From: Panorpa germanica | Taxonomy: Eukaryota > Arthropoda > Insecta > Mecoptera > Panorpidae | Length of the DNA stretch: 64,000 nt | Assembly: GCA_963678705.1 (NCBI GenBank) | Contig: OY783208.1 | Coordinates: 7,502,001-7,566,000 of the forward strand | Reading direction: 5' to 3' | Part shown: piece after piece, positions 1 to 64,000 of the stretch | Layout: the number at the start of each line of letters is the position of its first letter | Position numbering within the stretch: position 1 is the first letter of the stretch | Program-made: the position numbers and the translations under genes | The notes under the pieces: model-generated | What the model was told of the DNA's origin: nothing | Database searches by the model: none | The model's input: only the letters and a program-made list of their open reading frames with translations

Positions 1-455
1 ATGAATAAAGTAAAACAAAATGAAAATAAGTGAGGTTAAGTCGAAGTAATAGAAAAACTTTACTGTAATAAATTAATAATTTGTAAAACATAAGAAAAAT
101 AAATAAATGAGTTCTTACTAATTCTTTGATTTATATTTACCAGGTTTAGTTCATTATAGTAAAAATAGGAAATAAGAAAAAATTAGAACAAAGAATAAAA
201 ACTTAAAATGTCAAAACCTATTAAATAATACACTGTACTCAGAAATTCGTTGCAGTTTGTTATCGTGCAATATTAACTAAATAATACTTATATGCATATA
301 TATATGCATAATAATACTTATATAGTTCTGTTCTGTCCCTTCAAGAACTGTGAAATGAAAATATTTTAAATGGCCGTCAAGTGGAATGCATGTAGTACTA
401 ATTTACAGGTGCAGTTTTTCTCACCTGAACACAACGTAGTTTGCAAACTGTATAA
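1..455 (-). other. 5' flank shared with ZF-family promoters
   Basis: No gene is seen here. The first ~75 bases are the reverse complement of the conserved flank upstream of the ZF genes at 14205 and 28682 (aacctcacttattttcattttg), and the same stretch in copy 2 lies directly upstream of the minus-strand ZF pseudogene at 18954-19882. By inference a minus-strand ZF gene lies just left of the window. The rest is AT-rich and unremarkable. Confidence 0.5.
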
Positions 456-674
456 ATGAAAGATGCTATCAAATTGCCATGTAGTATAGACATGTACTTT
501 AGTGCGAGTTTGAAGTATGTATTATTAACTATGGTGCAAAACATGTTTTTCAGCAGAAAATATAGCCACAATGATCAAAAGATGATTGGGTTGAGAACCA
601 CATTGATAAAGCTGTCTGTCATAACCAATTATTTTTATTCAATTCTCAATATTATAGAAGATATCAATGATTGA

Positions 675-1154
675 AGTAGTAATTCTTTTCTTTTGATAAT
701 TAAACGGGTCATAATTTACAAAAAATGACTCCAGTCGACGTTATTCCTCACTCACCTTCTTTCTCACTACCATTTACAACACATTACAATCACTATTAAA
801 CAAAAGAAGTGCAAAAGAGATACAGAATTAAATGTCAAAGCTACAGCAGCTGTTACGTTGACCCATAATGTTTTAATATTATATAAATTATATTGCTTAT
901 GATATTTTTTAAAATATGTGACGTCATTATCTACTAGGATAACAACCGAAATCATACGCAGTAAAACAAAATTTAAACTGTAAACAGATACATGGTGTCT
1001 AAAAACTACAGGTCTCACTGACACCGAAGATAGAGCTGTCTAAGACCGTCCGCACCACATGGTGAAACTGGTTTTACTCTAGAAGCGCACCACAACGAAG
1101 TTTCCAACGAAAACGAGCACGAGCCAAGTCAAGCCGTGTTTCGTGACTCTGTAG
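675..1154. other. Intergenic, no gene seen
   Basis: AT-rich sequence between the window start and the first 640 bp mobile element. Short open frames exist on both strands, but none shows a domain, plausible composition or conservation beyond the duplicate block at 20646-21129. Confidence 0.5.
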
Positions 1155-1791
1155 AATGGGCTTGTGTCTTCATTTTTTAGTGGTCGATTTTTAATTGTTG
1201 ATTGAAATTGATGTTAATAAATGTATATTGGCGTGTCTATTTTATTAAATATCAAAGTATTGACGGAGATATAGCAATTAAAAGTTTGAATTGTAGGTTT
1301 AGTGCTAGGGATGGTCGGCCATATTTGTATGACATGAAATGCATTTTAACGTCAGTTATTTGTTGAGTAGGTCACTGCTGTGGTAATGTTCTGTAGCTGT
1401 TGGTACTCAAATAATCAAGTCAAGTTAAAGAATAATAACTTTTCATTTTATTTAACACTGCTAAGGCAGACATAATATTGAAATTTGATTGTTCCTTGAA
1501 ATAGTTGTAAATAATATTTGATATTTTGATATATAAATACATATAGCAGAGATTTATGAGCTGTAAGGTTGGTAACCTTACACAAGGATTGTGATGTCAG
1601 ATGCACTAGGAATGTTCTACAACGTTGAATCCCTTTAATAATTAGAGAGGCAAAATGACTTTTAATTGTTAATATCTCTTAATATATAAGGAGTTATTAA
1701 AAAATAATTGAACATTTGAGGTTCTAGTAACCCACTTTATCAACATAGAGTACACTTTTATAGAAATTAAGACATAGGACACAAGCCCATT
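1155..1791 (+). mobile_element. ~640 bp non-autonomous element, copy 1
   Basis: Starts with aatgggcttgtgtc and ends with its inverse gacacaagcccatt. The interior is shared with about nine other places in the window and has no coding capacity. This copy is full length. The short terminal inverted repeats and uniform length fit a MITE-like DNA transposon derivative. The superfamily was not identified and no clear target-site duplication was seen. Confidence 0.85.
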
Positions 1792-2332
1792 AATGTTAAT
1801 GAAAAACCATAAAGAAAAAGAAAATTAATTACTTTAATAAAATAAATATATTTCAATCCATTTTTTTTTTCTTAATTATGATTTCTATATTAATTTTTAT
1901 ATACTCGTATCATAGGTTTATAGCTTGTAAATTCCTCGTAGTTAATATTTGAATACATATATTATATACTTATAGAATATACAAGGAATATCATATATCT
2001 TAACTTTAATATTATTAATTTTTTATTATACTTTGTAAATAAATCTTTATATGCATAACGATTAGACTGTTTAAATTAAAATTAATTTTTTTTATGTGAA
2101 TATTAATACATACAATACGTTTTGGTTGTATATCCGGACTACAATGCGTGACGTCATAAATTCGTTGTTAGGCTTTGTATCTAGGTGGTGTTGATATATT
2201 TCAAACTTAGACCTTAATGCCGTATAGTTATTTAAAGCACGCCTATAGATTTCTAATTGTACCCAATTGTAAACTAAAACTCCTGCAAATATAAATCACT
2301 TAGGTTAGACAATGTAACAAGAGTTACTCTAC
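1792..2332. other. ZF gene 3' flank, no gene seen
   Basis: AT-rich DNA downstream of the minus-strand ZF gene at 2333-3247. It contains a tgacgtca (CRE-like) octamer near 2149 and homopolymer runs. No RNA gene or open frame of substance was recognised. Confidence 0.5.
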
Positions 2333-3247
2333 CTATACTCGTTCATCAAAATGAGATTTTTGATGAACCTTTAAACTACTAGCGTTGGAGAAAAATTTAT
2401 TACATACTGTGCAAGGAAACGGTTTTAAACCTAAATGTGTATTTTCATGTTTTTTTAAATTAGATGCATTACCAAAGGTTTTATTACATATTACCCCTAA
2501 ATGTATGTTTATATGTTGTTTTAAATGCGACGATTGACTAAACCTTTTATTACACTCTTTGCAAGAAAATGGTTTTAAACCTAAATGTGTGTTTTTATGT
2601 TGTGTCAAATCAGACAAACCAGTAAATGATTTATTACATATACCACAAGGGAATGGCTTCAAACCTAAATGCATATTTTTATGTTGCTTTAATTGCAATG
2701 AACGACTAAACGTTTTATTACATTCATCGCAAGAAAATGGCTTTGAATCTAGATGTGTGTTTTTATGTCGTTTTAAATTAGATGAAAGGGTAAATGTTTT
2801 ATCACACTCTTCGCATGAAAACGACTTCAAACCTAAATGTGTGTTATTATGTTGTTTTAAACTCGATGATGGCCTACACGAATTCTTACTCTCATTATCA
2901 GATTTAATGTTTTTAACTAAATGTATCCGCAAATGTTCTTTTATTTCTGCTTTATTTTCAAACGATTTGTTACATATATCGCTGATAGAAGGCTTTAAAA
3001 CTTCACATTGCAATTGTTTACTGGCCAGTGGTTCAGCGATTTCTTCTCGTACTTCGAACTTGATAAAGATCCCATTTCCCTGCGATAAAATTGAAACTTC
3101 CTCTGAACTACAGTCTGGATCTACTTTATTACATAGCACTGCATTTCTTTTTATTTTGATATCTTTGTTTATATTTGCTGTTTCATTTAATATATTTAAT
3201 TCCTCATTAATTTCTTCTTTTATTTGCTTAGGCTTACAATCTTCCAT
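2333..3247 (-). CDS. C2H2 zinc-finger protein, 304 aa (twin 1)
   Basis: Probable nuclear DNA-binding protein. The first ~90 residues are acidic and polar (start MEDCKPKQIKEEIN) with I-K-E-E-type motifs. A degenerate finger with one cysteine missing follows at ~90-110. From ~140 come five intact C2H2 fingers, another one-cysteine finger (L-G-V-I-C-N-K) and a final finger ending near the C-terminus. Linkers are H-L-G-L-K-P-F or similar in place of T-G-E-K-P. The start shares the M-E-D/N-x-K pattern of the other ZF genes here. The encoded protein is the same as that at 22311-23225. No stop or frameshift interrupts it, so it is probably functional. Target and biological role are unknown. A 235-codon antisense frame is a by-product of the repeats. 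Confidence 0.88.
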   Translation of the reverse strand: MEDCKPKQIKEEINEELNILNETANINKDIKIKRNAVLCNKVDPDCSSEEVSILSQGNGIFIKFEVREEIAEPLASKQLQCEVLKPSISDICNKSFENKAEIKEHLRIHLVKNIKSDNESKNSCRPSSSLKQHNNTHLGLKSFSCEECDKTFTLSSNLKRHKNTHLDSKPFSCDECNKTFSRSLQLKQHKNMHLGLKPFPCGICNKSFTGLSDLTQHKNTHLGLKPFSCKECNKRFSQSSHLKQHINIHLGVICNKTFGNASNLKKHENTHLGLKPFPCTVCNKFFSNASSLKVHQKSHFDERV

Positions 3248-3953
3248 TATAACACCAAATTTTTAGAAATTACTAAAAACAAAACAAAAATTAAAACCTT
3301 TATAGTAAACGATGCAACAAAATGAACGTAAATAAAGCTAACTTGTATAAATGTAAAAACTCATCTATAATAAATTATTGAATATCATTAATTACGTAAA
3401 CGTTTAGTTTTGAAAACTGCATTAGTTCTTTTGTATATGTATTCAAATCAAAAGGTTTTTTGAATACAAATACAAAAAGAGTTATAGCAAGTAAGTAAAG
3501 TTAATGTGAAAAACATGAATTGTTAAAATACCTATATATATGATTTACAATATATGAAATATCTGCTTCCGTTTCGTTAAGCATTCATTATATTTATCGC
3601 CAAAACATTAAACATGATTCAACACTTTATTTGTTATGACGTAACTGACGACGACGATAAAACGTTTATGATATGGACTTCGAAAATACGCAAGACTAAA
3701 AATTAGTAGTTACAATTTTATAAAAATTTACAAAAATAGTTAGTAATGATTATGTATTTGATATTTACAATGCTTTGAAGATTTATTTTCAGTGCTACTT
3801 GTTCATTAACATTAACATTTATTACCAAGTTAAATAAAAGAAATGTCATATGTATTTTCTTATCAATTGATCGCCATTTTGGTAATAGTATAAACCATAC
3901 GTAGCTAATGTAGAAAAGATATTGAGCACTCATTTTTTAGTAATGGATTTTAT
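3248..3953. other. Upstream region of ZF twin 1
   Basis: AT-rich putative promoter and 5' leader of the minus-strand ZF gene at 2333-3247. No other gene is convincing. The 71-codon frame at 3718-3933 lacks domain features. The sequence is duplicated at 23226-23931. Confidence 0.45.
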
Positions 3954-4592
3954 AATGGGCTTGTGTCCTATGTCTTAATTTCTGTAAAAGTGTACTGCAT
4001 ATTGATAAAGTGGGTTACTAGAACCTCAAATGTACAATTATTTTTTAATAACTCCTTATATGTTAAGAGATATTAACAATTAAAAAAGTCATTTTGTCTC
4101 TTTAATTATTAAAGAGATTCAACGATGTACACATTCCAAATGCATGTGACATCACAATCCTTGTGTAACGTTACCAACCTTACAGCTCATAAATCTCTGC
4201 TATATGTATGTATATATTAAAATATCAAATATAATTCACAGCTATTAAAAGAAACAATAAAATTCCAAGTTTATGTCTGCCTTAGCAGGGTTAAATAAAA
4301 TAAAAACTTATTATTCTTTGATTTGACTTGATTATTTGACTACCAACAGCTACAGAACATTACCACAGCACTGACCTACTCAACAAATAACAGACGTTAA
4401 AATGCATTTCACGTCATACAAATATGGCCGACTATTTCTAGCGCTAAAACTACAATTCAAACTTTTAATTGCTATATCTTCGTCAATATTTAGATATTTA
4501 ATAAAATAGACACGCCAATACACATTTATTAACATCAATTTCAATCAACAATTGAAAAATTGACCACTAAAAAATGAGGACACAAGCCCATT
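3954..4592 (-). mobile_element. ~640 bp non-autonomous element, copy 2
   Basis: Full-length copy in the opposite orientation to copy 1, with aatgggcttgtgtcc at its left end and the inverse at its right end. Together with copy 1 it brackets the ZF gene at 2333-3247 in inverted orientation; the same arrangement recurs in block A copy 2. Confidence 0.85.
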
Positions 4593-5414
4593 CTAAAACT
4601 TCTAAGGAAGGCGTGAAAGGCCTAAGGTCAAAACCATATAAAGAAGCAATTTATGACAATGTTTTTTTTTTCGACAAGGTTAATATATAATTATTTCTAT
4701 AATTACTACATAATAAAATAATATTTAAAGAATACTTTGTGAATTTTTATAAATAAATATCAAGAAATGACCCATTGACAGCGAATCTGCGCTGACGTCA
4801 CAAAAAAAAGTTTCATTGCGGTGTCACTCATTACTCATCATTGGATTATTTGAAATCAAAAAACCAAAATGATTTCATTAGTTGGTAAGTTTCTGGAAAT
4901 AACGCTGTCGAGTAGTTTTTATTTTATTGATTTTTCAATTTTTTACAGCACTTAGAAGTCAAAATATCAATTTTTCATGAAAAAATCAGAAACTTTCTTA
5001 TTTTAAAATACTTTAAAATTAAAAAGAAGAAAAACTCGACAGCGCTACCTCGACATTTATGTAAAGAAAGAGTGTGCAAAATTTCAAAAGGATCTCTGCA
5101 GTAGATTTTGAGCTGGAGAGGACGCCGACTCTGAGAAAGATATGTCTGAGAAAACGCGTTTAAAAATTTCAAAGAAAGACGAAACCAGACCAGAGAGGTG
5201 AAGACTTAAAACTCTATATCTCCGACAGTTTTACTACAATGGACTTCAAATCAACAATAAACTTAATGTGTTGTACATTAATATAAATAGATAAAAAAAG
5301 AGATGAAACCTTAACCCTCCCCCTCCCGAACTCTTAAGGTGTGTAAAGTCAACTTAAGATTTTGCAGGAATAAGAGACCATCGAAGTATTGTTCAAGTAG
5401 AAAATATTAGTTTA
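4593..5414. other. Intergenic tail of block A
   Basis: No gene recognised. Contains a tgacgtca octamer near 4794 and a pyrimidine-rich run (ccctccccctccc) near 5314. The last ~60 bases before 5460 resemble part of the gypsy LTR at 9715-9775 (attaaatgaaat...acaagt), perhaps a relict of a related LTR. This stretch is repeated at 24568-25385. Confidence 0.4.
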
Positions 5415-8400
5415 TTAAATGAAATAAACGATGGATAATTCACAAGTAGATAATAAAATAAGGGGAGTTTTGAAAGTCACTTTACGTTGATACGTGCGTA
5501 CGGGTTTGTCAAGGTTTGAGGTCCATTGATGTGGCTGCGTTGGCTGCGATATCGAGTTATCCTGGTGATCTGCATCTGTTTTGCTAGTGTAGCACGGTTT
5601 GAGTCTCTCGATTGAAACATTTTTTTCTTCTCCATTTATGAAAATTTTGTAGAGTCTGTCTGTGATTCGGTTGATGACTTTGTATGGGCCTTGATAAGGT
5701 GGTTCTAGCGGCGATTTAACGTGGTCACAGCGTAACCAGACGTGCGTGCATGTATTTAAATCCTTTAGAATAAAAATCCTGGTTTTTGAATGATGAGCCG
5801 TCGGTGTAGGGCGAATTCCACGCATGAATTCACGATGTTTTTCTAAAAATATTTGGGGATCTGATGGTAAATCTGCGGAGATAAAAAATTCGCCTGGTAT
5901 GCGTAGTTGTGTTCCATATAGCATTTCAGCCGGAGTAGCTTGAAGATCTTCCTTGAAAGAGGTCCTAAGGCCAAGTAAGACAGTTGGTAATATGTCTAAC
6001 CATGGCTTAGGTAAACACATGAGAGCTGCTTTGAGTGTTCTGTGCAAGCGTTCGACTATGCCGTTCGATTGTGGATGGTATGGTGAAGTACGCGTTTTTT
6101 TAGTTCCTACAAGTTGAGTGAGAGCTTTAAATAATTCGGACTCAAATTGAGTGCCCTGGTCTGTTGTTAATGTGATAGGAGACCCATAATGTGAAATCCA
6201 GCTATCGAAAAGTGTTGTGGCTACTGTTTCTGCTGTCATGTCCTGGATTGGAACTGCTACTGGCCATCTTGAGAAGCGATCAATGATCGTAAGACAGTAT
6301 GAGTAGCCGCGGACTTTGGGCAGGAAGATGATGTCGAGGTGTATGTGATTGAATCTTGTGTCTGGAACGTCAATATGGTTTGGCTGTAATCTTGAGTGGC
6401 GATGAACTTTGGACTGTTAGCACGCTAGGCATTCTCGAGACCATTGTTTAGCATCTTTTCGGATTCCTGGCCAAATAAATTTTTCTCTGAGTTGTTTAGA
6501 GGTGGTTCGACCGCTGGGATGAGCTGCGTTGTGTACGATGTCGAATGCTGCCTTGCGAAGACTGCCTGAAATGAAAGGTTTTACAGTACCAGATGAAATG
6601 TCACAGTGTATTCTAATACCTGGTTCAACTTCGAGTTCGTGCAGCTTCAGTGAGGAAGTGTTTTGTGCGATGTTTCTTAGTTCTTCATCGTTGTGTTGAG
6701 CTTGTTGTATTGCTTCTGGACTTAGCACAGCTGGCATTGAGATAACGTTAATTCGTGACAAAGCGTCAGGGATAATATTGTCTTCACCTTTCACATAGCA
6801 GATATCGGTTGAAAATTGTAAAATGAAGTCCAGGTGTCTGAGCTGTCGTTCTGAGGCTTTTTCCAGTTTTTGCTTGAACGCGTAAATGAGTGGCTTATGA
6901 TCGGTTTTAATTTTGAAAGTTCTGCAATCTAGGAGGTGTTGAAAGAACTTGATGGACGAGTAAATTGCAAGTAATTCACGATCATAGGTACTGTAGCGTT
7001 GCTTAGTGACGGTTAGTTTTCTGGAGAAGAATCCAAGTGGTTGCCAAACTTCATCGATGCGTTGTTCGAGTTTGGCACCTATTGCCGTAGATGAATCGTC
7101 AGTGGTTAAAGTTAGGGGGGCTGTTTCTGAAGGAAAAGCTAGTAATGTTACCTCAGATATCTTCTGTTTAATGTCAATAAACGCTTGGTCAGATTCTTCG
7201 GTCCATTGTATTTTAGTTCTGTCCTTCTTCTTTGAATGTTTCAAATAGTTGTTGAGTGCTGTCTGGGTGTGTGCTGCCTGTGGGATGCAGCGTCTGTAGT
7301 AATTTACAATGCCGAGGAAACGTCTCAATTCTTCTATAGTTTCAGGTCTATTGTAATTTGTAATGGCATCAACCCGTTTGCTCATGGGGACGTAGCCCTG
7401 GGAATTTAACATATAGCCCAGAAATTCCACCTCAGTTTGGCCGAAAGAACATTTGCTGATGTTTACACTCAGTGAGTGGGACTTCAGGCGTTCGAAAATG
7501 ATGTGTAAATGTCTTTCGTGTTCCTGTTGACTCTTCGACATGACCAGAATGTCATCAATGTAGATGAAGACAAAGTCCAGGTCTCTGAAGATGGCGTCCA
7601 TGAAGCGTTGGAAAGTCTGAGTTGCGTTTTTGAGTCCAAATGGCATTACCAGATATTCGTAGAGGCCCCAGGGAGTGATGATGGCCGTCTTTTGTATGTG
7701 TTCTGGGAGCATTGGCACTTGGTGGTAGGCTTTATCTAGATCTAGCTTTGAGTATATGCAGGAGTCAGGTAGACGAAGAAAGCAGTCTTGAATCAACGGT
7801 GGTGTGTAATTGTATGCGATAGTGTTCGCATTCAATTGACGATAATCACCACAGAGTCTCCATTCGTTGTTCTTTTTTCTGACCATATGTATGGGGCTGG
7901 CATAGGGACTCTTGGATGGTCTCAAAATGCCTTTTTGTAGCATGTCAGATATTTGTGCTTTTGCTGCTGTGGCCTTTTCTCCGGCTAGTTTACGAGCGGG
8001 TGCTGCTGTTGGAATGCCTTTTGTTTCAACATGATGCGCATATTCTAAGTTAGTCAAGTTCGGTTTATCAGTTGGTTTTGTTATTTCAATGTGTTTCTTC
8101 AGCATTTCCCTGTAAGGTGAGGGAATGGTATTGCTTACTGTGGAGACGTTGAATGTTGTAGTCGCAATAGTTTGTCCCTTTGTGGTGAGGTTGGTTAGTG
8201 GATCGATAAGACGTTGTTTTTTCAAATCTAGCAGTAGATTGTAGTGGATGATGAAGTCAGCTCCTAGTATTGCCGTCTGTATGTCGGCTACGATGAAGGT
8301 CCACTGGAAGCTTCTCCGAAGATTTAAATCCAGCTTTAGCACCTTGTTGCCGTACGTTTTGGTGCAAGACCCGTTTGCTGCATGGAGAGTAAGATTGTGT

Positions 8401-8615
8401 GTCTCTGGTTTGCATCTCAGTGTGCCGACAGGTACAATTGATACTACGGAGCCTGAATCCACTAGAAATTTGATGTTCGTTGCCTTATCGATCACATGAA
8501 GCCGAAGTTTGGAGGGCAGATTGTTGCTATTGTTGTCACTAACTGCCTGAACTAGTGACAGCTTGGTTAGTTTCCCTGGTTCGCATTTTGGTTGAAGTTG
8601 CATGGGAGCGTGCAA
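5415..8615 (-). pseudogene. pol: gypsy pol polyprotein with one premature stop
   Basis: One reading frame carries all pol domains but is cut by a TAA at 6417-6419. The upstream 732-residue part has protease (F-L-V-D-S-G-S near residue 50), reverse transcriptase (F-I-Y-I-D-D-I-L near 355), RNase H (L-T-T-D-D-S-S and later T-D-H-K-P) and the integrase H-H-C-C zinc module at its end. The downstream 274 residues hold the integrase core (T-T-D-Q-G-T-Q-F and the S-N-G-I-V-E-R segment). It overlaps gag by ~49 bases in the -1 frame, as expected for ribosomal frameshifting. The last ~15 codons lie in the duplicated block A, so the native C-terminus is altered. Confidence 0.9.
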
Positions 8616-9559
8616 CGATTAGCTTCCTTACCCCATTTGTTGTGGTAAAAACAAAAACCATTTTGTCTCGGTGTGGACCTAGATCTTGATCGGTTCTGCT
8701 TCAGGTTTACTCGTTCCGATTCATTTAGTCGCGTTATCAACTGCTGGTTAATGGACTGCAGTTGTGCTATGTCACTTTGGTAGCGGTTTATACTCAGTTG
8801 CATTTCCTGTAGTTGACGTTCAACTGTAGTTGACCTTGCAGTTGCTACAGGGCTACTCGGACGATTGTAGCCTGCGCTGTGGTTGTCTGATTTGTGGATA
8901 GCCATGACAGGTAGCACGTCGAATGAATCCATGAAGCGATCTGCCATTTCTGCGAGCGCGTTCAGTCCCAGGCTTTCTGATATTATTAGGAGTGGATGGA
9001 TTTTGTGGGGAAGTCGTTCAATCCATAGTTGGTGCAGAACTTCGTCAGTGACGGAATTCTTTGCCAACACTCGCATTTCTCGAAGGAGTTGTGACGGTTT
9101 TTTGTCGCCAACAACTCGCTCATTTAGTAGCTTTTGCAGTTGTTTTTTCCTGGATACCGAGAAACGCGTCAGTATTGCGTTTTTCAAAGTGGCGTATTTG
9201 TCCTTCAATGGTGGGTCGTTCACGATGTCTTGCAGTTGCACGATTACATTGAAAGGGAGTGCTTTCAATAGTTGCGCATATTTCTGCGCATCGTTTGCAA
9301 TGCGATTTGCAGCAAAATCCGCTTCTACAATAGAGAACCAAAGATCCGGAGACTCTGCGTTGAACGTTGTCAGTTGTAGATTAATTGCGTGGAAAAAGTC
9401 TGAAGCCATTTGTAGCGATCGCTGGTGAGCTGGATCGCTTGTAGGGTTTTGCAGAAGATATGCCTGCGACTGGTTGTCGTTTTTGAGAACACCGTCACAG
9501 TCTGGTAGACTGCTGTGCTCTTGCCGAGAGGGTACGTTTGCTTCTAGCACGTGTTGCAT
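8567..9559 (-). CDS. gag: gypsy Gag, CsRn1 type, 330 aa
   Basis: Structural Gag of the retrotransposon at 5461-9925, which would form the intracellular particle. The central part (residues ~50-220) is a typical Ty3/gypsy capsid region with F-S-V-S-R-K-K-Q-L-Q-K-L-L-N-E-R. A predicted coiled-coil lies near 245-285, and the C-terminus is basic and S/R-rich. A zinc motif near 308-325 reads C-x2-H-x9-C-x3-C, the unusual CHCC form described for CsRn1-clade elements instead of the retroviral CCHC knuckle. The frame is intact. It starts ~85 bases downstream of the primer-binding site. Confidence 0.85.
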   Translation of the reverse strand: MQHVLEANVPSRQEHSSLPDCDGVLKNDNQSQAYLLQNPTSDPAHQRSLQMASDFFHAINLQLTTFNAESPDLWFSIVEADFAANRIANDAQKYAQLLKALPFNVIVQLQDIVNDPPLKDKYATLKNAILTRFSVSRKKQLQKLLNERVVGDKKPSQLLREMRVLAKNSVTDEVLHQLWIERLPHKIHPLLIISESLGLNALAEMADRFMDSFDVLPVMAIHKSDNHSAGYNRPSSPVATARSTTVERQLQEMQLSINRYQSDIAQLQSINQQLITRLNESERVNLKQNRSRSRSTPRQNGFCFYHNKWGKEANRCTLPCNFNQNANQGN

Positions 9560-9642
9560 TTTGTTGTAGCGTAGGTGAATGTAAATTATAAAATTTTGAA
9601 AACGTGTTTTAGAAAGTTTGTCACGTGTTTTAGAAAAACTTG

Positions 9643-9660
9643 ATCACGTCGGGGTCACCA
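9643..9660 (-). promoter_or_regulatory. Primer-binding site for tRNA-Trp
   Basis: The plus strand here reads atcacgtcggggtcacca, which matches the 3' end of insect tRNA-Trp including CCA. On the minus strand it is therefore the complementary primer-binding site. It begins one base after the LTR end. tRNA-Trp priming is characteristic of CsRn1-clade elements. Confidence 0.85.
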
Positions 9661-9661
9661 A

Positions 9662-9925
9662 TGTAGTTATCTTAGACTACTATATTTATTAAAACAAATC
9701 AAGTGCGTTTTTAACAGAATGTAAAGTTTATATTATTTATTTAATGAAATGAATGATTATAACAAGTGCGATACAAAACTTATAGTTGTAAGTTTGAAAT
9801 GTGTTGTTGTAATATGTAGAGTCCGTACTGGTCGCGAGTCGCCGTAATAATGAACGATTATACAGTTCTTAGTTATGTCGTCTATTCGCCTGTAGAGGCG
9901 TGACGGATGGCGCTGGGCCGCCACA
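9662..9925 (-). repeat. 5' LTR of the CsRn1-like element (264 bp)
   Basis: Bounded by tgtagttatc next to the primer site and by gccgccaca at the outer edge, giving the usual TG...CA ends in minus orientation. The outer boundary is inferred from the terminal dinucleotide because no second LTR is available for comparison. It should contain promoter and polyadenylation signals. Confidence 0.65.
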
Positions 9926-11371
9926 AATTATTAGTATCATAATCAGGTTGTGAACCATGCTTAATTTCTATAAAAATTGTACAGTATATTGATAAAGTTT
10001 ATAGAAAATTTCAAGCCATGTAAGCAACACAGCGTAAAAGAGATAGCATACTTAATACAGAACTCTTATACATATAACAAATAACTGACCCACTACATGT
10101 TACGTCATAAATATGGTCGACATATGTAGTGCTAAAACTTAATTGCTATATCTCCGGCAACATTTAGATATTAAATAAAATAGACACGCCAATGCACATT
10201 TATTAACATCAAGTTCAATCAACAATTGAAAAATCGACCACTAAAAAATAAGGACACAAGCCCATTGAAGTGAAATAGTGATAGAAACGTCACTAAATAG
10301 GGCACTTCAAAAATTGTGTACTGGGTACTTAAAGTTTAGTATTTATATACTGAGTCCTGTATTAGTTTTCAGCTAGATTTAACTGGTTCATTTTTATTGC
10401 TTTGAGAATGCGTTTTGTCAATTTCGGTAAGCACGTTCCTTCACGTATTCTATGAGTGGTTTAATGTTTCACACATTTTAATTGCTTTAACCTTTGACTC
10501 GGTTTTCGTTCACAATATACACAAGTAATCACATTATTTTACGACCTTTCTAGCTCAGGTGTTGTAGTTATGATTACTTTGTATGTTCGATTTGTTTTTA
10601 TTTCTCCACTTATATATATTATAATTATATTTCTGTATTATAATAATATTTGCAATAATATTCCACGCTTATTCACGCTTTATTTAAATAATCTGTCAAT
10701 TTATAGTTATATATCAAAGGATATTCCTCTATTTATTTATTAGTTTGAGTTCAGCCATCTTGTACAGAAAACAAAATCAAACTGCATCCTGCAAATGGTG
10801 AGCCCCCGCTGAATGTTCTCTATATTCTTTATTTTGTAACATTGTTAGTGCTATTTATAACTTTAAAACAAAAGGTTCTTAATACTAACTAAAACTAAAC
10901 AATATTTTAACTTAAATCTAATTAATAATACGCGACAATGGGTCGCCTGCGCTGGTTCATTCATCGGGAATTCTGTAAATACATTAAAGATTATTCATAT
11001 AGATACACAGTTAAATTAAAGAAGTATTAAATCGTAATTTATGTAAAGTTTCTCAGCATTCTGTCTAATGATGCTCAGGTATCAATGCGTAATATTTTAC
11101 TTGTCTTTAAACTAACCACAAAAGTTGAAATTGACAAAGGTTAGAGACTACTACGGTCTGAATTAAAAGATCTAGTGAACAAGATTATGTGTTATTTACT
11201 TGATTGTGTTAAATAAATAGAACGCAATCGTACAAATGAATCCAAGAATCTCCTAAAATATTATCAGGCTTGTATATTTATTGTATAAACTTTGTAGCAA
11301 ATCTTCTGGAAATCGAAATTAAAGTTACCTTAAAAAACGTGAGCAGGTATTACTTAACCTTGAGATTACAC
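9926..11371. other. Intergenic with one deleted mobile element copy
   Basis: No gene recognised. The first ~340 bases include an internally deleted copy of the 640 bp element. The remainder to 11371 is AT-rich without a convincing open frame or RNA gene. Confidence 0.45.
9955..10266 (-). mobile_element. ~640 bp element, internally deleted copy 3
   Basis: The right end (aaatcgaccactaaaaaataag, gacacaagcccatt) and the sequence just inside it match the family. The middle is missing and the left terminus is eroded. About 310 bp remain. Confidence 0.7.
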
Positions 11372-12337
11372 CTAGAGACTTAAATCTAAATGGGATTTTC
11401 TATGTCGCTTCAAAGAACCAGCTTGTGTGAAACATTTATTACATAAATTGCAAGTAAATGGTTTTATACCTAAATGGGTATTTTCGTGTTGCTTTAATTG
11501 ATTTGATTGACTAAACGTTGCAGTACATTCATCGCAAGAAAATTGTTTTACCTCTAAATGCGTGTTTTTGTGCAGTTTTAAATACGATGAATGACTAAAC
11601 GTTTTACTACATTCGTTGCAAGAAAATGGTTTTAAACCTAAATGCGTCTTTTTATGTTCCTTTAAATGCGATGAATAACTAAACGTCTTATTACATTCAA
11701 CACATGAAAACGGCTTTACACCTAAATGCTTATTTTTGTGTAGTTTTAAGGTAGATGAACGACTAAAACTTTTATTACATTCATTACAAAAAAATGGCTT
11801 TAAACCTAAATGGATGTTTTTATGTTGTTTTAAATGAGATAATCCACTAAACGTTTAATTGCAATTAGTGAAAGAAATAGATTTTAAACCTAAATGTGTG
11901 TTTTTATGTCTTCTTAAATTAGATGGATACTTAAACGACTTATTACATTCATTACAAGAATGTAATTTCTTTGCTGAATGAACTCGCATATGTTTTATAA
12001 TTTCCTTTCTATACTCAAACAATTTATTACATACTTCACAGATATAATGTTCAAGTGTTTCTTTTTGTTCACTATCGAATGGATCGACGAGTTTTTCAAT
12101 TTTTACTTCAAACTTAATAATCAATTTATTATCTTGTGGTAAAATTACAGCTTCCTCTAAACTGTCGTCTGGTTCTTCTTTAATTTTTATTTGCATTTAA
12201 TCACGTAATGTTGCTTCTTTATCGAGTCCGTCCTGTTTTATTTCTACTATGATTTCGTTTACATTTCGTGTTGTCATTTGTTCACTTAACTTCTCATCGA
12301 CTTCCAGTTTTATTTTCTGAGATTTGTAATCCATCAT
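11372..12337 (-). pseudogene. C2H2 zinc-finger pseudogene, two nonsense codons
   Basis: An open frame from an M-M-D-Y-K-S-Q start near 12337 runs through an acidic N-terminus to about eight fingers and ends at 11372-11374. It is interrupted by a TAA at 12197-12199 and a second TAA at 11855-11857, where an expected AAA lysine of a finger has changed. Outside these codons the fingers and the H-L-G-L-K-P-F linkers are well kept, so inactivation looks recent. By position and by an L-P-Q-D-N-K-L motif in the N-terminus, it is the counterpart of the intact gene at 25525-27093. Confidence 0.8.
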
Positions 12338-12913
12338 TCTAATAAAAAAAGGTTAGCAATTACTAAATAGAGTTTAAAAAAAGATGTTGTTAAGTCATAA
12401 ATTCATTTTCTTTGAAAATAGTGTTAATAAAACTGAATATCTCTGAAATTAAAAAAAAATATAAAAAAACAAATCAAACAACACAAAAAAAAAGTAAAAT
12501 GTTAAAATACCTATATAGATTAATTTGTACACGATTTCCGTTATTGCAGCAGGTTACTTTAGTTAAATATTTACTGAATAAGGTGTCAACTAATTTGGTT
12601 CTAACTCTAACTCGACGTCTCCATGACGTGTTAAAATAGAAGTATTTTAGTTGCAGATATCTTAAATACTTTTAATGATTTAACGGATATTACTGTATGT
12701 ACTTAAAGAGTTTTATGAAACATAAATATTTAAACGAACCTACAATTATTTACTTAAGGTAACTTTTGTAAACTTAACTTAACGTAAAGTTTAAAATATT
12801 ACGTGCACAAAGAGACGACAAAGGCAGTGAAGAACTGAAAATATTAAAGAGTGAATCAGGCAACTTTAATTCGAGAAACGAACCGGTGAATTGGGTTGTG
12901 ATCTTATATAAGA
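12338..12913. other. Upstream of ZF pseudogene, no gene seen
   Basis: AT-rich flank of the pseudogene at 11372-12337. A 75-codon frame at 12412-12639 is lysine-rich low complexity and is not believed. No RNA gene was recognised. Confidence 0.45.
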
Positions 12914-13551
12914 AAGGCTTTTGTCCTATGTCTTAATTTCTATAAAAGTTTACTATATATTGATAAAGAGGGTTACTAGAACCTCAAATGTTCAATTATT
13001 TTTTAATAACTCATTATATATTGGGAGATATTAACAATTAAAAAAGTCATTTTGTCTCTTTAATTATTAAAGGGATTCAACGTTGTACACATTATAAGTG
13101 CATGTGACATCACAATCCTTGTGGAAGGTTGCCAACCTTACAGCTCATAAATATCTGCTATATGTATTTATATATCAAAATATCAAATATTATTTATAGC
13201 TATTTCAAGGAACAATCAAATTCCAATATTATGTCTGCCTTAGCAGGGTTAAATAAAATAAAAACTTATTATTCCTTGCTTTGACTTGAATATTTTGACT
13301 ACCAACAGCTACAAAACATTACCACAGCACTGACCTACTCAACAAATAACTGACGTTAAAATGCATTTCAAGTCATAAAAATATGGCCGACCATTTCTAG
13401 CGCTAAAACTATAATTCAAACTTATAATTGCTATATCTCCATCAACATTTAGATATTTAATAAAATAGACACGCCAATACACATTTATTAACATCAATTT
13501 CAATCAACAATTGAAAAATCGACCACTAAAAAATGAGGACACAAGCCCATT
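12914..13551 (-). mobile_element. ~640 bp non-autonomous element, copy 4
   Basis: Near full length in the same orientation as copy 2. The left terminus is slightly eroded (aggcttttgtcctatg), while the right end gacacaagcccatt is intact. It lies immediately before block B. Confidence 0.82.
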
Positions 13552-13884
13552 AAATACAAAAACACACATGGTTATGTCAAATCTTGTAAAATAGTAATAT
13601 TTAGGTTTTAATACATGGTCAAGGTGGTTTGGATTGAAAGAGATGAAAGTATATCTTTTTCGTGTTTCCCCTCACCCTGCGGTAAACCAATAAAATTTAT
13701 TGGAATGATTTGTTCACAGTTCACAGTCTGAGTTGTGCTTCAAGTTGACAGCACATAAAATACTTTCATTTAACAGTTTTGGAAGTGATAGCACAAAAGT
13801 ACATCACATTGCATATAAGTTTTATTTAGTTAATTTTGTACGATAAGAAACTGCATCGGATAACTGAGTACAGTGTGTTATTTG

Positions 13885-14179
13885 GTATGTAAAGACATTT
13901 TAAGTTTATATTATTTCATTAATTTTTTGTTGTACTTCATTTTTTACATCTTATTTTTATTATAAAGAAGCAAAACTGTTAAATATAAATCAGCAAATTA
14001 GTAAAAACGCACTTATTAATTTTTCCTTATATTTTACAAAGCATTAATTTATTACAGTAAAGTTTTTCTATTACTTTGACTTAACCTCACTTATTTTCAT
14101 TTTGTTTTACTTTATACATCACTAAAGGTTTATTACAGGCGCATATTCTCGTAGAGATAAAATTTATTTTTATTTTTAG
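13885..14179 (+). other. Predicted 5' UTR intron of ZF gene
   Basis: The conserved leader ending ttatttg is followed by gtatgt, and a ttatttttag acceptor precedes the ataacgttaaaattg leader directly upstream of the ATG at 14205. The same arrangement, with donor gtacgt, is seen at 28367-28656. Conservation in both copies supports a spliced leader; this is an inference without transcript data. Confidence 0.5.
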
Positions 14180-14204
14180 ATAACGTTAAAATTGTTACAT
14201 TAAA

Positions 14205-15076
14205 ATGGAGGATTATAAACCACAGATTATAAAACTAGAAAATGACTTAGAGTTGAATAAACCCATAGAAACAGAAAATATAAACGAAGATATGAAAATA
14301 GAAATAAAAGAAGAAATTCTTGTCAAAGAATCAACGCAATGTGATGAAATAAAAACAGAAATTAAAGAAGAACCCGTCGATAGATCCGAGGAAGCTGCGG
14401 GTTTATCACGGCTGACAGACTACTTTATTAAATTGGAATCCGATGTTGATTCATCCCATTTGCTCGGTGGTAATTGGTAGAAATTATCAAACATTTGTTG
14501 ATGCATTCTATAAAGAAAACACATTCTTGTAACGAGTGTAACAAAACGTTTAAAACCCCATTTGAATTAAAACAACATAAAAACACGCATTTAGCTATAA
14601 AACTTCATTCTTCATCTAAATTAAAACTACATAAAAACACACATTTAGGTTTAAAACCATTTTGTTGCGACGTCTGTCATAAATCATTTTATTCTTTATG
14701 GCATTTAAAACGACATAAAGCCAAACATTTAGTTTTAACGCCATTTTCTTGCGATAAATGTGATAAAACGTTTAGTTATTCGTATAGTTTAAAACAACAT
14801 AAAAACAGACATTTAGGTTTATTTTGTTGCATAGAATGTAATAAGACGTTTAATAGGTTATCACATTTAAAAGAGCATAGGAACACACATTTAGCTTTAA
14901 AGCCATTTTCTTGTAACGAATGTAATAAAACATTTACTACTTCATCTAATTTAAAACAACATAAAAACACACATTTAGCTATAAAACCATTTCCTTGCGA
15001 TAAATGTGATAAACGTTTCACAGGGGCTGGTGTTTTAAAACGACATCAAAAGAAACATTTAGATAAAACTGTCTAG
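14205..15076 (+). pseudogene. C2H2 zinc-finger gene broken by deletion/frameshift
   Basis: The N-terminal 91 codons (MEDYKPQIIKLEND...) match the gene at 28682-29254 almost residue for residue and contain I-K-T-E-I-K-E-E-P. The frame then ends abruptly near 14480 because ~150 bases present in the other copy are missing and the phase changes. From ~14474 a second frame of 200 codons holds about six intact fingers and one truncated one, ending L-D-K-T-V like its paralogue. It could give an N-terminal fragment only. Reinitiation on the finger frame is possible but unsupported. Confidence 0.8.
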
Positions 15077-15689
15077 GTGTGTTCGCACGGTTGACTAAAT
15101 CGTGTTTTGATTTTCTAACCTAATTTTAATTTGTCTTCGCTGGAGTTTTACTATAGAGGAATGTTTAATAAATATGACGTGCTTCCCTTTAGTTCGATTT
15201 AATATAGAAATATTAATTAATTATTCGATATAGTAACACCTTTTGTTTTGAATCCTATAAATAATCTACTGCATTTTTGTATGTTATATGGCGGTAGTAC
15301 TATACTTAAAACAAGTACAAATCACCACGTAACATTCATTATACCACGTTTTATTTAGAAGAAGACAATATTAACAGTTATAAATATATAAATATCCAAA
15401 TTGAGGTTAGAAATAAAATGACATTGTACCTAATATAAGTGACGTCATATTTCACATTTATTGGTCAACTTTAACAATGATTACTGTCAGTAATATAATA
15501 ATAAGTGGTATAATAAATACTATGTCTTGATTTGTACATGTTTTGACTGTACTAAAGGCCCTATAAAACGTACGAAAATCCAATAGTTTTTTTTATAAGA
15601 ATCCAAACAAAAAGTGTGCTTGAATCGAATAATTACCCACCTTTAACCTTCAATTAATTTCTTTACTTTCCTTACATGTTTTGCGATTT

Positions 15690-15845
15690 GTTTTAGTTTA
15701 AAGCTTTAGTAAAAACTATTTCTTAAGTAATGACAAAATTATGTTAATTCGTGAAGAATTTATTTAATAAAAGTTGAAAATTTATTTTTTGGAGTTTACT
15801 TTATATATTTCCAGTTAAATAACATTTTGGGCAACTTTCACCATT
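15690..15845 (-). pseudogene. Remnant of gypsy pol 3' end
   Basis: About 150 bases match the C-terminal codons of the pol gene at 29945-32587 (E-S-C-P-x-C-Y-L-T-G-N and the following region) but contain stop codons. The similarity ends near 15845. It shows that the truncated gypsy tail was already fused to the ZF 3' flank before block B duplicated. Confidence 0.6.
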
Positions 15846-16846
15846 AGGGTTGTTTGCTGGAAAATTGTTATTTTGTACCAGCACACATTGTTCTCCATGT
15901 TTAAGATGATAAACTTGGACTCAATAAAGTACGGGAACGCTGGTGGGGTGATTGGGGCGCAGCATGGTGTTCAGACGGGGCGGGTGACATTACATTTAGA
16001 AAAAAAGATTAATTTAAAAAAATAATTTTACATTGTTAAGTCAGAGCTGTCTAGATATAATACGTGACAGTTGTTAAATATGACATTATATTGATGTAAA
16101 ATAATTTAGATATATGAATATAAATAAAAACGTGAGTTCTGTCCACTCCAAATATCAACTGTATTGGCAGTTATCCCTACGGCGCTCACGAGTATATGTT
16201 ATTATTCATATTTCTTGCCCTCTTCCCTTCTATGAGTTGCCATCTCCTTTACACCACAGAGTATAACTAAGAATCAAAAGTATTTATCTTTAAATATTTC
16301 GGTCGTGCAACATTGTAAATTAATTCAAATTAACTTTAATTTTAATTATGCAGATATGGCAACAACGCATCGTGTTTTGTTTATGTTCGCACACCTGCAC
16401 CGAGATCAATGACCGGTAAGTCATCACAAGTTCTGTTCATTATTTTGCAATGTTTCATTTTAGAGAAAAATTATTACAATGTGTTAGAGCAGTACATAAG
16501 ATTTTTATATGTAAAAGAAAGAGACAGCAATATTGTTATAAAAATATTTATAAAGTGTACAATTGAATTTAGTGTTAGGGTTATGTCGGTGGATGTGTTA
16601 CAGATAAAGACGAGCTTGAGACATTTCGTACGACAGCATGATTACCTATTGAAGGAAAGAGATGGATATAGTTTCCAGATCAATCTAACAAAATAATTAG
16701 CACTTATTTGAATTTAAAGAAATATTTAATTCGTTTGCAAGTTGGAACTTGGTTGGTGTGTGGGTGGTTTAGTGGGTGGTGACACAATGGAAGGGGGATG
16801 ATGGTTAGGTGGATATTAATAATTAAAGTAAGCATACAAGGAGAGC
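15846..16846. other. Intergenic, no gene seen
   Basis: AT-rich DNA with a short G-rich patch near 15950. A 95-codon frame at 16409-16696 has no recognisable domain and is unconvincing. Confidence 0.4.
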
Positions 16847-16928
16847 AAAAAAATGTGGAACGCTTCACGATTTTGAGTGTCATCCTTGCGCAGGGGCCAT
16901 GCTAATCTTTTCTGTATCGTTCCAATTT
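16847..16928 (-). pseudogene. U6: U6 snRNA pseudogene, 5' truncated
   Basis: The minus strand contains the U6 core (GATACAG, AGATTAGCATGGCCCCTGCG, CAAGGATGACAC) and the 3' end GTGAAGCGTTCCACA followed by a T run. The 5' stem-loop and ~25 bases before AAATTGGAACG are absent. Two core positions differ from the usual insect sequence: CAGAAAAG for CAGAGAAG and ACACTCAAAA for ACACGCAAAA. Without the 5' end and the U6 promoter it is very probably a dead copy, of the kind made by retrotransposition. Confidence 0.9.
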
Positions 16929-17699
16929 ACTTTACTTACATTATTTTACCAGAAGATATACCTTATACTACAACTTGTTATATTCGCAATGTTGGTTGTT
17001 TAATAAAAACTACCAAAGTGCGCCAAATGTTATGATCGAGACCGAGTTATTTAACGTATTGATCACAATATTTTATAACATTAAATTTATATTGATGTTG
17101 GAAGCGAAGCTCTCTTAAGTGTTTTAATACTTATTTAATTAATAACAACAATGTGTATTAATAGTTAACTTTATTATAACTTTTTAAGTATTTAAAATGA
17201 CAATTATTACTGTTTTGCTACAGGTTTATTCTATGTACTATTACAATGACTTTCAGGCTATTTGATGGTCGTCTAATGATCGGCTGATGATTAATGATGA
17301 TTGATACAATATGTTTTTAAGATTATATATAGGTTACAACTGTTTACTATTTAATATCATGCGATTAATATAAGTATAAACAATAATATGCAGTTTCTGG
17401 TAGTAAACATGTGTCAGCGTTCTTGGATCTTGGTGCCGTGTGACTATGAGTCATCCATTACGCATCGGGTGGCTGGTATTTGGATATTACAAACTACTAT
17501 GATATCATTAACTGCTATTTAAATACAATAATTATCTTTAATAAATTCTAAAAAGAAATAATTGAATAATTTGTTATTTAAAAATTAATAAAGTACTTAA
17601 ATTAATAGATTTGTAAAGGTTTCATGCTGCCATCTATGTGGAACTAATCGTACTACTATCCAAGACGCACACTTCATGTAAACGGTTGGGATCTCTTCT
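16929..17699. other. Intergenic, no gene seen
   Basis: AT-rich sequence between the U6 pseudogene and the next mobile element copy. No domain-bearing frame or RNA gene was recognised. Confidence 0.4.
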
Positions 17700-18341
17700 A
17701 TTTTTCGTCGATTTTTTAATTGTTGATAGAAATTGATGTTAATAAATGTGTATTGGCGTGTCTATTTTATTAACTATCTAAATATTGACGGAGATATAGT
17801 AATTAAAAGTTATTGTAGTTTTAGCGCTTTAAATGGTCGGCCATATTTGTATGACGTGAAATGCATTTTAACGTCAGTTATTTGTTGAGTGTGTGGTGTG
17901 TAATGCTGATAATGCTAATGTAATGCTGGTGTGAGTGCTGTGGTAATTTTTGTAGCTGTTGGTAGTCAAAAAATCAAGTTAAGTCAAAGAGTAATAAGTT
18001 TTTATTTTATTTAACCCTGTTAAGGCAGACATAATATTAAAATTTTATTATTCCTTGAAATAGCTGTAAATAATATTTGAAATTTTGATGTATAAATACA
18101 TATAGCAGAGATTTATGACCTGTAAGGTTGGCTGCGATTGTGATGTCACATGCATTTGGAATGTGTACAACGTTGAATCCCTTTAATAATTAAAGAGACA
18201 AAATGACTTTTTTAATTGTTAATATCTCTTAACATATAAGGAGTTATTAACAAATAATTGAACATTTGAGGTTCTAGTAACCCACTTTATAAATATATAG
18301 TACACTTTTATAGAAATTAAGACATAGGACACAAGTCCATT
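17700..18341 (+). mobile_element. ~640 bp non-autonomous element, copy 5
   Basis: Same orientation as copy 1. The left terminus is degraded, beginning within tcgtcgattttttaattg, and the right terminus is gacacaagtccatt. It carries a small internal duplication near 17890-17940 relative to other copies. Confidence 0.8.
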
Positions 18342-18953
18342 CACAGTAAATGCTACAACACAAGATTCCAATATTTTTAATTATAATTGAAATAATGACT
18401 GTAATATGGCAGACAAAATATAAGACTGATAGCTTTAAACGCTTTAAATGCAGATATTGCTGTGTGGAATCGAAGATTGAATTAATTATAAATAACATTA
18501 TTAATTATGTATTTTATAATAAAAGTATACGTATAATACATCAATTTATATGTCTCTATACAATTATTCCATAATTACTAATAATTTAAAATACTTACTA
18601 TTAAAATATTTATCTTTTTCTAATCTAAAATTCACTTAAATTAAAATTAAATCACATTTAATATAATGTTTTTTATTCACTTATGTATACAATGGAACAA
18701 TCACACATGGAACCATTTCTTAAAATAACAACAAGAAACAAACTAGTCCTGGTAGTCCTTTGTTGGTTCTGACAACTCCTTTTGCTAAATGTTGGTTTGT
18801 GACGTAACTTCGACATTGAGATCCTTTCAGTGAAATACCGCTAATGGCCACCCTATCACCGGTTTATCAAAATAAAAGTCATAACATTAACAATATATGT
18901 TCTATTTTATATTTATGCAGTTAATACCACCCCACCCCCCCCTGAACAAATCG
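18342..18953. other. Intergenic, no gene seen
   Basis: AT-rich 3' flank of the ZF pseudogene at 18954-19882. Two overlapping ~74-codon frames on opposite strands are hydrophobic low-complexity translations and are not believed. Confidence 0.4.
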
Positions 18954-19882
18954 CTATAAACCTGAATGTGTGTTTTTATGTTGTTTTAAATGTGATGAAC
19001 GACTAAACGATTTATTACATTTATCGCAAGGAAATGGCTTCAAACCAAAATGTGTGTTTTTATGTCGTTTTAAACTTGATGATTGTATAAATGTTTTATA
19101 ACAGACATCGCAAGAAAATGGTTTTTTAGTTAAATGTATGTTTTTATGTTTTTATAAAGCAAGTGAAGAACTAAATGTTAAATTGCAAATATTGCAAGGG
19201 AATGGTTTTATAGCTAAATGTGTGTTTCTATGATGTTTTAAATGATCCGATCGACTAAACGTTTTATTACAAACATTGCAAGAAAAAGGTTTTATAGCCA
19301 AATGTGTGTATTTATGTCGTTTTAAAGCATATAACTGCTTAAAATTTTTTGAACACTCGTTACAAGGATGTATTTTTTTGTTGAATGCTCCAACAAATAT
19401 TTATTGATTTCTATCTCATTCTCAAACGATTTGTTACATACATCACCGATATAAGGCTTCACCGCCGTATTGAATTTTTCACTTTGTGGTTGTTGATTAC
19501 TTGTTAAATGTTCAACAAGTTTTTCAACTGTAGAACCCGCATTACTTCTGAAAATAGCTGGTGCACCTAAGTGTTCTTGAACTTCAAATGAGTCTAGGGG
19601 CACATGATTGCAATTACCACTCAGCAAATGTGATGAATCAACATCGGGCTCTATCTTGATAATGTATTTTGTGAGTCGTGATAAACCCGCAACTTCCTCT
19701 GATCCATCGACGGATTCTTCTTTAATTTCTGTTTTTATTTCATCACATGACGCTGATTCTTTGACAATTCTGTGTTCTTTTATTTCTATCTTCATATCCT
19801 CGTTCATATTTTCTGTTTCTATTTGCTCATTTAAATCAAAGTCATTTTCCTGTTTTATGGTTTGTGATTTATAATCCTCCAT
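18954..19882 (-). pseudogene. C2H2 zinc-finger pseudogene (frameshift plus stop)
   Basis: The N-terminal ~165 codons (MEDYKSQTIKQEND...) are intact and related to the genes at 14205 and 28682: I-K-T-E-I-K-E-E, the L-S-R-L-T segment, and a finger starting D-V-C-N-K-S-F. A frameshift in the T-rich run near 19377 moves translation out of the finger frame, so the continuous frame ends at 19322. The finger region continues to about 18954 with four or five recognisable fingers, one containing an in-frame TAA near 19155. The upstream flank starting at ~19966 is the conserved family promoter. Confidence 0.78.
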
Positions 19883-20645
19883 TTTATTGTAAGCAATTTT
19901 AAAGTATTCTAAAAATAAAAAAAAATATCTTTAAGAGCATGAGCAACTTGTAAAAAGCATTAGTGATGAATAAAGTAAAACAAAATGAAAATAAGTGAGG
20001 TTAAGTCGAAGTAATAGAAAAACTTTACTGTAATAAATTAATAATTTGTAAAACATAAGAAAAATAAATAAATGAGTTCTTACTAATTCTTTGATTTATA
20101 TTTACCAGGTTTAGTTCATTATAGTAAAAATAGGAAATAAGAAAAAATTAGAACAAAGAATAAAAACTTAAAATGTCAAAACCTATTAAATAATACACTG
20201 TACTCAGAAATTCGTTGCAGTTTGTTATCGTGCAATATTAACTAAATAATACTTATATGCATATATATATGCATAATAATACTTATATAGTTCTGTTCTG
20301 TCCCTTCAAGAACTGTGAAATGAAAATATTTTAAATGGCCGTCAAGTGGAATGCATGTAGTACTAATTTACAGGTGCAGTTTTTCTCACCTGAACACAAC
20401 GTAGTTTGCAAACTGTATAAATGAAAGATGCTATCAAATTGCCATGTAGTATAGACATGTACTTTAGTGCGAGTTTGAAGTATGTATTATTAACTATGGT
20501 GCAAAACATGTTTTTCAGCAGAAAATATAGCCACAATGATCAAAAGATGATTGGGTTGGGAACCACATTGATAAAGCTGTCTGTCATAACCTCAATTATC
20601 CAATTATTTTTATTCAGTTCTCAATATTATAGAAGATATCAATGA

Positions 20646-21129
20646 TTGAAGTAGTAATTCTTTTCTTTTGATAATTAAACGGGTCATAATTTACAAAAAA
20701 TGACTCCAGTCGACGTTATTCCTCACTCACCTTCTTTCTCACTACCATTTACAACACATTACAATCACTATTAAACAAAAGAAGTGCAAAAGAGATACAG
20801 AATTAAATGTCAAAGCTACAGCAGCTGTTACGTTGACCCATAATGTTTTAATATTATATAAATTATATTGCTTATGATATTTTTTAAAATATGTGACGTC
20901 ATTATCTACTAGGATAACAACCGAAATCATACGCAGTAAAACAAAATTTAAACTGTAAACAGATACATGGTGTCTAAAAACTACAGGTCTCACTGACACC
21001 GAAGATAGAGCTGTCTAAGACCGTCCGCACCACATGGTGAAACTGGTTTTACTCTAGCAGCGCACCACAACGAAGTTTCCAACGAAAACGAGCACGAGCC
21101 AAGTCAAGCCGTGTTTCGTGACTCTGTAG
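20646..21129. other. Intergenic (block A copy 2), no gene seen
   Basis: Duplicate of 675-1154. No feature was recognised apart from short unsupported frames. Confidence 0.5.
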
Positions 21130-21768
21130 AATGGGCTTGTGTCTTCATTTTTTAGTGGTCGATTTTTAATTGTTGATTGAAATTGATGTTAATAAATGTA
21201 TATTGGCGTGTCTATTTTATTAAATATCAAAGTATTGACGGAGATATAGCAATTAAAAGTTTGAATTGTAGGTTTAGTGCTAGGGATGGTCGGCCATATT
21301 TGTATGACATGAAATGCATTTTAACGTCAGTTATTTGTTGAGTAGGTCAGTGCTGTGGTAATGTTCTGTAGCTGTTGGTACTCAAATAATCAAGTCAAGT
21401 CAAAGAATAATAACTTTTCATTTTATTTAACACTGCTAAGGCAGACATAATATTGAAATTTGATTGTTCCTTGAAATAGTTGTAAATAATATTTGATATT
21501 TTGATATATAAATACATATAGCAGAGATTTATGAGCTGTAAGGTTGGTAACCTTACACAAGGATTGTGATGTCGGATGCACTAGGAATGTTCTACAACGT
21601 TGAATCCCTTTAATAATTAGAGAGGCAAAATGACTTTTTTAATTGTTAATATCTCTTAATATATAAGGAGTTATTAAAAAATAATTGAACATTTGAGGTT
21701 CTAGTAACCCACTTTATCAACATAGAGTACACTTTTATAGAAATTAAGACATAGGACACAAGCCCATT
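21130..21768 (+). mobile_element. ~640 bp non-autonomous element, copy 6
   Basis: Block A duplicate of copy 1, full length with both termini. Confidence 0.85.
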
Positions 21769-22310
21769 AATGTTAATGAAAACCCATAAAGAAAAAGAAA
21801 ATTAGTTACTTTAATAAAATAAATATATTTCAATCCATTTTTTTTTTCTTAATTATGATTTCTATATTAATTTTTATATACTCGTATCATTAGGTTTATA
21901 GCTTGTAAATTCCTCGTAGTTAATATTTGAATACATATATTATATACTTATAGAATATACAAGGAATATCATATATCTTAACTTTAATATTATTAATTTT
22001 TTATTATACTTTGTAAATAAATCTTTATATGCATAACGATTAGACTGTTTAAATTAAAATTAATTTTTTTTATGTGAATATTAATACATACAATACGTTT
22101 TGGTTGTATATCCGGACTACAATGCGTGACGTCATAAATTCGTTGTTAGGCTTTGTATCTAGGTGGTGTTGATATATTTCAAACTTAGACCTTAATGCCG
22201 TATAGTTATTTAAAGCACGCCTATAGATTTCTAATTGTACCCAATTGTAAACTAAAACTCCTGCAAATATAAATCACTTAGGTTAGACAATGTAACAAGA
22301 GTTACTCTAC

Positions 22311-23225
22311 CTATACTCGTTCATCAAAATGAGATTTTTGATGAACCTTTAAACTACTAGCGTTGGAGAAAAATTTATTACATACTGTGCAAGGAAACGG
22401 TTTTAAACCTAAATGTGTATTTTCATGTTTTTTTAAATTAGATGCATTACCAAAGGTTTTATTACATATTACCCCTAAATGTATGTTTATATGTTGTTTT
22501 AAATGCGACGATTGACTAAACCTTTTATTACACTCTTTGCAAGAAAATGGTTTTAAACCTAAATGTGTGTTTTTATGTTGTGTCAAATCAGACAAACCAG
22601 TAAATGATTTATTACATATACCACAAGGGAATGGCTTCAAACCTAAATGCATATTTTTATGTTGCTTTAATTGCAATGAACGACTAAACGTTTTATTACA
22701 TTCATCGCAAGAAAATGGCTTTGAATCTAGATGTGTGTTTTTATGTCGTTTTAAATTAGATGAAAGGGTAAATGTTTTATCACACTCTTCGCATGAAAAC
22801 GACTTCAAACCTAAATGTGTGTTATTATGTTGTTTTAAACTCGATGATGGCCTACACGAATTCTTACTCTCATTATCAGATTTAATGTTTTTAACTAAAT
22901 GTATCCGCAAATGTTCTTTTATTTCTGCTTTATTTTCAAACGATTTGTTACATATATCGCTGATAGAAGGCTTTAAAACTTCACATTGCAATTGTTTACT
23001 GGCAAGTGGTTCAGCGATTTCTTCTCGTACTTCGAACTTGATAAAGATCCCATTTCCCTGCGATAAAATTGAAACTTCCTCTGAACTACAGTCTGGATCT
23101 ACTTTATTACATAGCACTGCATTTCTTTTTATTTTGATATCTTTGTTTATATTTGCTGTTTCATTTAATATATTTAATTCCTCATTAATTTCTTCTTTTA
23201 TTTGCTTAGGCTTACAATCTTCCAT
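22311..23225 (-). CDS. C2H2 zinc-finger protein, 304 aa (twin 2)
   Basis: The reading frame encodes the same protein as 2333-3247: acidic N-terminus with I-K-E-E motifs, a degenerate first finger, five intact C2H2 fingers, a one-cysteine finger and a last intact finger, joined by H-L-G-L-K-P-F linkers. Apparent nucleotide differences are silent, e.g. ctggcaagtgg versus ctggccagtgg near 23003. It lies in block A copy 2 between two oppositely oriented 640 bp elements. Identity at protein level fits recent duplication or conversion with the frame retained. Confidence 0.88.
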   Translation of the reverse strand: MEDCKPKQIKEEINEELNILNETANINKDIKIKRNAVLCNKVDPDCSSEEVSILSQGNGIFIKFEVREEIAEPLASKQLQCEVLKPSISDICNKSFENKAEIKEHLRIHLVKNIKSDNESKNSCRPSSSLKQHNNTHLGLKSFSCEECDKTFTLSSNLKRHKNTHLDSKPFSCDECNKTFSRSLQLKQHKNMHLGLKPFPCGICNKSFTGLSDLTQHKNTHLGLKPFSCKECNKRFSQSSHLKQHINIHLGVICNKTFGNASNLKKHENTHLGLKPFPCTVCNKFFSNASSLKVHQKSHFDERV

Positions 23226-23931
23226 TATAACACCAAATTTTTAGAAATTACTAAAAACAAAACAAAAATTAAAACCTTTATAGTAAACGATGCAACAAAA
23301 TGAACGTAAATAAAGCTAACTTGTATAAATGTAAAAACTCATCTATAATAAATGATTGAATATCATTAATTACGTAAACGTTTAGTTTTGAAAACTGCAT
23401 TAGTTCTTTTGTATATGTATTCAAATCAAAAGGTTTTTTGAATACAAATACAAAAAGAGTTATAGCAAGTAAGTAAAGTTAATGTGAAAAACATGAATTG
23501 TTAAAATACCTATATATATGATTTACAATATATGAAATATCTGCTTCCGTTTCGTTAAGCATTCATTATATTTATCGCCAAAACATTAAACATGATTCAA
23601 CACTTTATTTGTTATGACGTAACTGACGACGACGATAAAACGTTTATGATATGGACTTCGAAAATACGCAAGACTAAAAATTAGTAGTTACAATTTTATA
23701 AAAATTTACAAAAATAGTTAGTAATGATTATGTATTTGATATTTACAATGCTTTGAAGATTTATTTTCAGTGCTACTTGTTCATTAACATTAACATTTAT
23801 TACCAAGTTAAATAAAAGAAATGTCATATGTATTTTCTTATCAATTGATCGCCATTTTGGTAATAGTATAAACCATACGTAGCTAATGTAGAAAAGATAT
23901 TGAGCACTCATTTTTTAGTAATGGATTTTAT

Positions 23932-24567
23932 AATGGGCTTGTGTCCTATGTCTTAATTTCTGTAAAAGTGTACTGCATATTGATAAAGTGGGTTACTAGA
24001 ACCTCAAATGTACAATTATTTTTTAATAACTCCTTATATGTTAAGAGATATTAACAATTAAAAAAGTCATTTTGTCTCTTTAATTATTAAAGAGATTCAA
24101 CGATGTACACATTCCAAATGCATGTGACATCACAATCCTTGTGTAACGTTACCAACCTTACAGCTCATAAATCTCTGCTATATGTATGTATATAAAATAT
24201 CAAATATAATTCACAGCTATTAAAAGAAACAATAAAATTCCAAGTATATGTCTGCCTTAGCAGGGTTAAATAAAATAAAAACTTATTATTCTTTGATTTG
24301 ACTTGATTATTTGACTACCAACAGCTACAGAACATTACCACAGCACTGACCTACTCAACAAATAACAGACGTTAAAATGCATTTCACGTCATACAAATAT
24401 GGCCGACTATTTCTAGCGCTAAAACTACAATTCAAACTTTTAATTGCTATATCTTCGTCAATATTTAGATATTTAATAAAATAGACACGCCAATACACAT
24501 TTATTAACATCAATTTCAATCAACAATTGAAAAATTGACCACTAAAAAATGAGGACACAAGCCCATT
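23932..24567 (-). mobile_element. ~640 bp non-autonomous element, copy 7
   Basis: Block A duplicate of copy 2, full length, with a small internal deletion near tatatgtatgtatataaaatatc. Confidence 0.85.
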
Positions 24568-25430
24568 CTAAAACTTCTAAGGAAGGCGTGAAAGGCCTAA
24601 GGTCAAAACCATATAAAGAAGCAATTTATGACAATGTTTTTTTTTTCGACAAGGTTAATATATAATTATTTCTATAATTACTACATAATAAAATAATATT
24701 TAAAGAATACTTTGTGAATTTTTATAAATAAATATCAAGAAATGACCCATTGACAGCGAATCTGCGCTGACGTCACAAAAAAAAGTTTCATTGCGGTGTC
24801 ACTCATTACTCATCATTGGATTATTTGAAATCAAAAAACCAAAATGATTTCATTAGTTGGTAAGTTTCTGGAAATAACGCTGTCGAGTAGTTTTTATTTT
24901 ATTGATTTTTCAATTTTTTACAGCACTTAGAAGTCAAAATATCAATTTTTCATGAAAAAATCAGAAACTTTCTTATTTTAAAATACTTTAAAATTAAAAA
25001 GAAGAAAAACATTTATGTAAAGACATTTATGTAAAGAAAGAGTGTGCAAAATTTCAAAAGGATCTCTGCAGTAGATTTTGAGCTGGAGAGGACGCCGACT
25101 CTGAGAAAGATATGTCTGAGAAAACGCGTTTAAAAATTTCAAAGAAAGACGAAACCAGACCAGAGAGGTGAAGACTTAAAACTCTATATCTCCGAAAGTT
25201 TTACTACAATGGACTTCAAATCAACAATAAACTTAATGTGTTGTACATTAATATAAATAGATAAAAAAAGAGATGAAACCTTAACCCTCCCCCTCCCGAA
25301 CTCTTAAGGTGTGTAAAGTCAACTTAAGATTTTGCAGGAATAAGAGACCATCGAAGTATTGTTCAAGTAGAAAATATTAGTTTATTAAATGAAATAAACG
25401 ATGGATAATTCACAAGTAGATAATAAAATA
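24568..25430. other. Tail of block A copy 2, no gene seen
   Basis: Duplicate of 4593-5460. No gene recognised. The block ends at 25430, about 95 bp before the stop codon of the ZF gene at 25525-27093. Confidence 0.45.
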
Positions 25431-25524
25431 ACAACAGTAATACGAAGTAATACGAACGAAACCATCATTTTTAAATGAACCGCTCGCCGAAATGTTTTAT
25501 TTAATGTATTGCAAGAAAATTACC

Positions 25525-27093
25525 TCAATGAGTCTTCTTATGTTTCTTTAAATGATGTGAATAATTAAATGTCTTATTACATTCATTACAAGAAAACGGC
25601 TTTATAGCCAAATGTGTCTTTTTATGCCGTTTTAATTCGGACGACCCGTTAAACGTTTTAGTACACTCATCACAAGAAAATGGTTTTATACCTAAATGCG
25701 TGTTCTTATGTAACTTTAAAAGTGACGATTGACTAAACGTTTTATTACATTCATTGCAAGAAAATGGATTTACTTTTAAATGCGTATTTATATGTTGTTT
25801 TAAATGAATTGCTTGACTAAATTGTTTATTACAGTAAGTGCAAGAATATGGTTTTAAACCTAAATGTGTGTTTTTATGTCGCTTTAATTCAGACGATCCG
25901 CCAAACATTTTATTACATTCATTACAAGAAAATGTTTTTATACCTAAATGTATGTTTTTATGTCGTTTTAAATCTGACGATCCGCTAAACGTTTTATTAC
26001 ATACGTTACAAGCAAATAATTTTAAACCTAAATGCGTATTAATATGTTGTTTTAAATGAATTTCTTGACTGAATGTTTTATTACATTCATTGCAAGTGAA
26101 AGGTTTTAAACCTAAATGTGTCTTTTTATATCGTTGTAATTGTTGGGATTGACTAAACGTTTTATTACATTCATCGCAAGAAAATGGTTTTAAACCTAAG
26201 TGTGTGTTTTTATGTCGTTTTAACTCTGACGATCTACTAAATGTTTTATTACAGTCACTACAAGAAAATGGTCTTAAACCTAAATGTGTGTTCTTATGTA
26301 GTTTTAATTGATGCGACTGGCTAAACGTTTTATTACATTGGTCACAAGAAAATGGCTTTAGAACTAAATGAGTGTTTTTATGTCGTTGTAATTGTTGGGA
26401 TTGACTAAACGCTTTATTACATTCATCGCAAGAAAATGGTTTTAAACCTAAGTGTGTGTTTTTATGTCGTTTTAACTCTGACGATCTACTAAATGTTTTA
26501 TTACAGTCACTACAAGAAAATGGTTTTAAACCTAAATGTGTGTTCATATGTTCTGTTAGTTCTGACGATATTTTGAAACCTAAGTCTGTGTTCTTATGTA
26601 AATTAAACTCTTGCGATTGAATAAATGTTTTATTACATTTATCGCAATACAAAGGTTTTAAACCTAAATATGTGTTTTCATGTTGATTCAAGGACGAAGC
26701 GTATTCAAACATTTTATTGCATTCATTACAGGACCGTACTTTTTTTCTTGAATGTACTCTGAAGTGTTTTATGAGTTCCGGACTATTGTCGAACGAATTG
26801 TTACATACTTCACAGATATAAGGCTTCAGTGCATTATTTTGTTGTTCGGAAACAGATAAATCAAAATTTAGCTCTAATTTATTGTCCTGTGGCAAAATTG
26901 CAACCTCCTCTGAACTGTCGGTTGGCTCTTCTTTAAAGTTTGTCTTTATTTCATCACACAGCAATGCTTCTTTGGTAACTTGTTCTTCCTTTACGTCCAA
27001 TGTTAAAACTTCGTTAATATTTTCCGTTTCCATTGATCCATTTGGTCTTATTTCTTTTTCCAATTTTATTTGCTTTGATTTGTAATTCTCCAT
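25525..27093 (-). CDS. C2H2 zinc-finger protein, 522 aa
   Basis: The longest intact ZF gene in the window. Residues 1-90 are acidic (start MENYKSKQIKLEKE) with V-K-E-E and F-K-E-E-P motifs. About sixteen finger units follow. The first (Y-I-C-E-V-C-N-N) is intact, the next two have lost their final histidine (H to Y, H to D), the fourth is only a helix half, and from ~185 to the C-terminus fingers are tandem and mostly perfect, one with H to Y at the first zinc histidine. Linkers are H-L-G-L-K-P-F or H-L-x-I-K-P-F. Several finger pairs are near copies of each other, showing internal duplication. The protein stops directly after the last histidine. Probable nuclear DNA-binding regulator; targets unknown. 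Confidence 0.9.
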   Translation of the reverse strand: MENYKSKQIKLEKEIRPNGSMETENINEVLTLDVKEEQVTKEALLCDEIKTNFKEEPTDSSEEVAILPQDNKLELNFDLSVSEQQNNALKPYICEVCNNSFDNSPELIKHFRVHSRKKVRSCNECNKMFEYASSLNQHENTYLGLKPLYCDKCNKTFIQSQEFNLHKNTDLGFKISSELTEHMNTHLGLKPFSCSDCNKTFSRSSELKRHKNTHLGLKPFSCDECNKAFSQSQQLQRHKNTHLVLKPFSCDQCNKTFSQSHQLKLHKNTHLGLRPFSCSDCNKTFSRSSELKRHKNTHLGLKPFSCDECNKTFSQSQQLQRYKKTHLGLKPFTCNECNKTFSQEIHLKQHINTHLGLKLFACNVCNKTFSGSSDLKRHKNIHLGIKTFSCNECNKMFGGSSELKRHKNTHLGLKPYSCTYCNKQFSQAIHLKQHINTHLKVNPFSCNECNKTFSQSSLLKLHKNTHLGIKPFSCDECTKTFNGSSELKRHKKTHLAIKPFSCNECNKTFNYSHHLKKHKKTH

Positions 27094-27739
27094 TTTAATG
27101 TAAAAAGTTCACTAAAAACGAAAACTAATGTTACTAAAAAATTTAAAGAAAATGGTTTGACAGTTGTTAAATAACTACTTGCATACTGACATAAAACATA
27201 ATAATGCAGCATTTTTGTTTTACAGTTTTCGTATTCAATAATTGATATGCGTGTACTACACGTATATTAAAAGCACAATAAAACACCAGAAAATTATAGA
27301 ATTATATTATTTTAATTTTATGAGCCGAAGATTCACTATATAAATACGAATATAGAAATATGTACTAACCTAAAACTAAGTAACAAAAATATTGACTAAA
27401 ATCTCAATTAAAGTTATAGGATTGTCGTTTATTAATTAATACTTAATACTCATAGAACTATTTAACAACATTAGAAATTAAATTGAATACAATGAGACAA
27501 TCTATATTTAAAAGTTTGACGTACTTAAGTGCTTAGTCAGCAGACATCTTGTGGTCTTAGGGCCTCCGCACACGAGTATAAACAGCTGACATAACTAAAA
27601 AGCACTGACTCATTTATTTTTGTATAATGTATATAGAAACGAATAAGACAAAATTCATTATCGTATTATAAATTTATACCGCTCTTATAACCTCTTTTAT
27701 GTATAAGTCACCGCCGATCTATCGTGATTTTGATTATAA
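27094..27739. other. Upstream region of the 522 aa ZF gene
   Basis: AT-rich leader and promoter region without another recognisable gene. Confidence 0.4.
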
Positions 27740-27941
27740 CTAACGTTAAAATGCATTTCACGTCATAAAAATATGGCCGACCATTTCTAGCGCTAAAACT
27801 TCAATTCAAACTTTTAATTGCTATATCTCCGTCAATATTTAGATATTTAATAAAATAGACACGCCAATACACATTTATTAACATCAATTTCAATCAACAA
27901 TTGAAAAATCGACCACTAAAAAATGAGGACACAAGCCCATT
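27740..27941 (-). mobile_element. ~640 bp element, truncated copy 8
   Basis: Only the right ~200 bp of the family remain (aacgttaaaatgcatttcacg through gacacaagcccatt). It sits immediately before block B copy 2, as the full-length copy 4 does before block B copy 1, so the element predates that duplication. Confidence 0.8.
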
Positions 27942-28366
27942 AAAATAATTTGTACGTGATTCTACCTCTATGTTTTCAATGAGCTGTCAAAATAAACTTA
28001 TATCAGTATGACCAATGAGCAGTGTTAATTCAGTTATGAAATAAAGCTAAGCAGGAACCGTTAAATTATGATATAGTTTTGAAAAATAAGTACAAGCATA
28101 AATTTAGAATATTATTAAAATTTATTTATTTAAGTGAGTTTGTACTACATATTATTATTATTTTATACTATAAATTTTTAAGTATAAAATAAAGGTTTTC
28201 TTGCAAGAAATACTGCGTACTAACAGTATTTATGTTGACATCATATAAATTCTTACATTTTAGCAGTTCTTTTAAGGGATAGCACAAAACTACAACTTAA
28301 GTCTTATTTAGTTAAGTTTGTGCGATAAGAAACTGCATCGGATAACTGAGTACACTGTGTTATTTG

Positions 28367-28656
28367 GTACGTAATGACATTTCAAGTTGTTATTATTTGC
28401 TGTTTATTCCTTTGTTAAACTTAATTTTTTGTTTCTTAATTTTACTATAATGAACCAATAATGTTTATATAAATCAGCAAATTAGTAAAAATTTATTTAT
28501 TTATTATCATTATGTTTTTCGAAGCATTAATTTATCATAGTAAAGGTTTTCTATTACTTTGACTTAACCTCACTTATTTTCATTTTGTTTTATTTATTCT
28601 TTACTAAAGGTTTTTACAGGGTGCTCATTTTCTCGTATAGATAAAATCGTTTTTAG
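28367..28656 (+). other. Predicted 5' UTR intron of ZF gene
   Basis: Donor gtacgt follows the conserved leader ending ttatttg. Acceptor tttttag precedes the ataacgttaaaattg leader just upstream of the ATG at 28682. It parallels 13885-14179. Confidence 0.5.
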
Positions 28657-28681
28657 ATAACGTTAAAATTGTTACATTAAA

Positions 28682-29254
28682 ATGGAGGATTATAAACCAC
28701 AGATTATAAAACTAGAAAATGAATTGGAGTTGAATAAACCCATGGAAACAGAAAATATAAACGAAGATATGAAAATAGAAATAAAAGAAGAATTTCTTGT
28801 AAAAGAATCAGCGCAATGTGATGAAATAAAAACAGAAATTAAAGAAGAACCCGTCGATAGATCCGAGGAAGCTGCGGGTTTATCACGGCTGACAGACTAC
28901 TTTATTAAATTGGAATCCGATGTTGATTCATCCCATTTGCTCAGTGATAATTGCAATGATGTGCAACTAGATGCATCTGAAGTTCAACAACACTTAGCTG
29001 CATCACCTAGCTGCAGGAGACATGCGGATTTCACATTTGAAAAACTCGTTTATATCTGTGAAGTATGTAACAAATCGTTTGAGAATAAGGTCGAACTCGT
29101 CAAACACATGTGGATGCATTCAATAAAGATAAAACAACATAAAAATACACATTTAGCTGTAAAACCATTTCCTTGTGATAAATGTGATAAACGTTTCACA
29201 GGGGCTGGTGTTTTAAAACAACATCAAAAGAAGCATCTAGATAAAACTGTCTAG
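28682..29254 (+). CDS. Short C2H2 zinc-finger protein, 190 aa
   Basis: Intact short member of the family. The N-terminal ~125 residues are acidic, with I-K-E-E-F and I-K-T-E-I-K-E-E-P motifs and an E-V-Q-Q-H-L segment. Residues ~127-150 form one complete finger (Y-I-C-E-V-C-N-K), then an in-frame deletion leaves a helix half (I-K-Q-H-K-N-T-H), then one intact finger and the L-D-K-T-V end. Compared with the paralogue at 14205-15076, most fingers are missing. With only two full fingers, DNA binding would be weak; it might act as a regulator or be decaying while still in frame. Confidence 0.78.
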   Translation: MEDYKPQIIKLENELELNKPMETENINEDMKIEIKEEFLVKESAQCDEIKTEIKEEPVDRSEEAAGLSRLTDYFIKLESDVDSSHLLSDNCNDVQLDASEVQQHLAASPSCRRHADFTFEKLVYICEVCNKSFENKVELVKHMWMHSIKIKQHKNTHLAVKPFPCDKCDKRFTGAGVLKQHQKKHLDKTV

Positions 29255-29944
29255 GTGTGTTCGCACGGTTGACTAAATCGTGTTTTGATTTTCTAACCTA
29301 ATTTTAATTTGTCTTCGTTGGAGTTTTACTATAGAAGAATGTTTAATAAATATGACGTGCTTATAATATTAAAAGCAACTTTTTGTTCCCTTTAGTTCGA
29401 TTTAATATAGAAATTTATTTTTAAAATATTGTAAAATATTTCATTTTAAAATATATAACAAATATTGGTAATTATTGGGTATAGTCACACCTGTTAGTTT
29501 TAATCTTATAATTAAACTACTACATTTTTGTATGTTTTATGGCGGTTGTAGTATACTTAAAACAAGTACAAATCACCACGTAACATTCATTATACCATTT
29601 TTTATTTAGAAGAAGACAATACTAACGGTTAAAGTTGAAATATCCAAATTGAGGTTAGAAATAAAATGACATTGTACCTAATATAAGTGACGTCATATTT
29701 CACATTTATTGGTCAACTTTATCAATGAATACTGTATATAATTCAATAAGAAATGGTATATTAAATATTACTAATTGTTTTGTACTTTCTTTGACTGTAC
29801 TAAAGGCCCCATAAAACGTACGAAAATCCAATAGTTTTTTTATAAGAATCCAAACAAGAAGTGTGGTTGAATCGAATAATTGCCCACATATTATTTAACC
29901 AATAATTAATTTTTTTACTTTCCTTACATGTTTTGCGATTTGTT

Positions 29945-32689
29945 TTATTTTAAAGCTTTAGTAAAAACTAATTCTTGAGTAATGACAAAATTATGTGAAT
30001 TCGTGAAGAATTTATTTTGTAGGAGTTTACTTAATTCATTTCCAGTTAAATAACATGTTGGGCAACTTTCGTTTATGTTGACTCTACTGAGGGCGTCGGC
30101 GTTTCCGTGTTTTCTCCCTGGTCGATATTCCACTTCGAAATCGTAATCGGCCAAGAGCAGTGCCCATCTTACTATTCTGCTTTTAGTGGGGTCTTGTACT
30201 GTTTGTATCCATCGTAGGGGCCGATGGTCTGATATTACCTTGAATTTCGAACCCCACAAGTATGCTCGAAAATGCGTTGTAGCCCACACCATTGCTAGGC
30301 ATTCCTTGTCTGTCGTACAATAGTTCCGTTCGGCTTTGAGTAGCTTTTTTGAAGCGTATGCGACCGGGCGTTCGACCCCATCATGCTCCTGACTTAATAT
30401 GGCCCCCAGAGCGATATTACTGGCATCGACACTAAGGATGAATGTTTTTTTAAAGTCGGGATAGGCCAGTACTGGATCGTGACACAGAGCTTGACGTAAA
30501 TGATTGAAGCTTGCTTGTTGATCGTTACCCCAGCTAAATTTGTGGTCTTGTTGTAGTAACATGGTAAGAGGGGCCGCGTATTTGGCGTAGTCTTCGATGT
30601 GACGTCTGTAGAATCCTGTTAAACCCAAGAATCCTCGTATATCTTTCTGCGTTTCTGGTCGTGGATATTTTAATATGGCGTCTATCTTAGTGGGGTCTGC
30701 TTTTATTCCTGCACCCGAAATAATGTGACCCAAATAGGTCGTTTCTGTTTTAATGAAATTGCACTTCCCTGGATTCAGTGTGAGGTTCGCCGTCTTCAGG
30801 CGTTCAAATACCGCTTGTATGCGCTCCAGGTGTTCCTGCACGTTGTTTGAACTATAAATGATTATGTCGTCCAAGTAAACCAGGCATATATGTCCCACCA
30901 ATCCGTCCAGTACAGAGTATACCATCCGTTGCCAGGTATTGGGGGCCGTACAGAGGCCCATTGGCATTCTTAAATGTTCAAACAAACCATCCGGTGTTAC
31001 GAAGGCTGTGAGTTCTCTATGTTCCGGCTTCATCTTCACCTGGAAGTACCCCTTGCTCATGTCCAGTGTAGTGAATCGGGCTGCGTTGCCTAATTTGTCT
31101 AGAGTTTCTTGGAGATTTGGCAGCGGGAATACGTCTTTTTTTGTCACGGCATTTAAACCGCGATAGTAAATGCATACGCGTACTTTAGTTTCTCCGTTGG
31201 GCAATTTTTTTGTAACCATGACTACTGGAAAGGCCCAGGGACTGGTGGATGGCTGTATAATCCCGGCTGCTAGCATCTTATCGGTTTCTTGGCGTAGAAT
31301 CTCGGCTTGTGCTGGTGGTAGTCTGTAGGGCCTCCTTGTTATTGGTGGTACTGGTTCGATGATGATTTGGTGTTCTACGACTGTGGTTGCTGGTAGAATT
31401 CCGTCTGTGGGGGTGAATACGGTGTAGAACTGGGAGATCAGAGTTTCTAGCTTAGAAAGTTCGCGGGGGTCCAAATGTCCTAGTTCTAGTTTATTGAATA
31501 TATCCAGTAGCTGTTCTGCCTTATCTTTACTAGTGGTGATTGTGGGCCAAGTATGCAGGTAATCAAACCTCGCTTCTGTTTCGTGGGCAGCTCCTTCACC
31601 GGGTTTGACATCTAAACTTGTTACTTCTACTGAATCTGTGGCTGAAAGGGGCCCTGCTATTAGTTCAGCGGTGTGTTTCGGATCGTGCGCTTCGAATTGG
31701 CCCATATGTAAGTTCTGGGGCAATTTAATTTCTCTCTCAGTAGTATTTGAGACACTGATCGTTAGTTTGTGGTCCTTTAATTCGCTAATGCTGTCGGCTA
31801 CTATTATGCCCGAGAATGGGTTGCTGTTGGAAGTGACGAGACCTACTCCATTTTTAAGGTTCGCATAAGCAGCTTGTGTCAGCACTTCGGTACGTGCGGG
31901 CACAGTTAGCGAATTTGTGAGCGTAATTGACGCACAATTTGCGTCCGTTGTCGCTGGGTTAGTTGCTGGTATATCACGTTGTCCCGCCATGTATGTGATG
32001 CGGCCCCATTTGTTCAGCAATTCGGCTCGCTCCTGCTCTCGTTTTGGGTATTGATTTATGCCCTCGGGTTTTTCGGTTGATGTGTTACGCGGATCTTGTG
32101 GTTTTAGATCCGCATTGGTGGGCGTCTCAGGTGGTATGGATTCTAGAGCTACTGGATGCACTCGGGGCCCATTAACGGCAGTGACGACGCCCCCTCGGGT
32201 CTTCGCCATCCTAACTAGGGTTCCGATGTCCTTCGAAATTCTGTCTGGAATAGTTTCAGGCAGCGTTGTTAGGGTGTGCAGAAGGCCTCGTCCTGGTTCC
32301 GCTATAGTTCTATTGAAATATAGACATTGGGTCCCGCAGTCGATTATTATTTGCATTTTTTTTAACAAATCCATACCCACGATGCCGTCTACACTAATCC
32401 CGTTGACAACTTCGAACTCATGATTATAATTGGCCCCAGCTATGGAAAAGCTGAGGTCTGTTTGTCCGCAATGGGGTATCACATTGGACTGTGCATCCCG
32501 TATTATTAGTGTTGAGGGCTTCAGTGCTCTTCGGCTCACTAGGTGTTCCGAAATGAGGCTGATACCCGCACCGGTGTCGATCAGCATATCGCACTTACAT
32601 CCTTGAGTCGTGATTGTTAGGAACCACCGGTCTGTTCCTTGGATCGGTAAGCTGGTAACGATATGACTGACGTTGCGGTCCTCTGTAGT
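29945..32689 (-). CDS. pol: gypsy Pol (PR-RT-RNaseH), integrase missing
   Basis: From the first Met at 32587 it encodes 880 residues, but the frame is open upstream to the end of gag, consistent with -1 frameshift expression. Protease D-T-G-A-G is at residues 4-8. Reverse transcriptase spans ~395-640 with Y-L-D-D-I-I-I. RNase H spans ~700-830 (S-V-D-A-S and S-D-H-R-P), ending at the R-P-G-R-K-H-G-N-A-D-A-L-S-R motif. A C-P-T-C follows, but no H-H-C-C or D,D-35-E integrase. About 250 residues between PR and RT are low-similarity spacer. No internal stops, so a truncated but clean frame. Confidence 0.88.
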   Translation of the reverse strand, partial: TTEDRNVSHIVTSLPIQGTDRWFLTITTQGCKCDMLIDTGAGISLISEHLVSRRALKPSTLIIRDAQSNVIPHCGQTDLSFSIAGANYNHEFEVVNGISVDGIVGMDLLKKMQIIIDCGTQCLYFNRTIAEPGRGLLHTLTTLPETIPDRISKDIGTLVRMAKTRGGVVTAVNGPRVHPVALESIPPETPTNADLKPQDPRNTSTEKPEGINQYPKREQERAELLNKWGRITYMAGQRDIPATNPATTDANCASITLTNSLTVPARTEVLTQAAYANLKNGVGLVTSNSNPFSGIIVADSISELKDHKLTISVSNTTEREIKLPQNLHMGQFEAHDPKHTAELIAGPLSATDSVEVTSLDVKPGEGAAHETEARFDYLHTWPTITTSKDKAEQLLDIFNKLELGHLDPRELSKLETLISQFYTVFTPTDGILPATTVVEHQIIIEPVPPITRRPYRLPPAQAEILRQETDKMLAAGIIQPSTSPWAFPVVMVTKKLPNGETKVRVCIYYRGLNAVTKKDVFPLPNLQETLDKLGNAARFTTLDMSKGYFQVKMKPEHRELTAFVTPDGLFEHLRMPMGLCTAPNTWQRMVYSVLDGLVGHICLVYLDDIIIYSSNNVQEHLERIQAVFERLKTANLTLNPGKCNFIKTETTYLGHIISGAGIKADPTKIDAILKYPRPETQKDIRGFLGLTGFYRRHIEDYAKYAAPLTMLLQQDHKFSWGNDQQASFNHLRQALCHDPVLAYPDFKKTFILSVDASNIALGAILSQEHDGVERPVAYASKKLLKAERNYCTTDKECLAMVWATTHFRAYLWGSKFKVISDHRPLRWIQTVQDPTKSRIVRWALLLADYDFEVEYRPGRKHGNADALSRVNINESCPTCYLTGNELSKLLQNKFFTNSHNFVITQELVFTKALK

Positions 32690-33813
32690 TACAATTCGGT
32701 TACCCCCGGAACGCTCAGGGTAACCAACTGCTCGTTTAAAGTCGTGTTGTCTTCTGCTCGGGTCCTTCCTTCGTATTGCTCGCTGATGATCTCGGACACA
32801 TGCCGAGGGGGGCCCTGTGAGCGGTCTTGACGATAGTTACGGTCTCTGGGGGGTCTACCGTTGCGGCAGTCAGCGCTAAAGTGCCCCTCTTTACCGCAAG
32901 AAAAGCATCGTCTGGGTTTGGGTGCGTTACTCCACTGATTGCGGGTTTTTGGAGCCAAAGTGTTCCGCCAGGTCAGGTAAAATCTGCATTCGAATCTGTT
33001 GTGTCCTGGTTCGGAACACGTCTCACAATTATTTGACCTGCTGGAGTTTGCAGGTGGGTGCGTTCTTGGTGCCTGGTGAGCTTGCGCACCTGATCGCGCA
33101 TAATAGCGATCTACTTGCGGGGTCGGGAGATTATTCATTGGTCTTGTCGGGGTCTGGTGCCGTTCTGTTGCAGTAGCTGCTATCCCTGCTAGTGCCGTGT
33201 GTCGCCTGCTCATCATCTTCGCGGCTTCCACCTTCAGCGCGTATTCCAGTGCGCTGTCGTAGTCGACACAGTCGTGGAGGCACACTGGTTCAGATAGTTC
33301 GGGGCGTAGCCCGGCCCTGAACTTTGTCAGCAGCATCATCTGGAGATACTGTGGCTTGATGGTGGGTGCTAAGTTCAGATCTAGCGCTGCTTGATCCAGT
33401 AGTTGGGGGCCCAATGCAGACAAGCGTGCTCCGTATGCCGCTACGGTTTCGTCTGAGTGCTGATAGCAGTTATCATATTCCGCTTGTATCCTGTGCTGCT
33501 GCCCTCGCAGCGTCAGGGTGTACCGATCGGTGAGCGCCTTCCTCAGCACTTCGAAACTCTCCGTCTCGCTAAGCACTTCATTGTTCTCGACGTGTGCTTC
33601 GGCCGACCCAACCAGGTTCTGCATACAAGCCAGTGCCTTGCACTGGTCGTCCCAGTTATACATGTTTCCGATTCTGTCTATTTGCCGCAAAAATTTCTTC
33701 GGATTGTCTTTTCCATCATATTTGGGTATTAGCTGCAAACCCTCTAGCAGCCTGTTGTGCCCCCCACTTGGCCTAGTGGTAGTCCCCGTTGCATCTATTC
33801 CGTTGTTCGGCAT
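32689..33813 (-). CDS. gag: gypsy Gag with two CCHC knuckles, 374 aa
   Basis: Gag of the element at 29945-35395. The capsid region is at residues ~15-190 (L-I-P-K-Y-D-G near 30, helical middle). A Pro/Arg-rich linker follows, then two retroviral-type zinc knuckles, C-E-T-C-x4-H-x4-C near 263 and C-F-S-C-x4-H-x4-C near 305, which bind element RNA. The frame is intact. It starts shortly downstream of the LTR and primer-site candidate. The CCHC pair separates it from the CHCC-type Gag of the other gypsy element. Confidence 0.88.
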   Translation of the reverse strand: MPNNGIDATGTTTRPSGGHNRLLEGLQLIPKYDGKDNPKKFLRQIDRIGNMYNWDDQCKALACMQNLVGSAEAHVENNEVLSETESFEVLRKALTDRYTLTLRGQQHRIQAEYDNCYQHSDETVAAYGARLSALGPQLLDQAALDLNLAPTIKPQYLQMMLLTKFRAGLRPELSEPVCLHDCVDYDSALEYALKVEAAKMMSRRHTALAGIAATATERHQTPTRPMNNLPTPQVDRYYARSGAQAHQAPRTHPPANSSRSNNCETCSEPGHNRFECRFYLTWRNTLAPKTRNQWSNAPKPRRCFSCGKEGHFSADCRNGRPPRDRNYRQDRSQGPPRHVSEIISEQYEGRTRAEDNTTLNEQLVTLSVPGVTEL

Positions 33814-33863
33814 GATGGATATATATTTAAAATAACACTGGTGGTTGGTTGATTTAAACTAAT

Positions 33864-33883
33864 CCCACTTTCAGCTGTCACCA
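33864..33883 (-). promoter_or_regulatory. Candidate primer-binding site
   Basis: The plus strand reads cccactttcagctgtcacca two bases before the LTR edge. The CCA end and the cccac segment recall a tRNA-Leu acceptor/T-arm, but the match is imperfect, so the primer tRNA is not assigned. Confidence 0.4.
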
Positions 33884-33885
33884 AA

Positions 33886-35395
33886 TGTAACCCTCTAGCC
33901 GTCAATCAAATCTTTAGCGGGTTTATGTCCAAGGGCATTCCACGGGAAATTTAAATCAACCGAACAAATAGAATGTAGCACTTATCAGGGGTAGGTAAAA
34001 GAGGCGGGGGGGTGGTAGCGGTTAGGTCAGATAATATGGGCGGCGACTGGATACGAGTATTTCGAAAATGGGGTTATAAATTAATAGCACAGATCCCGCT
34101 CTAAAGGTGTGGACCGTGCGTATCTAGATATAATTGTGTATTTGACGATTTCGACTAATCGGTACAATCACGTAAGTCTAAAATGTGGCATTAGCATAAC
34201 AAACATCAATACAGGGTTTAGTTCTTTTTAGGTTATATCGAGCTGTCAAAATATAATATCAGCCAGAGCACCTCGGGTAACAAAACAGGGAGTGACAAAG
34301 AAGTGAGTCTCGGGTAATACTAAAAGTCGAAGCGTCGGTACTTACATGCGCGTCCCGCTAGGGCGATACTAACACCACGCGCCAAAACTCAAGAACTTGA
34401 ACCAACGCTATTTATGGAACTGATTAATCACGAACTAATTAAACCGCGGATTTTCTCAAATGAACGAATAGAGGTTCCGCGAGCATAAGGAGAAGCTAAC
34501 ACAGTGGGGTAGTTAATGCACGAGCCAAATTGGGGCACGTCTGTGTATAAAGGCGTATGTACGTATATTTATATAAAAGCAGTAACGTATATAATCAAGT
34601 ACTTTACAATTCGTAGTTTCGCGATCTACTCAAATACTTAGATGAGGGTCGATTGGAACACGTGGAGTCGTTGGGTTGGAAGGAAGCGGGTATTGGACGA
34701 TGCAGGAACCACACACACTTGGTTTTAAATAACGTGTATTTAAAGCTATAACAACACATTTAACAATATATACACTTGGGATTAGTACTCACTTCATAAA
34801 TTTAACTACAACACGTAGGTTTTCATGCACAATTTTATAAGTAACTATTGATTACAGGTCAACGAGCTGGCACTAATTATGTAATTGTCGCGAATCGGAA
34901 TTGTTGGTATAGCAAATAATCGCAAATTGGTCTAATAAGAAAACGTGGTAGGAAGCCGAGCGATTGCTCAAGTATTCTGGACCTGAGAACCGACAAGCTT
35001 CTATCTTCGCTGAGAACCGTGATTAGACTGCCGCCAAAATCTAATTTGGCGACATATATCGTTCCTAATTAGTGTGAGTGAATCTGCAAGAGACGCTATA
35101 TCGCTATCTCCTGTGTTCTGTGCTCAGAAAAACTCATATGTTGATTCTCGGAATTAGACTCTTTTAGGGTACAGTTATGCCTCTCACTCTGTCTTATGAA
35201 ATTAGTAATGCCATCTCATTAACGCATGTATGTCTTAAAATTAGGGCGAGTTCATTATGTAATTTGCTAGGGGTGTTTGCTTGTTACTTAAATAATGAAT
35301 CTCGCATATTTTTATATAACTAATACTATTAAATTTGAGGAACCACATTGAAAGAAATTGCAATAAATCCGCGTAATGAAGTCCCGCGGATTACA
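33886..35395 (-). repeat. 5' LTR of second gypsy element (~1510 bp)
   Basis: Runs from tgtaaccctc, two bases after the primer-site candidate, to ggattaca, giving TGTAA...TTACA inverted ends. No open frame is inside. The outer boundary is inferred from these ends because no partner LTR is present. A 1.5 kb LTR is long for the superfamily. Confidence 0.65.
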
Positions 35396-36134
35396 TCATA
35401 TAATATAATATGTATTAACATTAATTGAATATATATTATAGAAGTGTAATATAATATTTTTAAAATGAAAGATCCATCACCAGATATTGATAAAACAATA
35501 TTTTGCACTCTTAAGTATAATTAAAATCTAAAGACCAACATCGTTATTGTGTATGATGTTTGCAGCATAATTTTAAAAAATACATACACACATAAATAAT
35601 AAATAGAGTTTCCAGTAAAGGACATAATTGAAAATGAAAATACCAGTTACTTATTATTATTAACCAAAATATTGCTATTAAAGAATAAAAAAATACAGCG
35701 AAATAAACTAAAATATTTTTATATAGTAAAATGACAATTGAAGTACGAATACTTGCCGAATTCAATTCTAATAAATCTAATAAACCAAATTATGTCGCAG
35801 TTTAAAAATCTTGAAATAAATGCAATGCTTGTAAACCCTAATAATGTACAAGTAATAAGCTAACTTTGTAAGCTGTCCGTTTAATTAAAACACTAGAAAC
35901 ATGGTCCTTATGAGTGTTGAATATAAAGTTTATTTTTTTAAATACTTCTTCATGTAAAATCCTTCCTAAATCATTAAATTTAAATTTGCAATACACTCAG
36001 CTCTATAATTATTAATAGGAGCAGCATGTTTAACAAATGAAATTAAATTGTTACTAGAATACAATAAATACTGCTCCTCGTGGGAATGTTCTTTGAACAT
36101 TATTAATAAATTCGAATTATCGAATCAACTAAAT
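35396..36134. other. Intergenic, no gene seen
   Basis: Very AT-rich DNA to the right of the LTR. The 73-codon frame at 35544-35765 is a hydrophobic low-complexity translation and is not believed. Confidence 0.4.
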
Positions 36135-36515
36135 CTAATTAACAAGTATCAAGTTTAGTGGTTTTACTACAAAACAAGCGACATAAGCGAAAGTAACGAA
36201 TTTTAAATCGGTATCAAAATCAATATAACTGAAACCAGGAATATCTTTAAGCTCAATAGTACCTTCCTCTAAAATCCTATTCCTATTATTTCTTGCTTCA
36301 TATCCATTTTGACTTGGAGTTTTCGTAGTAGTGGGAATAGTGAACGAACCTATAAAATATTATAATAAATAAAATGTACTGTATACTAATAATAATACAT
36401 AAAATATGTAATATAATATAGAAAGTATTTACCTGGGACCTGGAGTTTTATTGGCTCTGCACTTTGGTTATTAATTTTTAACCCACTGCTTTTTTATCTG
36501 TATTTCCAGACACCT
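36135..36515 (-). pseudogene. Two decayed exons of an unidentified protein
   Basis: On the minus strand an exon-like frame of ~70 codons runs from an acceptor-like tatag at ~36351 to a TAG at 36135, including E-A-R-N-N-R-N-R-I-L-E-E-G and F-V-T-F-A-Y-V-A-C-F-V. Upstream, a second stretch (~36430-36515) begins after tttttag and ends at a gtaaat donor. It is in phase with the first at its end but has a frameshift near its middle. The Y-V-A-C-F-V segment vaguely recalls Y-x-A-G-F/Y in P-type transposases. Identity is not established. Confidence 0.35.
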
Positions 36516-36873
36516 AAAAACAAAATAAGTTACAGTTGGTTAAAGAATAGAAATATATTGTAATAATTACATAAATAATACTCACATTGAATTGAAACGA
36601 TGCACAGTGATAACTTGTTGATATAAAATTGGTGTTGAGGCACTGTTAATCACACATAATACAAATAAATATTAGAAGCACAATGGAATCTCGAAATAAA
36701 CATGACGCACATTAAGCCTTAAATTTGTTGATGTAAAAAGACTGTCAAAGCAAACATAAACCTTATTAATTCTTGTTTGATACGAAAAGACGCCATTAAA
36801 AAAACACAAATTTGTCAAAGATGTTATCGGATATCTCTCCCAAATAATATTCTCTCTCTGTCTGTCATAGCCT

Positions 36874-37942
36874 GGGGCGCTATTCCTGAGTTCAATCGAA
36901 TCGTAAACTCTTCTTCATTCCATAAAAATCACTCGATTTACTCAAAAGTGCTATTTCTGAAAATTTTACGAAAATTTACGAGTAGAGAAATCGAGCAAAA
37001 AAGTGAACATTTGCACGTCGACTATTTAGCTTGCGAATGTTCGATCGAACAGTAAATTTTAGTGATTTTTATTAGTTATCACTGTTTCAGGCAAGAGTAT
37101 TTAGAAGATTTCTAGAAATGTCAAAAAAATAAATATTTGTGTGAAGTTAACCTAAAATTTTACTATTACTTTTATTGCGCTTTATATTAATTTAATAAAA
37201 ATATTTATATTTTTATTAAATTAATATATTATTTATATTGATTTAAAAAAAATATAATATTAAGAAGTATGGCTTTAAATAATTTAGCTATGCTTGAAGA
37301 AACGGAGTTAAATTATATGGAAAATGAAATACAGTTAAGAAAATACAACCATTAGAACCAGAAACAAGACGTAGCCAAAACAATTAATTAATAGATTATT
37401 TATTATATTTATAATAGAATCTTATTTATAATAGAATATACTGTTTATTTATTAATAAAATTAGAAACAGTATATTGTGTTTATTCTTAAATACACTTAT
37501 TAAAATAAGTGCTGTTTTTTTAATCTATCGTAATTTAACAAATATAATGTATTCTAATATTCTATTAATGCATATAGTTTTTAAAATCCAATTGTTAAAT
37601 GATTAAAAGTTCTATAAAATCAATAAATACGAGAATATATAAATTATTATGCAAACTCTGTATTCAATACTAAATTTGTACTATACTAAGATAAATGCTT
37701 CTTTTAAAATCCAGAAAAATGGTAGAAATAATAGTTTAACCAGATAATGATATCCAACTTACAAAAAATATTTAACTTAATTTATATTTCCCGCATTTTG
37801 CTGGTCTACAAAACGTTCTACACAATATATTTAATCGAATGGAGAATGTTAGTTTGGATTGTATTCAGGAATAGTGTTTTCAATTGTGATCGAATCTGTT
37901 CGATTGCGAACATTGCTCGCAAAATTCAGGAATAGGGCCCCT
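36874..37942. mobile_element. Deleted DNA transposon, possibly Harbinger-like
   Basis: About 1.07 kb bounded by imperfect inverted termini: ggggcgctattcctgag at the left and the inverse of ggggccctattcctgaat at the right. The next ~60 bases inside each end are also T-C-G-A-rich and partly inverted. Inside, at 37268, a 28-codon start (MALNNLAMLEETELNY) ends in a stop and resembles the beginning of some HARBI1-type transposases. The rest is AT-rich non-coding. The target-site duplication is unclear, so the superfamily is tentative. Confidence 0.5.
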
Positions 37943-38858
37943 GAACTATAACAAAATTTGAACTGTAAATAATAAAGCGCTAAGTTAATCTCGGTCCATT
38001 CATCTGCCCCTCTTCACCAGAGATACTAGGGTTTCAGTTGGACGGTGAACAGACTTGAAACATTATGGAGACTGCTTCACTTTAAATCTTAAACTCAGGC
38101 TTATCATGATCCTAATATTACCTAATGGTTATAATGAAACCCCTTCAAGTAATTCAATGCAGCTACTAGAACACTTAGCAGAGCTCCAATGTCTTTCTTA
38201 ATTCTTATTTCAACAGCTGGTAAAGTAGGTATTTCTAGGGCCCTAAAATTGTATACAGAACTTACAAGATTACGGTCTTCATAGTACTACATTCCTTTAT
38301 TTTACACGATTTAAATTACCTGTAGTTATATTATCCTGTTCTTTCATTTTCTTTACATAATTTTACGCTTGTTGTTCGATATATTGTAATAAATGCTATG
38401 TGCTATAAACTATAATATGAAATATAATTATTTTTGTTGTAATTTTAAACAAGTTGCCACAAAAATGTTATTACACTGAACAATGTCTTAGTTGGTTTTT
38501 AGGTAGTTTAGTTTTTTAATTTAGAAAGCTTTTACTTTTCAGTTTACTACTACAATAGCAAGTGGAAAGCATTTCCCACCATATACCGCAGAATTGAAGT
38601 TAACATTAAACACAAAAATTAATTAGTTAGTGGGAATCACAAACCACTAAATATAGACTCGTAACTCAGTACAAACTTCAGTCCCATTACTTAGGGTAAG
38701 ACGACTTCCCTTTAGATACGCAAGGGGATTACAGGATGCGCCTATAGCATACAGAATGCAACCCGCATTATTTTTAAAATTAAAATTATTCATAAATAAA
38801 ATGTTTATTGTATTTTTTTTATTAAATTTTATTATGGAGGTCATTTTGTATAACATGC
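37943..38858. other. Intergenic, no gene seen
   Basis: AT-rich sequence with no recognised RNA or domain-bearing frame. The 72-codon frame at 38647-38865 is unsupported. Confidence 0.4.
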
Positions 38859-39370
38859 CATACAAAATTTTAACTTATATAATTCATAAGTTATCCAAAT
38901 TTAATACATTTTTATAATTTAAAATAATTACAGTTTTGTAAAAATTAATTTAATTAATAATAAATTAATAAATAATTTAATTAATTAATTAAATTTTGAT
39001 GCCATACAAAAATTTTACAATTTTACCTTATATAGTTAATGAGGTATTTAAATTTAACAAATTTTTATAGTCAATCTTTAGAATTTAAAGGCTCACTATG
39101 CCTTTAAAAAGAAAAAACATTACACTTTGGCATAAAATAAATATTGGAATTATAACGAGGTAATTTTGTATTAATTAGATGACAGAATTTTATCATTTTA
39201 ATTTATATAGTTAATGAGATATTTAAATTTATTAAAATTTTATACTCAATCTTTAGAATTTTCAGAATTTACAACAATCACTTTTGTCTTTAAGCAAAAA
39301 CTAGCATAATATAAATATTGGAATCATTAAATTCTAACTTATATAGTTCATAGGTATCCTATAGTTCATA
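38859..39370. repeat. Degenerate AT-rich tandem repeat, 3-4 units
   Basis: A motif of the form acttatatagtt(a/c)at...gg/atatttaaattta...aattttta...caatctttagaattt recurs near 38868, 39026, 39210 and, partly, 39338. Spacing is roughly 150-185 bases. Units also share a gcataa...aaatattggaat segment. No coding content. Confidence 0.6.
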
Positions 39371-39794
39371 GGTAATTTCCAAAATGGTTCACTTAGACTC
39401 TAAGTCTTAGAGGATTATAATTACATTAGCATAAACAAAATGTTATTGTTAGAATGTATTTTAAAAAATGTTAACCTTGGGCATTAACAGCTGTCCTAAC
39501 AATATCGAACACCTGCCAATAACTTCGTAATATTCTATACCTATATATAATTCTATATATAATAGTCAATAACTTCGTAATATTCTGGGTATCGCTTTTA
39601 TGATGGAAGTAATTGAAAGACTATGAAGAGGACGATTATCTGTATCCGTAACTGTCATTACCTGCAAAGATGCATAAAATTAATAAATAAATAACATGAA
39701 AGTGGCAATAAACTATATAGACAAACGTACAGCTGTAAACAAATCTTCGAACTGATTATATTCTTCATCTTGATTAGTAGAGCTTTCGGAAGTA
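39371..39794. other. 3' flank of THAP transposase gene
   Basis: No gene seen. Contains a short direct repeat (caataacttcgtaatattct) near 39517 and 39566. Terminal inverted repeats of the P-like element could not be recognised. Confidence 0.4.
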
Positions 39795-42683
39795 TCATCT
39801 GCATCGTTTTATAAATAATTTTTGCCTCTTCTGCTGGGCTGCCACTTTAATACAATCGCTCTTCATGGAAGATGAGAGCGATAATCTTCCAGAGAGCAAT
39901 TGATTAATATCTTTCACCCATTTATATATGTACAGATTCACTGACAAATTAAGTAATGTCTCTTTTAACTCTATGCTGTGATCTGTACATACGAAAAGAG
40001 TGAAATCTATATCATGCCGTACTGTTTGCATGATCTCATGTATCCTATTGTGTTTTTGTGGCAGTAATTCAAATACAGTACGTTCAATATTTTTTATTAA
40101 GTCAATAAATTGTTCACTTGGATACTCTAAACTTTTATTTTCGAGACCCTTAAATTCTCTTTTTTCGATCAGTTTATGTACTGAAGTTGGAGAGTCTGCC
40201 CTTAATGTGTTTTTGCAGATGTCGCAATCGCTCAACTTAAGAAGTGTGAAGCACCTTCTTAAAATGTACCCAGCAAAGTAACCTATTTCTAGGTTACACA
40301 TTTTATTAAGTTGAGTTGCTGTAGCACCAGCTACTTCATACACAGTTGCACGCACCTGCGAAACACTCTCCCCAACTTCTGCAATTTCACTGTCTTCCGC
40401 ATGACTTAATAAATCTCTAATATTTGATACAAGGCCAACACATTTGTCCTCTTCACAATTAGCATCAATAGAATGTCTTGAAGACATGTTATTGATGACT
40501 AATGCTTTGAAGGAATTTTCAAAGTCCGTTGGTGTTGGCCTTGTATGTAACCTGCCGTATGTTCGGATGGCACCGAAAAAATTTTCAAGTGGGTCCTGGT
40601 TCACCCTTCTGGTTAAAAAGTATTCGAATTTCTGATCATTTTTCAATTTAAACCAGAGGCATATAAAACTTTTTATACTAGTAATAAAATTCTTTATTGA
40701 TGGGATTTTCACCAAACCTTTATATTTTTCCGTATCTATATCATTAGCTTTCTCTATGTAATCTTTATCTATGTAATACATAGAATTCAAGACCTTTATT
40801 GCAGCTTTCCAAAATTTTATATGTCCTGAACCAGTTTGGACAGCTCCCTTATATTTTCTTCCACCACCAGTTTTTTGGTTACTGTTCAGGGAATCAAATA
40901 AACTGTCCAAAAACTGCAGCAGTTCTGCAGTACCCGATGCATATTTTCCAACGCGTACTGAACCTAAAATTCAGAAATATATCATTGTGGCATACTTATT
41001 AATTAAATATAAAAAGTAAAAATAGAAAAATGTAAGGGTCAATTGATAATTACCTTCGTCAACGTAGACGGACAAGATCGACGCAACACGTTGGCTGAAC
41101 ACCTGGGTGCAATACTTGACTTTCATTTTCTTTATTTTTCCCGCTCTCACGTGGTATTCGGTGAGTTTGGGTACCCCACGAATATTTTTTTGCACGTCAA
41201 TTTCGTATAGTTTTGTAATGCTATCCCAGGATGCTCTTTTTTCGGTGCCATTCGAATCCAACTTAAATACGATGTTTTTACTGATGAAGGAATTTCTTAT
41301 TCCTTTCATCAGATGTGGCACATCAAAGGTATGCAGTAATTGTCGACCGCTGACTATCACATATTTATCATTATATGTGATATCGTTTCTGAGCGCATTC
41401 ATTCTGTTCTCGTTCTTAATGTATTTAATTGCGGCAACATTGGTAGACCCTTGGTCGCAAACAAGTATTTCTGGTTCAAGGCCTGTCGATACAATGCTCT
41501 TTACAACTTCTTTTATTATTCTGACCAGATCATGTGTTTTGGTACTGGTCTCGCAAAAGTAGTAGGCAAATGGAATTTTCCAACTATTTCGTAGTCCAGT
41601 TACCATAAACACCAATGCATGGTCAGAAAATCGCGAAGAAGCAATACCATCTGACAAATCTTGAAAACCAGATATACGTCGTTTACTAGCATGGTACTTC
41701 AAACCTGAAAATAAAAATTAAGTTAATAAAATAAATAAGTTCTCGTTGAACATGATAAATAAGTTGCAGTTGTTACCTGGCATTAAAAACATTTCATCAA
41801 ACAGAATGGAACACGCTCTGTTTTGAAGTGACAATCCTTTTACTACATCCTTCAAATAATAATTTATATTAGTAATATTTGTAAAAATATACATATCGAA
41901 ATAAAGAATATTTAGACATACCTGTTTTAAACGGCAATTTTTTAAGCAAATTATTTAATGTTGATCTTGACGGCAGGACAAACATTTTGGCGAAATGTCT
42001 ATAGGCTTTCGGGGCCTGCTTATAAATAGACAGTGCCAGTACTTTATCTTCAAACTCAAAGCGTCGCCCTTGTCTACTTTTACCTGCTAATCTCAATTGC
42101 GATTTCAGGAACTAAGCGCCCTCAGGAGTTATCATCTCCAGATTCTTTTTAAAGTTGGCATTGGTTGATAAGCTCTTCGCCCTTCTCAATCTCTCCTTCA
42201 GTACGTTATTCTTCCTCGCCAGTAGTTTATGTTTTCTTATAACTAAACGTGCGACCGGCGTACTTTTAGGGGAGTTTCGTATTTCACTTGATGTGCTCAC
42301 ATTAGCAGCTAATGTTTCTACCTGATCTGCGCTAATTTCTTCATCTATTAAAAGTCCTTTGTTAATATTTTATACAGTTACAAATATATACAAAAATGTT
42401 GGAAATGCTTACCAATGGCTGGAAATAACGATGGAAAACTGTCATACTTTATATAGATTTTAGAAAAATCCCTAACCACCTCGTGCTCATGAAAATGTTT
42501 TTGACAAACTACAAGCCCTTTCCGGAATAATTCCTCACGACTTAAGTTATTGTACTTAGGATTGTTTATAAACTTCACCCATTTATCAAATATTTCATGA
42601 CGTGGCTGCTGCTTTGGATTAGGCAAATTAAACACAGACACCCCCTTCTTAGATGTGTGACATACAGCACAATACGATGGCAT
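39795..42683 (-). pseudogene. THAP9 / P-element-like transposase, five exons, one nonsense codon
   Basis: Exon 1 (42413-42683) encodes a THAP zinc domain: C-x2-C at the start, V-C-Q-K-H-F and F-P-S-L-F-P at the end. Exon 2 (41922-42356) has a basic leucine-rich coiled coil and a helix-turn-helix. Exon 3 (~41777-41880) holds the catalytic F-D-E-M. Exon 4 (41054-41704) has D-Q-G-S-T-N and the GTP-binding insert start. Exon 5 (39795-40963) has the D-P-L-E-N-F-F-G C-terminal region. Boundaries show gtaagc, gtaaca and gtaatt donors and good acceptors with matching phase, except before exon 3, where the acceptor is unclear. A TAG at 42112-42114 interrupts exon 2. P-superfamily transposases excise and insert DNA elements in the nucleus. 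It is either recently dead or a domesticated gene hit by mutation. Confidence 0.85.
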
Positions 42684-44367
42684 CTTATTACTTCGTGCAA
42701 AAAGAAATTGATAAAAAAATCTGTAAAGTAATTCCTTGATATAGTAATATTTTTAAAATTATAACACAATATACAAATAACACTCACCTAAAGAGTATAT
42801 AAAGAGTACCCTCAGAAGTACAAAATGTTTAATAAACTTATTTATTAAAAGAAATTAAATAACAATAAATTAAAAACAATTTAATAACACAAACAATATT
42901 TTAGGTTATAATCACATGTGATCACAAGCAAATACGGCGTCCAAAATGGTGGTTTGTGAATATCAACATTTTTAACAGGTTTGAAAGAGATGGAAGTATA
43001 TCTATTTCGTGTTTCCTCTCTCACCCTCTGAGCTAGTCATACCCCTCAAAAATGATCAAAAGATTTGCTCACAGTTACTAGTCTATATTTAATGGTTTGT
43101 GGTTGGGAATGATACTAAATCGATTGAGTATATTAGTAAGACGTTTAATTATTTCGTACTTGTCTCTTAATAGAGAAATAATGAAAAATTTAACAAATAC
43201 TTTACTGACATTAGCCCCATGACAAATAAATGACCCATCGTCATTGCAGTTTGTTATCAGCATTAATGTACTACACAACCGTCAAAGTTATACACATTTA
43301 TATCTTACATAAAACAAAGCTGCAATATTAATAAATATATCAATCAGGTATTATGTTTTCTATATTTTATAATTTTTATATTTATTTTATTGTCTGTAGA
43401 TATTACTTACATTTTTGTTTTGAAAGTTGTAAACAAATTTTTATAAATAAATTTTAGTAGGTTGCGTTTTCTATGCTTAAAACATGTAAAAATCACTGCG
43501 TAGTATTAGTTATACTAGTTTTAATTTAGAAATACATAATATTAATGGTTAAAGTTGAAATTTCAATTTTGAGGTTAGAATAATATGCCATGTAGATGTG
43601 AAAAGGGTTTATTTCACATTTATTGGTCAACAATAAGCATGAATATTGTGTATTTCTTTATTAAAAATGGAAAAAGTAGATTATTAGCTGGATAAAATAT
43701 ACAAAGTTTTTGTTACAAGTTTCAAAACTAGAAAACGTAGGTGTATTGAATAATTACCATTGACCTTTCATTCTTAACAAATTAAATAAAACCTTACAAC
43801 CGACACAAAAAATAAAATAAGAATAACAACAATTTCTGTACATTTATTTTGTAACTACAGTCACAATTATTAAGAATTCCGATTAATATTTTAATAAAGA
43901 TTACATTAACTTATTTGGTTTCTAGGTTATGTTGTTCACTCAGTCTTTTCTAATAAATTTAATATTCTCCAATATGTATGTTGCTTGTGAAACACTTCCA
44001 ATGTTTTCTGAAACATGTCCATTGCTTATTGAACTTTTTTTAAAATCAACAAACTCATGAAGTACTTTACTATTTGAAATTTAATTTATGACATATTTGT
44101 TGATTGGTCAATAGTCTTTGTTGTTTGTGACAAACAATTTTGCACAGTTTTATAGAGGTTGTTTATTTCAAAGGGCCCCCTTTTATTAAATTTTTATCTA
44201 GCATTAAATGAAAAAGCATTGTGCCTGTTTCACATAATCGTAATGAATAGAAAAACAGACAATCCTGTTCAGGAGTGAATTAGTGCAGGCTTAATTAGAT
44301 CTTAGTGTTACTAATTGTTAAATATAAATATTCTTTGGTTTCAGTAAATTGTTAGTTTCTGCATAAA
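42684..44367. other. Relict ZF locus flanks without coding region
   Basis: 42965-43070 matches the flank at ~13630-13735 (gaaagagatggaagtatatct, cgtgtttcc, ttgctcacagtt). 43440-43760 matches the ZF 3' flanks at 15290-15560 and 29540-29800 (cttaaaacatgtaaaaatcac, tttcacatttattggtcaac). The ZF coding sequence expected between them is absent. From ~43770 the region is the upstream DNA of the ZF gene at 44368, with a tttggtttcag acceptor-like site at ~44343. Confidence 0.6.
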
Positions 44368-46358
44368 ATGGCACAGCAACTAAAGTCGGAATTAATTGAA
44401 ACACTGGAAATAGAAAACATGAAAGTAGAACCAGAAGAGGAATGCATTGTTCAGTTCGAACCACAAGTCAAAGAGGAGGTCGACGTCACTTCCGATAGAG
44501 AAGCAGATTGGCCAGGGGTTTATATTAAATTTGAACCTGACCTGAGTTCACCTGTTGTCCTGTGTAAATATTGCGAAGACGTGTTTCAAGATTCCTGTAA
44601 ATTGCAGGAGCACCTGGAGGCCCCATCGGACTGCCGTGGAACCAGAACGACAAAAAAACCGGTGGATGGTGATGATAATAGAAGATTCTCGGAACCACAA
44701 GGCAGTGGACAATCGGAAATAGAAGAATTAATTTCCAATCAGAAGAATTTCATCTGTGATGTTTGTAACATGGGGTTTGACAAGGCACCGGAAATAATAA
44801 AACATTTGCGTGTTCACACTAACAGGAAGTTATATTCCTGTCATGAATGTGACAAATCCTACACTAGTAGGTTCAATTTAGTTATTCACCAACGAAATCA
44901 TACCGGGGAGCGTCCGTTTTCATGTGACGTTTGTAACAAGACGTTTTCAACTTCAAGATAGTTAAAGGAACATAAAAACACGCATTTAGGCGTTAATCCT
45001 TTTTCCTGTGACATTTGTAAAAAAACGTTTTCAAGTTCACGCTATTTAAGGGAACATAAAAAGACTCATTTAGATGTTAAGACTTTTTCATGTGACATTT
45101 GTAAAAAAACATTTTCAAGGTCAAGTTATTTAAAGGAACATAAAAAGACGCATTTAGACGTTAATCCTTTTTCCTGTGACATTTGTAACAAAATGTTTTC
45201 ATGTTCAAGGTCTTTAAAGGAACATAAAAAGACGCATTTAGATGTTTCTCCTTTTTCATGTGACATTTGTGACAAAACGTTTTCAAGTTCAAGGTCTTTA
45301 AAGGAACATAAAAACACGCATTTAGGCGTTAATCCTTTTTCGTGTGACATTTGTAAAAAAACATTTTCAAGGTAAAGTTATTTAAAGGAACATAAAAAGA
45401 CGCATTTAGACGTTAATCCTTTTTCCTGTGACATTTGTAACAAAACATTTTCAAGGTCAAGTTATTTAAAGGAACATAAAAAGACGCATTTAGACGTTAA
45501 TCCTTTCTCCTGTGACATTTGTAACAAAACATTTTCAAGGTCAAGTTATTTAAAGGAACATAATAAGACGCATTTAGACGTTAATCCTTTTTCCTGTGAC
45601 ATTTGTAACAAAACATTTTCAAGGTCAAGCTATTTAAAGGAACATAAAAACACGCATTTAGACGTTAATCCTTTTTCATGTGACATTTGTAACAAAATGT
45701 TTTCAAGTTCAACCTATTTAAAGGAACATAAAACACGCATTTAGACGTTAATCCATTTACATGTGACAACTGTAACAAAACGTTTTCAAGTTCAAGGTCT
45801 ATAAAGGAACATAAAAAGACGCATTTAGACGTTAATCCTTTTTCATGTGACGTTTGTAACAAAACATTTTCAAGGTCAAGTTATTTAAAGGAACATAAAA
45901 AGACGCATTTAGACGTTAATCCTTTTTCCTGTGACATTTGTAACAAAACATTTTCAAGGTCAAGCTATTTAAAGGAACATAAAAACACACATTTAGACGT
46001 TAATCTTTTTTCATGTGATATTTGTAACAAAACATTTTCAAGGTAAAGGTATTTAAAGGAACATAAGAAGACGCATTTAGACGTTAATCCTTTTTCGTGT
46101 AACATTTGTAAAAAAACATTTTCAAGTTCAAGTTATTTAAAGGAACATAAAAAGACGCATTTAGACGTTACACCTTTTTCATGTGACACTTGTAACAAAA
46201 CATTTTTAAGTTCAAGGTCTTTAAAGGAACATAAAAAGACGCATTTAGACGTTAAACCACTTTCATGTGACATTTGTAACAAAACGTTTTCATGGTCAAG
46301 TGGTCTAAAGCGACATAAAAAGTCTCATTTAGCCGTTAATTCTTTTTCATGTGAATAA
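44368..46358 (+). pseudogene. 19-finger C2H2 gene broken by stops and a frameshift
   Basis: The first 197 codons are open: acidic N-terminus (MAQQLKSELIETLEIEN...) with V-K-E-E-V, a one-off C-x2-C segment (V-L-C-K-Y-C), then fingers 1-3, where a canonical T-G-E-R-P-F linker joins fingers 2 and 3. A TAG at 44959-44961 ends this frame inside finger 3. The same frame continues as near-identical fingers with L-D-V-N-P-F-S-C linkers, cut by a TAA at 45373, a one-base deletion near 45730 and a TAA at 46044, and ends at 46358. It could make a three-finger truncated protein; the rest is decaying. Confidence 0.85.
45003..46330 (+). repeat. 84 bp zinc-finger tandem array, ~16 units
   Basis: Units starting tgtgacatttgtaa are spaced exactly 84 bases from 45091 to 45679, 83 at the one-base deletion, then 84 again to 46266. 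Many units are almost identical (ttttcaaggtcaagttattt, aaaggaacataaaaagacgc). The homogeneity points to unequal crossing-over or gene conversion. Confidence 0.92.
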
Positions 46359-46959
46359 TGGGATAAAACATTTTCAAGTTTTTATGCTTATCAATCTAAT
46401 TTTATGTTCTAATTCTAAGTTTTATGCTAAATGATTGTATGTTATAATGTTCAACTGTATATGTTTATTTTCTTACATGTTTTTTAGTGATTTTTGTATG
46501 ATGGCTCGAATACGGTTCCATGAATCCTTTTTAAAATTTCCTGTTTCGTTGAGCGAAAAATTCTAAGACTTTTGACGTCCTCGGATTGTTTCCTTAATTT
46601 CCTGGAAACCTTAAAAAAAACTACGATAAGAAATGGTTACTTTTTGCTATATAACTGTTAATCCGTAAAAGGTAGAAAGTTGTAATTTTGCCTGTGTATT
46701 ACGCTATTTAATGCAAACATATTGCAAAATATAAAAACTCAAGAATTAATAAAGGGTCGTCCAGAAAATTGAGAGCACTATGGAGGAAACTCACATTTTG
46801 GACTGTGTACTAATTGAATATCATATTCAAAATTTAAAACAATATATTTTGGGGCACGGGGGCGGTTTTTGCTCAAAATAAATAAAAATGGTGATAGAAA
46901 GTTAAAATTTTGTATATGGGCTAACTTTGGCACCTAATTTACAAACCGAAAAAGAAAAT

Positions 46960-47126
46960 CTAATAGAAGAAATAATTTTCAATTAGAAGAATTTATTTAC
47001 AAACGAAGTCATACCGGGGAACGTCCATTTTCGTGTGACGTTTGTAACAAAACATTTTCAAATTCAAGCTCTTTAAACCAACATAAAAAGAAGCATTTAG
47101 ACGTTAATCCTTTTTCATGTGAATAA
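46960..47126 (+). pseudogene. Zinc-finger gene fragment
   Basis: Contains the pre-finger segment (aatagaagaaataattttcaattagaagaattt), then jumps to a finger joined by H-T-G-E-R-P-F-S-C and ends [13 protein letters not shown], exactly as the gene at 44368-46358 starts and ends its finger region. It is a collapsed duplicate with nearly all fingers deleted. Confidence 0.75.
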
Positions 47127-47836
47127 TGGAACAATTCATTTTCAAGTTTTTATGCTTTAAATTATCACAATAGAAAGTTCATAGTATATTTGTCAAAAAT
47201 AAAAAAGGAAAAACAATTTCTTTTACTAATTGTTATTGAAAATAGCTATTTTAATTGTTACACGCGTGACTCATGCGCACCAACTCAAATAAAAATACGA
47301 ATGTGACAAGGAATGCTAAGCTAAAATCTAGATTAAAATATTAAATATCAAAACAGTTTGTGTGAATGAAGCCTAATACTAAAAATAAAATAAAACCCCT
47401 TATCTTGTTTTTAATTATAAATAATTTGTTTTGTTATTTTAAGATTAATAAATATATTATTCAATAAATAAATAATTAAAAATATTGTAAATTGTATATT
47501 TCTTATTTCAGTGAATTTTCGTGAGTCATGCCATAATTCTTATAAAACTACAATATACTTAATGTATTAAGCCTGTTAACGACAGGGTACCAAATTTCTA
47601 CACTTCCTCTTTTGATTATATAAATAAAAGTAGCCCCTTTAAAAATTCAACAGTATTCAAATCTGTTTTGAGTATGATGTCGAAATTATCGAAATTATTA
47701 ATCTTTTTTCACAAAAATCGCAATAAAAACTTGATGGAATGTACGACTCAGCTGTAAGAAGTAAATGACATAACACACACACACTCGTATGCATCTCTGT
47801 TGTAGAAAACAGACTTATTAAAAATAATTAGATATT
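47127..47836. other. Intergenic, no gene seen
   Basis: AT-rich DNA between the ZF fragment and a mobile element copy. No supported feature. Confidence 0.4.
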
Positions 47837-48367
47837 TGTGTCCTCATTTTTTAGTGGTCGATTTTTTAATTGTTGATTGAAATTGATGTTAATAAATGTG
47901 TATTGGCGTGTCTATTTTATTAAATATCTAAATGTTGACGGAGATATAGCAATTAAAAGTTTGAATTGTAGTTTTAGCGCTAGAAATGGTCGGCCATATT
48001 TGTATGACGTGAAATGTATTTTAACGTCTGGTATTTGTTGAGTAGGTCAGTGCTGTGGTAATGTTTTGTAGCTGTTTGTAGTCGAATAATCAGGTCAAGT
48101 CAAGGAATAATAAGTTTTTATTTTATTTAACCCTGTTATGGCAGATATAATAATGAAATTTTATTGTTCCTTGAAATAGCTGTAAATAATATTTGATATT
48201 TTGAATCCCTTTAAGAATTAAAGAGGCAAAATGACATTTTTAATTGTTAATATCTCCTAACATATAAGGTGTTATTAATAAATAATTGAACATTTGAGGT
48301 TCTAGTAACCAACTTTATCAATATGTAGTACACTTTTATAGAAATTAAGACAGGACACAAGTCCATT
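47837..48367 (+). mobile_element. ~640 bp element, internally deleted copy 9
   Basis: Begins gtgtcctcattttttagtgg and ends gacacaagtccatt. About 110 bases are missing around the atatttgatattttgaatccc join near 48200. Confidence 0.8.
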
Positions 48368-48977
48368 AAAAGTCTGTGTACAACCGAATCATTCATCATA
48401 ATGGTTTACAATTAATGTAAATATTCATTTAGAAATAGTCAAATTAAAAATGAAATCTGTATTGAATATCTATGTTCATAAATCCCACCAAAAAAAGTAT
48501 TTGTTCATTAGCAAAGGAAAACACCTTGGATTCATTTAAGATGTCAGTGAATGTCACCATCAGAAATGCGTTCATCTTAAAGTTTGATTTATTTAATATT
48601 AAACAAAAATAGACAGCCACAATTATTAGAGAGCAACATAAATTAATATTTAAAGGTAATTTAACATTTTAAATTTATTGTGAAATGTTTTTTAAGACTT
48701 ATTTTTTTTAGATTATTACACAAATTAGAATGGTAAATTCATTAATAGCGGAAATTCTAGTTTCTATTTTCTTTGTGTTTTACAAAGCACTAATTTATTA
48801 CAAAAATGTTTTATTAATTTAATTCAACCGCACTTATTTTTCTTTCACTTTTTTTTAATACCCTGCTCATATTTTTTGTAGTGTTAATAATTTTCTTTCT
48901 TTTTAAGTAAACTCAAAATTGGTTTTACTTAAATAAACAATTGCAAATTTTAACGAATAAATAAAGTAAAGAGTTAA
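48368..48977. other. Upstream of last ZF gene, no gene seen
   Basis: AT-rich. Contains a diverged version of the family promoter flank (ttcaaccgcacttatttttct near 48823) and a tttctttttaag acceptor-like site near 48907 upstream of the ATG at 48978. Confidence 0.45.
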
Positions 48978-49581
48978 ATGCCAATGGAAGCAGTAAAAGG
49001 ACAAGTTGTCAAAATAGGAATAAAGAAGGAAGACGTCGTCAAAGAAACAGAACTGTGTGATGTAATAGAAATAGAAATTAAAGAAGGACCAGACCATGAT
49101 ACTGAGGAAAATGCAACTTTACAACTGGGAAATGAGTATGTTATGAAATATGAGCCAATTGTTGTTTCATCCGTTTGTGAAGAACTACAAAGTGAAGCAA
49201 AGAAGCCTTATATTTGTGATGTTTGTAATAAATCGTTTGACAATAACACTGATATTTTAAAACATTTGCGCATTCATTCAGCAAAGTAATTTAATTCTTG
49301 TGATGAATGTGATAAAATATTTGATAACCTATCAGATTTAAAGCAGCATAAAAACACACATTTACGTATAGATCCACTTTTTTGCGAGCAATGTAGTAAA
49401 ACGTTTAGTAACGCACAAAGTTTAAAACGACATAAAAACACTCATTTAGACATAAAACTATTTTCGTGTGAACAATGTAATAAAAACTTACGATTGAGTT
49501 ATTTTTATTTATTATCACATCCTGATTGTAGTTTATATTTACAGACGCTTTACATTTATGTTTATTTAATTAATAATAATT
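48978..49581 (+). pseudogene. C2H2 zinc-finger pseudogene, nonsense after finger 1
   Basis: 103 codons are open: an acidic start (MPMEAVKGQVVK...) with I-K-E-G-P and one intact finger (Y-I-C-D-V-C-N-K ending H-L-R-I-H). A TAA at 49287-49289 stands where paralogues have lysine. The frame then continues with two full fingers (S-C-D-E-C-D-K, F-C-E-Q-C-S-K) and a broken third, which degenerates into AT-rich translation ending near 49581. It belongs to the same lineage as the other ZF genes here. Confidence 0.78.
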
Positions 49582-49680
49582 AAATATACACTTATTAATT
49601 GTCATAGTGGCATCTATTTTTATAACATAGCACTAATTTATTAATAATTTAAAAATGTTATTCGTATAGTTTCTATCCTG

Positions 49681-49915
49681 AATGGGCTTGTGTCCTATGT
49701 CTAAATTTCTATAAAAGTGTACTATATATTGATAAAGTGAGTTACTAGAACCTCTAATGTTCAATTATTTGTTAATAACTCCTTATATGTTAAGAGATAC
49801 TAACAATGGGCTAGTAACCTTATTTTTTAGTGGTCGATTTTTCAATTGTTGATTGAAATTGATGTGAATAAATATGTATTGGTGTGTCTATTTTATTAAA
49901 TATCTAAATGTTGAC
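49681..49915. mobile_element. ~640 bp element pieces, copy 10, interrupted by Polinton
   Basis: 49681-49806 is the aatgggcttgtgtcctatg end in copy-2 orientation. 49807-49915 is a copy-1-orientation left end (tattttttagtggtcgattt) running up to ...aaatgttgac, where family members continue with ggagatatag. The Polinton terminus follows at 49916, so this copy was its target. Confidence 0.75.
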
Positions 49916-51652
49916 AGTAGGGTAGGAGAGCCGGTTCTGGCTTAAATTTGAAATTGAGTTGGAAATTATTGGAGTGGGGATGCATTTAGGTCACGATATG
50001 CAGAGGGGGCGTGGCTAGACTTGGAAGAATGTAAAAGGGGGTAAGGGTGGGGTAAGGAGTGAGGGGTAAGTGGATAAGCTGTGTTGTGATTGGTTTAGAA
50101 GATGATGACATCATTACAGACTTTATCTCTAGGTACAGTCTCTTTAATATCCGATATGAGTGAGAAAGCAATAGTGGTAAAGAGTGAGATACCGATATTA
50201 ATTCTTATGTTTGATTTGTTATTGTTTATAAGATTATGATGTTGTAGGTGCAAAAATGTTAGTTATATGTTATAATGACGTTATATTACACATGGTGGGG
50301 TATAATATGAAAGGTTATAGTATAATTTGTTATATATATTCTTAAGGATTGTTAAACATAGATTATAACAATAACTATTACAATTATAGCGCATTCCTTC
50401 GAATTCACTAGAAATTTGCAAACAGCACATGTGTTAAAACTGTGTGAGAAACTTTGGACACAAGCGCATTAGTTCGAATGTAACTTGAATGTAATGGGAA
50501 CGTAACTTGAAGCACATGTGTTAAAACTGTGTGAGAACGTGTTGAATACAAGCGACGAATTCACCAGAAAAAAAAAAAACAATATTTTCCAAACGTAGAC
50601 AAATTTTTTTTGTTATACATTTCATGTTTTAGTTAAATGTAGGGCCGGATTGGGTATTGTTGTATTAGATTATTTATTTAAGTATACTAAAAGTTATAAT
50701 ATACGTACATTATATCATTGATGATTCTCAAAGCATACAGTTATTTTTTTTTTTTTTTTATGTGTTGTAATAATCATAAAGTCTTATAAGTCAGACAATG
50801 GTGTTGTTTTACATATATGAGGTTATAACACCACAGTAACTGTTAAAATAGTACAAGGATATTTTATTATACAAATTTATTAGGTAGCGGTTTGATCCAT
50901 ATGTATGAGGCTATATAGGTTGTGGATAATAGTAGAATCACAATTAGCTAAACCAAAAGCTCTAACTTAAGTTGAAACAAACTTTTTAAAATAAAACTGC
51001 TCGAAGGGTCGGGAGCCCCGAGAATTTTATTTATTTTGAATGCGCGGGGATGATAGAATTAAGAATTGATAGTCTGATGGTAAATATATTATAGTATTAA
51101 ATAATTAAAGTGCTACCCTGTTAAATTTTTATATTATAATTTATATATAAGTCTAAGAATATGATTGTGTTACATTAAGTATTGTGCAGTTTGTTTATTA
51201 AATTGTCTTGCAAAGTCTTGTTCTGAGTTAGTTCTTTTTAAATAACTTGTGTTTTTAAATAATTTAGTGGCTATTTAGTGCTATTTAAAAAAAAAAAAAA
51301 AAATTATCAATAATTTCAGTTTGGAAGTGGATAATTATGTGGTAAGTAAATTTTGTATAAGATTTTGTATGTTTACAATAAATTTAATAGTAGTTTTCAA
51401 ATATTTACAGGTGTCTATAGCAGTTTCAACCTAATCTTGAGTTTTTACCGTTTGAACCCTTTTAGACTTTCATACTTATGAGCAAACAGTTAGGTAAGTT
51501 AATTTTTAATACTTTTTAGATAATTTTAATTTAGTTATAATAATAATAATAACAGTTTTAAATGTCAACAGAATATTGCTGTTTTGTCCCATCTCCCATT
51601 GCCAATAATTACTACCCTATAGATTGATATAACTTTGTAAGTTAATTTTTTA
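49916..51652. other. Non-coding terminal region of left arm
   Basis: No gene. Near the end are G-rich runs (gggggtaagggtggggtaag, ~50037). A direct repeat gcacatgtgttaaaactgtg occurs at ~50426 and ~50512 with flanking cgaattcac motifs. Homopolymer runs lie near 50565, 50745 and 51285. As the terminal ~1.7 kb of a protein-primed element it may contain replication and transcription signals, but none is identified. Confidence 0.5.
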
Positions 51653-51718
51653 TTGAATGTATTAAAACAACTTAATTTAGTAGTAACTGTTTATATTAAT
51701 AATAATATAAGTTTTAAA

Positions 51719-52386
51719 ATGTCTTTAGATAACAACAACTTTTTGTGTTGTGTATACCTGTATTCAGATGACACTTATAAGTACACCTGTCCGAAAATAG
51801 CAGAATCTGGATTACAGGTTAGTTTTTTTATTATATGTTTACCAATTAAAAAATTTAGTTATTTATATAATTTTATTTATAGTTATGCCTTTATCATAGA
51901 AAGCAGCGGGCAATTGAATGTAGTGAATATCATCTTGTTAGTAATTTTTATAGATTTAAAATATTAGGTGTATCAATCAGTAAAGTAGCAAAATTAGAGT
52001 TAAATTTAAGAAAAAAATATGAGCTAAAATATAATATAATATCAGACGCACAACATGAGCATTTTAAAAATATATTAAGAGCATTAGTAACAGGATATTT
52101 TGATGATACATATAGTGCAAATACATTACATAAATTACGCTATTTGCAATACCATTTTATTAATAAAGTTATAGATTTGAATTTGGTTAAAAACGTATGT
52201 TGGCTTGATAAGTTTAACCATACTTTTTATTCAAAATTAGAAAAATTAAGAACAATTGAAAAGTATGACTTAGAAGTAAAAGTCAAACTTAATAAATTTG
52301 ATTATTTTAAAAATAAAAATGAAATAAGTTTTTCTGTTTCATTGAATTCATTAAAGGAAGAAGAAGAAGAAGAAAATTGGGATTGA
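51719..52386 (+). CDS. Unknown two-exon Polinton protein, 200 aa (left arm)
   Basis: Exon 1 (51719-51817, 33 codons) starts M-S-L-D-N-N-N-F-L-C-C and ends I-A-E-S-G-L-Q. A 65-base intron with gttagt donor and tttatttatag acceptor follows. Exon 2 (51883-52386) continues in phase 0 as L-C-L-Y-H-R-K-Q-R and ends in an acidic E-E-E-E-E-E-N-W-D tail. The Met at 51719 was chosen because its exon-1 length matches the paralogous gene at 52905, which has the same layout. Cysteines and histidines around the splice (C-P, C-L-Y-H) could form a small metal site. No family recognised. Both arms keep this frame. Confidence 0.65.
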
Positions 52387-52520
52387 TTTTTAAATTAGCG
52401 TTATATTTTATGTGCATCTGATATTACATATAATTTTTAGCTATCAGTTGTTTTAGAATCAATATTTCGTTTTAGTTTTAATAAATATATTATAATGTAT
52501 ATGAAATTTATATCAACCAA

Positions 52521-52860
52521 AATATAAAATATTACAACAAATTATGAAGAATATTAATGGTATGGGATACTATACATACACTGACAATGAAGATGCTAGC
52601 AATTTTTATTTTTTTTGCAAAAATTTTTTTTTAAGCTATATTTATAGTGGGGACTATTATATATATATATATATAAATTACGTTTAAAAAATATAAAATA
52701 TTACAACAAATTATAAAGAATATTAATGGTATGGGATACTATACATACACTGACAATGAAGATGCTAGCAATTTTTATTTTTTTTTTGCAAAAAATTTTT
52801 TTTAAGCTATATTTATAGTGGGGACTATTATATATATATATATAAATTACGTTTAAAAAA
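52521..52860. repeat. Two tandem ~165 bp units (left arm)
   Basis: Two adjacent copies of aaatattacaacaaattat...atgggatactatacatacac...gtggggactattatatatat...acgtttaaaaaata. The mirror pair at 61139-61470 shows that the duplication predates the palindrome. Confidence 0.88.
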
Positions 52861-52904
52861 TACTTATTTTATACAGTAATTGTACGTGTAAACATTGTAA
52901 AACA

Positions 52905-53672
52905 ATGAGTGACTTTGAGAACTATTGTGTTGCAGTAGTTAATTTTGATCAAAATATTTTATATACATGTGTAAACATTGTAACAGTTTCGGGAAAATCG
53001 GTGAGTTTTTCTTCTGTGTATGTGATATCCGCATTAATGTATATAACTATTGCAAATTTTCTTTTTCTTTTTTTATAGTTTTGCCATAAACATTGGATTC
53101 AATACTTAAGGGAAAGCGAGGAATATCACTTAATAGATAATTATAAAGATTTTTTAAGTATAGGATATACAATTAGCCAATTGGCTTCAACTGAATTAAT
53201 CCTTAGAGAAAATTTTGAATTTAAGTATCAGTTTTATATAAAGAGTGATGTAGGTCATACATGTTGGAAAAATATTTTAAAAGTTTTAAGTACTGGTAAA
53301 TATAATAGTTCTTATGATCATTGTACCACTCAAAAATTAAAAAAATTACCTTTCAATGAAATTATTGATTTTAATATAAATTCTATTTTATATTTGGAAA
53401 TTTTACAAAATTTTAAATTACATTCACCGGTCAATCAGGATTATATTTTAAAAGTAGTTAAACGTTTAAATTTAAATATATTTTAAAATGAATTAAAATC
53501 AGAAAGAATTAGAAAAAAAGATAACAAAACTAGTTCATATTTTAAAAAATTACAGGAACGAAAAAATAGATTTAATAGAGTTACTAATATTTATAATTTA
53601 GAAGTAGGAGGGGGAGGTAAAAGAGTAATTTCAAAAGCATATAAAAGTCATGACAATTTTAATTTTATTTAG
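52905..53672 (+). pseudogene. Unknown two-exon Polinton protein, paralogue 2 (left arm, stop)
   Basis: Exon 1 (52905-53000, 32 codons; start M-S-D-F-E-N-Y-C) ends at a gtgagt donor. Exon 2 begins at 53079 after ttttttatag as F-C-H-K-H-W-I-Q-Y-L. The layout, exon-1 length, intron phase and the S-E-Y/E-E-Y-H-L motif are shared with the gene at 51719, so the two are paralogues. A TAA at 53484-53486 interrupts the left copy where the right arm has lysine; the frame then continues to 53672, giving an original length near 229 residues. The C-terminus is basic and ends with a G-G-G-G-K-R segment. Confidence 0.65.
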
Positions 53673-53696
53673 TTACAATTTAAAATTGTAGCGTAA

Positions 53697-54452
53697 TTGA
53701 TCATATATATTTTTTATGCAATGGAGTCATTAAATAAAGTTGATTTCATAAATCCAATATATTTGCTTAAGTGCTCATATTTTTTAAATACAAGTAAAAC
53801 TAAGCAAATTACAGTTGCCCTAGATGCAAATAATTTTTGTGAGAGTGTTTGTGTGATTGAAAAGTTTAACGGGCAGTATGTATATTTATCACAAAATGAC
53901 TGGGAAATTATTTTAAATAACAAAGCCAGTATTTCCAATTATTTTAATGGAATAATAACATATCTGGAGCAACCATGTATTGTATTGTCAAAATGTACAA
54001 TTCATTTTCAAACTTTGTATGAAAAACCGACTATGGTTATCGAGCAAAATTATCACCTTAAATCAATTTTGGCAGATAATGGTCCAAGATCATCTGTATA
54101 CATGCAAATAGAGTCTTGGCAGAAACTTATGCAGTTAGCAGAGTGCATTACGTTTTCTTTAAATCAACTTACGGCATGGTCAAAGTCTGCATTGAATATT
54201 TTTAATGAAGTGGAGAATAAGTTGTTTTCTTTACTAATAGAAAGTAATGAAATAAATTATAAAAACCATAACAAATACTTTTATGAAAATTTCGTTTTAA
54301 ATAACATTAATAACATAGAATTAAATTACTATAAATTGTTTACTAATATATCATCAAATATGAATGTAAAGTTACTAAGCTTAGAAATTAAGGCGCTTTG
54401 TATAGACTTACTTAAGACTCAAATACAAGAAAAAGCTAATAAATATGTATAA
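53697..54452 (+). CDS. Uncharacterised Polinton protein, 251 aa (left arm)
   Basis: An intact frame present in both arms (mirror at 59538-60293) with one visible residue difference (Y versus N near residue 62). The internal Met at 53721 (M-E-S-L-N-K-V-D-F) is a plausible alternative start. No transmembrane segment or catalytic motif is obvious. The middle has Q-P-C-I-V-L-S-K-C and a helical second half. It follows the two-exon genes in the same direction and is tail-to-tail with the 138-residue gene. Function unknown; a minor structural or DNA-binding role would be speculation. Confidence 0.7.
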   Translation: MIIYIFYAMESLNKVDFINPIYLLKCSYFLNTSKTKQITVALDANNFCESVCVIEKFNGQYVYLSQNDWEIILNNKASISNYFNGIITYLEQPCIVLSKCTIHFQTLYEKPTMVIEQNYHLKSILADNGPRSSVYMQIESWQKLMQLAECITFSLNQLTAWSKSALNIFNEVENKLFSLLIESNEINYKNHNKYFYENFVLNNINNIELNYYKLFTNISSNMNVKLLSLEIKALCIDLLKTQIQEKANKYV

Positions 54453-54550
54453 TTGTAAATATGTATAGAGTGTATATAAAAAAAATTTTATAAATGAAAG
54501 AACATGTATTTTATTTATTAAGGTATATTTATTTATTTATTTATTAGGGT

Positions 54551-54964
54551 ATAACTATTTCCATTAGAATCATAATATAAATTAAAATTACAATCACAAC
54601 AGTTTCTTATTTGACATGGTGGTCCATCTCTTTAAATTCTACCCTTATTATAATGTTTAAAACATAAGCGGCGTTTTTGAATTTCAACATTTTCTTTTAA
54701 GTATGATGGTAATCGATTCCAATTTTGTTCTATATCGGTAGAAAACATTATATAGTACAAGAAAAATTCTGTTGGCAAGTAATGTAAATCTTCTTCAGTA
54801 AGATCTTCTAACAAACATTCATTGTCTTTATATTTTCTTAATACAGCTCCAACTTTTAAAAGTGTTTGAGCAACTTCTTCATATTTATTTAAAAAATTTG
54901 AATTCATTCTTGCGTTTGCAGGTGATTCTTTGATGGTTTTACATATACTAGTTCTTATAAACAT
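54551..54964 (-). pseudogene. Small Polinton protein, left-arm copy with premature stop
   Basis: The counterpart of the 138-residue gene at 59023-59439. Here a TAA at 54632-54634 replaces a glutamine codon, so only 110 residues are open. The C-terminal cysteine cluster (C-Q-I-R-N-C-C-D-C) is therefore not translated. It lies 3 bases after the capsid-like gene on the same strand. Confidence 0.75.
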
Positions 54965-54967
54965 TAT

Positions 54968-55819
54968 TTATGTAATTTTATTAACAATTCCAGATAATGG
55001 TTTATACTCAACAATCCGGTCATGTAATATTAAACAATAAGCATGAACGTAGCCTGCAATATTTTCAGATGTTTCTAATTCAAGCCTTATATCAACTGGA
55101 GCAGGTTTTAGAAATTCTTTCTGTTTTGAACAATCTATTACTATTAAAGGTGCATTTTCTTTAAAATTCTTTAAATTTAAAATGGGATTCGGCTCTTTAT
55201 CATAGTATGATTTTTGGAAATTAGCATACATTTCATATGCTATTGCATACTTATTATTGTCATAATCAAGATTAAGATTATCATAGGGGTACACATCAGA
55301 ATTTAAGTATAGTTTTACGTTTCTTAAGGTACAAGTGTGAAATTTACTCATATCCTTTGTAATATCGTCTTTACCTTCTCTTTGTAACCCTAATATAACA
55401 TAACGTGGCTTTTCAAGTGCTGTAGATGTTTTAATAGACCAAGATTGATTTGTCGTGCGTGGCAACGCTGGATATTCGTACAAGTCCCAACTTCGAAAGC
55501 CAATATACAATGATTAATCGAGTTCTATTGTTTGTAATAATTCTAATTTCTTTTTGTCTGATACATTTATATGAGGCATTCGCCATTGAATCTTTTCAAT
55601 TGTTATTGATGGTATTATATCGTCCTTTTTACTTATCCAAATTGCGTTATTATCGTTTTTTGATCGAATTAATATTAATTCATGCTTTACTGGTAATATA
55701 ATTTTTTTAAAGTCTTCACAGAACCCAAATATTGTTTTAAGAGGAATACAAACACTAAAATTTCCCTTATTATCTAATAAATTGTTACTTGTATCACGCC
55801 ACCCCAAGTTTTCAATCAT
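54968..55819 (-). pseudogene. Double-jelly-roll capsid-like protein, left-arm copy with stop
   Basis: The same protein as 58168-59019, split here by a TAA at 55511-55513 where the right arm has lysine. Upstream part 101 residues (to I-E-L-D), downstream part 180 residues (from Y-I-G-F-R-S-W-D). Recognisable blocks are the E-L-I-L-I-R-S-K segment, F-R-S-W-x-L-Y-E-Y-P, K-P-R-Y-V-I-L-G, Y-L-N-S-D-V-Y-P-Y-D and A-Y-C-L-I-L-H-D-R-I-V-E-Y. These match the double-jelly-roll-like domain of Polinton/adintovirus-type major capsid proteins. The N-terminal part is missing at the junction near 55815. Confidence 0.78.
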
Positions 55820-57362
55820 ATTCCATAACTTAAGTAATTACGATAGCCATATAATTGTAAAAGAATTAGGTAATGATAGTGAAAAAATTGAAGTTATTCC
55901 AGAAAATAAGGAAAAGTATATATCTTTTACGAAACATATTTTGGTGGAATCAAAAGTCGATAAAAATGATAAAGTTCATAACTGCTATATTAAACTTAGA
56001 TTTATTGATTCTTTACGATTTATGCATTCTAGTTTAGAAACACTTGCAAAAAATTTATTATCAGAACAATTTTTCGAATTAAAAAAATTCTATCCGAATG
56101 AAAATCATTTCAATTTATTAAAACGTAAAGGTGTATTTCCTTATGAATATGTAAATAGTAGGGATATGCTTAATGAATCTGACTTGCCATCTCAAAATAA
56201 TTTTTATAGCTCACTTAATTGCTGTAATATATCTGACGATGATTACAATCATGATAAAATGGTTTGGTATGCATTTGAAATGAAAACATTGGGGGAATAT
56301 TCAGACTTATATTTAAAGATCGATGTTCTGTTGTTAACAGATATTTTTGAAAATTTTCGAGATGTGTGCTATAAAACATATAATTTAGATCCCTGTCAAT
56401 ATTATACAGCACCAGGACTTTCTTGGGATGCTATGTTAAAGTATACAAGTATTGAATTAGAACTTTTAACAGATATTGATATGTTACATTTTATTAAAAA
56501 AAGGTATAAGAGGTGGAATATCACAATGCTCTCACAGACATGGAATTGCAAATAATAAATATATGTCCAATTATAATTCAAATAAAGATTCTCAATATTT
56601 AATGTATTGGGATGCAAATAACTTATATGGTTGGGCGATGAGTCAATATTTACCACATGAGGGATTTAAATGGTTAGATACATATAAATTACAAACATTT
56701 AATGTAGAAGCTATTGAAGATAACTTAGATTTTGATTATATATTAGAAGTCGATTTAAGATATCCTAATTATTTGCACGATGAACACAATGATCTACCTT
56801 TCTGTGCCGAAAATATTAAACCACCTTGCATTAAAACAAATGACGTTAAATTAATACCAAATCTAAATAACAAGTATAATTATGTGCTTCACTATAGATC
56901 GTTAAAGCAATGTCTTAAAAATAATCTGAAAATAGATAAAATTCATAGTAAAAATTTATTTCTTTGTATAGAATTTCACTTTATCACCCAATCTTAATGT
57001 ATTTTAAAGTAACAGAAATGTATTAATTTTAGGCTTAATGAAAGATGAATGCGCGAGTAGTATAATTTGGGAGTTTGTTAGGTTAAATATCAAAAATGTA
57101 TGCAATTGATATTGAGGGTTCATGCACAGCTAAAGCAAAAGGAATTAAGAAAAATATTGTAAACAAATTCAATATTAAAGATTATGTAAATTGTTTATCT
57201 CAGGATAACATATTATTGATCACAATAAATACCTTTAAATCTATTAGGCATACAATTTATACTCAAATGATAAGTAAAGTAGGTCTTAGTGGAAATGATA
57301 ATAAAAGATATGTATTAACTGATGGTATAAGTACTTTAGCACATGGACATTATAAAATTTAG
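55815..57362 (+). pseudogene. polB: Protein-primed DNA polymerase B, internally deleted
   Basis: Family-B polymerase of the organellar/viral protein-primed type. Visible: Exo II (F-H-N-L-S-N-Y-D-S-H) near 55821; the linking region (K-G-V-F-P-Y-E-Y); Exo III-like Y-L-K-I-D-V near 56306; and motif A (D-A-N-N-L-Y-G-W-A-M) near 56611. A one-base frameshift falls in an A run near 56500. After the R-S-L-K-Q-C-L segment the frame stops at 56997. The polymerase C-terminal region (G-L-M-K-D-E, then K-A-K-G-I-K-K and D-G-I-S-T-L-A-H-G-H-Y) resumes from ~57032 to 57362. Exo I, motif B and motif C (the D-T-D site) are absent, so it is catalytically dead. Confidence 0.85.
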
Positions 57363-57523
57363 TACTAATTTTAAGTTAAGTTTAAGTTTTGTATAAATTT
57401 ATATCTGTTTTAGTTAAGATAATTAAAATGTATATTTATATAACAATTGAAAAATAGCATATTTGTAAATAAATAATAATATATAAACACAAACCATTGA
57501 GTTTTATAATTATAAGATTTAAT
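56464..57523. other. Unique centre of the palindrome (1060 bp)
   Basis: The only part of the element present once. It holds the palm motif A region, the internal deletion and the C-terminal end of the polymerase, then ~160 bases of AT-rich non-coding DNA before the right arm begins in mid-polymerase at the position equivalent to 56463. Confidence 0.9.
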
Positions 57524-58180
57524 GTTCTAATTCAATACTTGTATACTTTAACATAGCATCCCAAGAAAGTCCTGGTGCTGTATAATATTGACAGGGATCT
57601 AAATTATATGTTTTATAGCACACATCTCAAAAATTTTCAAAAATATCTGTTAACAACAGAACATCGATCTTTAAATATAAGTCTGAATATTCCCCCAATG
57701 TTTTCATTTCAAATGCATACCAAACCATTTTATCATGATTGTAATCATCGTCAGATATATTACAGCAATTAAGTGAGCTATAAAAATTATTTTGAGATGG
57801 CAAGTCAGATTCATTAAGCATATCCCTACTATTTACATATTCATAAGGAAATACACCTTTACGTTTTAATAAATTGAAATGATTTTCATTCGGATAGAAT
57901 TTTTTTAATTCGAAAAATTGTTCTGATAATAAATTTTTTGCAAGTGTTTCTAAACTAGAATGCATAAATCGTAAAGAATCAATAAATCTAAGTTTAATAT
58001 AGCAGTTATGAACTTTATCATTTTTATCGACTTTTGATTCCACCAAAATATGTTTCGTAAAAGATATATACTTTTCCTTATTTTCTGGAATAACTTCAAT
58101 TTTTTCACTATCATTACCTAATTCTTTTACAATTATATGGCTATCGTAATTACTTAAGTTATGGAATATGATTGAAAACT
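57524..58180 (-). pseudogene. polB: Polymerase B fragment, right arm
   Basis: Inverted copy of the Exo II to Exo III part of the polymerase. It runs from F-H-N-L-S-N-Y-D near 58166 to L-L-L-T-D-I-F-E-N-F, where a TGA near 57625 ends it, then continues as homologous sequence to 57524 and stops at the arm boundary. It has no palm domain and cannot be functional. Confidence 0.85.
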
Positions 58181-59019
58181 TGGGGTGGCGTGATACAAGT
58201 AACAATTTATTAGATAATAAGGGAAATTTTAGTGTTTGTATTCCTCTTAAAACAATATTTGGGTTCTGTGAAGACTTTAAAAAAATTATATTACCAGTAA
58301 AGCATGAATTAATATTAATTCGATCAAAAAACGATAATAACGCAATTTGGATAAGTAAAAAGGACGATATAATACCATCAATAACAATTGAAAAGATTCA
58401 ATGGCGAATGCCTCATATAAATGTATCAGACAAAAAGAAATTAGAATTATTACAAACAATAGAACTCGATAAATCATTGTATATTGGCTTTCGAAGTTGG
58501 GACTTGTACGAATATCCAGCGTTGCCACGCACGACAAATCAATCTTGGTCTATTAAAACATCTACAGCACTTGAAAAGCCACGTTATGTTATATTAGGGT
58601 TACAAAGAGAAGGTAAAGACGATATTACAAAGGATATGAGTAAATTTCACACTTGTACCTTAAGAAACGTAAAACTATACTTAAATTCTGATGTGTACCC
58701 CTATGATAATCTTAATCTTGATTATGACAATAATAAGTATGCAATAGCATATGAAATGTATGCTAATTTCCAAAAATCATACTATGATAAAGAACCGAAT
58801 CCCATTTTAAATTTAAAGAATTTTAAAGAAAATGCACCTTTAATAGTAATAGATTGTTCAAAACAGAAAGAATTTCTAAAACCTGCTCCAGTTGATATAA
58901 GGCTTGAATTAGAAACATCTGAGAATATTGCAGGCTACGTTCATGCTTATTGTTTAATATTACATGACCGGATTGTTGAGTATAAACCATTATCTGGAAT
59001 TGTTAATAAAATTACATAA
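58168..59019 (+). CDS. Double-jelly-roll capsid-like protein, C-terminal part, 283 aa
   Basis: The intact right-arm frame. Blocks in order: I-P-L-K-T-I-F-G-F near 28, E-L-I-L-I-R-S-K near 48, F-R-S-W-D-L-Y-E-Y-P near 108, K-P-R-Y-V-I-L-G near 137, L-N-S-D-V-Y-P-Y near 168, D-C-S-K-Q near 223 and Y-C-L-I-L-H-D-R near 260. They fit the double-jelly-roll-like domain seen in Polinton/adintovirus major capsid proteins, which form the shell. The start (MIENLGW) sits exactly at the junction with the oppositely oriented polymerase fragment, so the N-terminal part of the usual protein is missing. Assembly competence is doubtful. Confidence 0.78.
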   Translation: MIENLGWRDTSNNLLDNKGNFSVCIPLKTIFGFCEDFKKIILPVKHELILIRSKNDNNAIWISKKDDIIPSITIEKIQWRMPHINVSDKKKLELLQTIELDKSLYIGFRSWDLYEYPALPRTTNQSWSIKTSTALEKPRYVILGLQREGKDDITKDMSKFHTCTLRNVKLYLNSDVYPYDNLNLDYDNNKYAIAYEMYANFQKSYYDKEPNPILNLKNFKENAPLIVIDCSKQKEFLKPAPVDIRLELETSENIAGYVHAYCLILHDRIVEYKPLSGIVNKIT

Positions 59020-59022
59020 ATA

Positions 59023-59439
59023 ATGTTTATAAGAACTAGTATATGTAAAACCATCAAAGAATCACCTGCAAACGCAAGAATGAATTCAAATTTTTTAAAA
59101 AAATATGAAGATGTTGCTCAAACACTTTTAAAAGTTGGAGCTGTATTAAGAAAATATAAAGACAATGAATGTTTGTTAGAAGATCTTACTGAAGAAGATT
59201 TACATTACTTGCCAACAGAATTTTTCTTGTACTATATAATGTTTTCTACCGATATAGAACAAAATTGGAATCGATTACCATCATACTTAAAAGAAAATGT
59301 TGAAATTCAAAAACGCCGCTTATGTTTTAAACATTATAATAAGGGTAGAATTCAAAGAGATGGACCACCATGTCAAATAAGAAACTGTTGTGATTGTAAT
59401 TTTAATTTATATTATGATTCTAATGGAAATAGTTATTAG
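59023..59439 (+). CDS. Small Polinton protein, 138 aa (right arm)
   Basis: Follows the capsid-like gene by 3 bases on the same strand, suggesting co-expression. Basic N-terminus, an acidic middle (L-L-E-D-L-T-E-E-D-L-H-Y), an aromatic stretch, and a C-terminal cysteine cluster C-Q-I-R-N-C-C-D-C-N that could bind metal. No family was recognised. The left-arm copy is cut before the cysteine cluster. Confidence 0.7.
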   Translation: MFIRTSICKTIKESPANARMNSNFLKKYEDVAQTLLKVGAVLRKYKDNECLLEDLTEEDLHYLPTEFFLYYIMFSTDIEQNWNRLPSYLKENVEIQKRRLCFKHYNKGRIQRDGPPCQIRNCCDCNFNLYYDSNGNSY

Positions 59440-59537
59440 ACCCTAATAAATAAATAAATAAATATACCTTAATAAATAAAATACATGTTCTTTCATTTAT
59501 AAAATTTTATTTATATACACTCTATACATATTTACAA

Positions 59538-60293
59538 TTATACATATTTATTAGCTTTTTCTTGTATTTGAGTCTTAAGTAAGTCTATACAAAGCGCCTT
59601 AATTTCTAAGCTTAGTAACTTTACATTCATATTTGATGATATATTAGTAAACAATTTATAGTAATTTAATTCTATGTTATTAATGTTATTTAAAACGAAA
59701 TTTTCATAAAAGTATTTGTTATGGTTTTTATAATTTATTTCATTACTTTCTATTAGTAAAGAAAACAACTTATTCTCCACTTCATTAAAAATATTCAATG
59801 CAGACTTTGACCATGCCGTAAGTTGATTTAAAGAAAACGTAATGCACTCTGCTAACTGCATAAGTTTCTGCCAAGACTCTATTTGCATGTATACAGATGA
59901 TCTTGGACCATTATCTGCCAAAATTGATTTAAGGTGATAATTTTGCTCGATAACCATAGTCGGTTTTTCATACAAAGTTTGAAAATGAATTGTACATTTT
60001 GACAATACAATACATGGTTGCTCCAGATATGTTATTATTCCATTAAAATAATTGGAAATACTGGCTTTGTTATTTAAAATAATTTCCCAGTCATTTTGTG
60101 ATAAATTTACATACTGCCCGTTAAACTTTTCAATCACACAAACACTCTCACAAAAATTATTTGCATCTAGGGCAACTGTAATTTGCTTAGTTTTACTTGT
60201 ATTTAAAAAATATGAGCACTTAAGCAAATATATTGGATTTATGAAATCAACTTTATTTAATGACTCCATTGCATAAAAAATATATATGATCAA
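59538..60293 (-). CDS. Uncharacterised Polinton protein, 251 aa (right arm)
   Basis: Mirror of 53697-54452, intact, nearly identical. Preservation in both arms, while neighbouring genes have acquired stops, is compatible with chance or with recent selection. Function unknown. Confidence 0.7.
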   Translation of the reverse strand: MIIYIFYAMESLNKVDFINPIYLLKCSYFLNTSKTKQITVALDANNFCESVCVIEKFNGQYVNLSQNDWEIILNNKASISNYFNGIITYLEQPCIVLSKCTIHFQTLYEKPTMVIEQNYHLKSILADNGPRSSVYMQIESWQKLMQLAECITFSLNQLTAWSKSALNIFNEVENKLFSLLIESNEINYKNHNKYFYENFVLNNINNIELNYYKLFTNISSNMNVKLLSLEIKALCIDLLKTQIQEKANKYV

Positions 60294-60317
60294 TTACGCT
60301 ACAATTTTAAATTGTAA

Positions 60318-61085
60318 CTAAATAAAATTAAAATTGTCATGACTTTTATATGCTTTCGAAATTACTCTTTTACCTCCCCCTCCTACTTCTAAATTATAAA
60401 TATTAGTAACTCTATTAAATCTATTTTTTCGTTCCTGTAATTTTTTAAACTATGAACTAGTTTTGTTATCTTTTTTTCTAATTCTTTCTGATTTTAATTC
60501 ATTTTTAAATATATTTAAATTTAAACGTTTAACTACTTTTAAAATATAATCCTGATTGACCGGTGAATGTAATTTAAAATTTTGTAAAATTTCCAAATAT
60601 AAAATAGAATTTATATTAAAATCAATAATTTCATTGAAAGGTAATTTTTTTAATTTTTGAGTGGTACAATGATCATAAGAACTATTATATTTACCAGTAC
60701 TTAAAACTTTTAAAATATTTTTCCAACATGTATGACCTACATCACTCTTTATATAAAACTGATACTTAAATTCAAAATTTTCTCTAAGGATTAATTCAGT
60801 TGAAGCCAATTGGCTAATTGTATATCCTATACTTAAAAAATCTTTATAATTATCTATTAAGTGATATTCCTCGCTTTCCCTTAAGTATTGAATCCAATGT
60901 TTATGGCAAAACTATAAAAAAAGAAAAAGAAAATTTGCAATAGTTATATACATTAATGCGAATATCACATACACAGAAGAAAAACTCACCGATTTTCCCG
61001 AAACTGTTACAATGTTTACACATGTATATAAAATATTTTGATCAAAATTAACTACTGCAACACAATAGTTCTCAAAGTCACTCAT
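60318..61085 (-). pseudogene. Unknown two-exon Polinton protein, paralogue 2 (right arm, different stop)
   Basis: Mirror of 52905-53672, with exon 1 ending in the same gtgagt donor. The lysine codon lost in the left arm is intact here, but a TAG at 60450-60452, absent from the left arm, ends the frame after T-S-S. The open part of exon 2 covers most of the protein, and the basic glycine-rich tail is lost. Confidence 0.65.
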
Positions 61086-61138
61086 TGTTTTACAATGTTT
61101 ACACGTACAATTACTGTATAAAATAAGTATTTTTTAAA

Positions 61139-61470
61139 CGTAATTTATATATATATATATAATAGTCCCCACTATAAATATAGCTTAAAAAAAATTTTTT
61201 GCAAAAAAAAAATAAAAATTGCTAGCATCTTCATTGTCAGTGTATGTATAGTATCCCATACCATTAATATTCTTTATAATTTGTTGTAATATTTTATATT
61301 TTTTAAACGTAATTTATATATATATATATATATAATAGTCCCCACTATAAATATAGCTTAAAAAAAAATTTTTGCAAAAAAAATAAAAATTGCTAGCATC
61401 TTCATTGTCAGTGTATGTATAGTATCCCATACCATTAATATTCTTCATAATTTGTTGTAATATTTTATAT
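61139..61470. repeat. Two tandem ~165 bp units (right arm)
   Basis: Mirror of 52521-52860 with slightly different dinucleotide and homopolymer lengths. Confidence 0.88.
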
Positions 61471-61605
61471 TTTGGTTGATATAAATTTCATATACATTAT
61501 AATATATTTATTAAAACTAAAACGAAATATTGATTCTAAAACAACTGATAGCTAAAAATTATATGTAATATCAGATGCACATAAAATATAACGCTAATTT
61601 AAAAA

Positions 61606-62273
61606 TCAATCCCAATTTTCTTCTTCTTCTTCTTCCTTTAATGAATTCAATGAAACAGAAAAACTTATTTCATTTTTATTTTTAAAATAATCAAATTTAT
61701 TAAGTTTGACTTTTACTTCTAAGTCATACTTTTCAATTGTTCTTAATTTTTCTAATTTTGAATAAAAAGTATGGTTAAACTTATCAAGCCAACATACGTT
61801 TTTAACCAAATTCAAATCTATAACTTTATTAATAAAATGGTATTGCAAATAGCGTAATTTATGTAATGTATTTGCACTATATGTATCATCAAAATATCCT
61901 GTTACTAATGCTCTTAATATATTTTTAAAATGCTCATGTTGTGCGTCTGATATTATATTATATTTTAGCTCATATTTTTTTCTTAAATTTAACTCTAATT
62001 TTGCTACTTTACTGATTGATACACCTAATATTTTAAATCTATAAAAATTACTAACAAGATGATATTCACTACATTCAATTGCCCGCTGCTTTCTATGATA
62101 AAGGCATAACTATAAATAAAATTATATAAATAACTAAATTTTTTAATTGGTAAACATATAATAAAAAAACTAACCTGTAATCCAGATTCTGCTATTTTCG
62201 GACAGGTGTACTTATAAGTGTCATCTGAATACAGGTATACACAACACAAAAAGTTGTTGTTATCTAAAGACAT
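61606..62273 (-). CDS. Unknown two-exon Polinton protein, 200 aa (right arm)
   Basis: Mirror of 51719-52386 with the same exon structure (ATG at 62273, gttagt donor, tttatttatag acceptor) and an uninterrupted frame ending in the acidic E-E-E-E-E-E-N-W-D tail. No family recognised. Confidence 0.65.
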
Positions 62274-62339
62274 TTTAAAACTTATATTATTATTAATATA
62301 AACAGTTACTACTAAATTAAGTTGTTTTAATACATTCAA

Positions 62340-64000
62340 TAAAAAATTAACTTACAAAGTTATATCAATCTATAGGGTAGTAATTATTGGCAATGGGAGA
62401 TGGGACAAAACAGCAATATTCTGTTGACATTTAAAACTGTTATTATTATTATTATAACTAAATTAAAATTATCTAAAAAGTATTAAAAATTAACTTACCT
62501 AACTGTTTGCTCATAAGTATGAAAGTCTAAAAGGGTTCAAACGGTAAAAACTCAAGATTAGGTTGAAACTGCTATAGACACCTGTAAATATTTGAAAACT
62601 ACTATTAAATTTATTGTAAACATACAAAATCTTATACAAAATTTACTTACCACATAATTATCCACTTCCAAACTGAAATTATTGATAATTTTTTTTTTTT
62701 TTTAAATAGCACTAAATAGCCACTAAATTATTTAAAAACACAAGTTATTTAAAAAGAACTAACTCAGAACAAGACTTTGCAAGACAATTTAATAAACAAA
62801 CTGCACAATACTTAATGTAACACAATCATATTCTTAGACTTATATATAAATTATAATATAAAAATTTAACAGGGTAGCACTTTACTTATTTAATACTATA
62901 ATATATTTACCATCAGACTATCAATTCTTAATTCTATCATCCCCGCGCATTCAAAATAAATAAAATTCTCGGGGCTCCCGACCCTTCGAGCAGTTTTATT
63001 TTAAAAAGTTTGTTTCAACTTAAGTTAGAGCTTTTGGTTTAGCTAATTGTGATTCTACTATTATCCACAACCTATATAGCCTCATACATATGGATCAAAC
63101 CGCTACCTAATAAATTTGTATAATAAAATATCCTCCTATTATTTTAACAGTTACTGTGGTGTTATAACCTCATATATGTAAAACAACACCATTGTCTGAC
63201 TTATAAGACTTTATGATTATTACAACACATAAAAAAAAAAAAAAAATAAATAAATAACTGTATGCTTTGAGAATCATCAATGATATAATGTACGTATATT
63301 ATAACTTTTAATATACTTAAATAAATAATCTAATACAACAATACCCAATCCGGCCCTACATTTAACTAAAACATGAAATGTATAACAAAAAAAATTTGTC
63401 TACGTTTGGAAAATATTGTTTTTTTTTTTCTGGTAAATTCGTCGCTTGTATTCAACACGTTCTCACACAGTTTTAACACATGTGCTTCAAGTTACGTTCC
63501 CATTACATTCAAGTTACATTCGAACTAATGCGCTTGTGTCCAAAGTTTCTCACACAGTTTTAACACATGTGCTGTTTGCAAATTTCTGGTGAATTCGAAG
63601 GAATGCGCTATAATTGTAATAGTTATTGTTATAATCTATGTTTAACAATCCTTAAGAATATATATAACAAATTATACTATAACCTTTCATATTATACCCC
63701 ACCATGTGTAATATAACGTCATTATAACATATAACTAACACTTTTGCACCTACAACATCATAATCTTATAACCAATAACAAATCAAACATAAGAATTAAT
63801 ATCGGTATCTCACTCTTTACCACTATTGCTTTCTCACTCATATCGGATATTAAAGAGACTGTACCTAGAGATAAAGTCTGTAATGATGTCATCATCTTCT
63901 AAACCAATCACAACACAGCTTATCCACTTACCCCTCACTCTTTACCCCATCCTTACCCCCTTTTACATTCTTCCAAGTCTAGCCACGTCCCCTCTGCATA
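62340..64000. other. Non-coding terminal region of right arm
   Basis: Mirror of the left terminal region, with the same direct repeats and C-rich (G-rich on the minus strand) end. No gene. The sequence is cut by the window end. Confidence 0.55.

Follow-up and report, generated by a model that had tools for sequence, protein, structure and literature searches.

Palindromic Polintons in Panorpa germanica probably form a lineage that transposes and is inherited as an inverted dimer, arisen by an old fold-back, and the copy studied here would be a defective member of that lineage. This copy lies in the window, the stretch of 64,000 nucleotides that was analysed (C5:7502001-7566000 of the 464-Mb genome). 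Judging from the assembly, there are dozens of palindromic Polintons, each made up of two mirror-image halves that meet nose to nose. The first-pass annotation had suggested that the window copy, if integrated as such, is a fossil of replication or recombination; it is no single fossil but belongs to a palindromic family with many members, in which genes for the type B DNA polymerase (PolB) form 38 convergent pairs.

The palindrome in the window

A BLAST comparison of the window with itself aligned positions 49997-56469 with 57518-64000 in inverted orientation, at 99.34% identity over 6,486 columns. The alignment is clipped by the window end, and the right arm was followed further in the genome, where it reaches C5:7566081, equivalent to window position 64081, with the last 81 bases beyond the window. 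The left arm (49916..56469, forward strand, 6,554 bp) opens with AGTAGGG, and position 49916, the A of the terminal AG, is the exact start of the element. The right arm is its inverted copy (57518..64000 and on to 64081, reverse strand, 6,564 bp) and closes with CCCTACT. The arms are 99.3% identical, with 27 substitutions plus gaps in a residue-by-residue comparison, and with the apparent centre of 1,048 bp between them (56470..57517, forward strand) the whole element measures 14,166 bp. Two claims made from the sequence at the outset, that inverted arms of about 6.5 kb surround a centre of about 1 kb and that the right arm starts inside the polymerase gene, were confirmed, the former by the self-comparison and the genome extension and the latter by the arm start at 57518 within PolB. 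A chance origin of the palindrome is out of the question. The termini are AG...CT, and the perfect 6-bp target-site duplication GTTGAC lies outside both ends, at 49910..49915 on the left and at C5:7566082-7566087, beyond the window, on the right. Both flanks of the element also contain pieces of a dispersed repeat.

The PolB remnant of the left arm and centre (55816..56948, forward strand; DNA_pol_B_2, 48.8 bits) has no N-terminal half, and homology with relatives, in which PolB is complete, begins at 55816-55818. Comparison with relatives also identified a C-terminal remnant (57029..57362, forward strand); between the two pieces about 553 bp of the relatives' PolB is replaced by 80 bp, with loss of a YTDTDS stretch that we take to be polymerase motif C. 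The right arm carries a PolB remnant (57518..58171, reverse strand) that mirrors 55816-56469. Lacking the N-terminal half and the motif-C region of PolB, the window copy is a defective member. The double-jelly-roll capsid gene is N-terminally truncated in both arms; in the left arm (54968..55819, reverse strand) it is interrupted by one TAA, and in the right arm (58168..59019, forward strand) it is open over 283 aa and matches positions 50-316 of Pfam PF21738 with 336 bits. A small protein gene adjoins it in the left arm (54632..54964, reverse strand), the right-arm counterpart of which (59023..59439, forward strand) encodes 138 aa and has no Pfam match. A 251-aa frame in the left arm (53697..54452, forward strand) and in the right (59538..60293, reverse strand) also has no Pfam match. 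The packaging-ATPase gene is represented in the window arm by fragments only, one at 52507..52593 (forward strand), which agrees at 87 of 87 bases with the Pox_A32-matching frame (Pfam) of a relative, and one at 52688..52762 (forward strand), with 75 bases at 98.7% from an overlapping part of the same gene. The PolB remnant, the capsid gene, the AG...CT ends and the 6-bp duplication bear out the initial classification as a Polinton-type element. A search of a viral contig collection with the capsid protein and a 630-aa PolB piece confirmed no relatives, and the PolB piece gave no match to solved structures at E up to 1. In PHROGs, residues 552-599 of the PolB frame gave endonuclease VII-like matches, and the capsid protein had a single weak match (E 0.021) to a family of unknown function.

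The apparent centre comprises the middle and C-terminal pieces of PolB followed by downstream sequence. In symmetric relatives the fold lies at a short loop, about 0.6 kb beyond the stop codon of PolB, and their sequence continues through the window's junction on both sides, which leads us to reject copy-back at this junction. The centre is a left-arm remnant after a deletion whose junction carries a 3-bp microhomology (GTT overlap); the original fold is lost, and the right arm starts mid-polymerase because the centre-spanning deletion left 1.05 kb of the left arm. The mid-polymerase junction that had been read as the strand-switch point is hence a deletion junction. The Polinton palindrome in the window is genuine: it is inserted in the chromosome, has lost part of its sequence by deletion, and was integrated as a palindrome, as had been proposed, with GTTGAC flanking both ends.

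A family of palindromes and their shared centres

The genome was probed with the C-terminus of PolB, and the best candidates were scored, with neighbour pairs counted within 8 kb. Among the scored candidates we identified 117 gene places, with 38 convergent, 3 same-strand and no divergent pairs, and of the 24 PolB frames that reach 1,280 aa or more, 23 were found in convergent pairs; ten palindromes have a frame of at least this length in both arms. Likewise, an ATPase probe gave 150 scored places, with 14 convergent, 2 same-strand and no divergent neighbour pairs within 15 kb, and the capsid gene has 137 scored places. PolB pieces matched DNA_pol_B_2 with 48.6-49.9 bits, and the ATPase frame of one relative (L061) matched Pox_A32 at 24.5 bits, above the cut-off of 22.8. 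For PolB, only the shorter pieces of the protein gave a Pfam polymerase match and longer ones gave none, possibly a filter effect. The palindromes, for example those at C10:5963022-5976740 and C6:19734891-19750294, are 12.9-15.6 kb in size, with arms of 6.5-7.8 kb. Arms of type A contain internal tandem arrays (in C6b, 17.5 copies of a 153-bp unit), and the frames listed for the C6b arm encode PolB only, the capsid gene not being among them. One element counts against the general pattern: C1:9728529-9743105 has ends 99-100% like those of the window copy and a single PolB piece, the orientation of which misfits a simple palindrome.

Reading of the ends was tried for 15 palindromes. All nine in which both ends were read have AG...CT termini and perfect 6-bp duplications, all mutually different; the others were C13c, C7b, C6c, C1 and C13b, with the far end outside the sequence read, and C5a, which runs off its contig. 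Termini of the form 5'-AG...CT-3' with a 6-bp target duplication are a feature of Polintons, also called Mavericks.

The first-pass annotation had also proposed to look for non-palindromic relatives and to compare the centre. Such relatives were found by position, and the comparison of centres, made among palindromic relatives, revealed a shared loop. At C1:1910732-1927750, two facing ends 91-92% like those of the window copy are 17.0 kb apart and enclose a single ATPase gene and a single capsid gene; the offset of the latter is 4,915, compared with 5,055 in the window arm. Judged by position, the palindromes exist alongside one-way Polintons that have related ends and one gene each for capsid and ATPase. 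No window-type end was found at another locus, L080 (C5:6494400-6495200).

Centres were examined in 13 of 14 pairs (C6c was left out), of which 11 are symmetric and 2 asymmetric (C8 and C13b). A 22-nt loop between arrays of 11-bp units is common, with 0-1 mismatches, to 8 of the 11 symmetric centres, at unlinked sites, which argues that the palindrome is inherited as such. A 1,200-bp centre is identical in C10 and C6b, including an asymmetric repeat number, and C5a has the same centre in the other orientation. In copies of the C10 type, arms that match exactly over as much as 2,078 bp flank a spacer of 18-70 nt, the exact search having extended to about 70 nt. C7b, C11 and C1 are symmetric around other centres, giving at least three centre types (C10-type, C7b and C11/C1), and these together with the asymmetric C8 and C13b require several founding folds or later changes. 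Over 1,380 bp, there are 0-7 differences between the arms of one copy compared with 0-82 between the left arms of different copies; C7b has 7 differences within the copy and 18-82 to the others, whereas C5b departs from the concerted pattern, its right arm resembling C13a more than the left arm of the same copy. Apart from C5b, the two arms of one copy resemble each other at least as closely as arms of different copies do. Gene conversion after insertion could be another source of this similarity.

Origin of the palindromic form

We hypothesize that a one-way Polinton folded back past PolB, yielding an inverted dimer in which two copies of the unit end, genes and PolB are linked through a short loop downstream of the PolB stop, which makes both termini the same end. 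PolB would then copy the dimer from the two identical ends, probably with protein priming, and the displaced strands may fold into hairpins, which would keep the arms alike. Finally, the dimer may be inserted in trans by an integrase encoded by other Polintons. No integrase was recognised in the subset of frames scanned with Pfam, drawn from the window arm, C8, C11 and C6b, and it is therefore the ends and the duplications that point to this step. The window copy would have been integrated as such a palindrome, with its true centre removed by deletion before or after insertion. A copy-back origin had been suggested for the window copy; a fold-back is indeed the natural origin, while a protein-primed copy-back as the founding event is what we infer.

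We also considered the possibility that every palindrome is an independent copy-back product, formed by a strand switch in a one-way Polinton and integrated once. The presence, by position, of one-way relatives with window-type ends and the existence of at least three centre types speak for it, but eight unlinked palindromes have the same loop, C10 and C6b share a centre down to its asymmetric repeat number, with C5a the same inverted, and 23 of 24 long PolB frames lie in palindromes, a distribution not expected if one-way parents had given rise to them by independent accidents. We regard this explanation as unlikely. Equally unlikely in our judgement is that the terminal repeats of inserted copies lengthened through recombination or gene conversion between the two ends, in the manner of Foldback-style elements and as proposed for Galileo, until they covered the whole element, after which the palindromes would transpose. 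The internal tandem arrays of the type-A arms resemble those of foldback elements, and repeat growth is mentioned for Galileo and, in a passing remark in the portion of the source consulted, as previously reported for the inverted repeats of Polintons (PMC3573991). However, the C10-type arms meet at a spacer of only 18-70 nt with exact arms to 2,078 bp, and in the copies, examined for other features, we noticed no repeats in successive stages of extension.

An assembly artefact from chimeric fold-back reads is very improbable. C5a does stop at a contig end, but the palindrome of the window ends at the element ends although both flanks contain repeat pieces, 27 substitutions separate the window arms, and 38 convergent PolB pairs stand against no divergent ones. 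Assembly fold-back is rejected on the perfect and different target duplications in nine of nine palindromes; GTTGAC at both ends of the window copy, and a like architecture with other duplications at unlinked loci, exclude a joined-read artefact. We favor the hypothesis of a heritable inverted dimer. By a narrower margin, we lean toward the view that the palindrome is an obligate genome and not a by-product, copied through hairpins with its arms kept identical, which would have shed capsid and integrase in an apparently youngest, PolB-only branch and would carry PolB-dead passengers.

Relation to known elements and significance

The palindromes share with Polintons/Mavericks, including the adintovirus-like Polintons of animals, the type B polymerase, the AG...CT ends and the 6-bp duplications, with a double-jelly-roll capsid gene in the window and in many single-copy relatives and an A32-like ATPase in relatives. 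In size, too, the palindromes at 12.9-15.6 kb are comparable with Polintons, most of which measure 15-40 kb according to the part of the source seen (PMC7805220). Unlike in Polintons, the inverted repeats span the whole element, the genes are doubled, both ends are the same end, the C6b type-A arm encodes PolB only and no integrase was recognised in the scanned frames. Foldback and Galileo elements likewise have very long inverted repeats of variable length with internal tandem arrays, but Galileo, as described in the part of the source available, is a member of the P-element superfamily that makes 7-bp duplications and has repeats to about 1.26 kb (PMC3573991), whereas the palindromic Polintons have PolB instead of a P-type transposase, 6-bp duplications and arms of 6.5-7.8 kb.

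Copy-back defective genomes and symmetric adenovirus recombinants also have one genome end duplicated in inverted form, but these are sporadic by-products that need a helper. The palindromic form of Polintons is passed on and has multiplied, many copies retaining long open PolB frames, and the private junction of a copy-back genome is not matched by a loop shared among 8 of 11 symmetric centres. Another parallel is the hairpin derivative of yeast linear plasmids that Kikuchi et al. are said to have described in EMBO J in 1985, reportedly a protein-primed type B replicon with a palindromic dimer and a hairpin monomer, the latter said to be closed by a loop at one end and to bear a terminal protein at the opposite end. 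The part seen of a review citing this plasmid describes hairpin elements with loops at both ends and lends no confirmation to the single-end terminal protein. That plasmid is free, whereas the palindromic Polintons, known from the assembly alone, are chromosomal, multi-copy and flanked by target duplications.

Palindromic Polintons were absent from the titles and abstract openings listed in searches of open-licence literature, and we know of no earlier Polintons that are whole-element palindromes inherited as such, with long polymerase frames in both arms. Multiplication as 13-16-kb palindromes is surprising, because long palindromes are expected to be unstable. The family offers a natural experiment in how protein-primed linear genomes handle fold-back products, and the two arms could serve as an insertion-age clock, as LTRs do, if conversion is excluded. 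Rather than a one-off accident, the mirror-image arrangement seems to be this lineage's way of living and moving, and it suggests a route from a virus to a capsid-less selfish replicon.

Arms, junction and surroundings of the window palindrome

The inverted repeat described in the first-pass annotation is real: 49997-56469 aligns with the inverted 57518-64000 at 99.34% identity over 6,486 columns, where the alignment stops at the window end, and the arms differ by 27 substitutions, of which 15 are transitions, and a few gaps. The right arm extends past the window (G000:C5:7502001-7566000) to C5:7566081 (window-equivalent 64081), and the whole element of 14,166 bp begins with AGTAGGG and finishes with CCCTACT, with GTTGAC adjoining both outer ends. 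If conversion is ignored, its 99.3% arm identity would indicate an older insertion than those of C6b or C7a, two palindromes named, like those below, after their contigs.

Both arms contain a truncated capsid gene of the double-jelly-roll type (in the right arm, PF21738 at 336 bits), a small neighbouring gene, a 251-aa frame and part of a type B DNA polymerase, PolB (DNA_pol_B_2). Fragments of an A32-like ATPase gene were read in the left arm, identical at 87/87 bases to a relative's frame that passes the Pfam Pox_A32 cut-off. The PolB lacks its N-terminal half, because homology to the PolB of relatives starts only at 55816-55818, as well as about 553 bp that include the YTDTDS stretch, and we take it to be dead. 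The strand switch that had been proposed at the junction was not borne out. Left of it the sequence tracks one arm of a symmetric relative beyond the PolB stop, and right of it the other arm, starting within PolB, with an overlap of GTT, as in a deletion scar; the window palindrome thus appears lopsided since its original centre and part of its right arm were deleted.

Elsewhere in the window, a C2H2 zinc-finger gene cluster contains a direct duplication (1-5461 versus 19966-25431, 99.25% identity), which represents either a true tandem duplication or unresolved haplotypes. Next to a zinc-finger gene, an array repeats at intervals of about 84 bp, the period of the zinc-finger repeat (44913-46380, 86-90% identity). 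A dispersed repeat of about 640 bp lies in both orientations at 1152-1792, 3953-4595, 12916-13551, 17707-18341, 21127-21769 and 23931-24570, and part of it also adjoins the right end of the palindrome; these repeats form a MITE-like family within the cluster. Two coding regions with G+C above their surroundings (5415-9559 and 29945-33813) are presumably LTR-retrotransposon-like, and we take two frames at 39795-41702 to resemble a P-element-type transposase, broken in two.

Palindromes and one-way relatives in the genome

In the 464-Mb assembly (G000; 249 contigs), 2 kb of the window centre, used as a probe, gave 131 matches, many of them as + / - pairs 3-4 kb apart, with at least 14 such pairs besides the window (best 40 of 1,672 candidates scored). 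A 344-aa PolB C-terminal probe gave 124 matches, which collapse to 117 gene places (best 117 of 1,755 candidates scored). Both counts are lower bounds and pair partners can be missed, because scoring covered the best candidates only. Among the 117 scored places, neighbours within 8 kb were convergent, facing each other as in a palindrome, in at least 38 cases, divergent in none and on the same strand in three, which speaks against a single fossil; 76 of the 117 sit in convergent pairs. Long PolB frames are almost confined to palindromes: 23 of the 24 scored frames that reach 1,280 aa lie in convergent pairs, and the last (C181:83768, - strand) has a + strand PolB piece about 3 kb upstream according to the window-centre probe. 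At least 10 palindromes among the scored places hold such a frame in both arms.

Some convergent pairs hold PolB variants that share just 73-78% identity with the probe; the two arms contain equal or nearly equal numbers of stop codons, and identical tallies (for example 3 TGA, 1 TAG and 11 TAA) recur at many unlinked copies of this kind, several in both arms. Judging from these shared tallies, non-autonomous palindromes whose PolB is dead seem to have spread as well, presumably with help in trans. At G000:C11:1807266-1820445, three tandem PolB pieces about 4.8 kb apart are followed by an inverted one, a higher-order rearrangement.

Both ends were sought in 15 palindromes (the 14 window-centre-probe pairs and the window) and obtained for nine; C13c, C7b, C6c, C1 and C13b, whose far ends lie beyond the stretch examined, and C5a, which runs off its contig, were left out. 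Whole palindromes were inserted with 6-bp duplications, perfect in all nine and different in each: GTTGAC (window), TGCAAC (C10), TTTGTA (C6b), CACGTC (C13a), CATATT (C8), CATATA (C7a), GACCTG (C6a), GATATT (C5b) and GAAGAG (C11). Palindrome lengths are 12.9-15.6 kb, and where an axis is defined (seven palindromes), left and right arm lengths are within 152 bp of each other. The two larger differences, 151 bp (C13a) and 152 bp (C10), are close to one 153-bp array unit of type-A arms, the class with an internal tandem array. In L052, the stretch with C6b, 17.5 copies of this unit lie in a type-A arm beside the element end (4152-6825; C6:19735151-19737824); such an array could be a putative binding-site array for replication or integration proteins. 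C6b itself borders a tandem array with 17.4 copies of a 138-bp unit (L052 1497-3891), and its flank has long open frames.

A search for non-palindromic relatives, as the first-pass annotation had advised, did yield one-way candidates by position. The window end sequence gave 40 matches with at least 13 facing end pairs 13-21 kb apart, the window's among them (best 40 of 912 scored). In C1:1910732-1927750, facing ends that are 91-92% like the window's enclose, by position, a single capsid gene, offset 4,915 (5,055 in the window arm), and one ATPase. Of 137 scored capsid places (best of 496 candidates), 10 form five divergent pairs, like the window's, a further pair is convergent, and the other 125 lack a second capsid place within 15 kb; many hold open frames of 406 aa. 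An ATPase lies within 8 kb of 69 of the 137, with 64 of 72 capsid-ATPase links on opposite strands at 3-4 kb, and 28 of 150 scored ATPase places are in convergent pairs and none in divergent ones. Since capsid places are mostly unpaired and an element with a single capsid and ATPase gene is present, one-way Polintons, which carry their genes once, by position coexist with palindromes. Window-type ends also enclose convergent PolB pairs centred about 200 bp or less from the midpoints (C5:7330277-7345454 and C1:5327977-5343342); C1:9728529-9743105, with a single reverse-oriented PolB piece in its left half, gives no simple fit. Adjacent or nested elements occupy G000:C13:16094000-16130000, where the one-way order of capsid, ATPase and PolB pieces is preserved in the relative L061.

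Centre, descent and a possible mode of replication

Of the 14 pair centres, 13 were compared, and 11 were symmetric and two asymmetric (C8, C13b). In C10 and its kin, the spacer between the arms is 18-70 nt (exact search to about 70), and exact inverted arms reach 2,078 bp (C13c). The loop GAATTCTAAAATAAATACTCTA, with arrays of an 11-bp unit on either side, recurs with 0-1 mismatches in eight of the 11 symmetric copies; the centres of C7b, C11 and C1 are different. A 1,200-bp centre is identical in C10 and C6b, unequal repeat numbers included, and C5a carries its inverted form. The common loop and this shared centre argue that the palindrome descends as a unit.

The arms evolve in concert, with one exception. 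Across 1,380 bp near the centre in 11 copies, the arms within a copy differ at 0-7 sites, against 0-82 sites for left arms compared between copies; in C5b, however, the right arm resembles C13a more than it does the left arm of the same copy. Over whole arms, the main blocks of five copies are 99.3-99.98% identical. Homogenisation at replication or later gene conversion would both explain this likeness. The lack of any difference in the 1,380-bp stretch among C10, C6b, C7a and C5a suggests a recent burst.

The favoured hypothesis is that a founding fold-back took place beyond PolB in a one-way Polinton. The two identical ends would then permit protein-primed copying, the displaced strand could form a hairpin, and the integrase may be supplied by other Polintons. 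Within the part of the C6b element whose frames were listed, the type-A arm holds PolB and no other frame that reaches 90 aa; counted from the ATG, this PolB comes by coordinates to 1,279 aa in each arm. The closest working parallel known to us is the yeast hairpin plasmid, reportedly described in a 1985 paper. A review citing that paper describes hairpin elements as looped at each end. A limited literature search, including parts of PMC11071308, PMC11071296, PMC3671162, PMC3573991, PMC4443254 and PMC7805220, found no palindromic Polintons. The first interpretation holds in part: its palindromic element stands, and the lone fossil gives way to a family that appears to inherit its palindromic genome.
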